54,272 bases of DNA from the NCBI GenBank assembly GCA_937992175.1, contig CALKLF010000003.1, forward strand, positions 1 to 54,272, read 5' to 3'. The notes under the pieces were generated by a model. It saw nothing but the letters and a program-made list of their open reading frames with translations. It was not told the origin of the DNA and made no database searches. Every line of letters begins with the position of its first letter. Position 1 is the stretch's first letter. The position numbers and the translations under genes were made by a program. The DNA comes from an uncultured Fimbriimonadales bacterium (GTDB taxonomy: Bacteria; Armatimonadota; Fimbriimonadia; Fimbriimonadales; GBS-DC). Shown here in pieces: positions 1 through 54,272 of the stretch.

Positions 1-98
1 CTAACCCTCACCCCCTAACCCCCTCTCCCATGGCGTGGGAGCGGGAGAGTCCGACTTGCTTCTCCCACGGCGTGGGAGAGGGGCTGGGGGTGAGGGCA
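1..98. repeat. Family A GC-rich palindromic repeat (copy 1)
   Basis: Two complementary modules are seen: a CCCTCACCCCCTAACCCCCTCTCCC-type arm, and a GTGGGAGAGGGGCTGGGGGTGAGGG-type arm at 71-96. Each carries the palindromic core CTCCCA-n-GGCGTGGGAG. The same modules recur at about 193-297 and four times in 51462-51735. The repeat lies in an open frame continuous with fliK. Confidence 0.8.
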
Positions 99-1019
99 AT
101 CATTACCGCACCTCACCTCCTTGCTTCCCTTGAGCAGGGTATGGCGCCCGAGTTCAAAAACCTCGCGTCCTTCACCGATTTCTCCAACCTCACCCTCCTG
201 CCCCCCCTCTCCGTTTACGGAGAGGGAGGGAGCGCCGCCCTGCCCACGCCTTGCTCCCCCTCTCCCACAGCGTGGCAGGGGGGGGCAGGGGGTGAGAGCG
301 CATCCCTAAACGAGCCGAGCGCGTCGACAGGGCTGGGGCAACCTGCGAACGCGCCTGATCGCAGCGCGCAGGCAAGCGCTCTCCCTGTACCGTCCGCCCG
401 TCAGGGAGAGACGCCGCCTGCGCCCGAAACGCCTGCTCTGGGATCTGTCGAGATACCGCCAGTAGAGGGCGGCGCGCCTGAACCCAAACGCCAAGTCCGT
501 TCAGAGCCAGCCCCTTCCGAAAGAAACGCCGCGCCAGCGCACCCTGTTCCGCTGTCCGCACATCACGCCAGCGTCGCAGCACAGGTTGACGCACCCCACG
601 GAACGCGCCCAGAACCCCTCGCCGACCCCAACTGGCGCGTCGCCGAGCAGATGGCGCAGCACATCGAGCGCATGGTCTACGACTGCGAGCGCGAGGCGAT
701 TACTGTACGCCTCGACCCACCCGAGCTGGGCGTGATTGAACTGCGCGTGCAGACCACGGGCAACGAGGTACATGCGTGGGTCAACGCCGAGCGCGACCTG
801 ACCCGCCAGCTGCTACAACAGGCGCAACAGCACCTGCGCGAACAGCTCGAATCGCGTGGGCTAGAGCTCGCCCATTTCGATGTCGGTGGACAGAGCCATT
901 CCCAATTTGCGCAGGCGCGCCCCCTCCGCACGCCCGCCACGCAGTCGGTTGCTTTTACATACCCCTCAACGGCTACGGACAGCCTCAACTACGACGGACG
1001 ATGGAGCGTCTGGGTGTGA
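30..1019 (+). CDS. fliK: Flagellar hook-length control protein FliK (C-terminal part)
   Basis: FliK sets hook length and switches flagellar export from hook to filament subunits. The C-terminal about 100 residues match the Flg_hook domain: a DPPELGVIELRV motif from residue 229, then an R-x-L-L-x-x-A-x-x-x-L-R-x-x-L-x-x-x-G-L helix. The preceding region is proline- and alanine-rich low-complexity linker, as expected for FliK. The frame is open to the window's left edge, so the true start may lie upstream. ATG at 30 falls inside a dispersed repeat, and another ATG is at 141. Two repeat blocks (1-98 and about 193-297) are translated inside the linker. flgD and flgE follow directly, which supports the assignment. 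Confidence 0.8.
   Translation: MAWERESPTCFSHGVGEGLGVRAIITAPHLLASLEQGMAPEFKNLASFTDFSNLTLLPPLSVYGEGGSAALPTPCSPSPTAWQGGAGGESASLNEPSASTGLGQPANAPDRSAQASALPVPSARQGETPPAPETPALGSVEIPPVEGGAPEPKRQVRSEPAPSERNAAPAHPVPLSAHHASVAAQVDAPHGTRPEPLADPNWRVAEQMAQHIERMVYDCEREAITVRLDPPELGVIELRVQTTGNEVHAWVNAERDLTRQLLQQAQQHLREQLESRGLELAHFDVGGQSHSQFAQARPLRTPATQSVAFTYPSTATDSLNYDGRWSVWV
193..297. repeat. Family A repeat inside fliK (copy 2)
   Basis: This is a degenerate copy of the module seen at 1-98: a CTCTCCGTTTACGGAGAGGG palindrome near 208-227, then a CTCCCACAGCGTGGCAG module ending in a GGGGTGAGAG tail. It is read in frame as part of the FliK linker. Confidence 0.65.
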
Positions 1020-1047
1020 AGTAACTCAGATGACGGAGGTTGTACGA

Positions 1048-1422
1048 ATGACAATCGGAGCGATACAAACTAGTACAAACACCGCCACCTTCGGCGGTTC
1101 ACGCGCGACGATGGATACCTATCAGTTCCTGCGGTTGCTCATCGTAGAACTCACTTCTCAGAACCCGATGGATCCGGTGAGAGACCGCGACTTCCTCGCG
1201 CAGATGGCGCAGCTGAACACGGCGCAACAGATGGAGCGCATCGGCGGGCTGTTCACCACCTTTCAGGCAGCGGGTCTCATCGGGCGCGAGGTGGAGGCGG
1301 TTCTCCCCACTGGCGCGCGCCTGTCGGGCAAGGTGGAAGGCGTCCAGATGAGCGCAGGGCGTGTGTTTCTGACCATTAACGGCGAGGCGATTCCGATGGA
1401 GTCGCTGCGCGCGATTCGTTGA
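1048..1422 (+). CDS. flgD: Flagellar hook assembly scaffold FlgD (short form)
   Basis: FlgD caps the growing hook and is needed for FlgE polymerisation. The conserved N-terminal segment is clear: MDTYQFLRLLIVELTSQNP, then MDP..DRDFLAQMAQLNTAQQMERI. The C-terminal part (GLIGREVEAVL...GRVFLTINGEAIPMESLRAI) resembles the start of the FlgD Tudor-like domain. At 124 residues it is shorter than the usual about 220, because the Ig-like part is missing. ATG 1048 was chosen because GGAGGT lies at 1035-1040. An in-frame ATG at 1030 has no ribosome site. The stop lies 14 bases before flgE and within its ribosome-binding region. Confidence 0.88.
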   Translation: MTIGAIQTSTNTATFGGSRATMDTYQFLRLLIVELTSQNPMDPVRDRDFLAQMAQLNTAQQMERIGGLFTTFQAAGLIGREVEAVLPTGARLSGKVEGVQMSAGRVFLTINGEAIPMESLRAIR

Positions 1423-1436
1423 GGAGGTGAAATGCG

Positions 1437-2711
1437 ATGTGGCAAGCGATGCTTTCGGGAGTCGCCAGTTTGAAGGCGCACCAGACGAAGATGAATGTGA
1501 TTGGCAACAATATCGCGAACATCAACACGACGGGTTTCAAGGGCAGTCGCGTGCATTTTCAAGACCTGATGGCGCAGACCTTCCGCGCGGCGAGCCGTCC
1601 GAGCAATGTGCTGGGCGGCGTGAACCCGATTCAGGTCGGACTCGGCGTCAAGGTCGGCGCAATCGATGTACAGACCCTGCAGGGCGCGCTGGAGATGACC
1701 GGGCGCGCGACCGACCTCGCCATTCAAGGCAACGGCTACTTTATGCTGACCAACGGACGCGATGTGCATTACACACGCGACGGGGCGTTCGGGCTGGACT
1801 CGTCGGGCTTTCTGGTGCATCGTGGCACGGGCTGGAAAGTGCTGGGCTGGATGGCGGACGCGGGCGGGCGCATCGATACCAACCAGCCGATTAACGCTGC
1901 TTCGGTATTGCAGTTCCCCGTCGGCTCGCAGGCGGCGGTGCGCCAGACCAGCGTCGTGGAATACACGGGCAACCTGAACGCGAATGCTGACCCAACCGCC
2001 ACCTACTCGGCGACCGTCACGGTGTACGACGCGCTTGGCGGAGCGCACCAGATTACCCTCACCTTCACCAACCGCCAGACGCCCCCTGCAGGCACGCCTC
2101 CTGCGGGCGCGGTCAGCTCGTGGGAATGGACTGCTGTCGAAGGCAGCACCCCCGTCGGCGACTTCAGCACGGGCAGCAACACCCGCCTCTACTTCGATAA
2201 TCAGGGGCGGCTCATCGGCTCTACTACGCAGCAAATCACCATCACGCCCACTAACGGCGCGCAGCCGTTCACGGTGGAGTTAGACCTGAGCCAAGTCACC
2301 TCCCTCGCGGCGGAGTCGGTCGTGCAGCCCATCTATCAGGACGGCTTCCCGCCCGGCACGCTGCAGGAGTTCACCATCGGCATCGACGGCACGATTCAGG
2401 GCGTGTTCTCTAACGGGCTGTCGCGTCCGATGGGGCGCATCGCTATGAGCCTGTTTGCAAACCCTGCTGGGTTGTTCCGTCTGGGCAACAATATGTGGCG
2501 CGTGACGGATAACTCTGGACTGCCCCAGGTTGGCGCGCCGACCACGGGCGGTCTCGGCGAAATCAACGCGGGCTACCTTGAGCAGTCCAATGTCGACCTC
2601 GGCGGCGAGTTCGCCGATATGATTGTGACGCAGCGCGGCTTTCAGGCGAACACGCGTATTGTGTCCGTCGTGGACGAGCTGCTCGCGGATGTGGTGAACA
2701 TGAAGCGGTAG
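1437..2711 (+). CDS. flgE: Flagellar hook protein FlgE
   Basis: Structural subunit of the flagellar hook, 424 residues. The N-terminus has the basal-body rod signature (SGVASLKAHQTKMNVIGNNI, NTTGFKGSR). TGRATDLAIQGNGYFML near residues 88-105 is the FlgE/F/G D1 motif. The C-terminus (LEQSNVDLGGEFADMIVTQ, RGFQANTRIVSVVDELL) is the paired coiled-coil segment of hook proteins. The central D2 region is Thr/Gly-rich and variable, as expected. GAGGAGGTGA at 1421-1430 is a strong ribosome site for ATG 1437. It follows flgD directly and is part of the same operon. Confidence 0.95.
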   Translation: MWQAMLSGVASLKAHQTKMNVIGNNIANINTTGFKGSRVHFQDLMAQTFRAASRPSNVLGGVNPIQVGLGVKVGAIDVQTLQGALEMTGRATDLAIQGNGYFMLTNGRDVHYTRDGAFGLDSSGFLVHRGTGWKVLGWMADAGGRIDTNQPINAASVLQFPVGSQAAVRQTSVVEYTGNLNANADPTATYSATVTVYDALGGAHQITLTFTNRQTPPAGTPPAGAVSSWEWTAVEGSTPVGDFSTGSNTRLYFDNQGRLIGSTTQQITITPTNGAQPFTVELDLSQVTSLAAESVVQPIYQDGFPPGTLQEFTIGIDGTIQGVFSNGLSRPMGRIAMSLFANPAGLFRLGNNMWRVTDNSGLPQVGAPTTGGLGEINAGYLEQSNVDLGGEFADMIVTQRGFQANTRIVSVVDELLADVVNMKR

Positions 2712-2744
2712 TAGGTGACGGCTCCATCGAGTAGAATTGTGCCG

Positions 2745-3227
2745 ATGGAGCCACGCACGCCTTCCGAAACGGAAGTCATCCTGACGCAGATGATGAATCC
2801 CGAACATGCGAACCCTTTGGGGAATGTGCATGGCGGCTGGGTACTGAAACTGATTGACGAAGCGGGCGGAATTGTCGCCTCGCGCCACGCCCGCAACCCT
2901 GCCGTGACGGTCGAAATCGACTCCGTGAGTTTTCGCGAACCTGTGCATGTGGGCAACCTGGTGCATGTGCGGGCGCGGATGGTGCGCGCATGGCGCACCT
3001 CGATGGAGGTAGAGGCGGTCGTGGAAGCGGAGAACCTGCTCACGGGCGAGCGTCGGATTACCTCACGAGCGTATCTGGTCTATGTCGCGTTGAATCAGGC
3101 AGGTCGCCCGACGCCTGTGCCGCCCGTGTTGCCCGAAACTGACGAAGAGCGGCGCAAGTGGGAAGAGGCGGAGCAGCGCCGCGCCGAACGGCTCGCCCGA
3201 CGCGAGCGTGAAGTACAGGGCTGGTAG
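2745..3227 (+). CDS. Acyl-CoA thioesterase, hotdog fold (YciA/BACH type)
   Basis: Predicted cytoplasmic hydrolase of acyl-CoA. The motif N-P-L-G-N-V-H-G-G-W-V-L-K-L-I-D-E-A near residues 23-40 is the signature of YciA/acyl-CoA hydrolase hotdog enzymes. PAVTVEIDSVSFREPVHVGNLV is the second conserved strand pair. The C-terminal about 30 residues are a charged Glu/Arg helix beyond the fold. ATG 2745 gives a protein of 160 residues. GTG at 2715 and 2739 are alternatives, and none has a convincing ribosome site. It lies 33 bases after flgE, and its stop is one base from the convergent dioxygenase gene. Confidence 0.85.
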   Translation: MEPRTPSETEVILTQMMNPEHANPLGNVHGGWVLKLIDEAGGIVASRHARNPAVTVEIDSVSFREPVHVGNLVHVRARMVRAWRTSMEVEAVVEAENLLTGERRITSRAYLVYVALNQAGRPTPVPPVLPETDEERRKWEEAEQRRAERLARREREVQGW

Positions 3228-3228
3228 C

Positions 3229-4404
3229 CTACACCCTGTGCGCGCCGCTCTCGTCGCGATGCTTCTTGAGATACTTCATAAATGGCGTGCCGCCCGTGCC
3301 GACGCGGGTCGGGTTCTTCGGGTCTTTCGCCTGCTGTTTGTAGATATAGCTCGCGGCGTACTCCAGATGGAGCGCACGGAACCGCTGGATGCCCTCGATG
3401 CAGGCGTTGTAGACCTCGCGCAGCGCAGCGTCACCGCTTTGGAGAACTGCCTCGCGCACTGTCGAGCGCGTTTCCACCGCTTCCATAAACCGCCGGTGCG
3501 CAGGGGGCATGTAGAGGCGCATCTCCATCAGGTAGGTTTTGAGTGGGTCGTCGGCGTGTTGCACGCCCAGCAATCCGTCCAGCGTCGGGATAATTGAGCT
3601 TTGCGCCCCTGTCTCGCCGCGAAACTGTTGCGGCTGTCCGCCGTAGGCGTCCACGCCCTCATAAATCAAACCGTTCGGCAGCGCAGGGTTGTTCTTCCAG
3701 CCGTGAATGTAGGGACGCACACGATGATAGTAGATGTACGGGTCGCATGCTTCGGGCATGCGGGCTAATACGGCGTACATCTGCTCCAGCGCGGTGGCGA
3801 CTTCCCGTAAGGCGGCGGTCAGCGTCGGAATGTCGCTTTGCACCGCGGCGCGCAGGGCGCTCGGAATCTGGCGGATTGCCCGCGCCGCCTTCACCTCGAT
3901 GTCCACATGAATCAGAATGAACCACTCCTCGTCCAGCCCCGCGAGGAAGTTCTGCAGCAGCACGATGTTGCCCAGCTCGATGGGCGCGTTGGGGTCTAAC
4001 CGACGCCAGTTGTCCAGCGCGTAGGAGGCGTAGGACAGCACGGGCGATCTGCCTAATTGATTACTGACCTCGTACCAGGGCTGCGCGAGGTTCGTAGGGA
4101 TGCGTTCGGCAGGCGCGTCGCCGTTCCACACATACCCATGCCCGATATACGAAAGCAGCATCATCGCGCGGCGCAGTTCGCGCTCGGTCTGCAGCCGTTC
4201 AATAGTCAGGCGTGGCATGGCGTCCACCACCTGCCGCAGCTTCCGCGCCACGAGCAATTTCGGCAAATCCGCCGCAATCTGTTCCCAAGGGGCGTAATAC
4301 GGATCTTCCAGGTACGGGAGCGGGTCTTCCGCAGGCAGGAAGCCCCGCTCAGGATGCACGGCGTAATCTTCCAGTCGCAGTTCGTCGGCGTAAGCGGTCT
4401 GCAT
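3229..4404 (-). CDS. Indoleamine 2,3-dioxygenase family protein
   Basis: Heme dioxygenase predicted to open the indole ring of L-tryptophan to N-formylkynurenine. Family landmarks are in order: Y-Y-H-R-V-R-P-Y-I-H-G-W (Arg equivalent to human IDO1 Arg231, with Tyr in place of Phe226), NGLIYEGV, GAQSS, RLYMPPAHRRFM, GDAALREVY-ACIEGIQRFRALHLEY (the His is the proximal heme ligand) and GTGGTPFM. ATG 4404 (391 residues) was chosen because GGAGGA lies 8 bases upstream. A longer frame to 4443 lacks a site. Bacterial IDO-type enzymes are less common than TDO. Kynurenine-pathway partners are not in the window, but tryptophanase lies about 4 kb away. Confidence 0.9.
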   Translation of the reverse strand: MQTAYADELRLEDYAVHPERGFLPAEDPLPYLEDPYYAPWEQIAADLPKLLVARKLRQVVDAMPRLTIERLQTERELRRAMMLLSYIGHGYVWNGDAPAERIPTNLAQPWYEVSNQLGRSPVLSYASYALDNWRRLDPNAPIELGNIVLLQNFLAGLDEEWFILIHVDIEVKAARAIRQIPSALRAAVQSDIPTLTAALREVATALEQMYAVLARMPEACDPYIYYHRVRPYIHGWKNNPALPNGLIYEGVDAYGGQPQQFRGETGAQSSIIPTLDGLLGVQHADDPLKTYLMEMRLYMPPAHRRFMEAVETRSTVREAVLQSGDAALREVYNACIEGIQRFRALHLEYAASYIYKQQAKDPKNPTRVGTGGTPFMKYLKKHRDESGAHRV

Positions 4405-4460
4405 CGTTGCGTCCTCCGTAGGGATTATTGCCGTCGTTGGCAATTCGGTTTAGTGTGGGC

Positions 4461-4841
4461 TTACGCAGGCGGACGCGCGCTGAGTGGGGGCAGGGTCTGG
4501 CGCAGCTGCTTGAGCCAGTGTTCCGCGAGCTGCTTCACGCCCTTTTTCGCCGCTTCCGCGTCGGCGGGCGTCACGGTAATCAACAGTCGTCCACGAATGT
4601 AGATTTCGTACTGCTGATCTTTACGTACTTCTTTAAGCATGATTTGTTCTGGCGTGAGTCGCGCGCCGAGGTGCTCGTTCAGTCGCTCTTCAACGATTCG
4701 CGCCCGTTCCTCCACGCTCATGTTACCGTATCCCGCGCGCAGGCGCATAATGAACTTGCCGCCGATCGAGATGTCCACATAGTTCTGTGCAAACGCCGCC
4801 GCAACCAGCATCGCTCCCACTAAGCATAAGAGTCTCTTCAT
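4461..4841 (-). CDS. Small secreted protein of unknown function
   Basis: 126 residues. A classic signal peptide is visible (MKRLLCLVGAMLVAAAFA, with cleavage likely after AFA). The mature part has a strand-rich start (YVDISIGGKFIMRLRAG), a charged helix (SVEERARIVEERLNEHLGARL), a strand pair (QYEIYIRGRLLITVTPADAE) and a terminal helix. The order I-x-V-x-x-x-A-...-R-A-x-I-V-E-x-R-L resembles periplasmic domains attached to some cyanobacterial channel proteins, but no family is claimed. GGAGG lies 7 bases before ATG. The 56 bases to the dioxygenase start suggest possible co-transcription. Confidence 0.75.
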   Translation of the reverse strand: MKRLLCLVGAMLVAAAFAQNYVDISIGGKFIMRLRAGYGNMSVEERARIVEERLNEHLGARLTPEQIMLKEVRKDQQYEIYIRGRLLITVTPADAEAAKKGVKQLAEHWLKQLRQTLPPLSARPPA

Positions 4842-4926
4842 CGGAAATCCTCCAACAAAGTATACCTAAACGGTTGCTTGTGAAACATGCATGGCAAGCG
4901 AGGACAGAATCGCCACCGTACCTGCA

Positions 4927-5002
4927 GCCCTCGGCGCAGCCGAGGGCAACTCACCATTTCTCCATATGCAGAGAGGTTCGCACACAGGAGCGTGCGAACC
5001 TC
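4927..5002. repeat. Two perfect hairpins downstream of the 79-residue gene
   Basis: GCCCTCGGC (4927-4935) pairs with GCCGAGGGC (4939-4947) over a 3-base loop. GAGGTTCGCAC (4973-4983) pairs with GTGCGAACCTC (4992-5002) over an 8-base loop. They lie just beyond the stop of the minus-strand gene ending at 5030 and could act as terminators, but no clear T-tract follows on that strand. Confidence 0.6.
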
Positions 5003-5029
5003 CAGCGCGACTACGGCCCATGCCAGGCG

Positions 5030-5269
5030 CTACTCATCGACGCCCAGAATCTGGGTGTAGACCACCTGATGCGGGTGTACGGCGACCACCCCCCGTGCGC
5101 CCAGCTCGGACGAGCCGGAGGTGCGAATGAAGCAGATGCCAGGCAGGTTCACCAAATCATCCGAGCGGCGCAACTCTTCAATCACCTGCTGAGCCTCGTC
5201 GCGCGAGTTGATGGGGCAATCGATCTCTTGCCCATTCGTCAAGCCAATCAGCAAAGTTACGCGTGCCAT
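5030..5269 (-). CDS. Small protein of unknown function (79 aa)
   Basis: Not recognised. It reads as a compact alpha/beta protein: MARVTLLIGLTNGQEIDCPI (strand-turn-strand), NSRDEAQQVIEELRRSDDL (amphipathic helix), then strand-rich NLPGICFIRTSG and GARGVVAVHPHQVVYTQILG. No signal peptide or membrane segment is present. CAGGAGG lies a few bases upstream of ATG 5269, a strong ribosome site, so it is very likely expressed. It is transcribed in the same direction as the large STAND ATPase upstream (stop 5366), 96 bases apart, so the two may share a transcript. Confidence 0.72.
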   Translation of the reverse strand: MARVTLLIGLTNGQEIDCPINSRDEAQQVIEELRRSDDLVNLPGICFIRTSGSSELGARGVVAVHPHQVVYTQILGVDE

Positions 5270-5365
5270 AGCAGACCTCCTGGTGTGAGGTTCGACGAAC
5301 GCTGCACCTTTCCTGCTCGATGCGTTGAGAATGAGTAGCTCGGCGTGCGCGGCGAGCGTGATTAC

Positions 5366-7909
5366 TCAGCGTCTTCTGTCATTGGACGCGAGCGACAGCC
5401 CTTCTTGAGGCGTGTTTTCCAGCGCCCGCATACGCCGCCACATCGAGAGATTCCGCCACTTAATCTGGGGATACGGTCTTGCATCCAGTTGTTCCCGAAT
5501 CTGGCTGGCTTGGCGGAGCAGCGCTTTCGCCTCGCCGTAGCGTCCCTGAGAGAAACGCACGCGCGCCAGCACTTCGAGTGTGCGAGCAACGCCATAGAGG
5601 TTTCCGTAGCTCCGGCGGATCTCCAGAGCGCGATTCAGATACGCCTCCGCCTCGTCGAGGCGTCCCTCATGCCATGCGAGCCAGCCAAGGTTATGTAGAG
5701 TCCGAGACCGATGGGGCAGATTCATATAAGTGGGTTCGATCACCTGCCAGGCTTCGTTCAGGCACGCTTGCGCGCTGATGCCGAGCGCTTGCGCCAGCCG
5801 CCACGGATGTTCTGCCTCACGCGCCAGCAGTTCGATTTCCGCAAGGCGGTTCAGCGTCCAGCACAGCCAGCGTGGCTGGTCGCGCTCCCGCCAAAATTCC
5901 AGCGCAGGCGCATGATAAGCGAAGGCTTTATCATAGTCGCCGCGCACAGCGTGGATATCACCAAGGCAGTTTTTGATTGCATAGACAGAGGGCGAAAGCG
6001 GCTCCATGTCTGCCTCCAGCCAGTGCAGCGTCTTGCTCGCGTAGTCGAGCGCTTTGTCATACGCGCCTAACTCCAGGTACACGCGACTCAGCTCCCGCCA
6101 CGCGTCCTTGTCGCGAGTACCGTGCCGATCTGCGGCTTCGTACAACTCCCGGCTCCGCAGGAACCTGCCGCGCTGGTACTGCCCATACGCGGCGACATAG
6201 TAATACCAGCCTCGGACCTCGCTCGACATCCGATGAAGAGGGTAGCGCCGCTCCAAATCGCGCAGGATTTGTTCCGCTTGATTCAGGTTGCCTATGACCG
6301 CTTCACTCTCGGCTAAGTTAGCTGCTTGCTTGAGGATCTCCTCGCGATCGCGGCGATTCTCCGACATAGTTAAAGCTTTCATATAGTAGGAGTGTGCCCG
6401 TTCCGCATCGCCGCGATTGTGCCAGTAGCGTCCCAGCACCGCAGCGCTCTCGTCTGATGACTCGAGAATCTCGACGAACTGGCTTGCCTGCTCGTTCATG
6501 CCTGAGCTGACCATGCTCAGCAGCAGCGACTTTGCGATGGCGACGCACTGTTCCAACGACAAGACATCCGACCGACTCACATAGTGGACGCCCCAGTCGA
6601 GCAACATCGCAGGCGGTCGATTGCCGCATACCTGGTCCAGCATTTGGAACATTTCCGCGATGGCGGTGGTGTCGCCCTGCTCGCTCAGGTACTCCAGCAC
6701 CCGCTGTAAGGTGTATCGCTCTGCAAAGCACCATGCGCGAGGCGTCTTGTCGGGTTGATTTGTCCAGTTTTCAAGCTGGAGTTGCTGGCGATAGTAAGCG
6801 TGCAGGCGCTGCATCACCACTACCTGTTGCGTCTCCTTGAGTGGGGGAATGACCGGGCGCATCTGAGGGCGAATGCGATAGCACGTGCGTGTCGACTCCC
6901 GAGTCGTTTGCAGGAAACCCTGATCTTGAAGTTTCGCGAGCAGCGGCTCGATAGCATGCGCATCGATATGCGCTGCCGCCGCCGCAGCGACGGCGTCAAA
7001 AGTATCAGGAAACGCCAGCAGCGACCGCAAAATACGCCGCTCCTCTTCACGAAGCATGTGATAGAGACGATGCCGCTGCGCCTCAGGTTTCAGGGGACCG
7101 CTCGGTAACAATCCGAACCAGACACGATACTGCGAGTAGAACTGCGTCCACGAGTAGTGGCGCAGGTACAGCCCCGCGTCAACGAGGTTGCCTGGATGCC
7201 CGCCCAAGTCGGCGCAGACACGCGCGACCTCCGCGACGTTGCTCGGGCTAAGCTGGAGACGATTGCCCACCTGACTGAGAAAAATCGCAACGCTTGGATT
7301 GTGACGGAGCTGCTCCAGTAGATTGCTCCGCAGCGTGGGCGGCGGCGCAGGCAGCAGTGCCAGCGGCAGCGTCTCTTCCCCAGGAATATTCAACGGCTCC
7401 TGAGAGGTCGCTAAAACCTTGAGTTCGGGCGCGGCGCCAATCAACTGCTGTAGCACGCGGGCGCCCTCTGGCAGCAGCCCCGAAAAATCATCCAGCACGA
7501 GTAGAACGCCCCGTTCAAAGATATACGGGGCAAGCTGTCTCCACACTGCTGCCTCAGGGAAGGGGGTGTTCAGCGCGTGGAACACAGCGGGTAGGATCTG
7601 GTCCGCTGTTTGAAGCAGGGTAAGGTTCACATAGATGCAGTGCATCCCCGCCTGTTTCGCACGCTTGAGACACTCACAAGCAAGGTGCGTCTTCCCTATC
7701 CCTGAAACGCCTGTGAGTGTGAGCAGGGGGGCGTTCGGTTGACTCAGCCAGCGCTGGAGTTGTTGTAGCTCCGCTTCCCGCCCAACGCACGCATCCAGAT
7801 AGCTCGGTGTTTGCGCGTCCGCGCGGCTCTGCCGCAGCGATTGACGCGCCTGCTCAATCACGCCTCGATAGCGGCGTAAATCGACGCCGCTATGCCCTTC
7901 ATGCTGCAT
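5366..7909 (-). CDS. STAND ATPase (NB-ARC-like) with C-terminal TPRs, no effector domain
   Basis: 847 residues. After a short N-terminus, CVGREAELQQLQRWL introduces the NTPase. Walker A is GVSGIGKTH (67-75), Walker B is VLLVLDD (135-141), and ATSQEP (about 167-172) is the sensor-like motif after it. LPLALLP and a winged-helix-like region follow. From about residue 440 the protein is helical repeats, including clear TPRs (YDKALDYASKTLHWLE, YDKAFAYHAPALEFW, LDEAEAYLNRALEIRRSYG, YGEAKALLRQASQIREQL). This is the architecture of AfsR/MalT-type regulators minus the DNA-binding domain. GGGAGG lies 10 bases before the ATG. It is divergent from tnaA, so a regulatory link is plausible but unproven. A defence role is an alternative. 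Confidence 0.85.
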   Translation of the reverse strand: MQHEGHSGVDLRRYRGVIEQARQSLRQSRADAQTPSYLDACVGREAELQQLQRWLSQPNAPLLTLTGVSGIGKTHLACECLKRAKQAGMHCIYVNLTLLQTADQILPAVFHALNTPFPEAAVWRQLAPYIFERGVLLVLDDFSGLLPEGARVLQQLIGAAPELKVLATSQEPLNIPGEETLPLALLPAPPPTLRSNLLEQLRHNPSVAIFLSQVGNRLQLSPSNVAEVARVCADLGGHPGNLVDAGLYLRHYSWTQFYSQYRVWFGLLPSGPLKPEAQRHRLYHMLREEERRILRSLLAFPDTFDAVAAAAAAHIDAHAIEPLLAKLQDQGFLQTTRESTRTCYRIRPQMRPVIPPLKETQQVVVMQRLHAYYRQQLQLENWTNQPDKTPRAWCFAERYTLQRVLEYLSEQGDTTAIAEMFQMLDQVCGNRPPAMLLDWGVHYVSRSDVLSLEQCVAIAKSLLLSMVSSGMNEQASQFVEILESSDESAAVLGRYWHNRGDAERAHSYYMKALTMSENRRDREEILKQAANLAESEAVIGNLNQAEQILRDLERRYPLHRMSSEVRGWYYYVAAYGQYQRGRFLRSRELYEAADRHGTRDKDAWRELSRVYLELGAYDKALDYASKTLHWLEADMEPLSPSVYAIKNCLGDIHAVRGDYDKAFAYHAPALEFWRERDQPRWLCWTLNRLAEIELLAREAEHPWRLAQALGISAQACLNEAWQVIEPTYMNLPHRSRTLHNLGWLAWHEGRLDEAEAYLNRALEIRRSYGNLYGVARTLEVLARVRFSQGRYGEAKALLRQASQIREQLDARPYPQIKWRNLSMWRRMRALENTPQEGLSLASNDRRR

Positions 7910-8114
7910 GACCTATCTGCCTCCCAACAGCAAACAAGACCTCGGTTCCCACTCCGCCGAAGCTCACGGGAGCGCGTCCGCATCAACGCCTGTTTGATGG
8001 CATATTTGCTGAGGTTTCCTTAATATACCCCAACCATAGCAAACAATTCAACAGGGGATAATCGGGAGCATTTGAATTTCGTTCAGGTACAATCCCCATA
8101 CGAGGCGTCTAGGC

Positions 8115-9500
8115 ATGCGATTTCAGACCATCATTGAACCGTTCAAAATCAAGGCGGTGGAGCCTATCCGCCTCACCACGCAGGCGGAGCGCGAGGCGAT
8201 TTTAGAACGCGCCCATTACAACCTGTTCCTCGTGCGTTCGGACGAGGTAATGATCGACCTGCTCACCGATTCGGGCACGGCGGCGATGAGCAGCGAGCAG
8301 TGGGCGGGCGTGATGCGCGGCGACGAATCCTACGCAGGCAGCCGCAGCTACTACTTTTTTGAGGAGACCGTGCGCGACATCTTTCGCTTCAAGCATGTTA
8401 TCCCCGTGCATCAGGGGCGCGCGGCGGAGCGGATTCTGTTCGCGCTGCTCTGCAAACCCGGCAGCGTGATTCCGAACAACACGCACTTCGACACGACTCG
8501 CGCGAACATCGAGTATCGAGGCGGGCGCGCCGTCGACCTGCCCTGCGCCGAACTGCGCGACACGACCGCACCGCATCCCTTCAAGGGCAATATGGATGTC
8601 GACACGCTGGAGCGACTCATCGAGGAGGTAGGCAGCAAGAATATCCCCCTCGTGATGCTGACCATCACGAACAACTCTGGCGGCGGGCAGCCCGTCTCGA
8701 TGGCGAACATCCGCGCCGTGAGCGCCGTGTGCCGAAAGTATGGCGTCCCCTTCTACATCGACGCTTGCCGCTTCGCCGAGAACGCCTACTTCATCAAGCT
8801 GCGCGAACCTGGCTACGCTGATAAAACCCCGCTGGAAATCGCCCGCGAGATGTTCTCCTACGCCGACGGCTGCACCATGTCCGCCAAAAAAGACGGACTG
8901 GCGAACATTGGCGGCTTCCTCTGCACAAACGACGACACCCTCGCGCAGCAGGAGAAGGAGCTGCTGATTCTCACGGAAGGCTTCCCGACCTACGGGGGGC
9001 TGGCAGGACGCGACTTAGAGGCGATTGCAATCGGACTGCGCGAGGCGCTGGATGAGCATTATCTGGAATACCGAATCGCCTCCACACGCTATTTAGGCGA
9101 ACATATCGCGCGCGAGGGCGTGCCGATTGTCCAGCCGCCGGGCGTACACGCCATCTACATCGACGCGGGCAAGATGCTCCCCCACATCCCGCCGTTGCAG
9201 TATCCGGGGCAATCGCTGGCAGTGGAACTCTATCGGCTGGGGGGCGTGCGCAGCTGCGAAATCGGCTCGGTGATGTTCGCAGGACACGACCCCGACACAG
9301 GCGAAGAGATTCCCGCGTTGCGCGAGCTGGTGCGCCTCGCCGTCCCCCGCCGCGTCTACACGCAGAGCCATGTCGACTATGTGGTGGAGGTGATTCTGGA
9401 AGCCTACCGCCGCCGCGAACAGCTGCAGGGCTACCGCATCATCTGGCAGACGCCGTTCCTGCGGCACTTCAGCTGCCATTTTGAGCCGCTAAAAAGATAG
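8115..9500 (+). CDS. tnaA: Tryptophanase (tryptophan indole-lyase)
   Basis: PLP enzyme splitting L-tryptophan into indole, pyruvate and ammonia. It aligns along its full length with the tryptophanase/tyrosine phenol-lyase family: DLLTDSGT-AM, MRGDESYAGSRSYY, THQGR-type HQGRAAE, SAKKDGLANIGGF (PLP lysine among K258/K259), EGFPTYGGL and RRVYTQSH. Three positions separate the two activities. Here they read as tryptophanase: Asp in HFDTT (Thr in the phenol-lyase), Ile rather than Arg in CEIGSV, and His in LRHFSCHF (Phe in the phenol-lyase). The 205-base upstream region is shared with the divergent STAND gene. A TACAAT hexamer near 8089 could be the -10. No tnaC-like leader with Trp was found. Confidence 0.93.
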   Translation: MRFQTIIEPFKIKAVEPIRLTTQAEREAILERAHYNLFLVRSDEVMIDLLTDSGTAAMSSEQWAGVMRGDESYAGSRSYYFFEETVRDIFRFKHVIPVHQGRAAERILFALLCKPGSVIPNNTHFDTTRANIEYRGGRAVDLPCAELRDTTAPHPFKGNMDVDTLERLIEEVGSKNIPLVMLTITNNSGGGQPVSMANIRAVSAVCRKYGVPFYIDACRFAENAYFIKLREPGYADKTPLEIAREMFSYADGCTMSAKKDGLANIGGFLCTNDDTLAQQEKELLILTEGFPTYGGLAGRDLEAIAIGLREALDEHYLEYRIASTRYLGEHIAREGVPIVQPPGVHAIYIDAGKMLPHIPPLQYPGQSLAVELYRLGGVRSCEIGSVMFAGHDPDTGEEIPALRELVRLAVPRRVYTQSHVDYVVEVILEAYRRREQLQGYRIIWQTPFLRHFSCHFEPLKR

Positions 9501-9534
9501 TTTCCTCAACATTTGTCCCCTAAAAAGGGCAGTG

Positions 9535-9612
9535 AGATTCTTCGCTCCGCTCGGAATGACAACAAGTTTTCGGCGACCACGCTTTGTCATTCCGAGCGGA
9601 GCGAGGAATCTC
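9535..9612. repeat. Family B inverted pair after tnaA
   Basis: The left arm at 9535-9560 has the core TTCGCTCCGCTCGGAATGAC. The right arm at 9586-9612 is its complement with core GTCATTCCGAGCGGAGCGAG. The arms are about 26 bp with a 25-base loop. It sits 35 bases after the tnaA stop and could fold into a strong hairpin, followed by CTCTTTTTG. It may double as a terminator. Confidence 0.85.
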
Positions 9613-9718
9613 TTTTTGACGGCTTGTTGCCTTTGAGGCACTCACCCGCGAACTTATAGCCACAATAGGGTACACTAATAGAGTATGATTATGGTTCTGC
9701 GAGTCATAAAGTTGAACC

Positions 9719-10117
9719 TTGTGTGAGGAAGGTTTTGTTCTCATCTCATCTGTCTTGAGGAGGAGCAGAACATCCACGCGCAGAATCAAGGTAACTGTTC
9801 GAGCGCGGGACGAAATCGTAGGAGCCTTTCTTCGCGAGAAACTGCGGGAAATCCTAGAAATAGAGATTGTAGAGCCTTACCTGCCAAATATCGAGGCATG
9901 CATCGCCGACAGTGATACACTGACTCCTGCTGAGCGTCGTGTGCTACGAGCTTTCCTTGCCCATGATCGCATCGCTGATGTGGCAAAGCACCTCTTCATA
10001 ACTACCGAAACCGTTAAAAAGCACCTGCAGCATATCTATGCGAAGCTGGGCGTGAAGAGCCTCCACCGAGCTATCTTGTGTGCAATCGAGCTGGGGTTGC
10101 TGCGAGCTGATGAGTAG
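9719..10117 (+). CDS. Stand-alone LuxR/NarL-type helix-turn-helix protein
   Basis: The C-terminal half is a clear LuxR-family HTH: LTPAERRVLRAFLAHDRIAD, then VAKHLFITTETVKKHLQHIYAKLGVKSLHRAI. The N-terminal about 60 residues are unusual. IKV...RDEIVGAFLREKLREILEIEIVE looks like the first strand-helix-strand of a response-regulator receiver, but the rest of that domain, including the phosphoacceptor region, is absent. The start is uncertain: TTG 9719 opens the frame, and GAGGAGGAG at about 9756-9764 is not followed by an ATG or GTG in frame. It lies downstream of tnaA beyond a palindrome. A role in tnaA control with the STAND protein is a guess. Confidence 0.75.
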   Translation: MCEEGFVLISSVLRRSRTSTRRIKVTVRARDEIVGAFLREKLREILEIEIVEPYLPNIEACIADSDTLTPAERRVLRAFLAHDRIADVAKHLFITTETVKKHLQHIYAKLGVKSLHRAILCAIELGLLRADE

Positions 10118-10183
10118 CAATTACTCCAAAGTGGAATTCTCATTTTTCTTCTTTTTCGTGATGGCGTCTGATAATCACCTGGG

Positions 10184-10189
10184 TATAAT
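10184..10189 (+). promoter_or_regulatory. -10 element TATAAT for the NTF2-like gene
   Basis: A perfect TATAAT lies 23 bases before the start codon at 10212. No good -35 was seen at the expected spacing. Confidence 0.5.
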
Positions 10190-10211
10190 AAGGTACTCGC
10201 GGAGGTGCACC

Positions 10212-10736
10212 ATGAAATTTCTGAAGCAAAGGGTGTGTTTAATTTGTTTGATGGCTTGCCTGGGGGTATCTTCCTCGATCGCGTTGGCGAGCCGCGACAG
10301 CGTCGAACTTGATGCGCATATCGCGACCTATTTCAAGCTGCTTGAGTCTAGAGATACGACTCTACTGGACTACTATGAGCAGCTTGCGTCGAAGAGCTTC
10401 ACTTGCCAGTGGCGCGATGAACGCCTCTACAACCGCGAAGAATGGGCGGCAATCCTGAAGGCTTATTTGAACGACGATACTACCACCTTGAAGTATGAAT
10501 ATCGGGTGGTTTCAAAGCTACAGAAAGGCTCTGACACGGTTGTAATCCGCCTCGTGGCGACGGAAGTGCGTCGCTGGCAGGATCGAGAAGGGTTTTTCGG
10601 TCCTGCAGGACACGTCTTGGAATACCGAGAGTGTTTCGATATCGATTTTGTGTTTGTCAATTACAGGGGGAGCTGGATGCTGGATCAGCTAGCGCTTTAC
10701 GGTCTGGAGAAGCGTTTAGCTGAGCAACCCCGTTAA
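10212..10736 (+). CDS. Secreted NTF2/SnoaL-like protein
   Basis: 174 residues, starting at ATG 10212, which follows GGAGGTG at 10201-10207. The frame is open further upstream, but the ribosome site and signal peptide fix this start. The signal peptide runs MKFLKQRVCLICLMACLGVSSSIALA. The mature part begins with a helix (DAHIATYFKLLESRDTTLLDYYEQLAS), followed by a six-strand curved sheet with LKYEYRVV, DTVVIRLVATEVRRW, LEYRECFDIDFVFVNYRGSWML. That is the order of NTF2-like folds. Such secreted domains bind small ligands or act as scaffolds, and no catalytic residues can be assigned. It is followed 34 bases later by the giant secreted protein. Confidence 0.72.
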   Translation: MKFLKQRVCLICLMACLGVSSSIALASRDSVELDAHIATYFKLLESRDTTLLDYYEQLASKSFTCQWRDERLYNREEWAAILKAYLNDDTTTLKYEYRVVSKLQKGSDTVVIRLVATEVRRWQDREGFFGPAGHVLEYRECFDIDFVFVNYRGSWMLDQLALYGLEKRLAEQPR

Positions 10737-10770
10737 AATCGCATCGTGTTTCTTCTGAAGGAGGACGACC

Positions 10771-11652
10771 ATGCGACTCATTAGGCTTTTGCTACTGAGT
10801 GTGCTTGGGTTTGCTGCCATGCCAGTCGGTTGGACTCAGGATGGATGCCAACTCTGGGATGAGGATATTGGACCGATTATTCTCGGCGGGAACGATGACG
10901 GCTCGGTGGGGCCGATTCAACTCCCCTTTCCTGTGCCGGTTTATGGGAACACTTACACTCAGTTCTGGATTAACAACAATGGCAATGTGACCTTTACCGG
11001 CCCCCTGTCGGCGTACACGGCGTTCGCCTTTCCCAACAATTGGGGCATTGTGATTATTGCGCCCTTCTTTGCCGATGTGGATACTCGCCCCGCCGCGAGC
11101 GGCAAGGTTCATTATAAAATGACCAGTGAATATGTTGTTGTCACATGGAACAATGTCGGCTACTTCAACCAGCGTACAGACAAGCGTAATCGTTTCCAGT
11201 TGATTATCACTCGGGACGGGTACGCAGGTTTCTCTTATGCAAACATGGAGTGGACGACGGGCGACGCGAGCGGCGGTTCTGGTGGCTTTGGCGGTTCGCC
11301 TGCGCGCGCCGGGTTCGACGCGGGCGATGGGGTGAACGCGCTGGTGTTCTGGGAGGGCAATACGCAAGCGTCGTTACAGCAGCTGCGCTGCCGAACACGC
11401 TGGTTTAACCTGCGTACAGGTTTGCCTGCGGAAGACCGCGATCCACCCGATACCCTGATTACCGAGGGGCCTAATCAGGGTGCGCTGGTCTGCCGTGAGC
11501 CGGTGCGCTTCAGCTGGACGGGCGTGGACGACGCGACCCCTCCCCGGGATCTCTACTTCCGCTGGCGATTGGACGGCGGCGAATGGAGCGAGTGGTCGCG
11601 CGCCACCAGCGTAGACCTGACTGGGCTGAGCGATGGAGAACATACTTTCTGA
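10771..11652 (+). CDS. N-terminal part of frameshifted giant secreted protein (NIDO-like domain)
   Basis: A signal peptide (MRLIRLLLLSVLGFAAMPVGWTQ) is followed by a nidogen-like extracellular domain: GPIQLPFPVPVYGNTYTQFW with INNNGNVTF, IIAPFFADVDTR, VVVTWNNVGYF, NRFQLIITRDGYAGFSYANM, ARAGFDAGDG. An Ig-like strand set beginning PPDTLITEGPNQG...VRFSWTGVDD comes next. The frame ends at TGA 11650-11652 right after LSDGEHTF. The next frame continues with EVQARDL, the expected continuation of that Ig-like domain (DGEHTFEVQARD). So this is the 5' part of one gene interrupted by an extra base near 11650. GAAGGAGGACG supplies the ribosome site before ATG 10771. Confidence 0.85.
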   Translation: MRLIRLLLLSVLGFAAMPVGWTQDGCQLWDEDIGPIILGGNDDGSVGPIQLPFPVPVYGNTYTQFWINNNGNVTFTGPLSAYTAFAFPNNWGIVIIAPFFADVDTRPAASGKVHYKMTSEYVVVTWNNVGYFNQRTDKRNRFQLIITRDGYAGFSYANMEWTTGDASGGSGGFGGSPARAGFDAGDGVNALVFWEGNTQASLQQLRCRTRWFNLRTGLPAEDRDPPDTLITEGPNQGALVCREPVRFSWTGVDDATPPRDLYFRWRLDGGEWSEWSRATSVDLTGLSDGEHTF

Positions 11653-14600
11653 AGTGCAGGCACGCGACCTCGCCAATAGGGTCGATGAAACCCCTGCAAC
11701 GCGCACCTTCCGCTTCCGCAATGATCCGAATCCACCGCAAATTAGCAATGTGCGCGTCGATGTGCAAGTGGACCGCGTCGTCATCCAGTGGACGACCGAT
11801 GAGCCGAGCACCAGTCAGGTAGAGTACCGCCTGCAAGGCGCGAGCAGCTGGCAGCGCACCAACTTGGATACAAACTTGGTCACGGAGCACACGGTTACGA
11901 TTACGGGGCTACAGGGTCATCAGACCTATGAGTATCGTGTGTTGTCGCGAGATGGGTGCGGCAACGAGGCGGTTTCGGGGATTGGAACATTCATTGTGCG
12001 CGCGGCGGATCTGCAGCCGACGGTACTTCAAGTGCCGCAAGAGATCTGGAACGATAGCCAGTTTGACATCACCTGGCAGATTACGAACGCAGGTACGCTG
12101 GCGGCGTCGAACTGGGTGGATCGGCTCTACTTCTCGCGCGATGATCGGGTGGATGGTTCCGATCGGGTCATTGGCGGCTTCACCTTCACGGGCACACTGG
12201 AGCCGGGGCAATCGATTACTCGTACACAGGTGGTCTCTATTCCAGGCGCGTGGATTAGCCCTGAAGGAACCTACTACATCATCCTTGTGACGGACGCGAC
12301 GAATCAGGTTAACGAGGGCGTGCGTGAGGACAACAACACGCTGGCGCGTGCGCTCACAGCGCGCCTGATCCCGCTTCCCGACTTGACTGTTCCCACACTG
12401 AACGCGCCGCCGACTGCCTTCTTCGGTCAAACGATTGAGGTGCGCTGGCAGGTGCAGAATGTGGGGCAAGGGGCGACCACAGGCACTTGGTATGACCGCG
12501 TGTTGCTTGCCAACGACGCGGCAGGACAGTCGGTAGTGACGCAGCTGTCGCGTCCGAACGAGAGCGCGTTAGGTGCAGGTGAAGGGTACCAGTCTGTAGC
12601 CAATCTGACGCTGCCGCGCGGCTTGGTGGGACGCTACTACCTGATTGCGGAAGCCGACTCGTCGCGCAGTGTGTTGGAAGAGAATGAGACGAACAACCGC
12701 AGTGTGGCGGTTCCGATTGATATTGCTGTGCCGCCGCTGCCAGATTTGGTAGTGCCTCAGGTGGTTGCGCCTGCGCAAAGCTACGCGGGGCAGCAGGTTC
12801 GGGTGCGCTGGCGCGTGGAGAATCGGGGTAGCCGCGACATTCCTGCCAACGAACGCGCCTGGTACGACGCGCTGTATCTCTCCACCGATACGACTTTGGA
12901 CAATCGCGACCGATTTGTGGGTTCGCGCTACTTTGCAGGAAACCTGCAGCCTGGCGAGGGGTATACCGTTGCCGACTTCCCGATTACTATCCCGCGCGAC
13001 TTGCCTGCAGGCGATTACTACCTGATTGTGCTGACCGATTCGACCAACCGTGTGTACGAGTTTGCCAACGAAGTGAACAATGTGGGCGTTTCCGCGACGC
13101 CGATCCAAGTGCTGGCGGTTCCGCCGAACACGATTGACCTGATAGTAGAGGAGGTGGAGGCGTCCCCGACGGGCGAGGCAGGGGGCAACATCTCGGTGCG
13201 CTGGCGTGTGGTGAACGACGGTGCGGATCCTGCGACTGCGCCGTGGAGCGACGCGGTCTATCTCTCTGATAGCCCCACCTTTAACCGCAATCGTGCCACG
13301 CGATTGGCGACCTTCACCTACCCGAACGATTTGCCTGCGGGCGAGACCTACGAGCATACCGAGATTGTCCGCCTGCCTGACTGTCTCCATGCGGGGCAAT
13401 ATTACATCTTCGTCGTGACTGATGACGGCAACCGCGTGGTGGAGTACAACCCACCCGCCGACGCCGAGGCGAATAATGTAAGTCAAGGTTCGGCGATTAC
13501 GACGCAGCGGCGCTCGGCAGACCTGCAAGTGACTAACCTGAACGCGCCGTCCCAGGCGGTGAGCGGGTCGCAGATTACGATCAGCTGGCGCGTAGAAAAC
13601 CGAGGCAATCGGAAGACGCCCGTCTCTTCGTGGACCGACCGTGTGCTGCTGACGCGCTCTGACAGGAGTGTGGTCAGCACGCTGGGCGACTTTCCGCGTA
13701 CGGGCGTGTTAGAGCCGGGTGCAAAGTATGACCGCACGGTGCAGGTGGCGCTGCCGAGCAATGTCGCAGGCTCGTTCCGTATCGTCGTGGTGACGGATGC
13801 AAACAATCAGGTGGTGGAGTGCAACGCCGAGAATAACAATTCTGCTTTCTCGTCGATTCAGCTGACTTATGGGCCGCTGCCGAACTTAGTGCCCAGCGAG
13901 GTGAACCTGAATGTCTCGTCGGTGCAGGTGTTGCAGCCTGTTCAGGTGAGCTGGCGTGTGTCCAACACGGGTCAGGCGAACGCGGCGGGCTGGACCGACG
14001 CGGTTTACCTCTCGCGCACCCCGAGCATCAGTGGGGCGATTTTCCTAATGCGTGTTCCTGCGCCGCGCGCGCTGGCGCCGGGCGAGTCGTATCAGCAGAC
14101 GGCGACCGTTTCAATCCCCATCGTGTCGCCTGGCGAATACTATGTGATTGTGATGGCGGACGACACGAGGCGCGTGTTCGAAGGCGATAATGAAAACGAT
14201 AACTTCGCGCAGGTCTTCCCGTTGCAGGTGGGGCTGCCCGCCGTGGATGTGACGGTGGAAGGGGTGGATGCGCCTGCAGAAGCCACCGCAGGCTTGACCG
14301 CAGAGATTGTGTGGACGGTGCGCAATGCGGGTGCGGACGCCACCTATCGCGCGTGGGGCGATGTAGTGATTCTGTCGCGCGACCTGATTCTGGACCCAAG
14401 CGACCCGGTTGTTGGCTCCTATCGGCACACCAACCCGTTGGCAGCGGGCGAGTCGCGCACGGTACGGTTCAACATTCGCGTGCCAGGGCATCTAACGGGT
14501 CCCTACTATGTCTTTGTGGTGACGGATTACGGCAACGAGTTGTCGGAGACGGATGAGACAAACAATCGCGGCGTCGACACACAATCGATGGTGATTACGG

Positions 14601-17323
14601 TTGCGCCGCCTGCGGATCTGGTGGTGGAGAGCGTTTCTGCACCCGCTTCTGGCTCGCCCGGCACGCCGATGGCGATTCAGTGGACGGTGCGGAACGCAGG
14701 CGCGAACGCCGCCGTCGGTGAATGGTACGACTCGGTCTACCTCTCCACTGACGCCCAGTGGGATCTCAACGACACGCTGATAGGGCGATTTGAGCGCTCT
14801 GGTCGCTTGGAGCCTGGGACATCCTACACAGGGCAACTCAACGAGCCGCTGCCCGGCGTGCTCCCTGGCAGATACTACATTATTGTCCGCACGGACGCGC
14901 GCAACACTATCCGCGAGACGGATGACACGAACAATACTGGGGTGGCGGGTCCTGCGACGCTGGATGTGATTGAACTGCAGTTGGGCATGCCGTTTTCCAA
15001 CACGCTGACGCCGACTATTCGCAACCACTTCTACAAAGTGAATGTGCCTGCGGGGCAGACGCTGCTGTGGACGGTAGATAGCCAGTTGGAGACGGTGGAG
15101 ACGGAGCTGTTTGTGCGCTACAATGCGATGGCGCAGCGCAGCCTGTATGACTACCGCAACGAGCGTCCGTTCGGCGCGGATCAAGAGGCGGTAGTACCGC
15201 GCTCGGAGGCAGGCTACTACTATGGTCTGGTGTACGGCGTGGATGTGCCGCAGAATAGCCCTTATCAGATCAAGGTGGAGGCGTTGCCGTTCGGCATTCG
15301 CGCCGTGACGCCGAACATCGTGGGGAACGCGGGCTTCGCCACCCTGCGCATTCAAGGTGCGCAGTTTGAGGATATAGAGGGCGTCTTCCTTGTGCTTCCT
15401 GACGGTCAGCGTAAGAATGCTGTAGTAGCAGTCCCGATCTCCCCCAGTGAGATTCGGGCGCTGTTCAACATGCGTGGTCAGACGCCGGGCGTCTATACCC
15501 TCGGCGTGCAGAAGCAGTCGGGTGAAGAGGCGGTTCTCGAAAATGCGATTCAAGTTGTCAATTCTCTCGAGAATGAGCCGCCCTTGAGTGTACAAATTAG
15601 TGGCCCTGATGGGGTACGCCCCTTTTCAAACGCTCTCTACTACATCACAGTCTACAACGGCGGAAATAACGATGCAATTAGTGTACCCGTCGTTATCCGT
15701 GTGCCGGCTGGCACTGCATGGAACATTCCTGAACTGCGCCCGCCAGGACCAGATGCAAGTGATTTACCAGCGGATTATGAACCAGGCAATGGCTGGAAGT
15801 ACATTGTGGCATTGATACCTGTTGTACCAGCACAAGCCAGCTTCACTTTTCGCCTCAATCTCGTTGCACCTAGAAGGGGACAAATCTCCGTACAAGCAAT
15901 TGTCCTGGGCTCATTTGTTCCGATTCCCGATACCGGTGTTGGCTTTAGCCTGCCTGGCTGCTGGGGATCAATCATTAGCGCTTTAGAGGGCTGTGTGACC
16001 GCCATACCTGCTATAGGAGGCGCTGTAAGCGGTTGCGGAATATCGTTTACTAAGTGGAATGTGAACAAGGTTCTTGACAGCCTCCAAATTGCCTTGAGAG
16101 CGAAAGAGCGTGGTGAAAAGGATCTGTTCGGATTCGTATGGGATTATGTGACGGGCCTCATCGACGTGCTGGAGGAATGTGCTAATGTTGCAATAGGGCG
16201 TCTCTCGATCGTTTCAGGGGTTCTCGATTGTCTGGTCGGTATTTACCAGGCTTACGACGAGTGTACCGACGACGATCAGAAAGAGACCCCTGTGCGTCCC
16301 CCTGCTGATCCGAACGAGAAGCAGTCGCCTGAAGGAGCAGGTGAGCAGCGGTTTGTGCCAGGGCGCGAAGCGATTCCTTACACGGTGCTGTTCGAGAATA
16401 TGCCCGACGCCACCGCCTATGCGCGTCAGGTGACCATCACTGACCAGCTCGATTCTGATCTTGACTGGCGCACTTTTGAGGTAGATACCATCTCCTTCCG
16501 CGGCGGTCGCTACACGGTGCAGGCGCCGCCGGGCAGCCGCTTCTTCCAGACCGAGATCCAGATGAGCGAAGACGACGGCGGGCTGCGCGTGCAGATTCTG
16601 GCGGGCGTCGACCTGAGCACGGGCGTGGTGAGCTTCCGCCTGACGGCGATTGACCCACAGACAGGCGAGCCGCCCACCAGCCCGCTGCTGGGTATCCTGC
16701 CGCCCAACAACGAGCAGCATGAAGGCGAGGGCTTCGTGACCTTCCGCGTGAAACCGAAGCGCAACACGCCCACTGGCACGCTCATCACCAACAGCGCGAC
16801 CATCGTGTTCGACGAGGAACAGCCCATCACCACTAATGAGGTGTTCAACACCATCGATGCGCTGCCGCCAACGACCGCGATGCAACCGCTGTCGGAGCGC
16901 ACGAACCGTATTGCGTTCCCGCTGCGCTGGGGCGGCGAGGACGATGCGGGCGGCTCGGGTCTGCGCGACTACACGGTCTGGGTTTCCGTTGATGGACAAC
17001 CCTACCAGGTCTGGCTGGGCAATACACAGCAGACTCAGGCAGTGTTCGATGTGCAGCTGGGGAGCCACACCTATGCGTTCTATGTGATGGCGACTGACCA
17101 CGCCGGCAACATGACTCCTGCTCCTAATCAGCCGCAAGCGGTCATCCGCGCGACGCCAGGCGACGCGAACGGCGATAATTGCGTGGACGACGCCGACCTG
17201 CTGCAGGTGCTGTCCAACTTCGGGCTTCAGGGGCAGAACCTGCCGGCGGACTTCAACGAGGATGGGCGCATCGACGACGCGGATCTAATCATCGTGCTGA
17301 TGAACTTCGGCGCAGGATGCTAA
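11653..17323 (+). CDS. Main part of giant secreted CARDB/dockerin-like protein
   Basis: Continuation of the 10771 gene in the +1 frame; that frame's own first ATG is 11633. After a fibronectin-III-like domain come eight CARDB-type repeats of about 115 residues, each starting like ADLQVTNLNAPSQAVSG, with W-R-V-x-N-x-G, then W-x-D-x-V-x-L-S, then GxYYxIVVTDxxNxVxExxExNN. A pre-peptidase-like beta domain, an IPT/TIG-like domain and a DUF11-like domain follow. A Cys-rich helical insert (about 15950-16270) interrupts a PADPNEKQSPEG module. A second Ig-like domain and a C-terminal EF-hand pair (DANGDNCVDDADLLQVLSNF, DFNEDGRIDDADLIIVLMNF) end it like a type I dockerin. Probable surface or matrix protein. 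Confidence 0.85.
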
Positions 17324-17329
17324 AACAAG

Positions 17330-17361
17330 AGGGTTTCTCCCAGTTAGCTGGGGGAAACCCT
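17330..17361 (+). terminator. Hairpin terminator after the CARDB/dockerin gene
   Basis: AGGGTTTCTCCCAG (17330-17343) pairs with CTGGGGGAAACCCT (17348-17361) over the 4-base loop TTAG. Thirteen Watson-Crick pairs and one T-G wobble form the stem. It starts 7 bases after the stop codon. No T-run follows, so termination strength is uncertain. Confidence 0.75.
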
Positions 17362-17375
17362 GATTCACGCATAGA

Positions 17376-17768
17376 TCACTCCTTCCGCCGCACGCTCCCA
17401 CCCTCTTTCGGGCTGGCGTCAATCTCGTTTGTGAAGGTCGTTCGCCCTACACGCTTCTCCTTGTAGAACTTGCCAATCACCACCACCCTGTCGTCCTCGC
17501 TAATCGAGAGGTGTCCATAGGAAAAGACCGTAATTTGCTTCCCACCGCTGTCCAGTTTGAAAGTGGTGTAGGCGTTGCCGACGCGCGAGGTCTTCTTTTT
17601 CAGGTCGTCCACCTCGCCCTCGACTTCCACCAGTTTACGGTGGAACTTGTCTGGCTCTTTCAAAAGCGCGGCGACGGTGGTCTTAATCGGCGCTGGTTTG
17701 GGCTTCTGCTGCGCGACGAGACCGCTCCAGACGAGCGCAAATCCCACAATGACCCAAAAAACTCGCAT
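17376..17768 (-). CDS. Secreted OB-fold protein
   Basis: 130 residues from ATG 17768, which follows GGAGGTACAAC. A frame open to 17864 only adds repeat-derived residues. A signal peptide is visible (MRVFWVIVGFALVWSGLVAQ), then a Lys/Pro linker. The mature domain KTTVAALLKEPDKFHRKLVEVEG-EVDDLKKKTSRVGNAYTTFKL-GGKQITVFSYGHLSISEDDRVVVIGKF is a typical periplasmic OB-fold (tRNA-anti-like/YgiW-related type): 'L' helix, V-E-V-E-G strand, and the V-V-V-I-G-K-F strand. Ligand unknown. It is convergent with the dockerin gene and downstream of ppdK on the same strand. Confidence 0.75.
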   Translation of the reverse strand: MRVFWVIVGFALVWSGLVAQQKPKPAPIKTTVAALLKEPDKFHRKLVEVEGEVDDLKKKTSRVGNAYTTFKLDSGGKQITVFSYGHLSISEDDRVVVIGKFYKEKRVGRTTFTNEIDASPKEGGSVRRKE

Positions 17769-17814
17769 TGTTGTACCTCCGCTCAAGAGTTCGTCTCTTG
17801 ATGCAGCGATTCCT

Positions 17815-17852
17815 GCCGGTCGGCAGGGATGCATGCCGTCCCGCCGACCGGC
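17815..17852. repeat. Perfect inverted repeat between ppdK and the OB-fold gene
   Basis: GCCGGTCGG (17815-17823) pairs with CCGACCGGC (17844-17852), enclosing 20 bases that themselves hold a GCATGC palindrome. It starts 9 bases beyond the ppdK stop on the minus strand and may be its terminator or a dispersed palindrome. Confidence 0.6.
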
Positions 17853-17860
17853 TGGCGCGA

Positions 17861-20533
17861 TCACTTATCCACTGCGATCTGCACGCGCTTGCGCAGGTTC
17901 GCCTGTGCGGCTGCTAATCGCGCAATCGGCACGCGGAACGGCGAGCAGCTCACATAATCCAGCCCCACCTCGTGGCAGAACTCAATCGAGGCAGGGTCGC
18001 CGCCGTGCTCGCCGCAGATGCCCACCTTCAAATCGGGGCGCACCGCCCGCCCAAGGTCAAACGCCATCCGAATCAGCTTGCCCACGCCGTCGCGGTCCAG
18101 CGTGACGAACGGGTTCTCCGGCAGGATTTTATGCTCCACATAGTAGGCGAGGAACTTGCCCTCGGCGTCGTCGCGGCTGAAGCCGAAGGTGGTCTGCGTG
18201 AGGTCGTTCGTGCCGAAGGAGAAGAACTGCGCGTACTGGGCGATCTCGTCGGCGGTCAGCGCAGCGCGCGGGATTTCGATCATCGTGCCGAACTTGTAGT
18301 CCACGCGCACGCCCTCGCGCTCCATCACCTCTTTGGCGACGCGCTCCAGATGCTCGCGGGCGAGTTTCAGCTCGTTCACATGCCCCACCAGCGGGATCAT
18401 AATCTCCACATGGGGGTCGTAGCCGCGTCGCGCCGCCTCCGCCGCCGCTTCCAGAATCGCCGCCACCTGCATCTCCACGATTTCGGGGTACAACAGCGAC
18501 AGGCGCACGCCGCGCAGCCCCAACATCGGGTTCGCCTCGTGCAGCTCCTCTACGCGCTGCAACAGGCGGCGTTTCTCGGCAAGCTCGGACGAGTCGGGCG
18601 CGGTCAGCTCCAGCTGCGCCACTTCACGAATCAGGTCTTCGTAGCGGGGCAGGAACTCGTGCAGCGGCGGGTCGATGAGCCGAATCGTCACGGGCAACCC
18701 GCGCATCACCTCAAAGATTTCAAAGAAGTCCTGTTGCTGAAAAGGCAGTAATCGGCTCAGCGCTTCACGCCGCTCCTTTTCAGTTTTGGCGAGGATCATC
18801 TCCTGCATGATGGGCAGGCGTTGCTCACCGAAGAACATATGCTCGGTACGTGCCAGTCCGATGCCCTCCGCGCCGAACTCGAGGGCTTTGGCAGCGTCGT
18901 GGGGGTTATCGGCGTTGGCACGCACGCGCAGGCGGCGGAAATCGTCTGCCCACTTCAGCAGGGTATGCAGCTCGGCGGTGAGTTCAGGCTCTTCGGTAGG
19001 CACTGCGCCCTTGTACACCTTGCCCGTGCTACCGTCGATACTGATAAAGTCGCTCTCGCGCACGGTAATCGTCTCGCCGTTCAGGCTCACGGTGAACAGG
19101 TTTTCGTGTTCGTCCACGCTGATTGCCTCGCAGCCCGCCACGCACGGAATGCCGAAACCGCGCGCGACCACAGCGGCGTGGCTGGTCATCCCCCCCCTCG
19201 CCGTCAGAATACCTTTCGACGCCAGCATCCCGCCCACATCATCGGGGTTGGTTTCGGGGCGCACGAGGATCACGGGTTCGTGCTTGCCCAGCTCCATCGC
19301 GCGTTTGGAGTCGAACACGGCTCGCCCGCTTGCTGCGCCGGGCGATGCACCCAGCCCCTGCGCCAGCAGCGGGTACTCGCCCGTCGCCAATGCGCGCTCG
19401 TCCAGATGGGGGTGCAGCAGCTGGTCTAAGTGGCTTGGCTGTACGCGCAGAATTGCCTCGTCGCGCCCAATCAGCCCTTCCTGCGCCATGTCGACGGCGA
19501 TTTTCACAGCGGCGCGCCCCGTGCGCTTACCTACGCGACACTGCAGCATCCACAGTCGCCCCCGCTCCACCGTGAACTCCAGATCCATCATGTCGCGATA
19601 GTGGCGCTCCAGTCGCTCGGCGATCTCGAGAAACTGCTGATACACTTCGGGCATGCGTTCGTGCAGCGCGCTCAGGGGCAGCGGGGTGCGCACGCCTGCT
19701 ACCACATCCTCACCCTGCGCATTTGGCAAGAACTCGCCGTACAGCTCGCGCTCACCTGTGGCGGGGTCGCGCGTGAACGCCACGCCCGTGCCCGAATCGT
19801 CGCCCATGTTGCCGAATACCATCGCCTGCACATTGCACGCCGTGCCCAAATCGTGTGGAATCTTTTCGCGCTCGCGGTAAATCACGGCGCGCTCGTTATT
19901 CCACGAACGGAACACCGCCTCAATCGCCATCTCCAGCTGCTGGAAGGGGTCTTGGGGGAACTCTTTGCCCTGATCGCGCACGAGCTGTTTGAACTCCTTC
20001 ACTAACTCCTTGAGTGCGTCGGCGGGCACTTCGGTATCCTGCTTGACGCCCAGCCGATGCTTCAACGCCTCGAACCGCTCCTCGAACAGCCGCTTGGGGA
20101 TGTCCATCACCACATCGCTGAACATCATCACGAAGCGGCGATAGGCGTCATATACAAAACGGGGGTTTTTCGTGAGCTTCACCATGCCCGCGGCGGTTGC
20201 GTCGTTCAGTCCGAGGTTCAAAATCGTGTCCATCATGCCAGGCATAGAGAACTTCGCCCCAGAACGCACGGAGACCAGCAGCGGGTTATTCGGGTCGCCG
20301 AACTTTTTGCCCACGCGCCCCTCCACGATTTGCATTTTCTCGCGCACTTCCTGCATCAAGCCGTCGGGCAGACGCAGGCGCTTCATATAGCCGCGGCACA
20401 CATCGGTGGTAATCGTAAATCCGGGCGGCACAGGGAGTCCGATATTGGTCATCTCGGCGAGGTTTGCGCCTTTGCCGCCAAGCAAATCGCGCATGTCCGC
20501 GCTGCCTTCCTCAAAAAGATACACTCGCTTCAT
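17861..20533 (-). CDS. ppdK: Pyruvate, phosphate dikinase
   Basis: Interconverts pyruvate, ATP and phosphate with PEP, AMP and PPi. In anaerobes and thermophiles it serves glycolysis or gluconeogenesis. 890 residues, the normal family length. KRVYLFEEGSADMRDLLGGKGANLAEM opens the ATP-grasp domain. GGMTSHAAVVARGFGIPCVAG near residue 450 holds the phosphorylated His. The C-terminal PEP/pyruvate TIM barrel has GIGLARTEHMFF, EIMIPLVGHVNELKLA, SFGTNDLTQTTFGFSRDDAE and GICGEHGGDPASI. ATG 20533 follows AGGAGG at 6 bases. A longer frame to 20587 lacks support. It appears to be a single-gene unit. Confidence 0.96.
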   Translation of the reverse strand: MKRVYLFEEGSADMRDLLGGKGANLAEMTNIGLPVPPGFTITTDVCRGYMKRLRLPDGLMQEVREKMQIVEGRVGKKFGDPNNPLLVSVRSGAKFSMPGMMDTILNLGLNDATAAGMVKLTKNPRFVYDAYRRFVMMFSDVVMDIPKRLFEERFEALKHRLGVKQDTEVPADALKELVKEFKQLVRDQGKEFPQDPFQQLEMAIEAVFRSWNNERAVIYREREKIPHDLGTACNVQAMVFGNMGDDSGTGVAFTRDPATGERELYGEFLPNAQGEDVVAGVRTPLPLSALHERMPEVYQQFLEIAERLERHYRDMMDLEFTVERGRLWMLQCRVGKRTGRAAVKIAVDMAQEGLIGRDEAILRVQPSHLDQLLHPHLDERALATGEYPLLAQGLGASPGAASGRAVFDSKRAMELGKHEPVILVRPETNPDDVGGMLASKGILTARGGMTSHAAVVARGFGIPCVAGCEAISVDEHENLFTVSLNGETITVRESDFISIDGSTGKVYKGAVPTEEPELTAELHTLLKWADDFRRLRVRANADNPHDAAKALEFGAEGIGLARTEHMFFGEQRLPIMQEMILAKTEKERREALSRLLPFQQQDFFEIFEVMRGLPVTIRLIDPPLHEFLPRYEDLIREVAQLELTAPDSSELAEKRRLLQRVEELHEANPMLGLRGVRLSLLYPEIVEMQVAAILEAAAEAARRGYDPHVEIMIPLVGHVNELKLAREHLERVAKEVMEREGVRVDYKFGTMIEIPRAALTADEIAQYAQFFSFGTNDLTQTTFGFSRDDAEGKFLAYYVEHKILPENPFVTLDRDGVGKLIRMAFDLGRAVRPDLKVGICGEHGGDPASIEFCHEVGLDYVSCSPFRVPIARLAAAQANLRKRVQIAVDK

Positions 20534-21058
20534 ATCTGCCTCCTGTTGTATTCGTGCGCGACGGCGGCGTCGGGGGTTCGCCCGCATCGTTGGGGGTAGC
20601 CCTGTATATTATGGCATATTGAGTGTCTTGGAACCGTCGGCTGAGGGAGTGAATAAGTCCCTCAAAAGGTGAAGACGCCTTAATCTTTGGGGCACTTATG
20701 GGGTTTGGACAATAAACTGACCACAACCCACTCGGCTGAAGCTGTTCTTGTGCAAACGAAACCCCGCCTTCGCGAGGTTTAGCCCGTGCAGGCGGGCTTC
20801 GTTTGCATAGGAACGACTTTAGTCGAATGAGCATTCTGTAGGATTGCCCGTAATGGGGCACGGTAGGGGCACGCCCCGTGCGCGCCCTGCAGCAGCCCGT
20901 GCCACACGGCGTCCGCACCGAACTAATGTTAGATGTATATCTCCCCTCGAGTCTCCCTTTCGGCAGAATCCAGATAAGCGACGCCCGCGATTACCGCAAA
21001 CTCTCCCTCTCGCCGTGCCTTTGGTACGAACGCTCTGCGCCCTAAGCTCTGATCGGCG
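20534..21058. other. Gene-free stretch with palindromic repeats
   Basis: No credible coding sequence was found. It holds a long imperfect inverted repeat whose arms are GCAAACGAA-ACCCCGCCT (20752-20769) and AGGCGGG-CTTCGTTTGC (20790-20806). A second GC-rich palindrome (GCACGG...CCGTGC) lies around 20858-20882. The sequence AAGTCCCTCAA near 20654 recurs near 32992 and, less exactly, near 54132, marking another dispersed unit. Possible promoter for ppdK on the minus strand was not recognised. Confidence 0.6.
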
Positions 21059-21862
21059 TCACAGACCCGCTAAATAGCGCAGCGACTCGCGCGTCATCGT
21101 CTCAGGATCAGGGGAGTAGTCAAACGGCTCCAGCGACGCCCAGCCCTGATAGCCGACCTCGCGCAGCGCGTTCAGAATCGGCGCAAAGTCGGTCTCGCCA
21201 TAGCCCGGCGCACGCAGGTTCGAATCGTTCAGGTGCACATGCGCGACAAACGGCGCGTACTGGCGTATGAGCGCGGGCACATCGTCGGTTTCCGCCAGCG
21301 CGCTTTTCACATCGAGCATCGTGCGCAGGTTCGGATGGCTTGCCTGCTTCACCAGCGCGACTGCCTCGCCCAGCCGTTGCACGACATTCGTTTCGGGCAA
21401 CGGCTCCAGCAGTAGCAGAATCCCCTCCTGCTCGCATACGCGCAGGGCGGGTTGCAGCGTCTCCAGCCAGAGCTGCGCTGCCTCGTCGGGCGTGAGGGGC
21501 GGGATTGCCTCGCGCTGTTTCGGGGAGCCGAACACCATCACCCTGCCGCCAACCTCCGCGCAGAATTGTGCCAGCTCCGTCAGATACGCCGCCGTCGCCT
21601 GACGCACCACAGGGTCGGGATGAGTTGCGTGCATGCCTGGGGGCGACCAGAGCAGCATGTGCAGCCCGACGATTTGCAAGCCATATTGCTCGGCAGTCGC
21701 GCGAATCGCGGCGCGCGCGTCCGCGTCCAGCTGCTCCACCCGCTCCGCGAAGGTGAAGGGGGCTAACTCCACGCCCTCATAGCCCGCGTCGGAGAGTAGC
21801 GCACAGGCGTCCGCCCAGCGCATGTGCCTCAGCACCTCATTACACAGGGCGTACCGAACCAA
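21059..21862 (-). CDS. Sugar phosphate isomerase/epimerase family TIM-barrel protein
   Basis: 267 residues, xylose-isomerase-like AP-endonuclease-2 fold. GYEGVELAPF, GLQIVGLHMLLWSP, AEVGGRVMVFGSPKQR, EGILLLLEPLPETNVV, LRTMLDVKSA, FVAHVHLNDSNLRAPGYGETDF and GYQGWASLEPFDYSPDP follow the order of this family. The metal-binding Glu in LLLEPL, the Asp in MLDV, the His in HVHLND and the Glu in SLEPF are all present, so it is probably an active isomerase or epimerase. The substrate cannot be told. Its start lies 6 bases from the stop of the upstream nuclease-fold gene, so the two form an operon. Confidence 0.85.
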   Translation of the reverse strand: MVRYALCNEVLRHMRWADACALLSDAGYEGVELAPFTFAERVEQLDADARAAIRATAEQYGLQIVGLHMLLWSPPGMHATHPDPVVRQATAAYLTELAQFCAEVGGRVMVFGSPKQREAIPPLTPDEAAQLWLETLQPALRVCEQEGILLLLEPLPETNVVQRLGEAVALVKQASHPNLRTMLDVKSALAETDDVPALIRQYAPFVAHVHLNDSNLRAPGYGETDFAPILNALREVGYQGWASLEPFDYSPDPETMTRESLRYLAGL

Positions 21863-21868
21863 CTCGCC

Positions 21869-22228
21869 TCACTCCTCGTCATGTGTCAGCGGCGCGCGCT
21901 CCACCCCATACTTGACCATCAACTTCTCAAAGTCGCGCGGACTCATGAGCTTGATGTTGATGTCGGGGCGCAGGGCGCGCAGCAGCGCGATTTTGCGACG
22001 CTTGCGCCGATTGATGTTCGCACGACGCACGGTCAACTCCACATAGAGGTCATAGTCGGGCAGATAGAAGTCGGGGGTGAAGCACTCTTTGGGGTTGCCG
22101 TCGTCGTCCGTGCGTAGCACGAAAGTGTGAGGCTCATACTCCCAGCGAATCCGGTAATAATCCAGCAGGCGTGCGAACGCCTCCTCGCTGGGATGCACAA
22201 ACGAGACCGTCGCCTTGCGACTCCGCAC
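21869..22228 (-). CDS. PD-(D/E)XK-like small protein
   Basis: 119 residues. The centre reads FTPDFYLPDYDLYVELTVRR, followed by NINRRKRRKIALLRALRPDINIKLM. The pattern P-D-F-x-x-P-x-x-x-x-x-V-E-L followed by a Lys/Arg-rich helix is that of restriction-endonuclease-like folds (Asp in PDF and Glu in VEL as metal ligands; the canonical Lys after E-x is replaced by Thr, with Arg/Lys further on). HPSEEAFARLLDYYRIRWEYEP at the N-terminus is also typical of these small nucleases. It may act in DNA or RNA turnover, but this is not established. Upstream partner of the TIM-barrel gene. Confidence 0.7.
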   Translation of the reverse strand: MRSRKATVSFVHPSEEAFARLLDYYRIRWEYEPHTFVLRTDDDGNPKECFTPDFYLPDYDLYVELTVRRANINRRKRRKIALLRALRPDINIKLMSPRDFEKLMVKYGVERAPLTHDEE

Positions 22229-22333
22229 TCTGGTTTATGCCTCCGCTGCCCGTATTATACACAATCTGCGTTAAGAGTGTGTTAACCCCGCGCTTTTTCC
22301 TCGTGCAGGGTATACTTTCGTTAGGTGAATCTG

Positions 22334-23068
22334 ATGAACACGATGCGTTTCTGGGCGTTGACGGTTGGGGTCGTCAGTCTTCTGCTGCTGCAGCCGACGG
22401 CGCAGCAAGCAAAACCGCAAAATGCACAACAGGTGTTGAACCGTATGACGCAGGCGATGGGCGTCGCGCAAGCCGCCAAAATCCGCACGATTCAAATAGC
22501 GGGCGTGATGCAATACCCAGCGCAGGGCATCCAGGCACGCTATGAGATGCTCTACAAAGCGCCGAACAAGATTCTCGTCAAGACGACCATTCAGGGCGTT
22601 GGCGAAGTGTTACAAGGCTATGACGGTAAGGTGGGCTGGGCTAAGGATCCAATAATGGGACTGCGTGAGCTGAAGGGCGCGGAGCTGGAGCAGATGCGTC
22701 AGAGCGCGGAGAGCGGTCCGCAGAACGACATTCGCAAAATCCTCCGCAATCCGAAACTGACAGGGCAAGAAAAAGTGGGCAACCGCAACGCTTATGTCAT
22801 CTCGGCGCAATCCCGTCTAGGCAGCCCAATTAAGGTCTACATCGATAGTCAGCGCTACCTCCCACTACGCATAGATATGCAGGCTGCTACCCCGCAAGGT
22901 AACCTCAATATCGCTATCTTTTTCGAGGACTACCGCAAGGTGGAGGGGATTATGTACGCCTTCACGACCCGACAATCCGCAGCAGGCGTTGAAACGGTCA
23001 CGAAAATAGAGCGCGTGCGCCACGACGCGCCCATCAACGACTCGGTCTTCCGCAAGCCGAAGAACTGA
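22334..23068 (+). CDS. Secreted LolA-like outer-membrane lipoprotein-sorting family protein
   Basis: About 244 residues. A signal peptide is evident (NTMRFWALTVGVVSLLLLQPTAQQ). The mature chain starts with a helix (AQQVLNRMTQAMGVAQAAKIRTIQIAG) and then a run of strands. YEMLYKAPNKILVKTTIQGVGEVLQGYDGKVGWAKDP is the hallmark (x-x-Y-x-K-x-P-N-K-...-G-x-x-G-x-x-x-W) of LolA/MucB-type half-barrels. VYIDSQRYLPLRIDMQ and FFEDYRKVEGIMYAF follow the same fold. ATG 22334 is preferred over GTG 22325. It ends one base before the ABC ATPase gene, so it likely works with that transporter. Confidence 0.75.
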   Translation: MNTMRFWALTVGVVSLLLLQPTAQQAKPQNAQQVLNRMTQAMGVAQAAKIRTIQIAGVMQYPAQGIQARYEMLYKAPNKILVKTTIQGVGEVLQGYDGKVGWAKDPIMGLRELKGAELEQMRQSAESGPQNDIRKILRNPKLTGQEKVGNRNAYVISAQSRLGSPIKVYIDSQRYLPLRIDMQAATPQGNLNIAIFFEDYRKVEGIMYAFTTRQSAAGVETVTKIERVRHDAPINDSVFRKPKN

Positions 23069-23069
23069 G

Positions 23070-23819
23070 ATGCTGCTCGTTGAGAACCTGAGCAAGTCGT
23101 TCAAGGGCTTTCGCGCGGTGGACGGCGTGAGCTTTCGCGTGGAGCCAGGCGAGATTGTCGGGCTGCTGGGACCCAATGGCGCAGGCAAAACGACCACCCT
23201 GCGCTGCATCACGGGCATTCTGAAGCCCGACGCGGGACGCATCCAGATCGGTGAGTACGACCTGGCGACGCAGGAACAGCAGGCGAAACGGCTGCTGGCG
23301 TTTATTCCCGAACTGCCGAACCCCTACGAACTGCTCACCGTGCGCGAGCATATGAAACTCGTCGCGATGTGCTACGACACACTTCCTCTGTACGAACAAC
23401 GCGCCGACGAACTGCTCCAGCGCTATGAACTCGCCGACAAAGCGAACGCGCTCGCGGGCACGCTCTCCAAAGGCATGAAACAGAAACTGGCGGTGGTGTG
23501 CGCCCTTGTGCATGACGCGAAGGTGTTCCTGTGCGACGAGCCGCTGATGGGCATCGATCCGCGCGGGCAATACACCTTCAAAGCGGAACTGCAACGGCTA
23601 CGCGACGAGGGCTGCGCGATTCTGGTCAGCACCCACCAGCTCGACACTGCCGAACGGCTCTGCGACCGCGTGATTATCATGCACAAGGGACGGCTGCTCA
23701 CTGAGGGCACGCTTATCGAACTGCAACAGCGCGCCCAGATGGATGGCAGCACCCTCGAAGAGGTGTTCCTGCGCCTGACGGAAGAGTCCGAGCAGGCAGT
23801 CGCGGTAGAGACGGTTTAA
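23070..23819 (+). CDS. ABC transporter ATP-binding protein (ABC-2 type)
   Basis: 249 residues. Walker A GPNGAGKTT (34-42), Q-loop replaced by the FIPELPN segment, signature LSKGMKQK, Walker B VFLCDEPLMGID and H-loop STHQ are all present. The family closest by pattern is the ABC-2 (CcmA/Nod/drug/bacitracin) ATPase class. No permease gene is adjacent, so its membrane partner must be elsewhere. It is tightly packed between the LolA-like gene (1-base gap) and a decarboxylase whose ATG overlaps its TAA, so the three are translationally coupled. Confidence 0.9.
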   Translation: MLLVENLSKSFKGFRAVDGVSFRVEPGEIVGLLGPNGAGKTTTLRCITGILKPDAGRIQIGEYDLATQEQQAKRLLAFIPELPNPYELLTVREHMKLVAMCYDTLPLYEQRADELLQRYELADKANALAGTLSKGMKQKLAVVCALVHDAKVFLCDEPLMGIDPRGQYTFKAELQRLRDEGCAILVSTHQLDTAERLCDRVIIMHKGRLLTEGTLIELQQRAQMDGSTLEEVFLRLTEESEQAVAVETV

Positions 23820-25258
23820 TGGAAGGCATGCACCCCAACGCGCCGCTGGATTTCGACGCCGACACGATGCGTCAGATGGGCTACCGCGTGGTGGACGCGC
23901 TGGTCGACTACTGGCAGAGCCTGCACGAGCGTCCGCTGGGCAAACGCCCATCGCGTGAGGCGTTAGAGCCGCTTCTTAGCGAACCGACGCCGCAGCTATC
24001 ACAGCCGTTCGAGGCGGTGCTGGACGAGTTCCTGCAGAAGGTGCTGCCGAACATCGTCAAGGTAGACCATCCGCGCTACTTCGCGTTCGTGCCCGCGCCG
24101 AACGAGTATGTGGGCGTGCTGGCGGACTTCCTCTCGGCAGGAATGAACATCTTCGTGGGCACATGGATGGTGGGCGCGGGGGCGACGCAAGTGGAGCGCG
24201 TGGTCATTCGCTGGCTGTGCAACTGGTTCGGCATGCCAGAGAGCGCAGGTGGGCTGTTCGTGAGCGGCGGCTCGGTGGCGAACCTGGTGTGCCTTGCGGC
24301 GGCGCGGCAGCGGTATCCCGAAGCGCTCGCGCGCGGCAGGGTCTATTATTCCGACCAGACGCACTCCTGCGTGGCGCGGGCGTGGCGCATTCTCGGCTTG
24401 CGCGAGCAGCAGCTCTGTGTGCTGCCCTGCGACGAGAACTTTCAGATCCCTCTCGGCGCACTCACAGAGCAGATTCGGCGCGACCGCGAGGCGGGCTGGC
24501 TGCCGTTCTGCGTCGTTGCCAACGCGGGCACAACCAACACGGGCGCAGTAGACCCCCTGAACGCCTTAGCCGACCTGTGCACGGCGGAGGGGTTGTGGCT
24601 GCACGCCGACGGCGCATACGGCGCAGCCGCCGTCCTCACCGAGGAGGGCAGGCGGCGACTTGATGGCATCCACCGCCTCGATTCGCTCGCCGTAGACCCC
24701 CACAAGTGGCTCTATCAACCGATGATGGCGGGCTGCGCCATCGTGCGCGAGTTCGAGCAGCTGCGCGTGGCGTTCCGAATCCTGCCCCCCTACTTGCAGG
24801 ACAAGGAGCGTGGCGCGGTGGGCGTGGATTTATGCGATTATGGCGTCGAACTCTCACGCAACTTCCGCGCCCTCAAGTTCTGGATGTCGCTCAAGACGCA
24901 CGGCGTCGAAGCGTTTCGGCAGGCGATGGAGTGGAATCTGCACCTGACGCGCGTCGCGGAGCAGGCGATTCGCGAACTGCCTCACTGGCGCGTCGTCTCG
25001 CCCGCGACGATGGGAATTGTGGCGTTCCGCTATGAGCCGCCCGAACTCAACGCGGAGCAGGCAGACGCGCTCAACCGCGCGCTGGTGGACACGATGCTCC
25101 ACGACGGCTTCGCGCTGGTCAGCTCGACGGTCTTACGGGGGCGCGTCGCACTACGCATGTGTACGCTGAACCCCCGCGCGACCGAAGCCGATGTGCGCGA
25201 AACCGTGCGACGCCTGAACGAGTTCGCCCTGACGATGGCTACCCCCGCGGCGAGATGA
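23819..25258 (+). CDS. Aromatic-L-amino-acid-decarboxylase-like PLP enzyme (group II)
   Basis: 479 residues, the usual length. DHPRYFAFVPAPNEYVGVLADFL, GLFVSGGSVANLVCLAAAR, ANAGTTNTGAVDPL, LHADGAYGAAAVL and DPHKWLYQP (PLP lysine) mark a group II decarboxylase. The residue string around YLQD and the F-R-A-L-K-F-W-M-S-L motif are typical of the aromatic amino acid branch. Substrate could be tryptophan, tyrosine, phenylalanine or DOPA, and this cannot be settled by eye. ATG 23819 overlaps the ATPase stop by one base. The 3' end overlaps the convergent khpB gene by 20 bp. Confidence 0.88.
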   Translation: MEGMHPNAPLDFDADTMRQMGYRVVDALVDYWQSLHERPLGKRPSREALEPLLSEPTPQLSQPFEAVLDEFLQKVLPNIVKVDHPRYFAFVPAPNEYVGVLADFLSAGMNIFVGTWMVGAGATQVERVVIRWLCNWFGMPESAGGLFVSGGSVANLVCLAAARQRYPEALARGRVYYSDQTHSCVARAWRILGLREQQLCVLPCDENFQIPLGALTEQIRRDREAGWLPFCVVANAGTTNTGAVDPLNALADLCTAEGLWLHADGAYGAAAVLTEEGRRRLDGIHRLDSLAVDPHKWLYQPMMAGCAIVREFEQLRVAFRILPPYLQDKERGAVGVDLCDYGVELSRNFRALKFWMSLKTHGVEAFRQAMEWNLHLTRVAEQAIRELPHWRVVSPATMGIVAFRYEPPELNAEQADALNRALVDTMLHDGFALVSSTVLRGRVALRMCTLNPRATEADVRETVRRLNEFALTMATPAAR

Positions 25259-25859
25259 CCACATAGCGGTTCGGCTCCTCGCCCTCGCTGTAGGTCATCA
25301 CTTCGGGGTCGTCCTTCAACGCCTGATGCACAATCCGCCGCTCGTGAGGGGGCATCGGGGGCAGCACCGCTTCCTCCCCGCGCAGCTTGACCTCGTTCGC
25401 TATCGCAATCACCTGATTGCGCAGTCGCTCCGTGCGACGGCGTCGCCAGCCCGCGCCGTCCAGCACCACGCGCACATGGGGATCAATCACGCGCGGCACG
25501 ATATTGTTCAACAGGAACTGCAGCCGATCCAGCACCTCGCCGTTTTTGCCGACCAGAATGTTCGCATCGCGTCCGACCAGCTCCACCTCCACATAGCGTC
25601 CGTGAGAGTGGCGCAACGCTGCCTGCACTTGAAGGGGCAGGCGTTTGATGAAGTGGTCAATATAGTCCGCGACTTTCCGCGCGACCTGCGGGGTCACGAC
25701 ATAGGGTTGCTCCTCTTCGATGAGCGTTGCGCGCACGCGGGGGGGATCCTCCTCCAGCACTTCGAACTCCACATGGGCGTTGCGCCCGACTCCCAACATG
25801 CCTAACGCCCGGCTCTTCGCCTCCTCTATGGTATTGCCAGTGGCTTCAACCGATGTCAT
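25239..25859 (-). CDS. khpB: RNA-binding protein KhpB (Jag/EloR)
   Basis: 206 residues. Three domains in order: Jag-N (VEATGNTIEEAKSRALGMLG), a KH domain (VELVGRDANILVGKNGEVLDRL, with the GKNG loop) and R3H (PPHERRIVHQALKDDPEVMTY). KhpB binds RNA with KhpA and affects cell elongation in Gram-positive bacteria. Gene order after yidC is the conserved one. ATG 25859 overlaps the last bases of yidC. The frame stays open to 26090, but that part is antisense to nothing else than yidC itself and lacks family similarity. AGGAGG sits 11 bases upstream, inside yidC. Confidence 0.9.
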   Translation of the reverse strand: MTSVEATGNTIEEAKSRALGMLGVGRNAHVEFEVLEEDPPRVRATLIEEEQPYVVTPQVARKVADYIDHFIKRLPLQVQAALRHSHGRYVEVELVGRDANILVGKNGEVLDRLQFLLNNIVPRVIDPHVRVVLDGAGWRRRRTERLRNQVIAIANEVKLRGEEAVLPPMPPHERRIVHQALKDDPEVMTYSEGEEPNRYVVISPRG

Positions 25860-27058
25860 CGTCTCCACTTCCTCCTGCTTAATTTTCGCTTTGAGCGTTT
25901 CTTGGGCGGCTGGTAGCCCATCGGCTTGGGCTTCTCCACCACGCCGTTGCGCGGCGCATGCGACTCGGAATCGTCGATCGGGGTTAGCTCCGGCGCAGGC
26001 GTGCGCATATAAAGCTTGTAGTGTACCGTATAAAACACATTCGTCAACAGCCAGTAGAGAATGAACGCGGCAGGGAACCGAAACTGCCACGAGAACACCA
26101 GCAGCATCAGCGTCGTGAAAATCGCCATCGTTTTCTGCATCTGCGCCTGCGACGGATCGGTAATCGTCAGGCGGCTCGTGATATACATACTGGCGGCGTA
26201 GAGCAGCACCAGCGGCGCATCGAACTGCCCTAAGTGCGCCCCCACAATCCCAGGAAACCGCGCCGCCATGTCGGGGTTAATCCACAGGAAATGCCCTGCG
26301 CGGAACTGCACCTGATACACCAGAAACGCATTATAGACCAGGATCAGGAACGGGATGGGTAGCAACGCATATAGACACCCTCCCATCGGGTTCACGCCGT
26401 ACTTTTTGTAGAGCGCCATCTGCCGCTGCATCAGTTCCTGACCTGTATATTTCTGTTGCAGCTCCAGCAGTTTCGGCTGCAGCTGCATCATCTTGCGCAT
26501 ACTGGCGAACTGGCGGTTGACCAGAGGAACCTGTATCAGGCGGATGACCGCTGCGATGAAAATGACTCCGAGAATGAACCGCGCGTCGCCCGCGAAGCGG
26601 AACAGCCCCATGATCGCGTCGAGGGCGCGATAGCTCGGCAATTGCCCCATCTCCTCGTCGATTTTGCGCGACACCTGCTCCAGCAAGGGCAGTCCCTGCT
26701 CCTTGTAGACCTTCGTATTGGGGTACAACTCTTCCAGCTGGCGCAGGCGGTTGTACGCCTCACGGGGGTTTTGCTTATCTTCGTAAAAGATTTTGGCTTC
26801 GAGCAAGATGCCCAGCGCACCGTACTCCGCGCCGCGATAGCGGTTCGCCAGCTCCTGAGCGCGGCGCGAAGCTTCCACATAATCTTTCTCCGCACGCAGC
26901 TTTTCGATCTCGGCGATTATCTGGTCAGGGGGCTTGTCCGACACAGGCGGACGCGAAAAGTAGCTCCAGCCCATAATCATAATGAGCCAGATAATCATCG
27001 AGATTACCAGTGTCTGCGTAAACAGTTTACGCTGATCGATAGGGTCCTGTTGCGCCAT
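25856..27058 (-). CDS. yidC: Membrane protein insertase YidC/Oxa1 with TPR-like N-terminal region
   Basis: Inserts and folds inner-membrane proteins. A first transmembrane helix ([16 protein letters not shown]) is followed by about 100 residues of helical hairpins with TPR character ([42 protein letters not shown]) instead of the large periplasmic beta domain of proteobacteria. Then come the insertase core helices: [20 protein letters not shown] (the conserved Arg is present), [36 protein letters not shown], and two further helices ending [16 protein letters not shown]. The tail is a Lys/Arg-rich stretch, as in ribosome-binding YidCs. 400 residues. Confidence 0.93.
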
Positions 27059-27545
27059 GATAGTTGCCTCGCTTCAAATCTGATGTGGCATCGACATTCC
27101 TGTCCGTGCGCTCCTCGTTCCTGACAAGGGTACACAGATCTGCCTGCGTCGCACGGACAGGAATGTCCGTGCTACTTAGGTCAGGCACAGGGTCATACCC
27201 GCCCTCGGCAAAGGGGTGGCAGCGCAGAATCCGCCTCAACCCCAGCCATAGCCCCCGCAGCGCGCCGTAGCGTCGAATCGCCTCCAGCGTGTAGTGCGAG
27301 CAGGTCGGATAGTATCGACAGGTAGGCGGCGTGAGGCGCGAAAACCACTGATAGACACAGATTGCGCCGATAAGCGCACGGGCGGCGAGAGAGGGTTGAG
27401 CTTCCTCGCTGCGCTCGGAATGACAGAGGGGCTGAGGGCGAGCTTCCTCGCTGCGCTCGGAATGACAACTCTGACCTGCCTCAAAGTCCTTGTCATTCCG
27501 AGCGCAGCGAGGAAGCTCAATCGCGTTGTATACTCGTTGTCTCAT
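27027..27545 (-). CDS. yidD: Membrane protein insertion factor YidD with repeat-derived ends
   Basis: The YidD core is certain: [55 protein letters not shown]. The protein is 172 residues against about 70-90 usually. The first about 55 residues (including [13 protein letters not shown] and [12 protein letters not shown]) are translation of three family B repeats. The last about 35 (TDIPVRATQ...[10 protein letters not shown]) translate a family D repeat. The ATG at 27545 overlaps the rnpA TGA as ATGA, a classical coupling, and no ATG, GTG or TTG lies between the repeats and the core. So the extension is probably translated. The C-terminus overlaps the yidC start. Confidence 0.85.
27093..27167. 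repeat. Family D inverted repeat in the yidD 3' end
   Basis: GACATTCCTGTCCGTGCG (27093-27110) faces its complement CGCACGGACAGGAATGTC (27150-27167) across 39 bases. It is read in frame as the YidD C-terminal extension. Variants with other stem bases occur at 33020-33230 and 54162-54255. Confidence 0.75.
27398..27518. repeat. Family B repeats, three copies inside yidD
   Basis: Two direct copies, 27398-27424 and 27440-27466 (core CTTCCTCGCTGCGCTCGGAA), and one inverted copy, 27492-27518. They lie between the yidD start codon and the conserved YidD core, and translate as CHSERSEE twice and as part of [10 protein letters not shown] once. Confidence 0.85.
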
Positions 27546-27895
27546 GCTTCGCCCCCTGTTTGCATGCCCGCTTGCGTCAGGGCGCGCGTCATCTCGCGCT
27601 GAATCTGCTCAATCGGCGCGGTCGCTGCTGCAGAACGCGCCACGCACACTACATCGTAGCCTCTCGGCAACTGTTCCCACAGTCCACGCGCCGCCGCCCG
27701 CAGCCGCCGCTTCACGCGATTGCGCTGCACATGCGTCCCGAATCGCCGCCCGACCACGAATCCGAACCGTGTCGGCGCGTCGTCGCCTCGCGCATGCACA
27801 TACATCGTGAACGATTCCATACTGACCCGTCGCCCCTGCTGATAAACCCGTTCGAATTCGCGCTTTTTTCGCAGTCGCCCCGCGCGCGGCAGCAT
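27542..27895 (-). CDS. rnpA: Ribonuclease P protein component
   Basis: Protein subunit of RNase P, which matures tRNA 5' ends. 117 residues, typical length. [18 protein letters not shown] opens the protein, [23 protein letters not shown] is the conserved RNR motif, and [13 protein letters not shown] is the central strand. It starts one base after the rpmH stop (TGA-G-ATG) and its stop overlaps the yidD start. This is the universal rpmH-rnpA-yidD order. Confidence 0.95.
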
Positions 27896-27896
27896 C

Positions 27897-28034
27897 TCAG
27901 TCGACGGTCAGTCGCCAGCGCCCCTTCAGACGGCGACGCTTCAGCACGTTCCGCCCGTCCTTGGTGCGCATCCGACGCCGAAAACCGTGTACCTTATGCC
28001 GATGACGATTATTGGGTTGATAGGTTCGCTTCAT
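27897..28034 (-). CDS. rpmH: Ribosomal protein L34
   Basis: 45-residue basic protein read from the complement of 28034-27897. It begins [20 protein letters not shown] and continues [20 protein letters not shown], then RLTVD. This matches the L34 consensus (KRT-QPN-R-R--HGFR-RM-T--GR-VL--RR-KGR). GGAGG lies 9 bases upstream. It heads the rnpA-yidD-yidC-khpB operon. The usual neighbour dnaA is not next to it; a secreted metallopeptidase reads divergently instead. Confidence 0.96.
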
Positions 28035-28131
28035 ACCTGAACGCCTCCAACGCCCCTGATTGTACCCTATCGTGAGAGGAAATTACGCGCCCCCCGTCGA
28101 ATCAACACTACTTGGTGAAGGAGGTCATCTT

Positions 28132-30690
28132 ATGCTCAGGTCACGCTGGTTTCTGGGATTGTTCTTAGCGGCAGGCGTTCTTGTTTCAGCGGTGGCGCAG
28201 TCGCCCGACGCGCTGCAGACACAGGCCGTGTTGGCTCAGCAGATCCAACGCGAGTTCCCCGGCGTTTTAGTCTACACCGAAGGCGACCAGGTGCGCCGTG
28301 TTTGGGGCAAGCCGTTTGGCTATGGCAGTTCGGCAATCGATTCGGCGCAGGCGTTCGTGAACCGCTACGCCGAACTGTTCGCGCCCGGCTCGAGCCAGCT
28401 GGTACTCAACGGCGTGCAGGATGTGATGCGCGGCAAGTTCACGGCGGTCTACTTCCAGCAGCAGGTGGACGGGATCCCCGTGGACAAGGGCGAGCTGACC
28501 CTGTTAGTGCGCGAGGTCGAGGGGCATCCGCTGGTACTGGCGAGCAACGCCGTGCGTTATGTGAACCCTGTTTCCACCACGCCGAATCTCTCGGCTGACG
28601 AGGCGGTGCAGATTACCGAGAAACTCCGCCCTGATTTGCACGCCGACAGCAAGCCAGAACTCGTGATTTACCCACATGAGGAGCATACCTACCTCGCGTG
28701 GGCGTTTTCGGTAGATAAGCATTCACTGGAGAATCCCGAACGGTATCGCGTGTTCGTGGACGCGCACACGGGCGCACTGCTGGAGTGGCGCTCGGAAGTC
28801 TATTACGCCGACATCACGGGGCAGGTGCGCGGCTATGTCACTCCCGGACTGCGTCCCGACAGCACGGCGAACCCGCCTGTGCTGCGCGAAATCCCGAAAC
28901 TGCGCGTGAGTGTGGTCGGGGGCAACAGCATCTTCAGCGCGATTGATGGGCGATTCACGCTACCCCATAGCGGGGTCGGGAGCGCAACGGTACGTGCGGA
29001 GCCGATTGGTCCCGCCGTGCGTGTAAACGACCAGGCGGGCAACACGCTCGTGCTGGAGCAGACGGTGAACCCACCCGCGTCTGTGAACTTCCTGTTCAAC
29101 GCGACGCCCACCGAGTCCAACACGGCGCAACTGAACGGGCTGATTCACACCCAGCTCGTGTACGACTTTGTGAAATCCATCAACCCCAACTACCCCGGCG
29201 TGGACATCCAGATTCCATGTAATGTGAACATCAACAATACCTGCAACGCCTATTACAGCAACCGCACGATTAACTTCTATCGGGCGGGCGGCGGCTGTGT
29301 GAATACCTGTTATTCGACAGTGGTGTACCACGAATACGGGCACTTCATTATCGCGATGGGGCACCCGAACGCCAGCGGCGACTACCACGAGGGCATCGCC
29401 GATGTGACGGCGGCGTTTTTGACAGTAGATCCCTGCCTCGCGGTCGAGTTTCGTGGGGTGGGCACAGGCTGCCTGCGCAACAGCGTGAATGACCGCCTGT
29501 ATCCCTGTTCGGGTGGGGTGCATTTCTGCGGGCAGGTGATTAGCGGCGCGTTCTGGCAGACATGGCTGGAAATGCGCAATCGCTACGCGAGCAATCCGCA
29601 GTTCGCCCTCGATCGGGTGCGCGAGTGGTATCTGAACAGTATCCTGATACGCCCGACGGGCATCTCGCCGCAGATTACCATCGATGTGCTGACCCTGGAC
29701 GACAACGACGGCGACATCTACAACGGCACGCCGCACTATGTGCAGATTGCGACAGGCTTCGCGCGGCACAACCTCCCCGCGCCGCAGCTGGATTGGGTGC
29801 GCATCGAGCCCCTCGTGCTACCTGATGCGATTGTTGCGCCGCCGATCCCGAGCAGTTTTGCCCTGCCCCTGATGCGATTCGGCGTGCGCGTCAGCGACCT
29901 CTCGGGGCAGCGCGATATGAACGCCATGTTTCTGCACTATCGCGTGAACCGGGGCGCATGGCAGACCGTGCGCATGAATCGTGTGGGTAGCAACGGCGCG
30001 TTCACGGCAATCCCTGTGCCCCCGTGCGGCAGCAGCTTCGAGTATTACATTGAGGCGCGCGACGCGCAGGGGCGTCCCACCTTCTACCCGCGCGGTGGCG
30101 CGAACAGCCCGCTCAGCACGTTGGCGACGCTGCGCCTTGAGACCGTCTTCGAAGACACTTCCGAAACGAATCTGGGCTGGAGCGTGCAGAACGACCCGTC
30201 GCTTACGGCGGGTGCGTGGGTACGCGATGTTCCGCGCGGTACAAGCCAGAACGGGCGTCCTGCCAACCCTGGCAGCGACTCGCCTGACCCTGGCGCCCGC
30301 TGCTACTTCACTGGGCAGGGCAGCGTGGGCGGCTCAGTCGGCGAAGCGGATGTGGACGGCGGTCCCACTTACCTCATCTCGCCCGTGATTGACCTCGCCG
30401 GGACGGATGCGATTATCGAATACTACCGCTGGTTCTACAACGGTACGGTGCTGAACGATACCTTCTGGGTAGAGGTCTCCAATGACAACGGCGCAACCTG
30501 GACGCGCGTGGAGACCGTCGCGTTCACCGGCAGCGAGAACCAGTGGGTGCGCCGCAGCTTCCGCGTTGGCGACTATGTGACGCCCACCGCGCAGGTGCGT
30601 GTGCGATTCGGAACCAGCGACAACCCGAACGATTCCGTCGTGGAAGCGGGCGTGGATCACTTTGTGGTGCAGCGGATTGTGTGTCCGTGA
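28132..30690 (+). CDS. Secreted zinc metallopeptidase with FTP propeptide (M36/thermolysin-like)
   Basis: 852 residues from ATG 28132 (GGAGG 8 bases upstream). Signal peptide MLRSRWFLGLFLAAGVLVSAVAQ. An FTP/PepSY-type propeptide follows (AVYFQQQVDGIPVDKGELTL, and a PEL-type Y-x-x-H-x-Y-L-A-W-x-F segment ending RVFVDAHTGALL). The catalytic part has HEYGH at residues 400-404 and a third ligand candidate Glu420 in HEGIADVTAAF, with several Cys around it. The C-terminal part has beta-rich modules (about 600-850) including a DTSETNLGWSV-type jelly-roll or P-domain-like region. Predicted extracellular protease. Divergent from rpmH. Confidence 0.85.
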   Translation: MLRSRWFLGLFLAAGVLVSAVAQSPDALQTQAVLAQQIQREFPGVLVYTEGDQVRRVWGKPFGYGSSAIDSAQAFVNRYAELFAPGSSQLVLNGVQDVMRGKFTAVYFQQQVDGIPVDKGELTLLVREVEGHPLVLASNAVRYVNPVSTTPNLSADEAVQITEKLRPDLHADSKPELVIYPHEEHTYLAWAFSVDKHSLENPERYRVFVDAHTGALLEWRSEVYYADITGQVRGYVTPGLRPDSTANPPVLREIPKLRVSVVGGNSIFSAIDGRFTLPHSGVGSATVRAEPIGPAVRVNDQAGNTLVLEQTVNPPASVNFLFNATPTESNTAQLNGLIHTQLVYDFVKSINPNYPGVDIQIPCNVNINNTCNAYYSNRTINFYRAGGGCVNTCYSTVVYHEYGHFIIAMGHPNASGDYHEGIADVTAAFLTVDPCLAVEFRGVGTGCLRNSVNDRLYPCSGGVHFCGQVISGAFWQTWLEMRNRYASNPQFALDRVREWYLNSILIRPTGISPQITIDVLTLDDNDGDIYNGTPHYVQIATGFARHNLPAPQLDWVRIEPLVLPDAIVAPPIPSSFALPLMRFGVRVSDLSGQRDMNAMFLHYRVNRGAWQTVRMNRVGSNGAFTAIPVPPCGSSFEYYIEARDAQGRPTFYPRGGANSPLSTLATLRLETVFEDTSETNLGWSVQNDPSLTAGAWVRDVPRGTSQNGRPANPGSDSPDPGARCYFTGQGSVGGSVGEADVDGGPTYLISPVIDLAGTDAIIEYYRWFYNGTVLNDTFWVEVSNDNGATWTRVETVAFTGSENQWVRRSFRVGDYVTPTAQVRVRFGTSDNPNDSVVEAGVDHFVVQRIVCP

Positions 30691-30702
30691 AACAGGCGCA
30701 GG

Positions 30703-30782
30703 AGATTCCTCGCCTTCGGCTCGGAATACGGGTTCACTCTCTCGAAAACGACGCCGTCATTCCGAGCGGAGCGAGGAATCTC
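30703..30782. repeat. Family B inverted pair at the end of queG
   Basis: The left arm 30703-30729 is degenerate (core CCTCGCCTTCGGCTCGGAAT). The right arm 30756-30782 is intact (core CATTCCGAGCGGAGCGAGGA). On the minus strand the intact arm encodes the last residues and the TGA stop of queG. Confidence 0.75.
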
Positions 30783-31845
30783 CGCTGTTCGCCGTCGCGT
30801 TCCCGCTGGAGGCTCGCCCGACGGCTTGTTCTTTTGTCGCTTGCTTGATTGCCCACTCTGCTGCCTCGCGTAGCATGGGGTCTTCGTGGCGCAGGAACGG
30901 CTCGATGAGGGGGCGTAGTGCAGGATCGCGTTTATTGCCCGCTATAATCAGTGCGTTGCGTATCAGCCCGCGCCATTTTGCCCGCTTAATCGCGCTGCCG
31001 CGGAATCGCTCCGCGAAATCGGCTTCGCGCATTTGCAGGATCTCAGCGAGTTTCGGCAGGGAGCGGGGCTGCAGACGCGGTTCCCGCGTTGGCTGCGCCC
31101 GCATGGGCTGATGAACGCGCGGGCGGTTGAACGGGCACACCTCCTGACAGATATCGCACCCGAAGAGCCATTCGCCCATCGGCTCACGATGTTCCACAGG
31201 GATTGCCTCGCGCAGCTCGATGGTGAGATAACTGATACACTTGCGCGCGTCGAGCCGATACGGCGCAATCAGTGCGCCCGTCGGGCAAGCGTCCAGGCAC
31301 AGTCGACAGGTTCCACAGCCCCCCTGCGCGGGTGAGTCGTACTCCAGTTCCATGGTAAGCAGCAACACGCCGATAAAAAAATAGGAGCCACGCTGCGTGT
31401 TGATAAGGCAAGTGTTTTTTCCATACCAGCCCAAGCCCGCCAGCATCGCCAGATCGCGTTCCAGCACGGGCGCAGAATCGACGCAGATACGCCCCTGCGC
31501 TTCCGGCTCCAGCGCCTGAATCGCGCAGAGCAGCGTCTCCAGCTTTTCACGAATCACTGCGTGATAGTCGTCCCCCAGCGCGTAGCGGGCGATTCGATAG
31601 TCAGTTGGGGGCAGCTCGGCGGGCGCATAGTTCAAGCCGACCACGATTGCGCTACGGGCATTCGGCAGGATCGCTGCAGGATTGATACGCAAACCTGCAG
31701 TGCGTTCCAGGTAGTCCATCACGCCTGCATAGCCCTGCGCTAGCCAGAGCAGAAATGATTCGGCATGGGGCGGCGATTGCACGGGCGCAACCCCCACCAG
31801 GTCGAAGCCTAACGCGCGGGCGTATTGCTTGATCCACTTGGTCAC
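30757..31845 (-). CDS. queG: Epoxyqueuosine reductase QueG
   Basis: Last step of queuosine synthesis: cobalamin-dependent reduction of epoxyqueuosine in tRNA. Core motifs: DSAPVLERDLAMLAGLGWYGKNTCLI, then a first 4Fe-4S cluster set CGTCRLCLDACP, and a second CDICQEVCPFN. The C-terminal HEAT-like region (LIRNALIIAGNKRDPALRPLIEPF) is normal for QueG. The start is uncertain. GTG 31845 begins the conserved part, while a frame open to GTG 31908 would translate a family C repeat. The C-terminal SSLRSE and stop come from a family B repeat. It follows speE on the same strand. Confidence 0.9.
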   Translation of the reverse strand: MTKWIKQYARALGFDLVGVAPVQSPPHAESFLLWLAQGYAGVMDYLERTAGLRINPAAILPNARSAIVVGLNYAPAELPPTDYRIARYALGDDYHAVIREKLETLLCAIQALEPEAQGRICVDSAPVLERDLAMLAGLGWYGKNTCLINTQRGSYFFIGVLLLTMELEYDSPAQGGCGTCRLCLDACPTGALIAPYRLDARKCISYLTIELREAIPVEHREPMGEWLFGCDICQEVCPFNRPRVHQPMRAQPTREPRLQPRSLPKLAEILQMREADFAERFRGSAIKRAKWRGLIRNALIIAGNKRDPALRPLIEPFLRHEDPMLREAAEWAIKQATKEQAVGRASSGNATANSGDSSLRSE

Positions 31846-31853
31846 ATCGCGTG

Positions 31854-31917
31854 GCACGGGCGTCCCCGCCCGTGCAGCAGCTTGAAAACTTGTGCTTGAG
31901 CGAGACACTCAAGCGCC
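31854..31917. repeat. Family C repeat between speE and queG
   Basis: Modules GGCACGGGCGTCCCCGCCCGTGC and AACTTGTGCTTGAGCGAGACACTCAAG, in that order. The same modules appear in reverse complement twice at 35857-35990. Each module is itself palindromic. Confidence 0.75.
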
Positions 31918-31921
31918 AGAG

Positions 31922-32848
31922 CTATGCCTCCCACAAAAACGGTTGCTCGTCGGTCAGCACACGCGCCTTGCTAATCACCTCGCGCAAGTAGGGCGGAATG
32001 CCAAACATGCCGTAGTGCGTGCTGGGATCGTAATACCGCAAGCCCTGCACGCCGCGCTGCTCAATGCGCCGCGCAATCTCCTCGCGCGGAATCGCGAGCG
32101 GGTCGTGCCGCTTCGACGCCAGAATGAAACCCCACGGCAACATAAACGACGCCACGAAGCACCAGTACGGACGCACGATAGGGAATACCTCTTGCAGGGT
32201 GCGTGCAATGCAGCCATACAGATACGGGTAGAGCGGGTCGCCTGCGCCCGACTGCACGGTCAACACTCCATCATCGGTCAGCGCGTCGTAAATCATCTGG
32301 TAGAACTCACGCGTGAACAGGTATTGCGACGGTCCCGCCTCCAGTGGGTCGGTCAGGTCGGACACAATCACATCGAAGTGGTTGCGATACTGCGGGATGA
32401 ATTTCCGAGCGTCGTCGAAGATGACGGTCGAGCGTGGGTCCTGAAACGCGCCCTGATGCCATTCGGGGAGCCACTCCTCGCAGGTGCGCACGAGTTCCTC
32501 GTCGATGTCTACCATCACCGCCTCCTGCACCGTGTTGTGGCGCAGGGCTTCACGCAGGGTCGCTCCCTCGCCGCCGCCTGCCACCAGCACCCGCCGCGGG
32601 TGCGGATGGGTGAACATGCCTGGCTGCACCATCGGCTCATGGAACATGTACTCATCCAGCAACGCCGACTGGATTTTTTTATCTAAAAACAACGCCTTGC
32701 CATAGCCTTCCAGCTCCACGACCCACGCATCCTGGAACTTCGTGCGGGTCATGTGCATTACATGCTTGACGCGGTAGGTATACATCACCGCGTCGGTGTG
32801 AGTTTCTGAGAGTATCAGACCGCCGCATACATGGTGTGCCGCTGCCAT
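31922..32848 (-). CDS. speE: Spermidine synthase (polyamine aminopropyltransferase)
   Basis: Transfers aminopropyl groups from decarboxylated SAM to putrescine or a related amine. 308 residues. The N-terminal beta region (KFQDAWVVELEGYGKALFLD, QSALLDEYMFHEPMVQPG) precedes the Rossmann domain with VLVAGGGEGATLREALRH, VMVDIDEELV, VIFDDARKF and DVIVSDLTDP. The GGGEG and D-D-A motifs for substrate binding are intact. WGFILASKRHDP near the end is typical. GGAGG lies 8 bases before ATG 32848. Thermophile homologues can use agmatine or make branched polyamines, which cannot be judged here. Heads the speE-queG pair. Confidence 0.93.
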   Translation of the reverse strand: MAAAHHVCGGLILSETHTDAVMYTYRVKHVMHMTRTKFQDAWVVELEGYGKALFLDKKIQSALLDEYMFHEPMVQPGMFTHPHPRRVLVAGGGEGATLREALRHNTVQEAVMVDIDEELVRTCEEWLPEWHQGAFQDPRSTVIFDDARKFIPQYRNHFDVIVSDLTDPLEAGPSQYLFTREFYQMIYDALTDDGVLTVQSGAGDPLYPYLYGCIARTLQEVFPIVRPYWCFVASFMLPWGFILASKRHDPLAIPREEIARRIEQRGVQGLRYYDPSTHYGMFGIPPYLREVISKARVLTDEQPFLWEA

Positions 32849-33400
32849 TAGGTTCGCCTCCGTCTAAGTTACACGCGCGGTAAGTATACCCTCTGTTGCC
32901 CGATTCCGCGCATAAACGGACTGCTCTATGGCGTAAGCAGGAGTAGTGATTTGTCTTGAGTATAATTCCCTTGCTATGGCGTTTGGGCTAAGTCCCTCAA
33001 GTGTGAAAACATCTTGTTTTGGCGCGACGACATTCCTGTCGTCGCTTGCGGTGTGGCGCTTCAGGGAGAAGACGCTATCTGCGGTGTTGCGGATTCGGCG
33101 TGATGCCCACGATATAGCACAAACCGCACGAAGAGACAAACTTCAGAGTGCGACGACATTCCTGTCGTCGTGCTACTCCCGGATCCTTGCCTCTGGCGAC
33201 GACAGGAATGGCGACGACAAGAATGTCGCCGCACCCAGTGCGCTGCGCGCGTTTGGGGACGAACTAACCTGCGAGGTGAAAATCTACCGAAATAAGATTC
33301 CTCGCTTCGCTCGGAATGACAAGGTGTCGGCGCCAGAAAAACGCCTGTCATTCCGAGCGAAGCGAGGAATCTCTGGCTTTGGGTATGTCTAATTCGCAAA
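32849..33400. other. Gene-free repeat island
   Basis: No gene was recognised. It contains AAGTCCCTCAA at about 32991, then several palindromic GACGACATTCCTGTCGTC-type units (about 33022-33044, 33151-33172, 33197-33231), and at its right end a complete family B inverted pair. These units end only about 25 bases before the permease start. Confidence 0.7.
33295..33373. repeat. Family B inverted pair upstream of the metal permease
   Basis: Left arm 33295-33320 (core TTCCTCGCTTCGCTCGGAAT), right arm 33347-33373 its exact complement, 26-base spacer. This is the cleanest pair of the family in the window. Confidence 0.88.
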
Positions 33401-34213
33401 ATGCTTGTGGAATGGCTCGAGTTTAACTTCGTTCGCAACGCACTGCTGGCGATGGCGCTGCTGGCGGCGGTCTATCCGTTGCTGGGGGTGTTCGTGGTAG
33501 GGCAGCGTGTGGCGTATTTCAGCGACGCGGTAGCGCACTCGGCTTTTATTGGGGCGGCTGTTGCGGGGCTGCTGGGCTGGCAGCTGAGCGACGCGCTGCT
33601 GCTGACTGCGCCGCTGTTTGCGCTGCTGGTGGCGTGGTTTCAGGCGCGCACGCGCCTGCCCACCGACACGCTGCTGGTGGTCGCGATTACGGGGGTGTCG
33701 GCGCTGGGCATCGCGCTGATTAGCCTGACCGAGACGCCGCTGGCGCTGGGCGCGCTGCTGTTTGGCGATGTGCTGGCGATTGAGCGGAGCGACCTGTTTC
33801 GGCTGTTCGGGGTGGACTGTATCGCGCTGGCGATGCTGCTGGGATTGGCGCGCCCGCTGCTACGAATCGGGTTCCATCGGGAGTTGGCGCAGGCGCAGGG
33901 CGTACCCGTGCGCATGGTGGAGATGCTGTTTCTGGTGGGGCTGTCGCTGGCGGTGGCAGTAGGCGTGCGCACGGTGGGCATCTTGCCCATCAGCGCGCTG
34001 CTGGTGTTGCCCGCGGCGTCGGCGCGCGCCCTGTGTCAGAGTTTTCGCGCGATGCTGGGCGTGAGCGCGCTGCTGGGCTTCGTGAGCCTGACGGTCGGGT
34101 TCCTCGTTGCTTTGTGGCAGCCGATACCGCCCGGCGCGGCGGTGGCGCTGGGCGCCGCCGCGCTGTTTGTGGGAATCGCGTTGCTCAAGCCTATGGAAGG
34201 AGTCGCCGTCTGA
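33401..34213 (+). CDS. Metal (Zn/Mn) ABC transporter permease
   Basis: 270 residues, about eight hydrophobic helices. The ABC-3 family motifs GVFVVGQRVAYFSDAVAHSAFIG (the S-D-A-x-A-H-S motif near residue 45), DTLLVVAITGVSALGIALIS and VGVRTVGILPISALLVLPAASARALC are clear. It is the membrane channel of a zinc, manganese or iron uptake system. The ATPase and solute-binding genes are not adjacent. No strong ribosome site precedes ATG 33401, and the upstream sequence is repeat. Its TGA overlaps the ATG of the VanZ-like gene by one base. Confidence 0.88.
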   Translation: MLVEWLEFNFVRNALLAMALLAAVYPLLGVFVVGQRVAYFSDAVAHSAFIGAAVAGLLGWQLSDALLLTAPLFALLVAWFQARTRLPTDTLLVVAITGVSALGIALISLTETPLALGALLFGDVLAIERSDLFRLFGVDCIALAMLLGLARPLLRIGFHRELAQAQGVPVRMVEMLFLVGLSLAVAVGVRTVGILPISALLVLPAASARALCQSFRAMLGVSALLGFVSLTVGFLVALWQPIPPGAAVALGAAALFVGIALLKPMEGVAV

Positions 34214-34653
34214 TGCGCTGGCTGCCTGCCGTGCTGTGGGTTGCGATGCTGTTGCTGATTTTCTACTTCTCCTCGCAGGCGGGCAGCCCGGAGAACTCGG
34301 CAGGCTGGATCAAGGGGTTCCTGCGCTGGTTTGCGCCCGTGCTCGCCGACCGCCTTACCGAAGAGCAGCTGATTTTGTTGAACTATCTCTTCCGTAAGAC
34401 AGGGCACGGAACAGGCTATTTTCTGCTGACGCTGCTGGGCTACTGGGCGTTTCGGAGCAGTTTCGGGCTGGAGTACGCTCTTGCCCTGCGCTGGGCTATA
34501 ATGACCAGCCTGATCCGCGCCATCCTCGACGAGACACATCAGGCGTTTGTGCCCGGACGCACGGGGACGCCCGTCGATGTAATGATTGACGCGGTGGGAA
34601 TAGCGCTCGCAGCGTGGCTGATTCGCCGTCGCTCAAGTCGTCAGTCGCCGTAG
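34213..34653 (+). CDS. VanZ-like family membrane protein
   Basis: 146 residues with about four membrane helices. RWLPAVLWVAMLLLIFYFSS is helix 1. The RKTGHGTGYFLLTLLGYWAF motif (K-x-x-H-x-x-x-Y-x-x-L) and DETHQAFVPGRTGTPVDVMIDAVGIALA (D-E-x-H-Q-x-x-x-x-x-R-x-x-x-x-D-x-x-x-D-x-x-G) are the signatures of VanZ-like proteins, which are linked to teicoplanin resistance in enterococci but have no known general function. Start overlaps the permease stop (TGATG). The 3' end overlaps the convergent purC stop by about 21 bp. Confidence 0.85.
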   Translation: MRWLPAVLWVAMLLLIFYFSSQAGSPENSAGWIKGFLRWFAPVLADRLTEEQLILLNYLFRKTGHGTGYFLLTLLGYWAFRSSFGLEYALALRWAIMTSLIRAILDETHQAFVPGRTGTPVDVMIDAVGIALAAWLIRRRSSRQSP

Positions 34654-35553
34654 CGCCTCGCGATAGCGCGCCACCGTCTGCGCCACGATTTCTTCGGGCA
34701 GTTCAGGCGCGGGTGGCTGCTTATTCCAGCCGATCGATTCTAAATAGTCGCGCACGAACTGCTTGTCGAAGCTGGGCTGGGGCTTGCCCGGCTCGTAGAG
34801 CGCGGCATCCCAGAATCGCGAGGAGTCAGGCGTGAGCGCCTCGTCAATCAGTATGATTTGTCCGTCAGCGTCCCTGCCGAACTCGAACTTGGTGTCGGCG
34901 AGGAGAATCCCGCGTGTGCGGGCGTAGGCGTGCGCTTCTTTATAAAGGCGCAGCGTGTAATCGCGCAGCGTCTGAGCCGTTTCCGCTCCTACCAACGCGC
35001 ACGCCTGCCCGAAGCTGATGTTCTCATCGTGTCCTGTGTGTGCCTTAGTGGCGGGCGTGAATATCGGTTCGGGCAATTCTGCCGATTCAACAAGGCGCGG
35101 GGGCAGCGCGACACCGTACAGGTGGACGGGCGCGTCGGCGGTCTCGCCTCCTGCGGCGCGATACTCTTTCCACAGCGATCCCGCGATGTAGCCCCGCGCC
35201 ACGCACTCAATCGGAAACGGCTGGGCGCGCCTGACCAGCATGCTGCGTCCCTCCAGATGCTCGCGATAGGCGTCTGGCTCGGACACGCCCGCCCGCTGCA
35301 GCGCAGTACAAATGTCCGCCCACTCCGCACTGATAAGGTGGTGCGGCATCCAGTTCTCGAACTTGTGGAGCCAGAATACGCTGAGCTGCGTCAACACGCA
35401 TCCTTTGTCGGGTATCGGCGTGGGCAAGATCACATCGAACGCCGAGAGTCTGTCGGTAGCGACCATCAGCAGGCAGTCGCCAAGGTCGTAAGTGTCGCGC
35501 ACTTTGCCCCGCGCGTGCAGGGTCAGGGGCAGATTGGTCTCAAACAGTGTCAT
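34633..35553 (-). CDS. purC: Phosphoribosylaminoimidazole-succinocarboxamide synthase
   Basis: SAICAR synthetase of purine synthesis: ATP-dependent joining of aspartate to CAIR. 306 residues, the longer form. GKVRDTYDLGD, LMVATDRLSAFDV, IPDKGCVLTQLSVFW, PIECVARGYIAGSLWKEY, GHDENISFGQA, LADTKFEFGRDADGQIILIDEALTPDSSRFW and PSFDKQFVRDYLESIGW cover the family's ATP and substrate loops. AAGGA directly precedes ATG 35553, an unusually close site. It is downstream of rpmA by 26 bases and probably co-transcribed. Confidence 0.95.
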   Translation of the reverse strand: MTLFETNLPLTLHARGKVRDTYDLGDCLLMVATDRLSAFDVILPTPIPDKGCVLTQLSVFWLHKFENWMPHHLISAEWADICTALQRAGVSEPDAYREHLEGRSMLVRRAQPFPIECVARGYIAGSLWKEYRAAGGETADAPVHLYGVALPPRLVESAELPEPIFTPATKAHTGHDENISFGQACALVGAETAQTLRDYTLRLYKEAHAYARTRGILLADTKFEFGRDADGQIILIDEALTPDSSRFWDAALYEPGKPQPSFDKQFVRDYLESIGWNKQPPAPELPEEIVAQTVARYREALRRLTT

Positions 35554-35579
35554 TCCTTGAGCGACACTGCTGCTTTCTG

Positions 35580-35837
35580 TCAGTTCTGGACAGGGTTCAC
35601 GCTCACGCGGCGGCGGTGGCGCGGTCCTTCGAACTGCACATAGCCGTCCACCAGCGCGAACAGCGTGTCGTCGCTGCCGCGCCCGACATTGCGCCCGGGA
35701 TGGAACTTCGTGCCGCGCTGGCGCACGATTACATTCCCCGCACGCACGAACTCGCCGCCGTATGCCTTCACGCCCAGAAACTTGGGATTGCTGTCCCGAC
35801 CGTTCCGTGTGCTGCCGACGCCTTTTTTACTTGCCAT
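35580..35837 (-). CDS. rpmA: Ribosomal protein L27
   Basis: 85 residues, starting [20 protein letters not shown], then [20 protein letters not shown] and [20 protein letters not shown], the L27 consensus. ATG 35837 was chosen from the family start; AGGAGG lies upstream. The mature N-terminus reaches the peptidyl-transferase centre. The usual upstream gene rplU (L21) is missing here: the 5' side is intergenic repeat. The next gene is purC. Confidence 0.95.
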
Positions 35838-35856
35838 CGTAATTGCCTCCTCCAGT

Positions 35857-35990
35857 CGCTTGAGCGTCCCGCTCAAGCACAAGTTTCAAGCTGATACACG
35901 GGCGGGGACGCCCATGCTACATCGTGGCTTGAGCGTCCCGCTCAAGCGCACGCTTCCAAGCCACTGCACGGGCGGGGATGCCCATGCCAG
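35857..35990. repeat. Family C repeats, two tandem copies
   Basis: Copy 1 (35857-35921) and copy 2 (35932-35989) share GCTTGAGCGTCCCGCTCAAG, then a TTCAAGC or TTCCAAGC spacer, then ACGGGCGGGGACGCCCATGC or the GATGCCC variant. They lie upstream of rpmA, so the rpmA promoter may overlap them. Confidence 0.8.
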
Positions 35991-36006
35991 GAGATTTGAT
36001 TATACC

Positions 36007-36120
36007 CTACTTTGCCGTCTGATTGTTTCCGCCGAAGAGGATACGATAGTAGCAATAGACAATCAGCGCGGTGAAAAAAGTCCACGCGCTCAGCATAAAG
36101 ATCCAGCCTTGCCAGCTCAT
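36007..36120 (-). CDS. MetS-like small subunit of the NSS transporter (37 aa)
   Basis: Short gene reading [37 protein letters not shown] on the complement. One transmembrane helix spans residues about 5-28, ending in a short polar tail. Its ATG overlaps the transporter's TGA as ATGA, and its TAG is at 36007-36009. Small one-helix partners of this type (MetS, with MetP in Corynebacterium) accompany some bacterial NSS transporters, usually directly downstream, as here. Assignment rests on position, size and helix; sequence motifs for these subunits are weak. Confidence 0.78.
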
Positions 36121-37784
36121 TCGATCACCTCCGCGCGTTGCATACTCTTACGCACATTCCACGCATACCAGATAAGCGCGATCTGCAGAATGAACACGAA
36201 GATGACAAACCCGCGCACTATCCAGATATGCCATCCGACCTGTAAGCCCGCCGCCTCAATCGGGCGTGTGAACAACTCGCCTGCTCGGAACGGCGCAATT
36301 ACATTCTCCCAGTACCAGAAGCCCAGAATCGTCGCTAGGATAATCGGCGTGACGTACTTGGCGCAGTAGTAGAAGAAGCGCGGCACGCGCAGCATCGCAC
36401 CCTCGTGCATTTCCTTCCAGATTTTGTCCGAGCCGAAAATCCACATCAGAATCACTACTTCAATCAGCGCCATCAGCGGCGGTCCGAAAGTGCCCGACCA
36501 GAAGTCGTACACATCGATGCCGCCCTTAATCCAGATGGCGAACTGCACGCCAATCAGCCAGAAAATCGCGAGCGCGGCGACGGCGCGTTGGCGCGTCAAG
36601 CCGAACTCGTCCTCCAGAAACGCGATAATCGGCTGGCACATCGCCACCACGGAGGTCATCGCCGCAAAAAACAGCAACAGGAACCACAGAAAACCTAACA
36701 GGTTGCCCGCAGGCAGGAAGCTGAAAATCGCGGGCATCGACACGAAGCCAAGATAAAAGCTGCCCTGCGCGGCAATCATCTGCGCCGCCGCCACCCCAAA
36801 GAACGCCGACGCTGCAGGCAGCGCAATCGATGCGCCCAGCACCACCTCCGCGAAGCTGTTCGAAGCGGTCGTGGACAGTCCCGTGAGCGTCACATCGTCG
36901 TTCTTGCGCAGGTACGAGGCATAGCACTGGATTGCGCCCATCCCCAAACTCAGCGAGAAGAAGACCTGCCCTGCCGCCGCCAGCCATGTCTTGGCGTCCC
37001 GCAACACGAACACCTCTTTCCCGTCGCGCTCGATATACCATTTCGGCTCCCAGAGGAACGCAATCCCGTTCATCACGCCGTACTCTTCCGACACAGGATG
37101 CCCCAGCGTGAAGACGCGAATCATCAGCACAATCGCCAGAATGAACAGCAACGGCATCGCAATCTTCGCCAGCAGCTCGATGCCGCCCGAGACGCCGCGC
37201 ACCATCAGCCACAGCGTGAGGAAGTAGACCACCGCGAAAATCACGAGGGTAAACGCATCGGGCGTGAGGAACACGCTGTTGTCGTTGCTGCCCGAATACT
37301 GCCCCAAGAACTGGGCATAGGGTGCAAGCACCGTGTTCGAAATCTCCTCGGCGGTCATCCCTTCGTGGAGCTGAGAGCGGTCTACCTGTGGAATCTGCCC
37401 CAGCAGCGTCTTGATGCTGTAGCCCAGCGTCCACGAGCCGAGATAGGAATAATAGAACAGGATGAGCGTCGGGATGAACAGCCCCAACACGCCCAGGTAC
37501 TTGGCGATAGGGTGTCGCCACATCAGCTGGAACATCGCGGGGGTCGTGCCGTGCCCGCGCACGCCGCCGTAGCGTCCCTGCGCCCACTCCAGCCACATCA
37601 ACGGGATCGCCATCAGCAGCAGGCAGATGAAGTAGGGGATCAGAAACGCCCCGCCGCCGTTCGCCGCCGCCTGCCCCGGGAATCGCAAAAAGTTGCCCAG
37701 TCCGATGGCGTTGCCTGCCATCGCCAGCACTAAGCCGATTCGGGTACCCCAGTGTTCGCGTCCTCCGTTGCCGTTCTGTACCAT
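36117..37784 (-). CDS. Sodium-dependent NSS (SLC6-type) amino acid transporter
   Basis: 555 residues with about twelve helices. Helix 1 has [31 protein letters not shown], the sodium and substrate site of the family (N-A-x-G-L-G-N-x-x-R-F-P). Also seen are [33 protein letters not shown] (helix 6) and [23 protein letters not shown] (helix 8). Sodium-coupled uptake of an amino acid or related compound is expected. Bacterial members include tryptophan (TnaT) and methionine/alanine (MetP) carriers. Substrate is open. GGAGG lies 6 bases before ATG 37784. Coupled to a 37-residue partner. Confidence 0.9.
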
Positions 37785-37862
37785 AGATACCTCCGTGTCT
37801 TAACGCGATAGAGTGCAATTCGCGATTCGACGCCGGTTTCCTGCCAAACGGCTTTGGCAAGG

Positions 37863-37868
37863 TATAAT
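37863..37868 (+). promoter_or_regulatory. -10 element TATAAT of the left tRNA-Arg
   Basis: A perfect TATAAT lies 35 bases before the tRNA 5' end. The matching -35 is weak. The second tRNA copy lacks such an element at the same distance. Confidence 0.5.
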
Positions 37869-37902
37869 TGCGCTGTATACCCTGCCTGATGGTTGACTCC
37901 GC

Positions 37903-37978
37903 GCCCCCGTAGCTCAACGGACAGAGCAGCGGCCTTCTAAGCCGTTGGTTGTGGGTTCGAGTCCCGCCGGGGGCGCCA
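37903..37978 (+). tRNA. tRNA-Arg (anticodon TCT), left copy / attL
   Basis: 76 bases including encoded CCA. Acceptor GCCCCCG pairs with CGGGGGC. D-stem GCTC/GAGC, anticodon stem GCGGC/GCCGT with loop CTTCTAA (anticodon TCT, reading AGA), 5-base variable loop, and T-arm GTGGG-TTCGAGT-CCCGC. Discriminator is G. All stems close. The integrase gene begins 71 bases downstream. Confidence 0.95.
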
Positions 37979-38048
37979 GTAGTAGGTTCAAGCCCCGCCA
38001 CACCCTCTCGGCTACTCCATATAGTGGTCTACCCTTCAGGAGAACGCG

Positions 38049-38987
38049 GTGAAAACCCATAGCCTTACCGTTGCCACCTTCGAGAACGCCCTGCAAGAGG
38101 CGTTTCAACTGTGGATGGAGAGCATGCAAGCGCGAGCCTTCTCGCCGAAAACCCTCTATGGCTACAAGGTGAATGTAGGCGCGTTTATTCGGTTCCTGAA
38201 CGCGCTGGGGCTCACCGAGCTGGAACAGGTGCAACCCACCCATATTCGCAAGTGGCTTACCTACAGGCGCGAGAAGGGCGTGAGTAATGCCCAGCTGTGG
38301 AATGACTACCGTCAACCGAGAACCTTCTGGAACTGGTGCTTGAGAGAGGAACTCACAACCCATAACCCCTTCACGAAAGTGGAGAAGCCCCGCTTGGAAA
38401 CCGTTGTGAAACCCGCCCTCACGCCCGAACAGGTAGAGGCGTTGCTGAAAGCCTGTGAGGGTAAGGATTGGCTACGCTTGAGGGACAGAGCGTTATTGCT
38501 CACACTACTGGACACAGGGCTTCGCGCCAGCGAGGTACATAGCCTCAAGGCAACCGATGAGAAACGGGACACCCTCCTGATTCGTGGCAAAGGTGGAAAA
38601 CGGCGTGTCGTGTTCCTGTGCCCCGAAACCCGCCTTGCCTTGCGCAGGTACTTGAACGCCTGCCCACACTCACTCACGGACGATTCGCCTCTTTGGTGGG
38701 GCAGGAATGGCGCACTCACGCTGTGGGGGCTGCTCGAAGTCATAGAGAACATCGGCAAGCGTGCAGGCATAACCCCCTTAGGAGCGCATATATTCCGACG
38801 CACACACGCCGTGTGGAGCCTGCGTTCAGGCATAGACCTCGCCCACCTGCAGAAAATGCTCGGACACTCCAGCATGAGCGTATTGGTGAAGCATTACCTG
38901 CCCCTGCTGGAATCGGACTTGAAGGAAGCCCATCGGCAACATAGCCCCGTGAATACCCTGCTCAACAGCAGGAGAACCCGTAAGTAG
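38049..38987 (+). CDS. Tyrosine recombinase/integrase
   Basis: 312 residues starting at GTG 38049 with AGGAG upstream. An N-terminal SAM-like core-binding domain (FSPKTLYGYKVNVGAFIRFL) precedes the catalytic domain. The catalytic set is complete: Arg159 in TGLRASEV, Lys in GKGGKRR, H-I-F-R-R (His and Arg), H in MLGHSS and the nucleophile Tyr in VKHYLP. It resembles XerC/D-type phage and plasmid integrases. Its position 71 bases from the left tRNA-Arg predicts recombination at tRNA sites and makes it the likely integrase of this element. No excisionase gene was recognised. Confidence 0.93.
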   Translation: MKTHSLTVATFENALQEAFQLWMESMQARAFSPKTLYGYKVNVGAFIRFLNALGLTELEQVQPTHIRKWLTYRREKGVSNAQLWNDYRQPRTFWNWCLREELTTHNPFTKVEKPRLETVVKPALTPEQVEALLKACEGKDWLRLRDRALLLTLLDTGLRASEVHSLKATDEKRDTLLIRGKGGKRRVVFLCPETRLALRRYLNACPHSLTDDSPLWWGRNGALTLWGLLEVIENIGKRAGITPLGAHIFRRTHAVWSLRSGIDLAHLQKMLGHSSMSVLVKHYLPLLESDLKEAHRQHSPVNTLLNSRRTRK

Positions 38988-39077
38988 CCCGAACTGTAGG
39001 GGAGCCTGCCCTCTCGCGCTGCTCGACTCCACTGTCAGTGCGAGCAGGGCAGGCTTAGAACAGTGGAGTGAAGAGCC

Positions 39078-39872
39078 GTGAATGCTCAGCAATACCTGCT
39101 ACGGGAATACCTGAGGCTGTTATGGGAAGATTCAGAGTGGCAAGCCGATTGGCAAGCCGTCAGGCAAGGCGAGATGGACTTCGCCCGCTTCGAGCAGAAG
39201 TGGAAACTGCCACGCCTGCTCAGGCGAATCCTGATTGACGCTTCGCGAGAGAGTGAGGAACCTACCCTGCAACGCCTTCAAGAGAAGATTCCTGCGGTAG
39301 AGGTTTCGGGCTATGCCATTCTCACGCCTGAAGGAACCCTGCGAGTGGAACCTGCACTGCCCGAAAAACCTTTGCAAGCCCTACCCGAAGCCGAGCCGAG
39401 CGTGGAAACCCGTGAGGCATACTTGGAGCGCGTGAAAGCAACCATGTTGCAGGAGCGCAACTTCGCAAGCCTGCTTCAGCAGATTCAGAGCCTGCCCCCT
39501 GAGAAGCGAGAAGCCTACCTGCGAGTGCTTCAGGGGCAGGAGCCACGATTGCTACCTGAAGCGCAAGCGAAGTACCCTGAACTCTCAGGGCACGAACTGG
39601 AACAGCAGGTGATTCTGCTCGCGATGCGCTACTATGAGGAATGCCTGAAAGCGATTACCCCGCGCTTGACACCAAAGAGGTTCCGAAACAGGCAACAGAA
39701 TCCCGCCTACCTCAAGCATGTGGCACTTGCAATTTACCTGCGAATCGCCAAAGGAATGCCCTATGCCGAGATTCAACTCGAACTGGCAAGGCGTGGCTAT
39801 AGGTGGCTAAGTGAACTCACCACGATTCAGAGAGAATGCGCTTATTGGGTTCAAGTCTTAGAAATCCCCTGA
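39078..39872 (+). CDS. Element-borne helical protein of unknown function (264 aa)
   Basis: Not recognised. Mostly helical and Leu/Glu/Arg-rich: MNAQQYLLREYLRLLWEDSE at the start, a proline-rich middle (about 88-108) and a compact C-terminal part with YLKHVALAIYLRIAKGMPYA followed by EIQLELARRGY. The last stretch could be a helix-turn-helix with a recognition helix near EIQLELARRGYRWLS, so a replication or regulatory role is possible but unproven. No signal peptide or membrane helix. It lies between the integrase and the replication genes. The start ATG 39078 has a weak GTGAAGAG-type upstream site. Confidence 0.7.
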   Translation: MNAQQYLLREYLRLLWEDSEWQADWQAVRQGEMDFARFEQKWKLPRLLRRILIDASRESEEPTLQRLQEKIPAVEVSGYAILTPEGTLRVEPALPEKPLQALPEAEPSVETREAYLERVKATMLQERNFASLLQQIQSLPPEKREAYLRVLQGQEPRLLPEAQAKYPELSGHELEQQVILLAMRYYEECLKAITPRLTPKRFRNRQQNPAYLKHVALAIYLRIAKGMPYAEIQLELARRGYRWLSELTTIQRECAYWVQVLEIP

Positions 39873-39893
39873 ATTTCGGGGTTATTGAAGCGT

Positions 39894-39909
39894 TTCAATA
39901 CCTAAACGA
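39894..39909. promoter_or_regulatory. Palindrome ATTGAA-GCGT-TTCAAT, possible operator
   Basis: A perfect 6-bp inverted repeat with 4-base centre, 50 bases before the small RHH-like gene. Size and position fit an autoregulatory operator for that protein. This is only an inference. Confidence 0.4.
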
Positions 39910-39958
39910 CATAAAACCGCCCCTTGCCCGTCGGGAAAATCGCTGCTGGTGATTGACG

Positions 39959-40153
39959 ATGAGCAGACTGGTGCGGATGCTTTATGACGAACCGCTGCTG
40001 CTGCGAGCGTTAGAAACTCGCGCCGCACGAAACTTTCGCAAGCCGAAACACGAACTCGTTGTGATTCTCCGATGGGTACTCGCGCCCGAACTGCGTGAAC
40101 TCGCTGCCCAACTACCTGACGAGCCTGCTGAGCGCAAGGAGGTGTCGCCGTGA
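39959..40153 (+). CDS. Small ribbon-helix-helix-like protein (64 aa)
   Basis: Short basic protein. MSRLVRMLYDEPLLLRALET-RAARNFRKPKHELVVILRWVLA reads like a ribbon-helix-helix unit: a strand, an Arg/Asn-rich turn (L-x-x-R-A-A-R-N-x-R-K), and helix V-I-L-R-x-x-L as in Arc/FitA-type proteins. On plasmids such proteins control copy number or act as antitoxins; no toxin is next to it. ATG 39959 is chosen over TTG 39953. Its TGA overlaps the GTG start of the replication gene (GTGA), so it is coupled to it. Confidence 0.6.
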   Translation: MSRLVRMLYDEPLLLRALETRAARNFRKPKHELVVILRWVLAPELRELAAQLPDEPAERKEVSP

Positions 40154-42735
40154 GAAACGGAAACCCCCGCACCCCACGCCATCAGGCGCGAGAAGCGAGG
40201 GAGCTAAGCCTGCGTGAGATTTTACCTCATTTCACTCGCAAGGAATGGCTGAGCGACGGTTCCGTGATGGTGAGCTGCCCAGTGCCCACACACGGTAGAG
40301 GGCGAGGCGACTTGCATCCATCCCTAAAACTCTCTGAAACGCCCGATGGACGCTTGATGTGGCACTGCAAAGTGGGGTGTAGTCAGGAAGCCGTCGGCGA
40401 AGCGTTGCGACGCCTTGCTGGACGCCCCTCGCGAGGCAACTCTCGCCCTGCGCCTTCACGAACCGAGCAGAATCGCCCTGAATCGCAAGATTCAGAGGAA
40501 CCCGCTGGATTGACGGTTGCCCAATACTGCCAAGCGAAGCGATTAGACCCTACCCAGCTCCAGCAGTGGCATGTGAGCGAGTGCCTGCTCAGTGGACGCC
40601 CTGCCCTGAAGATGGAATACCGCAACGAGCGTGGCGAGCCGATTGCCACTCGCTACCGCCTGAGCCTCGCAGGTGAAAACCGCTTCCGATGGGCACGGGG
40701 CAATCGCCCCATCTTGTATGGGTTATGGCGAACGCGCGAGTGGGCTGATGAGGCAGTCTACTTATGCGAAGGCGAATCGGATGTTCACTCCTGCTGGACA
40801 GCAGGGCTACCCAGTTTAGGCGTCCCTGGCGCAGGCGTGTGGGAAGCCGAATGGTGGTTCTCACTCGGAAGGTTCCAGCGCGTGGTGGTGCTACCCGACA
40901 GTGATGGCGCAGGCGAGGCGTTGGTGCAACGCCTCGCCGAAACCGCCCCGCCGATTGCGCTGGAGCGAACAGAGGTGCTTCAACTGCCCTGCAAAGATGT
41001 TTCTGAACTCTGGACACGCTTGAACGCCGACGCCGACGCCTTCAGAGCCGAGCTGGAGCAACTGCCCCGAACGCCCCTGAGCGAGTTTCGCGAAGCCGAG
41101 CAGGAACCTGAAGAGCAATACATCTTTACCCCCATCCGATGTAGCGAGATTCAACCTGAAACCCAACCCCCCATCGTGCCGAGCCTCATCTATACAGGTT
41201 CCATCACTTGGCTGGTGGGCATTTCAGGCGTCGGTAAGACCTCTCTCGCTTTAGAAATTGCCGATTGCTTGACTACAGGCGGTGGGCTGCTTTGGGGCAA
41301 GGTTCCAGTCCAGCACGCGAGACTGTTATGGCTTGACTACGACCATAGATTCCCACGCCTGAGGGAGGTGATGGACGCCTTCTATGGCGAAAAAGAGCGC
41401 GACTTGCTCATCTTGCCTGAAGAGCAACGGTATGCCCTCTCTTGGGAAACACTCCAACCCTACATCGAACTCATTCGGCGCGAGGGCATAGAACTCATCG
41501 TTAGCGACACAGGGTTCGATTGGCTGCATGTATTAGACGACGCGAAGGATGCAGAGGCGCGAGAGAAAACCCTTCTCCTGCGTGAACTTGCGGACGCCAC
41601 AGGGGTTGCTGTCGTGCTATTACACCATCCATCAAAAGCCCCTGGACGGGCAGGTTCCACGATGGGTATGAGCGGACACCATCGGTACGCTGGACGCGCC
41701 GATGTGATTGCCGAGTTAGTTCACGATGGGAGCGAGGGGCAGGATTGGGTACGGTTGCGCATACTGAAAGACCGCTACGGCGAGCGCAAAGAGTACCGCT
41801 TCGCAAGGCAGGGACGCCGATTTATTCCACTGGAACCCGCTTCCCTGCCCAAGAGCGAATGGCACATAGTGGAGCAGTACCTCGAAACGCACGGGCAAGC
41901 CAGTTATGAAGAACTGCTCGAAGCCTTGACACAGGCAGGCTACAAGATGACGCTTCACGCCGTCCAGCAAAGAATCTACCGCTACCGCAGCCGAGGGCTA
42001 ATCACCATCACGCGCGAGGGGTTCCAATCACGAGCCGTCGTGCGGTTAGCCCATGTCAACATTCTCATACCTACCGAGAATCATGAGAATCATGAGAATC
42101 TTGAGAAGGATGAGAATGTTGGAGCGGTACTTCAAGTTTCTCATGCCTCATCATACCCCCTTACAGACCATTGTGAGAATCTTGAGAAGGATGAGAATCT
42201 TGAAGCGGTACTCCAACCTTCTCAAGATTCTCAAGATTCTCAAGATTCTCAACATTCTCATGATTCTCATGATTCTCACGATGGTATGGATGTGCAATCT
42301 GTTGCTCGGATTGTTGAGTCAATAGGAGCCGAGCCTTCTCTCTCTCACGCCGAGCCTGTTCCTTCGCAACCATCCACGCTTGATGACGCGCTGGAGCTAT
42401 GGCTTCAGCAGGCTTCGCGCCCTGATGACCCGTTCAGGTTAGAGCCTGATGAGGTAGACGCTGTCCGCTTGTTGTGGCGCGTTGCGCAATCACGAGGGTT
42501 CCCACCCTTGACGCTGCCTACCTACAACTTCGTGATTGGCGAGGGGGAACAGGCGTGGCTTGAAGCCTGCCAGCAGATGGCAGGCACGCCTGCGGTTCAA
42601 CTCGCGCTGGAGCAACTCCAGCAACGCCCGAACCGTGCCACACAACCGAGCTTGTTTAATAACGATTCGGACGCGAACAGTGGCACTGCTCGCGCCAGTG
42701 ATGAAACCACACACTGCCCTACGATTCCATCGTAG
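40150..42735 (+). CDS. Replication protein: zinc-finger primase, TOPRIM and RecA-like ATPase
   Basis: 861 residues, GTG start, AGGAGGTG upstream. A CHC2-like zinc motif (C43-P-V-P-T-H48 ... C73-x3-C77, with HPSLKLS between) opens the protein. The TOPRIM region carries EGESD (207-211) and DSDGAG (250-255). A RepA/AAA_25-type ATPase follows, with Walker A GISGVGKT (357-364) and LIVSDTGFDWL as Walker B, plus VVLLHHPSKAPGRAGSTMG. About 575-630 is a winged-helix segment. Residues 643-709 are Glu-Asn-His and Ser-Gln-Asp repeats encoded by 9-bp repeat arrays. The last part is unassigned. This is a primase-helicase of the type used by phages, satellites and integrated plasmids. Confidence 0.9.
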   Translation: MRNGNPRTPRHQAREARELSLREILPHFTRKEWLSDGSVMVSCPVPTHGRGRGDLHPSLKLSETPDGRLMWHCKVGCSQEAVGEALRRLAGRPSRGNSRPAPSRTEQNRPESQDSEEPAGLTVAQYCQAKRLDPTQLQQWHVSECLLSGRPALKMEYRNERGEPIATRYRLSLAGENRFRWARGNRPILYGLWRTREWADEAVYLCEGESDVHSCWTAGLPSLGVPGAGVWEAEWWFSLGRFQRVVVLPDSDGAGEALVQRLAETAPPIALERTEVLQLPCKDVSELWTRLNADADAFRAELEQLPRTPLSEFREAEQEPEEQYIFTPIRCSEIQPETQPPIVPSLIYTGSITWLVGISGVGKTSLALEIADCLTTGGGLLWGKVPVQHARLLWLDYDHRFPRLREVMDAFYGEKERDLLILPEEQRYALSWETLQPYIELIRREGIELIVSDTGFDWLHVLDDAKDAEAREKTLLLRELADATGVAVVLLHHPSKAPGRAGSTMGMSGHHRYAGRADVIAELVHDGSEGQDWVRLRILKDRYGERKEYRFARQGRRFIPLEPASLPKSEWHIVEQYLETHGQASYEELLEALTQAGYKMTLHAVQQRIYRYRSRGLITITREGFQSRAVVRLAHVNILIPTENHENHENLEKDENVGAVLQVSHASSYPLTDHCENLEKDENLEAVLQPSQDSQDSQDSQHSHDSHDSHDGMDVQSVARIVESIGAEPSLSHAEPVPSQPSTLDDALELWLQQASRPDDPFRLEPDEVDAVRLLWRVAQSRGFPPLTLPTYNFVIGEGEQAWLEACQQMAGTPAVQLALEQLQQRPNRATQPSLFNNDSDANSGTARASDETTHCPTIPS
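42076..42120 (+). repeat. Five tandem 9-bp repeats (GAGAATCAT type)
   Basis: GAGAATCAT (42076), GAGAATCAT (42085), GAGAATCTT (42094), GAGAAGGAT (42103), GAGAATGTT (42112). They fit head to tail without gaps, and nine bases keep the reading frame of the replication gene. Iteron-like. Confidence 0.9.
42175..42277. repeat. Opposed 9-bp repeat arrays with inverted symmetry
   Basis: Three forward units (42175-42201: GAGAATCTT, GAGAAGGAT, GAGAATCTT) face seven reverse units (42215-42277: AACCTTCTC, three AAGATTCTC, AACATTCTC, two ATGATTCTC). The forward and reverse units are complementary, so the region can fold into a hairpin with a 27-bp imperfect stem. It may be a replication origin inside the replication gene. 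Confidence 0.88.
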
Positions 42736-42758
42736 CGCAATACACACAGGAGGTATGT

Positions 42759-43142
42759 ATGGAAGTTCGATTCAAGGCTACAAATTATGAGCCACTTCCC
42801 ACAGGCGAGTACCCCGCCACCTTGCAGAATGTGGAGGTGAGCGAAGGGCAGTACGGTTCACAGGTGCGCCTCACCTTCGCGTTGGACGGGCAATATGCAG
42901 GCAGGAAACTCACTGCCTATGCCCGCCTCAGTGAGAGCCTGTCAGGGAAACTCGCCAAGTGGACACAATCCATACTCGCACGCCCCATTCGCGAAGGCGA
43001 AACCGTAGACCTGAACGCGCTAATCGGCAAGCCCTGCACACTTGTAGTGATTCGCGCCACGAAACCCGATGGTGCAGGGTTCAATCGGGTAGAGAATGTT
43101 TTGCCCGCCCCACCCCCTGAAGCCCTGTTCACGGAGCCATAA
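42759..43142 (+). CDS. Phage-type DUF669-like protein
   Basis: 127 residues, preceded by AGGAGGTATGT. The layout VRFKATNYEPLPTGEYPATL, EVSEGQYGSQVRLTFALDGQ, YAGRKLTAYARLSESLSGKL, TLIGKPC-type ALIGKPCTLVV, GFNRVENVLP matches small phage and plasmid proteins of the DUF669 type, which are suspected single-strand DNA-binding or replication accessory proteins. No catalytic residues are expected. Its place after the primase-helicase gene fits a replication module. Confidence 0.7.
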   Translation: MEVRFKATNYEPLPTGEYPATLQNVEVSEGQYGSQVRLTFALDGQYAGRKLTAYARLSESLSGKLAKWTQSILARPIREGETVDLNALIGKPCTLVVIRATKPDGAGFNRVENVLPAPPPEALFTEP

Positions 43143-43217
43143 CCTACAGGCAGGCAGGGTAGCCCTCATCACCTCCCCACGCTACCCCGCCTGCCCATTC
43201 ACGATGGAGGTGAATTT

Positions 43218-43565
43218 ATGCAGGGAATTTACCCGAAGTTAGCGGTGCGCTTACCCGACGGACGCTTAGTAGGTTCCATCGAGCAAGGCGTTTTCTACCG
43301 TTCCTTTCGTGGGAGCCTTCACCTGCTCCAACGCCCTGTACCCGCACTCGCGATTGACACGCGAGTTTATGACGCCTACCGCCCCTACTTTCACGAACTC
43401 AGGTGGACGGACACTGAAACAGGGCGCGTCTACATCCTCTCTGCTCCACGCTTCGACGCCCTGCGCTGGACGCTGGAGCGCGGTTATGGTAGGCAGTACG
43501 CTGTTGCCCTGCGGTATTGGCACTGCGTAGACCCGAAGCAGTCCCAACTCGCGCTTGCCCTGTAA
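43218..43565 (+). CDS. Element-borne protein of unknown function (115 aa)
   Basis: Not recognised. TGGAGGTGAA gives a strong ribosome site for ATG 43218. The chain is beta-rich and aromatic: IYPKLAVRLPDGRLVGSIEQ-GVFYRSFRG, ALAIDTRVYDAYRPYFHELR, RVYILSAPRFDALRWTLERG-YGRQYAVALRYWHC. Two mirrored pieces (D-x-x-V and V-Y-x-L) suggest a small two-domain or SH3-like fold, but no claim is made. No signal peptide. Last gene of the element before the gene-free right end. Confidence 0.68.
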   Translation: MQGIYPKLAVRLPDGRLVGSIEQGVFYRSFRGSLHLLQRPVPALAIDTRVYDAYRPYFHELRWTDTETGRVYILSAPRFDALRWTLERGYGRQYAVALRYWHCVDPKQSQLALAL

Positions 43566-44078
43566 ACGCCTCTGAGAGCCTCTTTCGTGTAGGGGGGTAC
43601 TTTCCACTACCCCCTGCGGTTAGACGCCCCTCAGAGGCGAAACTTAGGAATAAAACCGCGAAAGCGTGCATCGCGTGCAAAGCGTGTAAATGCGCGAGTA
43701 TGACGGCAATCAAGCCTCTGTGAAGTCCAGCGGATGGCGCGAAAAAACTAACGATTCGCCTCTGAATCGCCCTGAATCGGCAGGAATCGCGCGGTATGCC
43801 ACGAACAAAGAAACGCCTACCTGTTCTCGGCAGGTAGGCGAGTGGTGCTACCGCAGGTGCGGTCTACGGTAGCGAGCGAGAGATTCACCGTCCCTCGCGA
43901 AACTCCTGCAAGCCCCCTGCGAAGCCCCTCTGGAAAAATCGGGTTTCTCTGTTTCACCTGTGAAAAACAGAGGTTGGGTAGACCCATGGCCTTGCGAGGG
44001 TTTCTATGCGGTGGGTTTCACGAAACCACCATCGGTTGTAGACAACTCAGGTGGCGTCTACAGCGTATGGTGTCCCGC
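43566..44078. other. Gene-free right end of the element with hairpins
   Basis: No gene was recognised. Perfect inverted repeats include CGCCTACCTG/CAGGTAGGCG (43814-43823 and 43831-43840, 7-base loop) and TGTAGAC/GTCTACA (44037-44043 and 44056-44062), next to the right tRNA copy. GCTACCG/CGGTAGC lies at about 43847-43873 and CTCTGTTT/AAACAGAG near 43948-43973. Such a stretch could hold integrase arm sites, a terminator or an origin. Which one cannot be told. Confidence 0.6.
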
Positions 44079-44154
44079 GCCCCCGTAGCTCAACGGACAG
44101 AGCAGCGGCCTTCTAAGCCGTTGGTTGTGGGTTCGAGTCCCGTCGGGGGCGCCA
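44079..44154 (+). tRNA. tRNA-Arg (anticodon TCT), right copy / attR
   Basis: Same 76-base gene as at 37903 with one change: T-stem 3' base C to T (CCCGT instead of CCCGC), giving a G-T pair. Anticodon TCT, encoded CCA and all other stems are unchanged. It may be functional. The identical part extends a few bases upstream of the tRNA (CCGC). Confidence 0.93.
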
Positions 44155-44162
44155 CGCGCGCT

Positions 44163-45182
44163 CTATCCCATCACCAGCAACCGCTTGCCCGCCGTCATCG
44201 ACGCCTGATAGTCCGCGAGGGCGCGATGCACTTCACTCAGCGGATACCGTTCTGCAATCTCGGTGTGCAGCAGGTCGCCCAGCGCACGCTGAACCTGCCT
44301 GCCCAAACGCAGCTGCCCCCACACGCTGCGCTCCGCCAGCCAATCTGCAAGCCAGAAGCCCTCAATCTGTTTCTGCTCGAAAATCAGGTCGCGCGGGTCT
44401 GCCATGAGCGGCGATTCGGAGAGCGCGCCATAGAGGATCAACCGACTGCCCTCAGGCATCGCCTTTAGCACCCGTGCCGCGAGCATTCCCGAAACCGCTT
44501 CAAATGCGATTCGGGCGTCCAGCGTGTGGCAGATTTCGCGGAGCTGCGCGTCAAAATCGGGCGTTTCGCTGTTCAGCACATACCGCGTGCCCATCGAGCG
44601 CAGCAACTCCGCCTGTTCCTCGCGCCGCACGATGTGGACGCCCTCCACACCGAAGCGCTGGCTCAGGCGTACCAGCATCCGCCCCACGGCGCTGGCGGCG
44701 GCGGTCTGCACGAAGGCGCGCGCGCCGTCCTTGCGAACGATGTCCATCAGCGCCCACGCCGTGAGCGGGTTCACGATGAGCGTCGCGCCCTGCTCGTCGC
44801 TCACGGAGTCGAGGAGCGGGACGCAGCGCGTAGCGGAGGTGAGCATATACTCCGCCCAGGTGCCGTCATGCTGGTTGGGCGCGGCGCACGCCACGCGCTT
44901 GCCCAGCAGCTGACGGCTGAGCCAGTCGTCGCCGGTCGCCACGATGCGCCCTATGCCCTCCCAGCCCGGCACAACGGGCAGCGGCTTCAATACACCGTAC
45001 AGCCCCTTCAAGAACATCAGGTCGGACGGGTTGATAGGCGCAGCGCGCATTTTCACCAACACCTGCCCGCGCTCAGGCTTGGGCACGGTGCGCGTCTCGA
45101 TGCGCAGCGAGTCGGGCGCGCCGTCGTAGGCGTGCAGCACCGCCGCCTGCATCGTGTCCGGAATCGGTTCAATCGCTCTCAT
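44163..45182 (-). CDS. MDR-family NADPH-dependent oxidoreductase (quinone/enoyl reductase type)
   Basis: 339 residues. MQAAVLHAYDGAPDSLRIET, INPSDLMFLKGLYG, LPVVPGWEGIGRIVATGDDW and PLTAWALMDIV mark the zinc-free medium-chain dehydrogenase/reductase group (the zinc-ligand GHE is replaced by G-W-E-G). The central VQTAAASAVGRMLVRLSQRFGVEGVHIVRR is the Rossmann dinucleotide site. It resembles mitochondrial-type enoyl reductases and quinone reductases. ATG 45182 overlaps the SDR stop as ATGA, so the two reductases are coupled. Substrate unknown. Confidence 0.85.
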   Translation of the reverse strand: MRAIEPIPDTMQAAVLHAYDGAPDSLRIETRTVPKPERGQVLVKMRAAPINPSDLMFLKGLYGVLKPLPVVPGWEGIGRIVATGDDWLSRQLLGKRVACAAPNQHDGTWAEYMLTSATRCVPLLDSVSDEQGATLIVNPLTAWALMDIVRKDGARAFVQTAAASAVGRMLVRLSQRFGVEGVHIVRREEQAELLRSMGTRYVLNSETPDFDAQLREICHTLDARIAFEAVSGMLAARVLKAMPEGSRLILYGALSESPLMADPRDLIFEQKQIEGFWLADWLAERSVWGQLRLGRQVQRALGDLLHTEIAERYPLSEVHRALADYQASMTAGKRLLVMG

Positions 45183-45838
45183 TCGGGGATTAGATCCAGC
45201 GTCCCTTTCTGCTCGTTGTAGTAGGCTTCCAGGATGCGCAGGGCGACCTCATCGGGCTGAAGCGTTTTCGGCGGCATGCGGAACGGCACGCGCTCCCAGA
45301 ACCGCGTCGCCACCGCGCCCGGGCGCACGACGGTCACTTTCCAACGAGGATTCTCCTTCGCGACCACCTGTGCGAACACCTCCAGCCCTGCCTTCGCGGT
45401 CGCATACGCACTAAGACCCGGCAAAATCAGCTTCTCGCTCAGCGCGCCGATGTAAAACAGGTGCGGTTCGGGGCTGAACAGCGGGCTGAAAACGCGCGTC
45501 GCCACAAACGCGCCCGTCAGGTTCGCGTTCAGGATGCGCTGCCATGCGTCAATGCTCATCTCGTGGGTTTTCTGCGCCGTGATGTCGCCCACAGCGTACA
45601 CCAGCGCGTCGACCGAACGCCCGCCCAGCGACTGGAGGTGCGCTTCCAGCGACTGCACCGCCTGGGTCATCTGCGCGAAGTCGGCAACATCGCTCACGGT
45701 ATGCGCCCACTGCACGCCTTCAGCGAACCGTTCGGCATGACGCCCAATCGCCCAGACTTCCCATTCATCCTCTGAAAACGCCTTCGCAACGGACTGACCG
45801 ATAGAACTGTCTGCGCCGATTAATAGCAAGTGTCCCAT
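45179..45838 (-). CDS. Short-chain dehydrogenase/reductase
   Basis: 219 residues from ATG 45838 (the upstream extension to 45871 has no similarity). LLLIGADSSIGQSVAKAFSE is the cofactor glycine motif, NLTGAFVATRVFS includes the catalytic Asn region, the Ser lies in YIGALSEK, and Y-A-T-A-K in SAYATAKAGLEVF is the active Tyr-Lys pair. VVRPGAVATRFWERV closes the cofactor site. Gene pair with the MDR reductase; the substrate could be a carbonyl or fatty-acyl compound. Divergent from the nuclease gene at 45929. Confidence 0.88.
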   Translation of the reverse strand: MGHLLLIGADSSIGQSVAKAFSEDEWEVWAIGRHAERFAEGVQWAHTVSDVADFAQMTQAVQSLEAHLQSLGGRSVDALVYAVGDITAQKTHEMSIDAWQRILNANLTGAFVATRVFSPLFSPEPHLFYIGALSEKLILPGLSAYATAKAGLEVFAQVVAKENPRWKVTVVRPGAVATRFWERVPFRMPPKTLQPDEVALRILEAYYNEQKGTLDLIPE

Positions 45839-45875
45839 AGTGCGCGAATTGTACCTGAAAGATTGTCGCACCCCC

Positions 45876-45905
45876 TTGACATCCTGTCATTCATACTGGT
45901 ATAAT
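45876..45905 (+). promoter_or_regulatory. Consensus sigma-70 promoter
   Basis: TTGACA at 45876-45881 and TATAAT at 45900-45905 with an 18-base spacer. Both hexamers are perfect. It drives the nuclease gene at 45929, whose ribosome site AAGGAGGG is at 45916-45923. Confidence 0.85.
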
Positions 45906-45928
45906 CACCCCATTCAAGGAGGGAACAG

Positions 45929-46456
45929 ATGAACATCGTCTATTTTGACCTTGAGACGAAGTATCTGTCGGATGAAGTGGGAGGCTGGAGCAATATCGAG
46001 CGCATGGAGCTGGCGGTGGCGGTCACCTACAGCACGCAGCGCGGCGGGTTCGCCCACTACACGGAACGCGAAGTCGGGCTGCTCATCGATGAGCTGTGCA
46101 ACGCTGCCCTGGTGGTGGGGTTTAACATCCTGTGCTTCGACTATGTAGTGCTGCGTCCCTATACGACGCGCGACCTGCGCCAGCTGCCCAGTCTCGATAT
46201 CCTGCAGCACCTGGAGCAGCAGCTCGGACATCGCGTCCGACTCGACTCATGCGCGCAGGCGACGCTGGGCGCAGCCAAAGGCGGCGACGGCAAGCAGGCG
46301 GTACGCTGGTTCCGTGAGGGGCAGATCGACAAAGTAATCCACTACTGCAGGCAGGATGTGGATATTGTGCGGCGACTCCATGAATACGGCAAGCAGAACC
46401 GCCACATCTACATTCAGGATTACAGGATGCGCCGTAAGGTGGCGGTGAACTGGTAG
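45929..46456 (+). CDS. RNase H-like (DEDD-type) nuclease
   Basis: 175 residues. MNIVYFDLET gives the first two acidic residues (D7, E9), NILCFDY the third, and YCRQDVDIVRRLHEYG the fourth. It resembles the YprB/RNase_H_2 and helicase-associated 3'-5' exonucleases. It acts on DNA or RNA; its target is unknown. GAGG-rich ribosome site and a perfect promoter precede it. The phytase follows 32 bases downstream, so the two may be co-transcribed. Confidence 0.8.
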   Translation: MNIVYFDLETKYLSDEVGGWSNIERMELAVAVTYSTQRGGFAHYTEREVGLLIDELCNAALVVGFNILCFDYVVLRPYTTRDLRQLPSLDILQHLEQQLGHRVRLDSCAQATLGAAKGGDGKQAVRWFREGQIDKVIHYCRQDVDIVRRLHEYGKQNRHIYIQDYRMRRKVAVNW

Positions 46457-46488
46457 GAAACAGGGGCTTCAGCGCGAACCGACACGCC

Positions 46489-47496
46489 ATGCGGATTCTG
46501 CTCGGTTCTAAGACGCTGGAAGTGCGTCCCGTCGTACGCACTGCGCCGCTGCCCGACGACGCCGACGACCCTGCCATCTGGATCCATCCCCGTAATCCCC
46601 GCCTGAGCCTGATTCTGGGCACGAACAAAGCCCGCGCGCCCCGCGGAGCGATTGGCGCGTTCGACCTGAACGGACGCCTGCTTCAGCTGGTCTCGAACAT
46701 TAATCAGCCGAACAATGTCGATGTCGCCTACAATTTTGTGCTGGGGCGCGAGCGTATCGACATCGCCGTCGCGACGGAGCGCTACGCCAGCCGGTTGCGA
46801 ATCTTTCGGATTGACCCTGCCCGACGCCGCCTGGTGGACATTACCGACCCCGACGGCGCGAAAGTGTTCGTGGGCGAGGAGGGGGAACGCGCCATGCCGA
46901 TGGGGATTGCGCTCTATCAGGCGGGGCGCGGCGAGGTGCATGCGATTGTCTCGCGCAAGTCGGGTCCGAAGCAGGGCTACCTGCACCAGTATCGCCTCAC
47001 GCCCACGCGCAACGGTCGAGTGAGGGTGCAGTTTATTCGGGCGTTTGGCGCGTTCAGCGGCGAAGGCGAGATCGAGGCGGTGTGCGTCGACAGCGAACTC
47101 GGCTATGTCTACTACGCCGACGAGGGCGTCGGGATTCGCAAATACGCTGTCAACCCTGCCTTGCCCGAACGCGAACTCGCGCTGTTTGCGACCGACTACG
47201 AAGGCGACCAGGAGGGCATCGCCCTCTACGCGCCGAAACACGGCGACGGCTTCCTGCTCTGTACCGAGCAGATTGAGGGCGGCAGCAAACTCCATCTCTA
47301 CCCCCGCTTCGGTAGACAGTCGAAGCCCATCGCCACAATCAACACGGGCGCAGACGAGACCGATGGGCTGGACGCCAGCGCACACAACTTCGGCGCGCCG
47401 TTCGAATCGGGGCTGGTTGTCGCCATGAACAGCGAGGGGCGCAACTTCTGGCTCTACTGCTGGGCGGACATCGAAGCGGCGATGAAAAAAGCATAG
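46489..47496 (+). CDS. Beta-propeller phytase
   Basis: Hydrolyses phytate in a calcium-dependent manner. 335 residues with the family landmarks DDADDPAIWIHPRNPRLSLILGTNKA, INQPNNVDVAYNF, EGEIEAVCVDSELGYVYYAD-EGVGIRKYAVNP, DYEGDQEGIALY and ADETDGLDA. These supply the acidic calcium and substrate ligands of the six-bladed propeller. Unlike most family members it shows no signal peptide at this start. ATG 46489 has no good ribosome site, so the start remains open. It follows the nuclease gene by 32 bases. Confidence 0.88.
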   Translation: MRILLGSKTLEVRPVVRTAPLPDDADDPAIWIHPRNPRLSLILGTNKARAPRGAIGAFDLNGRLLQLVSNINQPNNVDVAYNFVLGRERIDIAVATERYASRLRIFRIDPARRRLVDITDPDGAKVFVGEEGERAMPMGIALYQAGRGEVHAIVSRKSGPKQGYLHQYRLTPTRNGRVRVQFIRAFGAFSGEGEIEAVCVDSELGYVYYADEGVGIRKYAVNPALPERELALFATDYEGDQEGIALYAPKHGDGFLLCTEQIEGGSKLHLYPRFGRQSKPIATINTGADETDGLDASAHNFGAPFESGLVVAMNSEGRNFWLYCWADIEAAMKKA

Positions 47497-47531
47497 CAGG
47501 AAACCGCGCCCCTGCATGGAATACTTAACCT

Positions 47532-48689
47532 ATGGCGCGAAGATACGGTTGGGCACGGGGCAGGTATGAGATTCCTCGCTGCGCTCGGAATGACGGTGTA
47601 GCGGGCGCAGATTTGTCATTCCGAGCGCAGCGAGGAATCTGGGCATTAGTTGCCTGCGCACTGCTGAGTGCAAGCCTTGCGAAGGCGCAGGAGCTGGAGC
47701 CGTACCTCAAGACCCGCGCGGCGCATAAAATCAAAAGCGCGACGCCGATTGCCGCGCTGGAGCTTGCCGTCGGCAAGCGCGTGCTGGAAGTGGAAGGCGT
47801 CGTGGTCGGCTCGGTAGCCGTCGGCGAGGCGCAGTCGGTGCTGATGGAGATCGAGCCAGGGCGCAGCATCGTTGTGGCGATTGGCGCAGGGCACGGCTGG
47901 CTCACGCGCGGGCAGGTGCGCATTCGCGCGATTGTGGAGGTGCAGCGTGAAAGCGAGTTAGTCACCCCCACCTATCGCCTGATTAGCGCGACATTCGCCA
48001 GTATGGTCGCGAAGTGGGAAACGCAACAACGCGCCTTGCAGCAGGCAAAGGCGCAGGCGCAAGCCAGAACGCCGAAGCCCCCCGAAACGCGCCCCCCATC
48101 GCGCGGCGCAGAGCTGAACAGTCGCGCCAGCACAAACGCCGCGCGCGCCGCCCAGCGTCCCAACCCTGCGCCCGACTGGGACACCTTCCGCGCCACGCTC
48201 CACCTCTATCAGCCTGAATATGCGCGATTCATCCGCAGTTGCAACCCACGCCTCTCGCAGCAGCAAGCTGACCAGATAGCGTGGGCGATTCTGCGCTTCA
48301 GTGCGCACTACGGCGTCGACCCGCGTTTCATCGTGGCGATTGTGCTGGTCGAATCAGGCTTCAACCCCGACGCCACCTCGCGCAAAGGCGCGGCGGGACT
48401 GGGACAACTCATGCCCGGCACCGCACGCGGACTGGGCGTGGTCGACCCCTACGACCCTATCCAGAACCTGCATGGCACGGTGAAGCTTGTGCGCGGGCAC
48501 TTAGAAAAATACTGGGCACAGACGGGCGACCCGAACGGCTGGGACCATGTAATCCTCGCGCTGGCGGCGTACAACGCAGGTTCGGGCGCAGTGCGCAAAC
48601 ACGGCGGCGTGCCCCCTTACCGCGAAACCCAGAACTATGTGCGCAAAGTCATCCGAGTCTATAAGCAGCTCTGCGGAATCCGTGAATGA
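47532..48689 (+). CDS. Lytic murein transglycosylase (SLT domain), repeat-extended N-terminus
   Basis: 385 residues. The SLT domain (about 255-380) has IVLVESGFNPDATSRKGAAG (catalytic Glu in ESGF), LGQLMPGTARGLGVVDPYDP, IQNLHGTVKLVRGHLEKYW and ALAAYNAGSGAV. It cleaves peptidoglycan in the periplasm. A beta-rich region (about 55-150) and an Ala/Pro/Arg linker precede it. The N-terminus EIPRCARNDGVAGADLSFRA is the translation of a family B repeat pair (47568-47640). The signal peptide core (ALVACALLSASLAKA) follows that repeat. rimI overlaps its end. Confidence 0.85.
   Translation: MARRYGWARGRYEIPRCARNDGVAGADLSFRAQRGIWALVACALLSASLAKAQELEPYLKTRAAHKIKSATPIAALELAVGKRVLEVEGVVVGSVAVGEAQSVLMEIEPGRSIVVAIGAGHGWLTRGQVRIRAIVEVQRESELVTPTYRLISATFASMVAKWETQQRALQQAKAQAQARTPKPPETRPPSRGAELNSRASTNAARAAQRPNPAPDWDTFRATLHLYQPEYARFIRSCNPRLSQQQADQIAWAILRFSAHYGVDPRFIVAIVLVESGFNPDATSRKGAAGLGQLMPGTARGLGVVDPYDPIQNLHGTVKLVRGHLEKYWAQTGDPNGWDHVILALAAYNAGSGAVRKHGGVPPYRETQNYVRKVIRVYKQLCGIRE
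47568..47640. repeat. Family B inverted pair inside the transglycosylase gene
   Basis: Left arm 47568-47594 (core TTCCTCGCTGCGCTCGGAAT), right arm 47615-47640 its complement, 20-base spacer. Translated in frame in both arms, upstream of the signal peptide. Confidence 0.88.
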
Positions 48690-49194
48690 TGAGGGCGAGA
48701 CGCTCACCATCGAGCGCATGTCCGAAGCGCACCTGCCCGAAGTGATGCCCATCGAGCGGGAGGTGTTTATGCCCGGCTGGTCTGAGGAGACTTTTCGCAG
48801 CGACCTGCGCAATCCGTCCACGCTGTATCTGAACCTGCGCCTGAACGGCAAGCTCGTCGCCTATGCGGGGATGTGGGTCGTGATTGACGAGGCGCACATC
48901 ACGAATGTCGCGGTCAAACCCGACTATCGTGGGCGCAAGTTCGCCCAGCGCTTGATTCATCGCCTGCTGAGCATCGCCCGCGAGCGTGGCTGCGTCAAGG
49001 CGTTCCTCGAAGTGCGCGTCAGCAACACCCCCGCACAGAAACTTTACGAAAAGTTCGGCTTCCGCCCCGTCGCCATACGCCCCAAATACTATGATAATAT
49101 CGAGGACGCGCTAATTATGTGGCTGGAGGGGCTGGATACGCCCGAATATGGGGAGACTCTGCGGGCTATCGAGGAAGAGTTTCGTCGGGGGTAG
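48682..49194 (+). CDS. rimI: Ribosomal protein alanine N-acetyltransferase RimI
   Basis: GNAT-fold enzyme that acetylates the N-terminal Ala of ribosomal protein S18. 170 residues from GTG 48682, which overlaps the transglycosylase stop. LTIERMSEAHLPEVMPIERE, FMPGWSEETFRSDLRNP, AHITNVAVKPDYRGRKFAQR (the acetyl-CoA R-x-x-G-x-G/A loop is R-G-R-K-F-A) and LEVRVSNTPAQKLYEKFGF with RPKYYDNIEDALIMWLE are the RimI signatures. The long frame to 48637 has no support. tsaB is not adjacent. Confidence 0.88.
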   Translation: MNDEGETLTIERMSEAHLPEVMPIEREVFMPGWSEETFRSDLRNPSTLYLNLRLNGKLVAYAGMWVVIDEAHITNVAVKPDYRGRKFAQRLIHRLLSIARERGCVKAFLEVRVSNTPAQKLYEKFGFRPVAIRPKYYDNIEDALIMWLEGLDTPEYGETLRAIEEEFRRG

Positions 49195-49545
49195 TTATTC
49201 GTCCCTGTTTTGCTGCGCCTGGGAGGTCTCAGAGGGGCGGAGCGCGCCCGATAAGACGAGAATCAACCCCCCCCCGATCAGTGCGACAAAGACCTGCAAC
49301 GCCATCGCAGCAGCAAGACTGCTTTGCACTGCTTTCAGCAGATTATTGGGAGGCGACAGAGTGGCGAGCCATACATACGGACAACTGCAACAGAAAGACA
49401 ACCCCGCTTATATAGACGCCGAAGAAGCTCGCTCGCTTTGCTGTCGGCGTAGCGTCGGTCGCAGCGAAGCCACCCACAGGCTAACTATAATCGGTATCTG
49501 GTACGACGCCAGCGTCAAAAATACCCGGCTGCTGGACGATTGCAC
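49195..49545 (-). pseudogene. Possible small membrane-protein gene broken by an in-frame TAA
   Basis: On the minus strand a TATAAT (near 49566) and AGGAGG lead to GTG 49545. The frame runs 45 residues (hydrophobic RVFLTLASYQIPIIVSLWVA), then TAA at 49408-49410, and continues in the same frame for about 70 residues with a second hydrophobic stretch (LAAAMALQVFVALIGGGLIL) ending at 49195. The second part includes a 9-G tract (49267-49275), which can slip. It may be one gene with a nonsense change, or chance. No family is recognised. It lies antisense to the plus-strand genes rimI and the ligase gap. Confidence 0.4.
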
Positions 49546-49738
49546 GAGAAATGCCTCCTGCGCCAATTATACCGATTACTTGCGCGTATCAGGAACCTAA
49601 CCGTCTTGAGATGCTTACCCTAAAAGCGCGCAGGCAACCAGCCTCGAAGAGTTCGAGCTGGAACTGCGCCGCTGAGCCTCCAACGACAGGAATCCCGCCC
49701 CGTGCGCCGAAATTGCCCGCGCGAGGAGGTCAACGACG

Positions 49739-51274
49739 ATGCTACTACATCAGATTATTGAGCGCGGGGCGGCGAGCCATCCAGAGAAACCCGCGCTTAT
49801 CTTCCGTGAGCATACGATTTCTTACGCCCAGCTGTGGGGCGCGGTGAACGCTTTCGCCAGAGGTTTACGCGAGGAGTTAGGCATTCAGGCAGGCGACCGC
49901 GTGGGCATCATGTTGCCCAACCTGCCGCAGTTCGTAATCACCTATCACGCGCTGGGCAGGCTGGGGGCGATTGCTGTCCCTGTGAACCCGCTGCTTAAAA
50001 CCCCCGAAATCGCCTACATCTGGAACGACGCAGGGGTCAAAGCCGCCGTCACTTTCCCGATGACGCTGGAAACCGTGCTACAGGCGAAACCTGAAATCCG
50101 CAGTATGCAAACGGTGCTGTTGGTGGGCGCGGAAGGCGAGCTGCCTGAAGGCGTGCGCCCGTTCGACAGCCTGATGAAGCCGCAGGGCGACCCCTTGCCC
50201 CCTGCCCCCGTGAGCGTGAACGAACCCGTCGTGTTCATCTACACTTCGGGCACGACTGGCTTCCCCAAAGGCGTCATGCTCTCCAGCGACAATATCCTGT
50301 TCGACGTGGAAGCCTGTCAGGCGATGCTGGAACTGGAGCCTGATGAGCGGTTCCTGACCGTGTTGCCCCTGTTCCACTCGTTCGGGCAGACGGTGTGTAT
50401 GAACTTCTGCCTGTGGCTGGGCGGAACCAGCGTGCTGATGGAACGCTTTATGCCGCAGCAAACGCTGGAAGCGCTGGAGAAGCACCGGCTTACGGTCTTC
50501 CCTGGCGTGCCCGCGATGTACGCAGCGATTTTGCATGTGCCCGCCGAGCGCGAGTACGACCTGAGCGCGCTCAAGTATTGCGTGTCGGGCGGCGCGCCGA
50601 TGCCCGAACCCGTGCAACGCGCCTTCGAACAACGCTTCAACTGCGCCATTCTGGAAGGCGACGGACCAACCGAGTGCGCTCCCGTGACCAGCGTGAACCC
50701 GCCGCCGCATAAAGGCGTGCGCAAAATCGGCTCCGTCGGGCTGCCTTTGCCTGGAGTGCAAATAAAAATCTTCGACGAAAACGATAACGAGCTGCCCATC
50801 GGCGAAATCGGTGAGATTGTGGTGCGCGGGCGGAATGTGATGCTCGGCTATTACAACAACCCCGAAGCGACCGCCGAAGCGATGCGCAACGGCTGGTATC
50901 ACACAGGCGATATGGGCAAGTTCGACGAGGACGGCTACCTGTATATCGTCGATCGCAAGAAGGATATGATTATCGTGGGCGGCATCAATGTGTACCCCAG
51001 CGAGGTGGAGCGCGTGCTGATGGAGCATCCAGTGGTGGCGATGTGCGCGGTGATTGGCAAGCCCGACCCGGAGCGCGGCGAGGTTCCGATTGCCGTGATT
51101 GTGCCCAAGCCCGACACGCAGCCCGACCCACGCGAGATTATCCGCTTCGCCCGCGAGCGACTCGCGAACTTCAAAGTGCCCCGCGAGGTGATTTTCCGCT
51201 CCGAGCTGCCACTCTCCAACACGGGCAAGGTGCTGAAGCGTCTACTCAAAAAGGAGCTGGAGCTGGAGAGTTGA
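49739..51274 (+). CDS. fadD: Long-chain fatty acid-CoA ligase (AMP-binding)
   Basis: Activates a carboxylic acid to its CoA ester through an acyl-adenylate. 511 residues. YTSGTTGFPKG is the P-loop of the ANL superfamily, followed by VLPLFHSFGQTVCMNF, the E-G-D-G-P-T-E-C motif, GEIVVRGRNVMLGYYNNPEA, WYHTGDMG, DRKKDMIIVGGINVYPSEVE and the C-terminal lysine in LSNTGKVLKRLL. Fatty acid is the likely substrate, but other acids are possible. GAGGAGG precedes ATG 49739. Its TGA overlaps the next gene's ATG by one base. Confidence 0.88.
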   Translation: MLLHQIIERGAASHPEKPALIFREHTISYAQLWGAVNAFARGLREELGIQAGDRVGIMLPNLPQFVITYHALGRLGAIAVPVNPLLKTPEIAYIWNDAGVKAAVTFPMTLETVLQAKPEIRSMQTVLLVGAEGELPEGVRPFDSLMKPQGDPLPPAPVSVNEPVVFIYTSGTTGFPKGVMLSSDNILFDVEACQAMLELEPDERFLTVLPLFHSFGQTVCMNFCLWLGGTSVLMERFMPQQTLEALEKHRLTVFPGVPAMYAAILHVPAEREYDLSALKYCVSGGAPMPEPVQRAFEQRFNCAILEGDGPTECAPVTSVNPPPHKGVRKIGSVGLPLPGVQIKIFDENDNELPIGEIGEIVVRGRNVMLGYYNNPEATAEAMRNGWYHTGDMGKFDEDGYLYIVDRKKDMIIVGGINVYPSEVERVLMEHPVVAMCAVIGKPDPERGEVPIAVIVPKPDTQPDPREIIRFARERLANFKVPREVIFRSELPLSNTGKVLKRLLKKELELES

Positions 51275-54132
51275 TGAAAACGAAACGGACGGCGTTCGGA
51301 GGGTTCCGATTGGCGATTGAGACACTCCAATTGATGATTGGAACCTTCCGATTCTCGATTGGAAGGTTCCGAACGGCGTTTGGAACCTTCCAAAAGGCGT
51401 TTGGGACATTCCTAAGGGCGTGGGGAAGGTTTCGGGAGGCGTTGGTGGAATTACCCTCACCCCCTGACCCCCTCTCCCGCGACGCGGGAGAGGGGGAATA
51501 TACCGCGCTGCGCCTGCGCTTGGCTCCCCCGCTCCCACGGCGTGGGAGCGGGGGCGGGAGGGTGAGGACGGAAGAAACTGTCGCCCCGCGCTCTACCACT
51601 ACACGCAACCGTTGTACCCTTATCAAATGCCTCACTCCCCCGCTCCCACGGCGTGGGAGAGGGGGAGCAACCTGCACCGCGCACGCACTCGGCTCCCCTC
51701 TCCCACGCGGTGGGAGAGGGGCTGGGGGTGAGGGCGAAAAGTGGACACAGCTTGGGATTTTCCGCCCAACCGTTGTACCCATATCAGGCTGGGGGGTTAG
51801 GGCAATCCTACTCCTCCACCTACTCACCCACTTCACTATCCTCACCTACTCCCAAACGCCTTCCGCCGACCCCAAGCCCATCCTCGGCGTCGCTGTTAGC
51901 TATGCGTCCGACAATTTCGCCGAGACGCTGAGCCGTCTCAAAGCGCAGGGCGTGGAAGAGACAATCATCCGCCTTTCAGAGCTGCCCACGCCCGAACGCT
52001 GGGACACACTGATAGAGATCGTTGAGCGGTCAGGGCTGCGCTGGCGGCTGTGGCTATCGAACCTGCCCCGCACGGACGGCTGGCAAATCGCCCCCGAACG
52101 CTATCGCATGGCGGGCAAACCCGACGGCGTATACAACATCCAGATCCCTGACGCCTCGCGCACGCTGCTTGCCGTGTCGCCGCGCGAGACGCCGTTCCTC
52201 AGGCTGCAGACCGTGCTGGAACTGAGCAACGGGCGCGCAATCACGGCGATAGGCGACACGGCGGAGAATGTGCTGCTGCTGTACCCCCTGCGCCGACGCG
52301 CCCTGCCCGACCTGTGGGACGGCTGGGACGCCTATCGCGACGCGCTACTGAGCCTGTTGCAACGCCGCGCCCCCAAAACGAACTTTCAGGGCTGGATAGT
52401 GCAGAGCGACTGGGATGTGCTGAGCGCGTGCGCCGTGCCCATCAGCCCCATCGCCCGAGCCGAGTGGCTGGCGTTCCTGAAACTGCGCTACCCCGACCTG
52501 ACCGAACTGGAACGCGCGTGGGATGTAAGCGTAAAACTGGAGCGGCACGAGCAGGCGGCGCAGCTGATTCCGCTGTGGCGCGAGGGGCGCGGGCTGCCAA
52601 TTCTAATCGCGCTGGACGGCACTATCAAACCGCAGGAGCTGGATATCAACCGCAGTCGCTTCTGGGACGACTGGCAGGCGTTTCTGGCGGAGCGATGGCG
52701 TAGTGTGCTGAGTGGGCTGCGCCGCGCCCTGCGCACGCACACGCCTGACGCCCCATTCATCGTGCTTCAGACCGCGCCTGACCCCGCTGAGCTGCCCACG
52801 CCCGAATCCCTGACCGACCCGCAGCTGCCCCTCGGATGGCTGATGCCCGCCGCCCAACGCGATGCTTGGCGCACACAGTTGCTCTTGGAGACCCTGCGCC
52901 GCGAGCCGCTGAATGCCCCACTGGAGACCCTGATTCTCGAATGGGCGAACGACGACGCGGAACGCGCCAGCCTGTTCCAAACCTTCGCGCGGGGGATGGG
53001 AATTGAGAACCTCTACTGGCTTGCCCCGCCCGCTGCGCTGGAGACGGCGTGGCAGACGCTGCGCCAGACCGATGCACCGCCCGACGCCCCCGCGCTGCTG
53101 CCGTTTCCGCGCGCGCTGTGGGGGCTGACCGAGATACGCCAGTACCGCAGCGGCTGGTGGACGCCCAGCAGTCAGCCTGACCTGCAGCCTCTGCTGTGGG
53201 GCTTTGAGATTCACGGCTTCCAGCGCGGAACCGAAGTGCGCACGCTGGACGCACAGGGCAACCTGCAAATCACGCGCCAGTTGGAGCTATGCCTGTGGCT
53301 GGACGAGGGCGAGCGCGAAATTCGTCTGCGCCGCTTCGACCGCGCCCCGTTGACCGCCTTCGACCTGAATGGCGAGCCTGTGCACTTGGACATTCGGGGC
53401 GACATCGTGCGGTTGCGCGTCGGCACTGTGCCCGTGCGCATTCGCGGCTTCCAAAGCGAACCCATCTGCGAGACCAGCGTCGAGGACTGGACGGCGCGCG
53501 TCGCGGAGCTTGCCAAGCGCGGCAACCCGTCGGGGCAGGACGCCACCGTGCTGAAGTTCAACTTTGACAACGCGCTCAGCGTCTATCGGCGCAACCCCAC
53601 GCAGGGCTTCAACCTTGCCCGCTCGAACTGGTTCGAGTTCGAGCGCGCCTACCAGCCCTACCGCTGGATTGAGGCGGAGAACGCCCGCCAGCACGAATTC
53701 GGTACTATTCGGCGCGATGTGGCGATGAGCAACGGCGCAACGCTCTGGCTGAATACCCCTCTGCCGATTGAGGGCGCATCGGCGACCTACAACCTCACGC
53801 TGCGCGAGACAGGGGCGTACACGATTTGGCTGGCGGTAAGAGGCAAGCCGTCTGGAAGCGTGGAGTGGCAGATTTTGCCCGCATCGGACACGGAGGCGAA
53901 ACCGATTGCGGAGGGCAGCGCGCCCCTCACTGCTGAACGCGCCGTCAGCCGCTACGCCAATCAGTGCCTCTGGATACCGCTGGACAGTGCGCCCTTGCAA
54001 GCGGGCGAGTATCAGCTGCGCCTGCGCTGGAAGCCCGACTCGCAACAACCGCCCCACACCACCGAGTGGGATGTGATACTTGTTGCGCCTGCAGGTGTGC
54101 AGCCCAAGCACGTGCTACCGCCCAAGTACTGA
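51274..54132 (+). CDS. Large secreted GH42-like TIM-barrel protein with repeat-derived N-terminus
   Basis: 952 residues from ATG 51274, which overlaps the fadD stop. The first about 55 residues translate seven tandem 21-bp repeats, and the next about 110 translate family A repeats. A signal-peptide-like stretch (ILLLHLLTHFTILTYSQ) starts near residue 180, and the domain proper follows: LGVAVSYASDNFAETLSRLK, then TIM-barrel-like segments and LKLRYPDLTELERAWDVSVK. That segment resembles GH42 beta-galactosidase phrases. A C-terminal carbohydrate-binding-like beta domain ends it (AYTIWLAVRGKPSG, EYQLRLRWKP). The true start may be downstream of the repeats, though no good start codon with a ribosome site was found. 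Confidence 0.65.
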   Translation: MKTKRTAFGGFRLAIETLQLMIGTFRFSIGRFRTAFGTFQKAFGTFLRAWGRFREALVELPSPPDPLSRDAGEGEYTALRLRLAPPLPRRGSGGGRVRTEETVAPRSTTTRNRCTLIKCLTPPLPRRGRGGATCTAHALGSPLPRGGRGAGGEGEKWTQLGIFRPTVVPISGWGVRAILLLHLLTHFTILTYSQTPSADPKPILGVAVSYASDNFAETLSRLKAQGVEETIIRLSELPTPERWDTLIEIVERSGLRWRLWLSNLPRTDGWQIAPERYRMAGKPDGVYNIQIPDASRTLLAVSPRETPFLRLQTVLELSNGRAITAIGDTAENVLLLYPLRRRALPDLWDGWDAYRDALLSLLQRRAPKTNFQGWIVQSDWDVLSACAVPISPIARAEWLAFLKLRYPDLTELERAWDVSVKLERHEQAAQLIPLWREGRGLPILIALDGTIKPQELDINRSRFWDDWQAFLAERWRSVLSGLRRALRTHTPDAPFIVLQTAPDPAELPTPESLTDPQLPLGWLMPAAQRDAWRTQLLLETLRREPLNAPLETLILEWANDDAERASLFQTFARGMGIENLYWLAPPAALETAWQTLRQTDAPPDAPALLPFPRALWGLTEIRQYRSGWWTPSSQPDLQPLLWGFEIHGFQRGTEVRTLDAQGNLQITRQLELCLWLDEGEREIRLRRFDRAPLTAFDLNGEPVHLDIRGDIVRLRVGTVPVRIRGFQSEPICETSVEDWTARVAELAKRGNPSGQDATVLKFNFDNALSVYRRNPTQGFNLARSNWFEFERAYQPYRWIEAENARQHEFGTIRRDVAMSNGATLWLNTPLPIEGASATYNLTLRETGAYTIWLAVRGKPSGSVEWQILPASDTEAKPIAEGSAPLTAERAVSRYANQCLWIPLDSAPLQAGEYQLRLRWKPDSQQPPHTTEWDVILVAPAGVQPKHVLPPKY
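51298..51444 (+). repeat. Seven tandem 21-bp repeats
   Basis: Units start at 51298, 51319, 51340, 51361, 51382, 51403 and 51424, each 21 bases. They encode G-G-F-R-L-A-I, E-T-L-Q-L-M-I, G-T-F-R-F-S-I, G-R-F-R-T-A-F, G-T-F-Q-K-A-F, G-T-F-L-R-A-W and G-R-F-R-E-A-L. GGAACCTTCC and its complement GGAAGGTTCC appear within the units. Confidence 0.88.
51462..51735. repeat. Family A repeats, four copies
   Basis: Copies near 51462-51502, 51527-51566, 51632-51668 and 51693-51735, with palindromic cores such as CTCCCGCGACGCGGGAG and CTCCCACGGCGTGGGAG. They lie in an open frame continuous with the large secreted protein and translate as PPDPLSRDAGEGE, PPLPRRGSGGGRVR, PPLPRRGRGGAT and SPLPRGGRGAGGEGE. 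Confidence 0.85.
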
Positions 54133-54161
54133 GTCCCTCAAAGTTTAAAGCGTTCCCGAAA

Positions 54162-54255
54162 CGCGCGAAGCGCGCATGGTGCGACGGCATTCCTGCCGTC
54201 GCCTCGCAGGTACGCTGCACAACGACGATGGCGGGAACGCCATCGTACCAAAAGG
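54162..54255. repeat. Family D palindromes at the right edge
   Basis: CGACGGCATTCCTGCCGTCG (54182-54201) and a related unit GACGATGGCGGGAACGCCATCG (54225-54246). GAGTCCCTCAAA directly after the preceding stop codon (54131) also recurs elsewhere in the window. No gene lies in 54133-54272. Confidence 0.7.
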
Positions 54256-54272
54256 AGGCGTTTTCACATTTG

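Follow-up and report, generated by a model that had tools for sequence, protein, structure and literature searches.

What are the short inverted repeats that face each other at five places in a 54,272-nt stretch of DNA from an uncultured Fimbriimonadales bacterium (the window, meaning this whole stretch), and what moves them? A preliminary description had reported about eleven arms, usually facing each other across 20-26 bases, and both its count and all five places proved correct: the window contains ten type-1 arms when up to three mismatches are allowed, where 100 shuffles gave none, together with one type-2 arm, and the spacers between facing arms measure 25, 25, 25, 26 and 20 nt. The first pair, at 9537-9560 on the minus strand and 9586-9609 on the plus strand (both type 1, loop GCGGAGC), lies downstream of a beta-eliminating lyase gene (8115-9500). 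Three type-1 arms with loop GCGCAGC occupy 27398-27518: 27443-27466 (minus) faces 27492-27515 (plus), and an extra arm at 27401-27424 (minus) has the same direction as its neighbour. All three stand in frame soon after the start codon of a yidD reading frame (27027-27545, minus), ahead of its PF01809 domain (residues 56-120). The third pair is a heterodimer of the type-2 arm at 30705-30730 (minus, loop GCCGAAGGC) and a type-1 arm at 30756-30779 (plus, loop GCGGAGC); the latter supplies the TGA stop of a QueG-like frame (30757-31908, minus). A type-1 pair with loop GCGAAGC, at 33297-33320 (minus) and 33347-33370 (plus), is located upstream of an ABC-3 permease gene (33401-34213). The last one, at 47571-47594 (minus) and 47615-47638 (plus), both type 1 with loop GCGCAGC, is in frame within the signal-peptide-like N-terminus of a lytic transglycosylase (SLT) frame (47532-48689, plus). 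Elsewhere in the window, two near-identical tRNA genes (80-nt repeats, 99%) flank a tyrosine integrase (38049-38987) and a Toprim/AAA protein (40150-42735), and the segment 37899-44154 looks like a small integrated element; within the Toprim/AAA gene, long inverted arms are built from short GAGAATC-type tandem repeats and their complement (42076-42282).

The arms belong to a family of imperfect hairpins paired head-to-head, here called Family B, with the unit consensus TGTC-ATTCC-GA-GC-GNA-GC-GA-GGAAT-CTC. Across 85 arms from the window and 20 further stretches, the type-1 consensus was GTCATTCCGAGCG-N-AGCGAGGAAT, with complementary A-T and T-A at stem positions 1 and 2. The tag was TGTC in 8/10 window type-1 arms and CGTC in 2/10, and CTC was conserved on the 3' side (0.96, 0.90, 0.83), with no consensus beyond it. 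The middle loop base was the sole free base (A in 37 arms, G in 33 and C in 15). Two variable bases had been described at this point; only one of them varies, as A, G or C on the tag strand, and its neighbour is constant, but the reported agreement between facing arms is real. A literature search for the arm letters returned no match.

Genome-wide, we counted 328 arms at up to two mismatches, with none in the reversed control. Detailed comparisons used a sample of 57 sequences (532,146 bases) from the same genome, picked mostly for arm content, which held 200 arms, 159 of type 1 and 41 of type 2. Among 291 genomes of the phylum, 34 had an arm at up to one mismatch, led by the genome studied here with 251 and followed by one with 36. 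Arms at up to two mismatches were present in 20/41 genomes of a set of relatives, including 274 in G013, from another genus of the family, and 70 in G001. Exact head-to-head homodimers occurred in three stretches of a contig collection, two of them from Fimbriimonadales, and 15 IMG/VR stretches held an exact arm. Two of these viral stretches carry a Y1-like gene and were considered as carriers of the mover; these genes do not lie between arms, and in L156 and L157 they stand, as judged by eye, between GCAGGCTTCAGCCTGTG-type palindromes.

Several observations identify the pair as the unit that is copied. In the sample, neighbouring arms within 60 nt were head-to-head in 81/95 cases, head-to-tail in 13/95 and tail-to-tail in 1/95. 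Among 80 head-to-head pairs, 45 combined two type-1 arms and 35 were mixed, and their spacers measured 7-8 or 20-28 nt, with two exceptions of 10 and 37 nt. The resulting unit, GAG-[arm]-spacer-[arm]-CTC, is mostly ~75-85 bp long. Spacer identity between different sites averaged 0.53 compared with 0.30 after shuffling, and 71/640 comparisons but 0/640 shuffled ones reached at least 70% identity; three spacers were identical, each at two places. The spacers are thus homologous across sites, indicating that pairs are copied whole, as had been proposed. The loop base agreed between facing arms in 24/28 pairs of a first sample (9.9 expected; maximum 19 in 10,000 shuffles) and in 41/45 type-1/type-1 pairs of the larger one. 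The further proposal that the two arms are corrected together is not needed: other differences between arms in the 28 pairs were private in 21 cases and shared in 5, and as most are private, common descent of the pairs accounts for the covariation without correction. One orthologous place differs in concert, with G in both loops and a 7-nt spacer in G002 versus A in both loops and 26 nt in the window (33297-33370).

Orthologous genes of sister species lack the pairs and so provide filled and empty sites. At the rnpA-yidD junction, arms were present in the window, G007 and G002, and 5/8 recovered junctions were empty (G001, G005, G008, G010 and G011; G006 and G009 gave no usable junction and stand outside the eight). 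The yidD of G004 has an in-frame extra stretch with no clear arms, which we read as a remnant. The SLT gene carries a pair within its first codons in the window and in G007, and 9/10 aligned orthologues lack it. A third gene, copA, has 84 nt more in the genome studied here than in 8/10 orthologues, located in the linker that follows the HMA domain, and exceeds these eight by 3 nt in G008 and by 60 nt in G001. This copA also has a second, larger in-frame insert (L037:4494-4830), composed of CCCTCTCCCACCGCGTGGGAGAGGGGG-type repeats that are found again throughout the genome sample (144 BLAST hits). The fourth gene, trpF, carries an in-frame pair in the body of the enzyme; its orthologue in G004 has an arm-like decayed insert, and those of G003 and G006 have other extra stretches. 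All copies in yidD, the lytic transglycosylase gene, copA and trpF are in frame. By a rough gene call of the sample, only 5/46 pairs lie within genes, although 85% of the sequence is coding, and of these five the L039 pair, which stands ahead of an N_methyl motif, may be untranslated.

The pair thus spreads as a single unit, both to intergenic DNA and, on occasion, to genes, in which in-frame copies are retained. Gain and loss were observed between species, never within one; arm numbers were 328 in this genome versus 19 in G007, a genus member with two of the same insertions, and 0-70 in the other members of the genus. A search of the relatives for an empty collinear site for 30500-34300 found none, and the flanks of 79 pairs contained no target duplication beyond that of shuffles. 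Copy number, head-to-head pairing and filled and empty sites bear out the initial view of the arms as REP-like, paired, dispersed and mobile.

The fold of a single arm, ...(((((..((...))..))))), has five base pairs followed by two G.A mismatches and then two G.C pairs that close a 3-base loop. The loops were tallied without selection on the loop, from arms whose 5-bp outer stem is perfect and which have both GA steps. Among 138 such arms from the sample, 102 had GNA on 2 bp, 19 had GNA on 3 bp and 17 had another arrangement, so that GNA closed 2-3 G.C pairs in 121/138. In 12 stretches (L278-L289) of G013, whose genus is a sister within the same family, 51 arms had GNA in 35 cases, GNNA in 13 and another loop in 3, on stems ATTCT/AGAAT (31), ACCCT/AGGGT (19) and ATTCC/GGAAT (1). 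From the 15 IMG/VR stretches, 14/16 stem-perfect arms had GNA on 2 bp. Reversed controls gave 2, 0 and 0 arms for the sample, G013 and IMG/VR, respectively. The third GNNA letter was C or T in 13/13 arms of G013, and the loop is therefore not of the RNA GNRA type. Covariation within Family B is modest, as 84 distinct arms showed 13 compensated and no uncompensated double changes where independence predicts a sum of ~5. The calculated DNA folding energy of a single type-1 arm was no better than that of shuffles (z ~-0.3), from a program that may not reward GNA loops.

GNA and GNNA loops on at least two G.C pairs are described by Hirao and co-workers as extraordinarily stable DNA mini-hairpins (PMC4686876). 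From the pattern of letters, the Family B loop appears to be conserved as such a mini-hairpin. More tentatively, the core may be an extraordinarily stable mini-hairpin kept while the outer stems change, in which case selection would act for a DNA-specific, heat- and nuclease-resistant loop, read by an enzyme yet to be discovered that acts on single strands and disperses CGTC repeats with no need of a RAYT; we regard this extension as possible but doubtful. Literature searches combining REP with triloop, sheared or mini-hairpin structures, and those on REPs, REPINs or palindromic repeats of Armatimonadota, gave nothing on topic among the matches listed, and the main text of a 2025 REP survey (PMC12306157) contains neither the string Armatimonad nor GTCATT.

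Among known systems, Family B best fits the CGTC-tagged REP superfamily, which as outlined by Di Nocera et al. (2013, PMC3733652) includes Rickettsia RPE-4 and RPE-6 and Neisseria dRS3 and has no associated transposase. Those repeats are described with a CGTC, TGTC or CCTC tag, a stem of 8-9 bp, a loop of 4-5 and a tail that is mostly CCA. Family B agrees with that account in its TGTC/CGTC tag, in a stem that opens with A-T pairs, in head-to-head pairing as homo- or heterodimers around conserved spacers, in a mostly intergenic location with some intragenic copies and, at the Y1 loci searched here, in the lack of a flanking transposase. Unlike them, it occurs in Armatimonadota, which is not among the five phyla listed there, and tandem G.A mismatches interrupt its stem. 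Its GNA or GNNA loop and its CTC tail also appear to set it apart; its stem reaches 9 positions only when the two G.A mismatches are counted, and its loop is 3 or 4 bases. Head-to-head predominance holds for our sample but not for the G013 stretches, where related repeats run tail-to-tail, often in tandem ~80-105 nt apart. Compared by insertion habit alone, Family B also resembles the Rickettsia palindromic elements (RPE), which insert in frame into protein-coding genes. As in the REPINs described by Bertels and Rainey (2011, PMC3116915), an inverted doublet is the replicative unit and can form one long hairpin, but Family B lacks the GTAG tag of REPINs with RAYTs, and we found no cognate RAYT. 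Like the E. coli TnpA-REP substrates (as described in PMC8266576), the arms are tagged imperfect hairpins with conserved stem mismatches and a flanking CT; unlike these, their tag is TGTC or CGTC rather than GTAG, and cleavage is here a proposal.

We therefore read Family B as a mobile, non-autonomous family of palindromes that belongs to the CGTC-tagged REPs and whose pair spreads as a unit through a predicted single-strand-acting enzyme, and put the probability of this reading at roughly 0.7. On single-stranded DNA, during replication or repair, each arm would fold into a DNA mini-hairpin of 5 bp, tandem G.A mismatches, 2-3 G.C pairs and a GNA or GNNA loop; alternatively, both arms may fold into one long hairpin. 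The enzyme would recognise the tag, the irregularity of the stem and the loop and, by analogy with TnpA-REP acting on GTAG REPs, might cut beside the flanking CT.

The preliminary description had looked to a RAYT-type transposase outside the window as a possible mover, whose gene should be flanked by the same arms. The genome contains two Y1 genes, on contigs C26 and C6. The first, P0001, is an intact RAYT with an HVH motif that scores 76.2 bits against NF047646, slightly below the 80-bit cut-off. Together with the resemblance of the arms to TnpA-REP substrates (5' tag, irregular stem, small loop, 3' CT), this would allow P0001 to move Family B in trans. However, P0001 is flanked on both sides by a different palindrome, of GCGACGGCATTCCTGCCGTCGC type, which occurs 22 times in the 532-kb sample, and Family B arms are absent from the 2,166-base P0001 locus. 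The C6 gene (L031:1420-2145) encodes a Y1 (IS200-like) domain fused to sigma-70 region 4, in which MPNQVH replaces the HUH motif. In an alignment of this fusion from 16 relatives (G001-G016) and the genome studied here, the first HUH histidine was Q in all, whereas L168 of G017, an ordinary IS200 type, retains it; the NQVH-like forms are conserved across genus and family (L172-L189). At what we take to be its position, the catalytic tyrosine also looks lost. Judged by these residues, the fusion is apparently a transposase, probably inactive, that has been domesticated as a DNA- or promoter-binding protein; it has no obvious counterpart among the literature matches listed and is kept across the genus irrespective of arm count.

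We also considered 31 Y1 loci of this genome and its relatives, mostly with 1.5 kb on either side, as sources of a cognate enzyme. Arms occurred at three (two at L031, four at L033 and one at L182), never on both sides of the Y1 gene, and no RAYT gene flanked by the same arms was found. Arm numbers do not track the number of Y1 genes: G013 (274 arms) and G001 (70 arms) show only the Y1-sigma fusion, and the genus members G006, G007, G008 and G010, which have a second Y1 match, carry 6, 19, 0 and 1 arms. Among the Y1 genes searched there was thus no cognate mover, the enzyme that moves Family B is probably not the genome's own RAYT, and action of P0001 in trans is unlikely.

Family B might instead travel as a passenger, forming the hairpin tip of ordinary MITEs that DDE transposases move, as three kinds of longer inverted element, alpha, beta and gamma, have pairs at their centre. 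Alpha is ~138 bp long with AACCCAAGTTGCTACC ends, and 16 complete copies were seen (L040:17207-17332, L103:653-790, L140:1502-1638 and others). In 6/16 copies it has 8-bp AT-rich flank duplications (7 or 8 of 8 letters; 0.68 expected), and its mean flank match was attained in 0/2000 shuffles, so that by sequence alpha behaves like a MITE. As candidates for an autonomous alpha element, we inspected 61 end matches in the genome; facing ends were ~110-140 bp apart by eye, and one set 2.6 kb apart on C112 was set aside, its left end having its own nearby decayed partner. No transposase for alpha was found. Against the passenger reading, 85/160 outer flanks fell outside every cluster, the yidD and SLT pairs show no alpha-, beta- or gamma-type ends in alignments, and the flanks of the 79 pairs equalled shuffles; the sharing of arms by three different frames fits later arrival in MITEs better. 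We consider the passenger reading improbable. That the pairs act in RNA, as terminators or mRNA stabilisers, and are retained for that function is more improbable still: their mostly intergenic position and the good RNA folding of three window pairs (z ~-11 to -12) would fit, but their tandem, convergent and divergent settings (22, 8 and 5) are near the share of intergenic bases, a terminator scan of 25000-35000 found none at arms, Rfam gave no match there, arm counts range from 0 to 328 within one genus, and the third GNNA letter is C or T.

CGTC repeats, the kind to which we assign Family B, have been without a known mover since the 2013 survey (as outlined in PMC3733652). This lineage, with its burst of copies, offers sites that are cleanly filled or empty and in-frame copies in four genes, and the simple loop rule provides a criterion for a candidate enzyme, which makes the question of the mover testable in vitro. 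If the mini-hairpin reading is true, a DNA-specific loop would be under natural selection and CGTC repeats would spread free of RAYTs.

What the first reader, a model, noticed from the sequence alone, without database searches (positions are those of the whole stretch)
37903..44154. Minimal 6.2-kb integrative element that carries a full tRNA-Arg copy
Two complete tRNA-Arg(TCT) genes, differing at one base of the T-stem, bracket an integrase and a replication module on one strand. Most elements that use tRNA targets carry only the 3' part of the tRNA and leave a fragment at one end. Here both ends hold a full tRNA with CCA, so the element seems to bring its own tRNA gene, or recombines at its 5' side. 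No capsid, packaging, conjugation or toxin genes are visible. This may be an undescribed small integrative plasmid or satellite family.
Basis: partly seen in the sequence, partly recalled or inferred. Interest (0 to 1): 0.82.

Follow-up and report, generated by a model that had tools for sequence, protein, structure and literature searches.

The report
Small tRNA-inserted satellite-like element in Armatimonadota
A 6-kb stretch of DNA that inserts itself into a transfer-RNA gene turns out to be one of a family of small phage-parasite-like elements in a little-studied bacterial phylum, which copy part or all of many different tRNA genes at their ends and seem to help shuffle the chromosome.

Summary
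Two full tRNA-Arg(TCT) genes (80-nt direct repeat, one mismatch in the T-stem) bracket an intact tyrosine integrase and a phage-type replication module. It is a real integrative element of a family not found named in the papers searched. Relatives occur in the same genome (about 6 more), five times in one closed chromosome of the genus, and elsewhere in Armatimonadota, at Leu, Thr, Gln, Lys, Ala, Arg, Val and Gly tRNA genes. About half carry a terminase small subunit and six a VRR-NUC nuclease; none shows capsid or conjugation genes. This is phage-satellite anatomy. The window copy lacks terS, so its packaging is inferred only. Sister elements have clean empty sites in relatives; the window's own was not found. 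Comparing att repeats puts the crossover in the anticodon loop. The repeat extends variably from there: 3' part only, 5' part (Gln, Gly), or the whole tRNA (window, Ala, Arg-CCG, Lys). So the full copy is the wide end of a range. The second copy in the window has no recognisable promoter. Sister integrases with the same target carry the tRNA sequence in opposite orientations. Two satellites in this genome seem to have swapped halves. New variant of a known kind.

The parts
37903..37978 (+). left tRNA-Arg(TCT), the copy with the native promoter; 3' half inferred to be supplied by the element
   Evidence: SNF-tRNA-Arg junction conserved without element in G004 and G006
37841..37868 (+). promoter-like site of the left tRNA copy (CTGCCA-16-TATAAT)
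37899..37978 (+). left att repeat (80 nt)
37934..37940 (+). anticodon loop of the left copy, the inferred crossover (overlap) region
   Evidence: inference from att repeats of sibling elements
38049..38987 (+). tyrosine recombinase (integrase), 312 aa, catalytic residues intact
   Evidence: PF00589 2.9e-24; alignment A3
39078..39872 (+). 264-aa protein of unknown function, family shared by 5 elements
   Evidence: fold prediction of low confidence
39953..40153 (+). 66-aa protein of unknown function, directly before the primase, shared by 6 elements
40150..42735 (+). phage-type primase-helicase (zinc motif, Toprim_2, AAA_25), 861 aa, with a low-complexity linker encoded by 9-nt repeats at about 42067-42277
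   Evidence: PF13481, PF13155; phrog_239 1.6e-35; repeats
42759..43142 (+). DUF669 / single-strand-binding-like protein, 127 aa
   Evidence: PF05037 0.003, below its cut-off; phrog_378 SSB 0.0019; NF046043 phage replication protein 3e-6, below its cut-off
43218..43565 (+). 115-aa protein of unknown function, shared by 6 elements
43780..43919 (.). conserved structured non-coding module starting GCAGGAATC; candidate origin or packaging site
   Evidence: 9-mer at the corresponding place in 14 elements, compensatory changes in 8 of 21 predicted pairs; fold z = -4.6 for 43770-44078
44075..44154 (+). right att repeat (80 nt)
44079..44154 (+). right, displaced full-length tRNA-Arg(TCT) copy, position 65 C to T, no recognisable promoter

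Best explanation
The 6.2-kb unit is an integrated member, in a minimal form without terS, of a family of phage-satellite-like elements of Armatimonadota. Its tyrosine integrase recombines an attP that contains a tRNA-Arg(TCT) sequence with the chromosomal tRNA gene, most likely within the anticodon loop. After insertion the left tRNA consists of the chromosomal promoter and 5' half plus the element's 3' half and stays functional; the right copy has an element-derived 5' half and no recognisable promoter. Once excised, the circle would replicate with its own primase-helicase, SSB-like protein and probably the conserved structured site near the right end. Siblings that encode TerS would be packaged by a helper phage; this copy would need the helper's own terminase or be a less mobile derivative. 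Shown: the duplication, gene content, family, sibling empty sites, and a crossover interval for the family. Inferred: excision, replication, helper packaging, and crossover position in this copy.
For: tRNA copies and repeat. Intact integrase. Phage-type primase-helicase: 35 phage records match, one plasmid record. Homologous int/primase elements in the same genome, five in one closed chromosome, and others, flanked by whole or partial copies of ten different tRNA isoacceptors. TerS in 7 of 14 elements, all six aligned members matching terminase small subunit PHROGs, best 6.5e-16. VRR-NUC in six. Clean empty site for the Leu element in G008; intact tRNA-Val-Asp cluster in four relatives. Crossover between tRNA positions 30 and 43, from intersecting the Thr repeat (30-76), the Gly repeat (-9 to 50) and the native allele at positions 44-46 of the Arg(CCG) element.
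Against: No TerS or VRR-NUC in the window copy even at E = 10. No helper was identified. No master regulator was recognised. The window's own empty site was not found: SNF-tRNA-Arg(TCT) in G004 and G006 is followed by a GH127-like gene, and ADH in relatives follows Arg(TCG), Arg(CCG) or no tRNA. The genome is a fragmented MAG, 3.75% contaminated. The integrase alignment found no relatives in IMG/VR.
Confidence: 0.7

Rival explanations
1. It is a small integrative plasmid: integrase plus replicon, without helper-phage dependence, which spreads by uptake or mobilisation by others.
For: The window copy has no terS; its gene set is only integrase, replication and unknowns. Some siblings carry methylases or R-M-like genes.
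Against: The replication protein matches 35 phage records and one plasmid. No relaxase or partition gene was seen. TerS occurs in about half the family.
Confidence: 0.15
2. It is the decayed remnant of a full prophage that kept only the left, early region.
For: Int, primase-helicase, DUF669, VRR-NUC and TerS are typical of temperate phage early and packaging-start regions (established knowledge).
Against: About a dozen elements have the same short gene set, exact tRNA boundaries, intact long reading frames and the same distal non-coding module 288-381 nt from the far end. Independent decay would not give that.
Confidence: 0.07
3. The two tRNA genes are an ordinary duplication with core genes between them, or an assembly artefact.
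For: The host is a fragmented MAG; gene order around tRNA genes is fluid in the genus.
Against: Relatives have a single copy; the genes between are mobile-element genes; the same architecture occurs five times in a one-contig chromosome.
Confidence: 0.03

Closest known systems
Phage-inducible chromosomal islands (PICIs/SaPIs; PMC6092414)
   Same: Int at one end, own primase-type replicon, terS in part of the family, no structural genes seen, site-specific integration
   Different: 5.6-12.3 kb rather than about 12-15 kb; no recognisable stl/alpA-type regulator; all annotated genes of the window copy on one strand; many tRNA targets; helper and interference untested
PICMI minimalist satellites of Vibrionaceae (PMC10803314)
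   Same: Very small, integrase plus primase core, no capsid remodelling genes
   Different: PICMIs sit next to fis and encode AlpA; here the targets are tRNA genes and several siblings encode TerS
Tycheposons (Prochlorococcus; known here through PMC10872708 and PMC10803314)
   Same: Tyrosine recombinase, tRNA targets, some are satellites, linked to chromosome rearrangement
   Different: No hallmark gene comparison could be made; these are 5.6-12.3 kb while tycheposons reach 200 kb
tRNA-targeting islands with anticodon-loop att sites (Islander, PMC4383910; review PMC8371274)
   Same: Anticodon-centred crossover; mostly 3'-restoring, with a rare class leaving a 5' fragment (159 of 3919 islands)
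   Different: The second copy can be a complete tRNA gene, which Islander's tDNA filter rejects; 3'- and 5'-restoring members and both tRNA orientations occur within one integrase family
pTN3-like archaeal integrases (review PMC8371274)
   Different: Bacterial hosts, different integrase, and most family members restore the 3' half

Membership tests
PICI (criteria of PMC6092414) | integrase plus replication module at conserved positions | tested here: met
PICI (criteria of PMC6092414) | master transcriptional regulator (stl/rpr, alpA/merR) | tested here: inconclusive
   no regulator recognised by Pfam, PHROGs or NCBIfam; two small unknown proteins remain
PICI (criteria of PMC6092414) | no phage structural or lytic genes | tested here: met
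   for the window copy; siblings by gene content
PICI (criteria of PMC6092414) | size around 12-15 kb | tested here: not met
   window unit 6.2 kb; complete siblings 5.6-12.3 kb
PICI (criteria of PMC6092414) | att sites never used by prophages | not tested
   prophages of this genus were not surveyed
PICI (criteria of PMC6092414) | helper-phage induction, packaging and interference | not testable with these tools
   needs culture; terS in 7 of 14 family members but not in the window copy
PICMI (PMC10803314) | integration next to fis, int/alpA/prim core | tested here: not met
   integrated in tRNA genes; no alpA hit
Islander-type tRNA island (PMC4383910) | integrase between a tRNA gene and a fragment of it in the same orientation | tested here: met
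   Leu and Thr siblings directly, Arg(TCG) and Val fragments; the window copy has a full second tRNA, which the Islander filter would reject
Tycheposon | hallmark recombinase and replication genes | not tested
   primary paper and sequences not held

The most novel reading that the evidence does not exclude
These integrases switch target by capturing a whole tRNA gene into attP, in either orientation. The half not needed for tRNA repair then erodes towards the crossover, so the range from full tRNA to 47-nt fragment is an age series, and full-copy elements such as the window one are recent target switchers. Because many related elements sit in different tRNA genes of one chromosome, recombination between them shuffles chromosome arms.
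Probability: 0.3. Interest if true: 0.75.

Novelty: new variant of a known kind. Interest (0 to 1): 0.55.

Why it matters
It gives a poorly studied phylum a satellite-like element family with a natural series of attachment sites: one integrase family, ten tRNA isoacceptors, both orientations, both restored halves. How tRNA integrases change target is an open question that such a series makes testable. It also shows that a widely used island finder excludes full-tRNA duplications by design, so such elements may be under-counted.

Tried and rejected
Tested whether the T-stem mismatch marks the crossover: relatives have C as in the left copy, so the T of the right copy is best read as a later change, and it is uninformative. 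Looked for the window's own empty site with both flanks: not found, because the right flank has been rearranged. Looked for a terS or VRR-NUC remnant in the window copy: none. Integrase alignment in IMG/VR: no relative. The fold of the 264-aa protein was too poor to search (pLDDT 60.7). No PDB relative of the primase or of TerS. Shared k-mers near both ends gave no clear arm-type site. The integrase tree is mostly unresolved (9 of 13 inner branches open); only sister pairs were used. A 3.2-kb contig with primase plus DUF669 (L033) has no terminal overlap that would show a circle. A padloc scan failed for a bad coordinate and was not repeated. The TerS matches in IMG/VR were not followed.

Full report
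OBSERVATION. The window has exactly two tRNA genes, both tRNA-Arg(TCT), at 37903-37978 and 44079-44154 on the + strand, within an 80-nt direct repeat with a single mismatch at tRNA position 65. Between them lie six reading frames on the same strand: a tyrosine recombinase with all catalytic residues, a 264-aa unknown, a 66-aa unknown, a phage-type primase-helicase of 861 aa, a DUF669/SSB-like protein and a 115-aa unknown. The unit is 6,176 bp from tRNA start to tRNA start and has 56.8% GC against 60.9% around it.

IT IS A MOBILE ELEMENT FAMILY. The window is one contig of a 2.8-Mb MAG of the phylum Armatimonadota; a public genome in the same family is 'Armatimonadetes bacterium DC'. Integrase, primase and TerS searches found related elements or parts of them on six other contigs of the same genome (C8, C45, C56, C73, C84, C93), five in a one-contig genome of the same genus, and others in the genus and family. 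At a strict threshold 10 of 291 Armatimonadota genomes have the primase, including another family, f19, where a 5.6-kb relative sits at tRNA-Gly(CCC). Two siblings (C56, C93) have a large serine recombinase next to tRNA-Ala(CGC), so the integration module has probably been exchanged.

GENE CONTENT. Profiles made from the set show a shared order: integrase, 264-aa family or similar, small protein, primase-helicase, DUF669, 115-aa family, VRR-NUC nuclease, terminase small subunit. The TerS assignment rests on all six aligned members matching terminase small subunit PHROGs (best 6.5e-16) and one tested member passing the Pfam cut-off of PF20901. TerS is found in 7 of 14 elements and VRR-NUC in six. 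The window copy has neither, even at E = 10. Among public phages 35 records match the primase-helicase, among plasmids one. Integrase, own replication, terS without capsid genes, and fixed ends are the anatomy of a phage satellite. Packaging by a helper is inferred, most weakly for the window copy.

A CONSERVED DISTAL SITE. Complete elements of the genus and family, the window one included, have a non-coding module that begins with GCAGGAATC and lies 288-381 nt from the far tRNA end. It was found in 14 elements, with an outer helix GCAGGA/TCCTGC and inner hairpins; 8 of 21 predicted pairs show compensatory changes. In the window it starts at 43780. An origin or packaging site is the obvious guess.

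EMPTY SITES. The Leu element of the closed genome has a clean empty site in G008: 1.6 kb of left flank with the tRNA (84%) and 1.45 kb of right flank (81%), with one tRNA-Leu and nothing else between. tRNA-Val-Asp-Phe-Leu-Gly is continuous in G001, G004, G006 and G007 but split by an element in the window's genome. For the window copy, SNF-tRNA-Arg(TCT) exists without the element in G004 and G006, but there a GH127-like gene follows instead of ADH; in relatives ADH follows tRNA-Arg(TCG), tRNA-Arg(CCG) or no tRNA. The right flank has therefore been rearranged, and a single empty site for this copy was not found.

WHERE RECOMBINATION HAPPENS. The repeats flanking the siblings differ in extent: Thr(CGT) 30-76, Arg(TCG) a 54-nt 3' part, Val a 65-nt 3' part, Thr(TGT) 10-76, Leu 13-end, window, Ala and Arg(CCG) the whole tRNA, Lys the whole tRNA plus about 90 nt, Gln about -20 to 68, Gly -9 to 50. 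In the Arg(CCG) element the two copies differ at about positions 44-46, and the native allele (G008, G010) is in the right copy, so the crossover lies 5' of it. All constraints meet at positions 30-43, the anticodon loop and its 3' stem. This is a known class of site: 2083 of 3919 Islander islands are anticodon-centred (PMC4383910). The position in the window copy is inferred from its family.

WHAT THE FULL COPY MEANS. In most elements the left tRNA keeps the chromosomal promoter and receives its 3' half from the element. In the two Gln elements and the Gly element the element supplies the 5' part; for Gln this includes the promoter, and the left Gln copies have a broken acceptor. Full second copies in the window, Ala, Arg(CCG) and Lys elements have no recognisable promoter, so they are better read as long att repeats than as working spare genes. 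Islander rejects hits inside full-length tRNA genes, so this kind of element is excluded there (PMC4383910).

ORIENTATION. In the window, Ala, Arg(CCG), Gln(TTG), Val and two Thr(TGT) elements (L048, L148) the integrase follows the 3' side of a tRNA copy; in Leu, Lys, Thr(CGT), Gln(CTG), Arg(TCG) and another Thr(TGT) element (L044) it abuts the 5' side. L044 and L148 have integrases 85.5% identical and the same target, yet the tRNA sequence is inverted relative to int (98.5% match on the minus strand); the Gln pair (79.5%) also differs.

REARRANGEMENTS. In the window's genome one element joins tRNA-Val to tRNA-Arg(TCG)-Pro, and another joins a GH127-like gene plus an Arg(TCG) 3' fragment to a Val fragment plus tRNA-Asp. 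Each has one end of the other's site. The simplest reading is a reciprocal exchange between two satellites, which would have rearranged the chromosome. This rests on MAG contigs.

VERDICT. Real and well supported as an element family. As a kind it is a new variant of tRNA-integrating phage satellites. The papers searched showed no description of it, but that library is partial. Helper dependence, excision and the target-capture idea are untested.

Noticed in passing
L045:4845-11900 and L047:7100-11955 (same genome, contigs C84 and C8): Two satellites with exchanged ends: Val-int...distal-Arg(TCG)-Pro and GH127-Arg(TCG) fragment-int...distal-Val fragment-Asp, suggesting a reciprocal recombination between satellites.
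   Followed up: partly
window 44079-45182 and relatives L094, L095, L097, L098, L099: The ADH gene right of the element is preceded by tRNA-Arg(TCG) or tRNA-Arg(CCG) in congeners and by tRNA-Arg(TCT) here; the neighbouring isoacceptor changes between species. Not explained.
   Followed up: partly
L290:8264-11925 (own genome, contig C80); also L291, L292: A terminase large subunit gene occurs in nearly every genome searched in the order (17 of 18 with phrog_2 hits); in the window's genome it lies near a Mu-like gpT major head gene. Possibly a conserved phage-derived or gene-transfer-agent-like locus, and a conceivable helper.
   Followed up: partly
L084:7065-7170, L087:7515-7620, L088:6523-6620: Unoccupied tRNA-Arg(TCT) loci of G008, G010 and G001 are followed by short stretches (GTAGTAG, CACTACCGATTGCG) resembling integrase-side ends of the elements; possible scars of former insertions.
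   Followed up: no
window about 9534-9613, 27440-27519, 33292-33373, 47566-47640: A dispersed repeat of about 80 nt, matching on both strands, also in other contigs of the genus; looks like a small palindromic repeat family.
   Followed up: no
L046:6436-8241 and L143:1282-2829: Satellites of the same family with a large serine recombinase next to tRNA-Ala(CGC); serine integrases at tRNA genes are called rare in PMC3218068.
   Followed up: no
window 42067-42277: 9-nt repeats in the primase-helicase gene encode a low-complexity linker (ENHENHENLEKDEN... then SQDSQDSQ...); the two halves are also inverted repeats of each other.
   Followed up: no
L043:4745-4974: Left of the Gln(TTG) element the flank is 88% identical to the integrase-side end of the Gln(CTG) element L041: a possible remnant of a second element in tandem.
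   Followed up: partly
L043:11617-16810 and L041:2973-4745: Cargo resembling DNA methylases and restriction-modification enzymes in the larger siblings.
   Followed up: no
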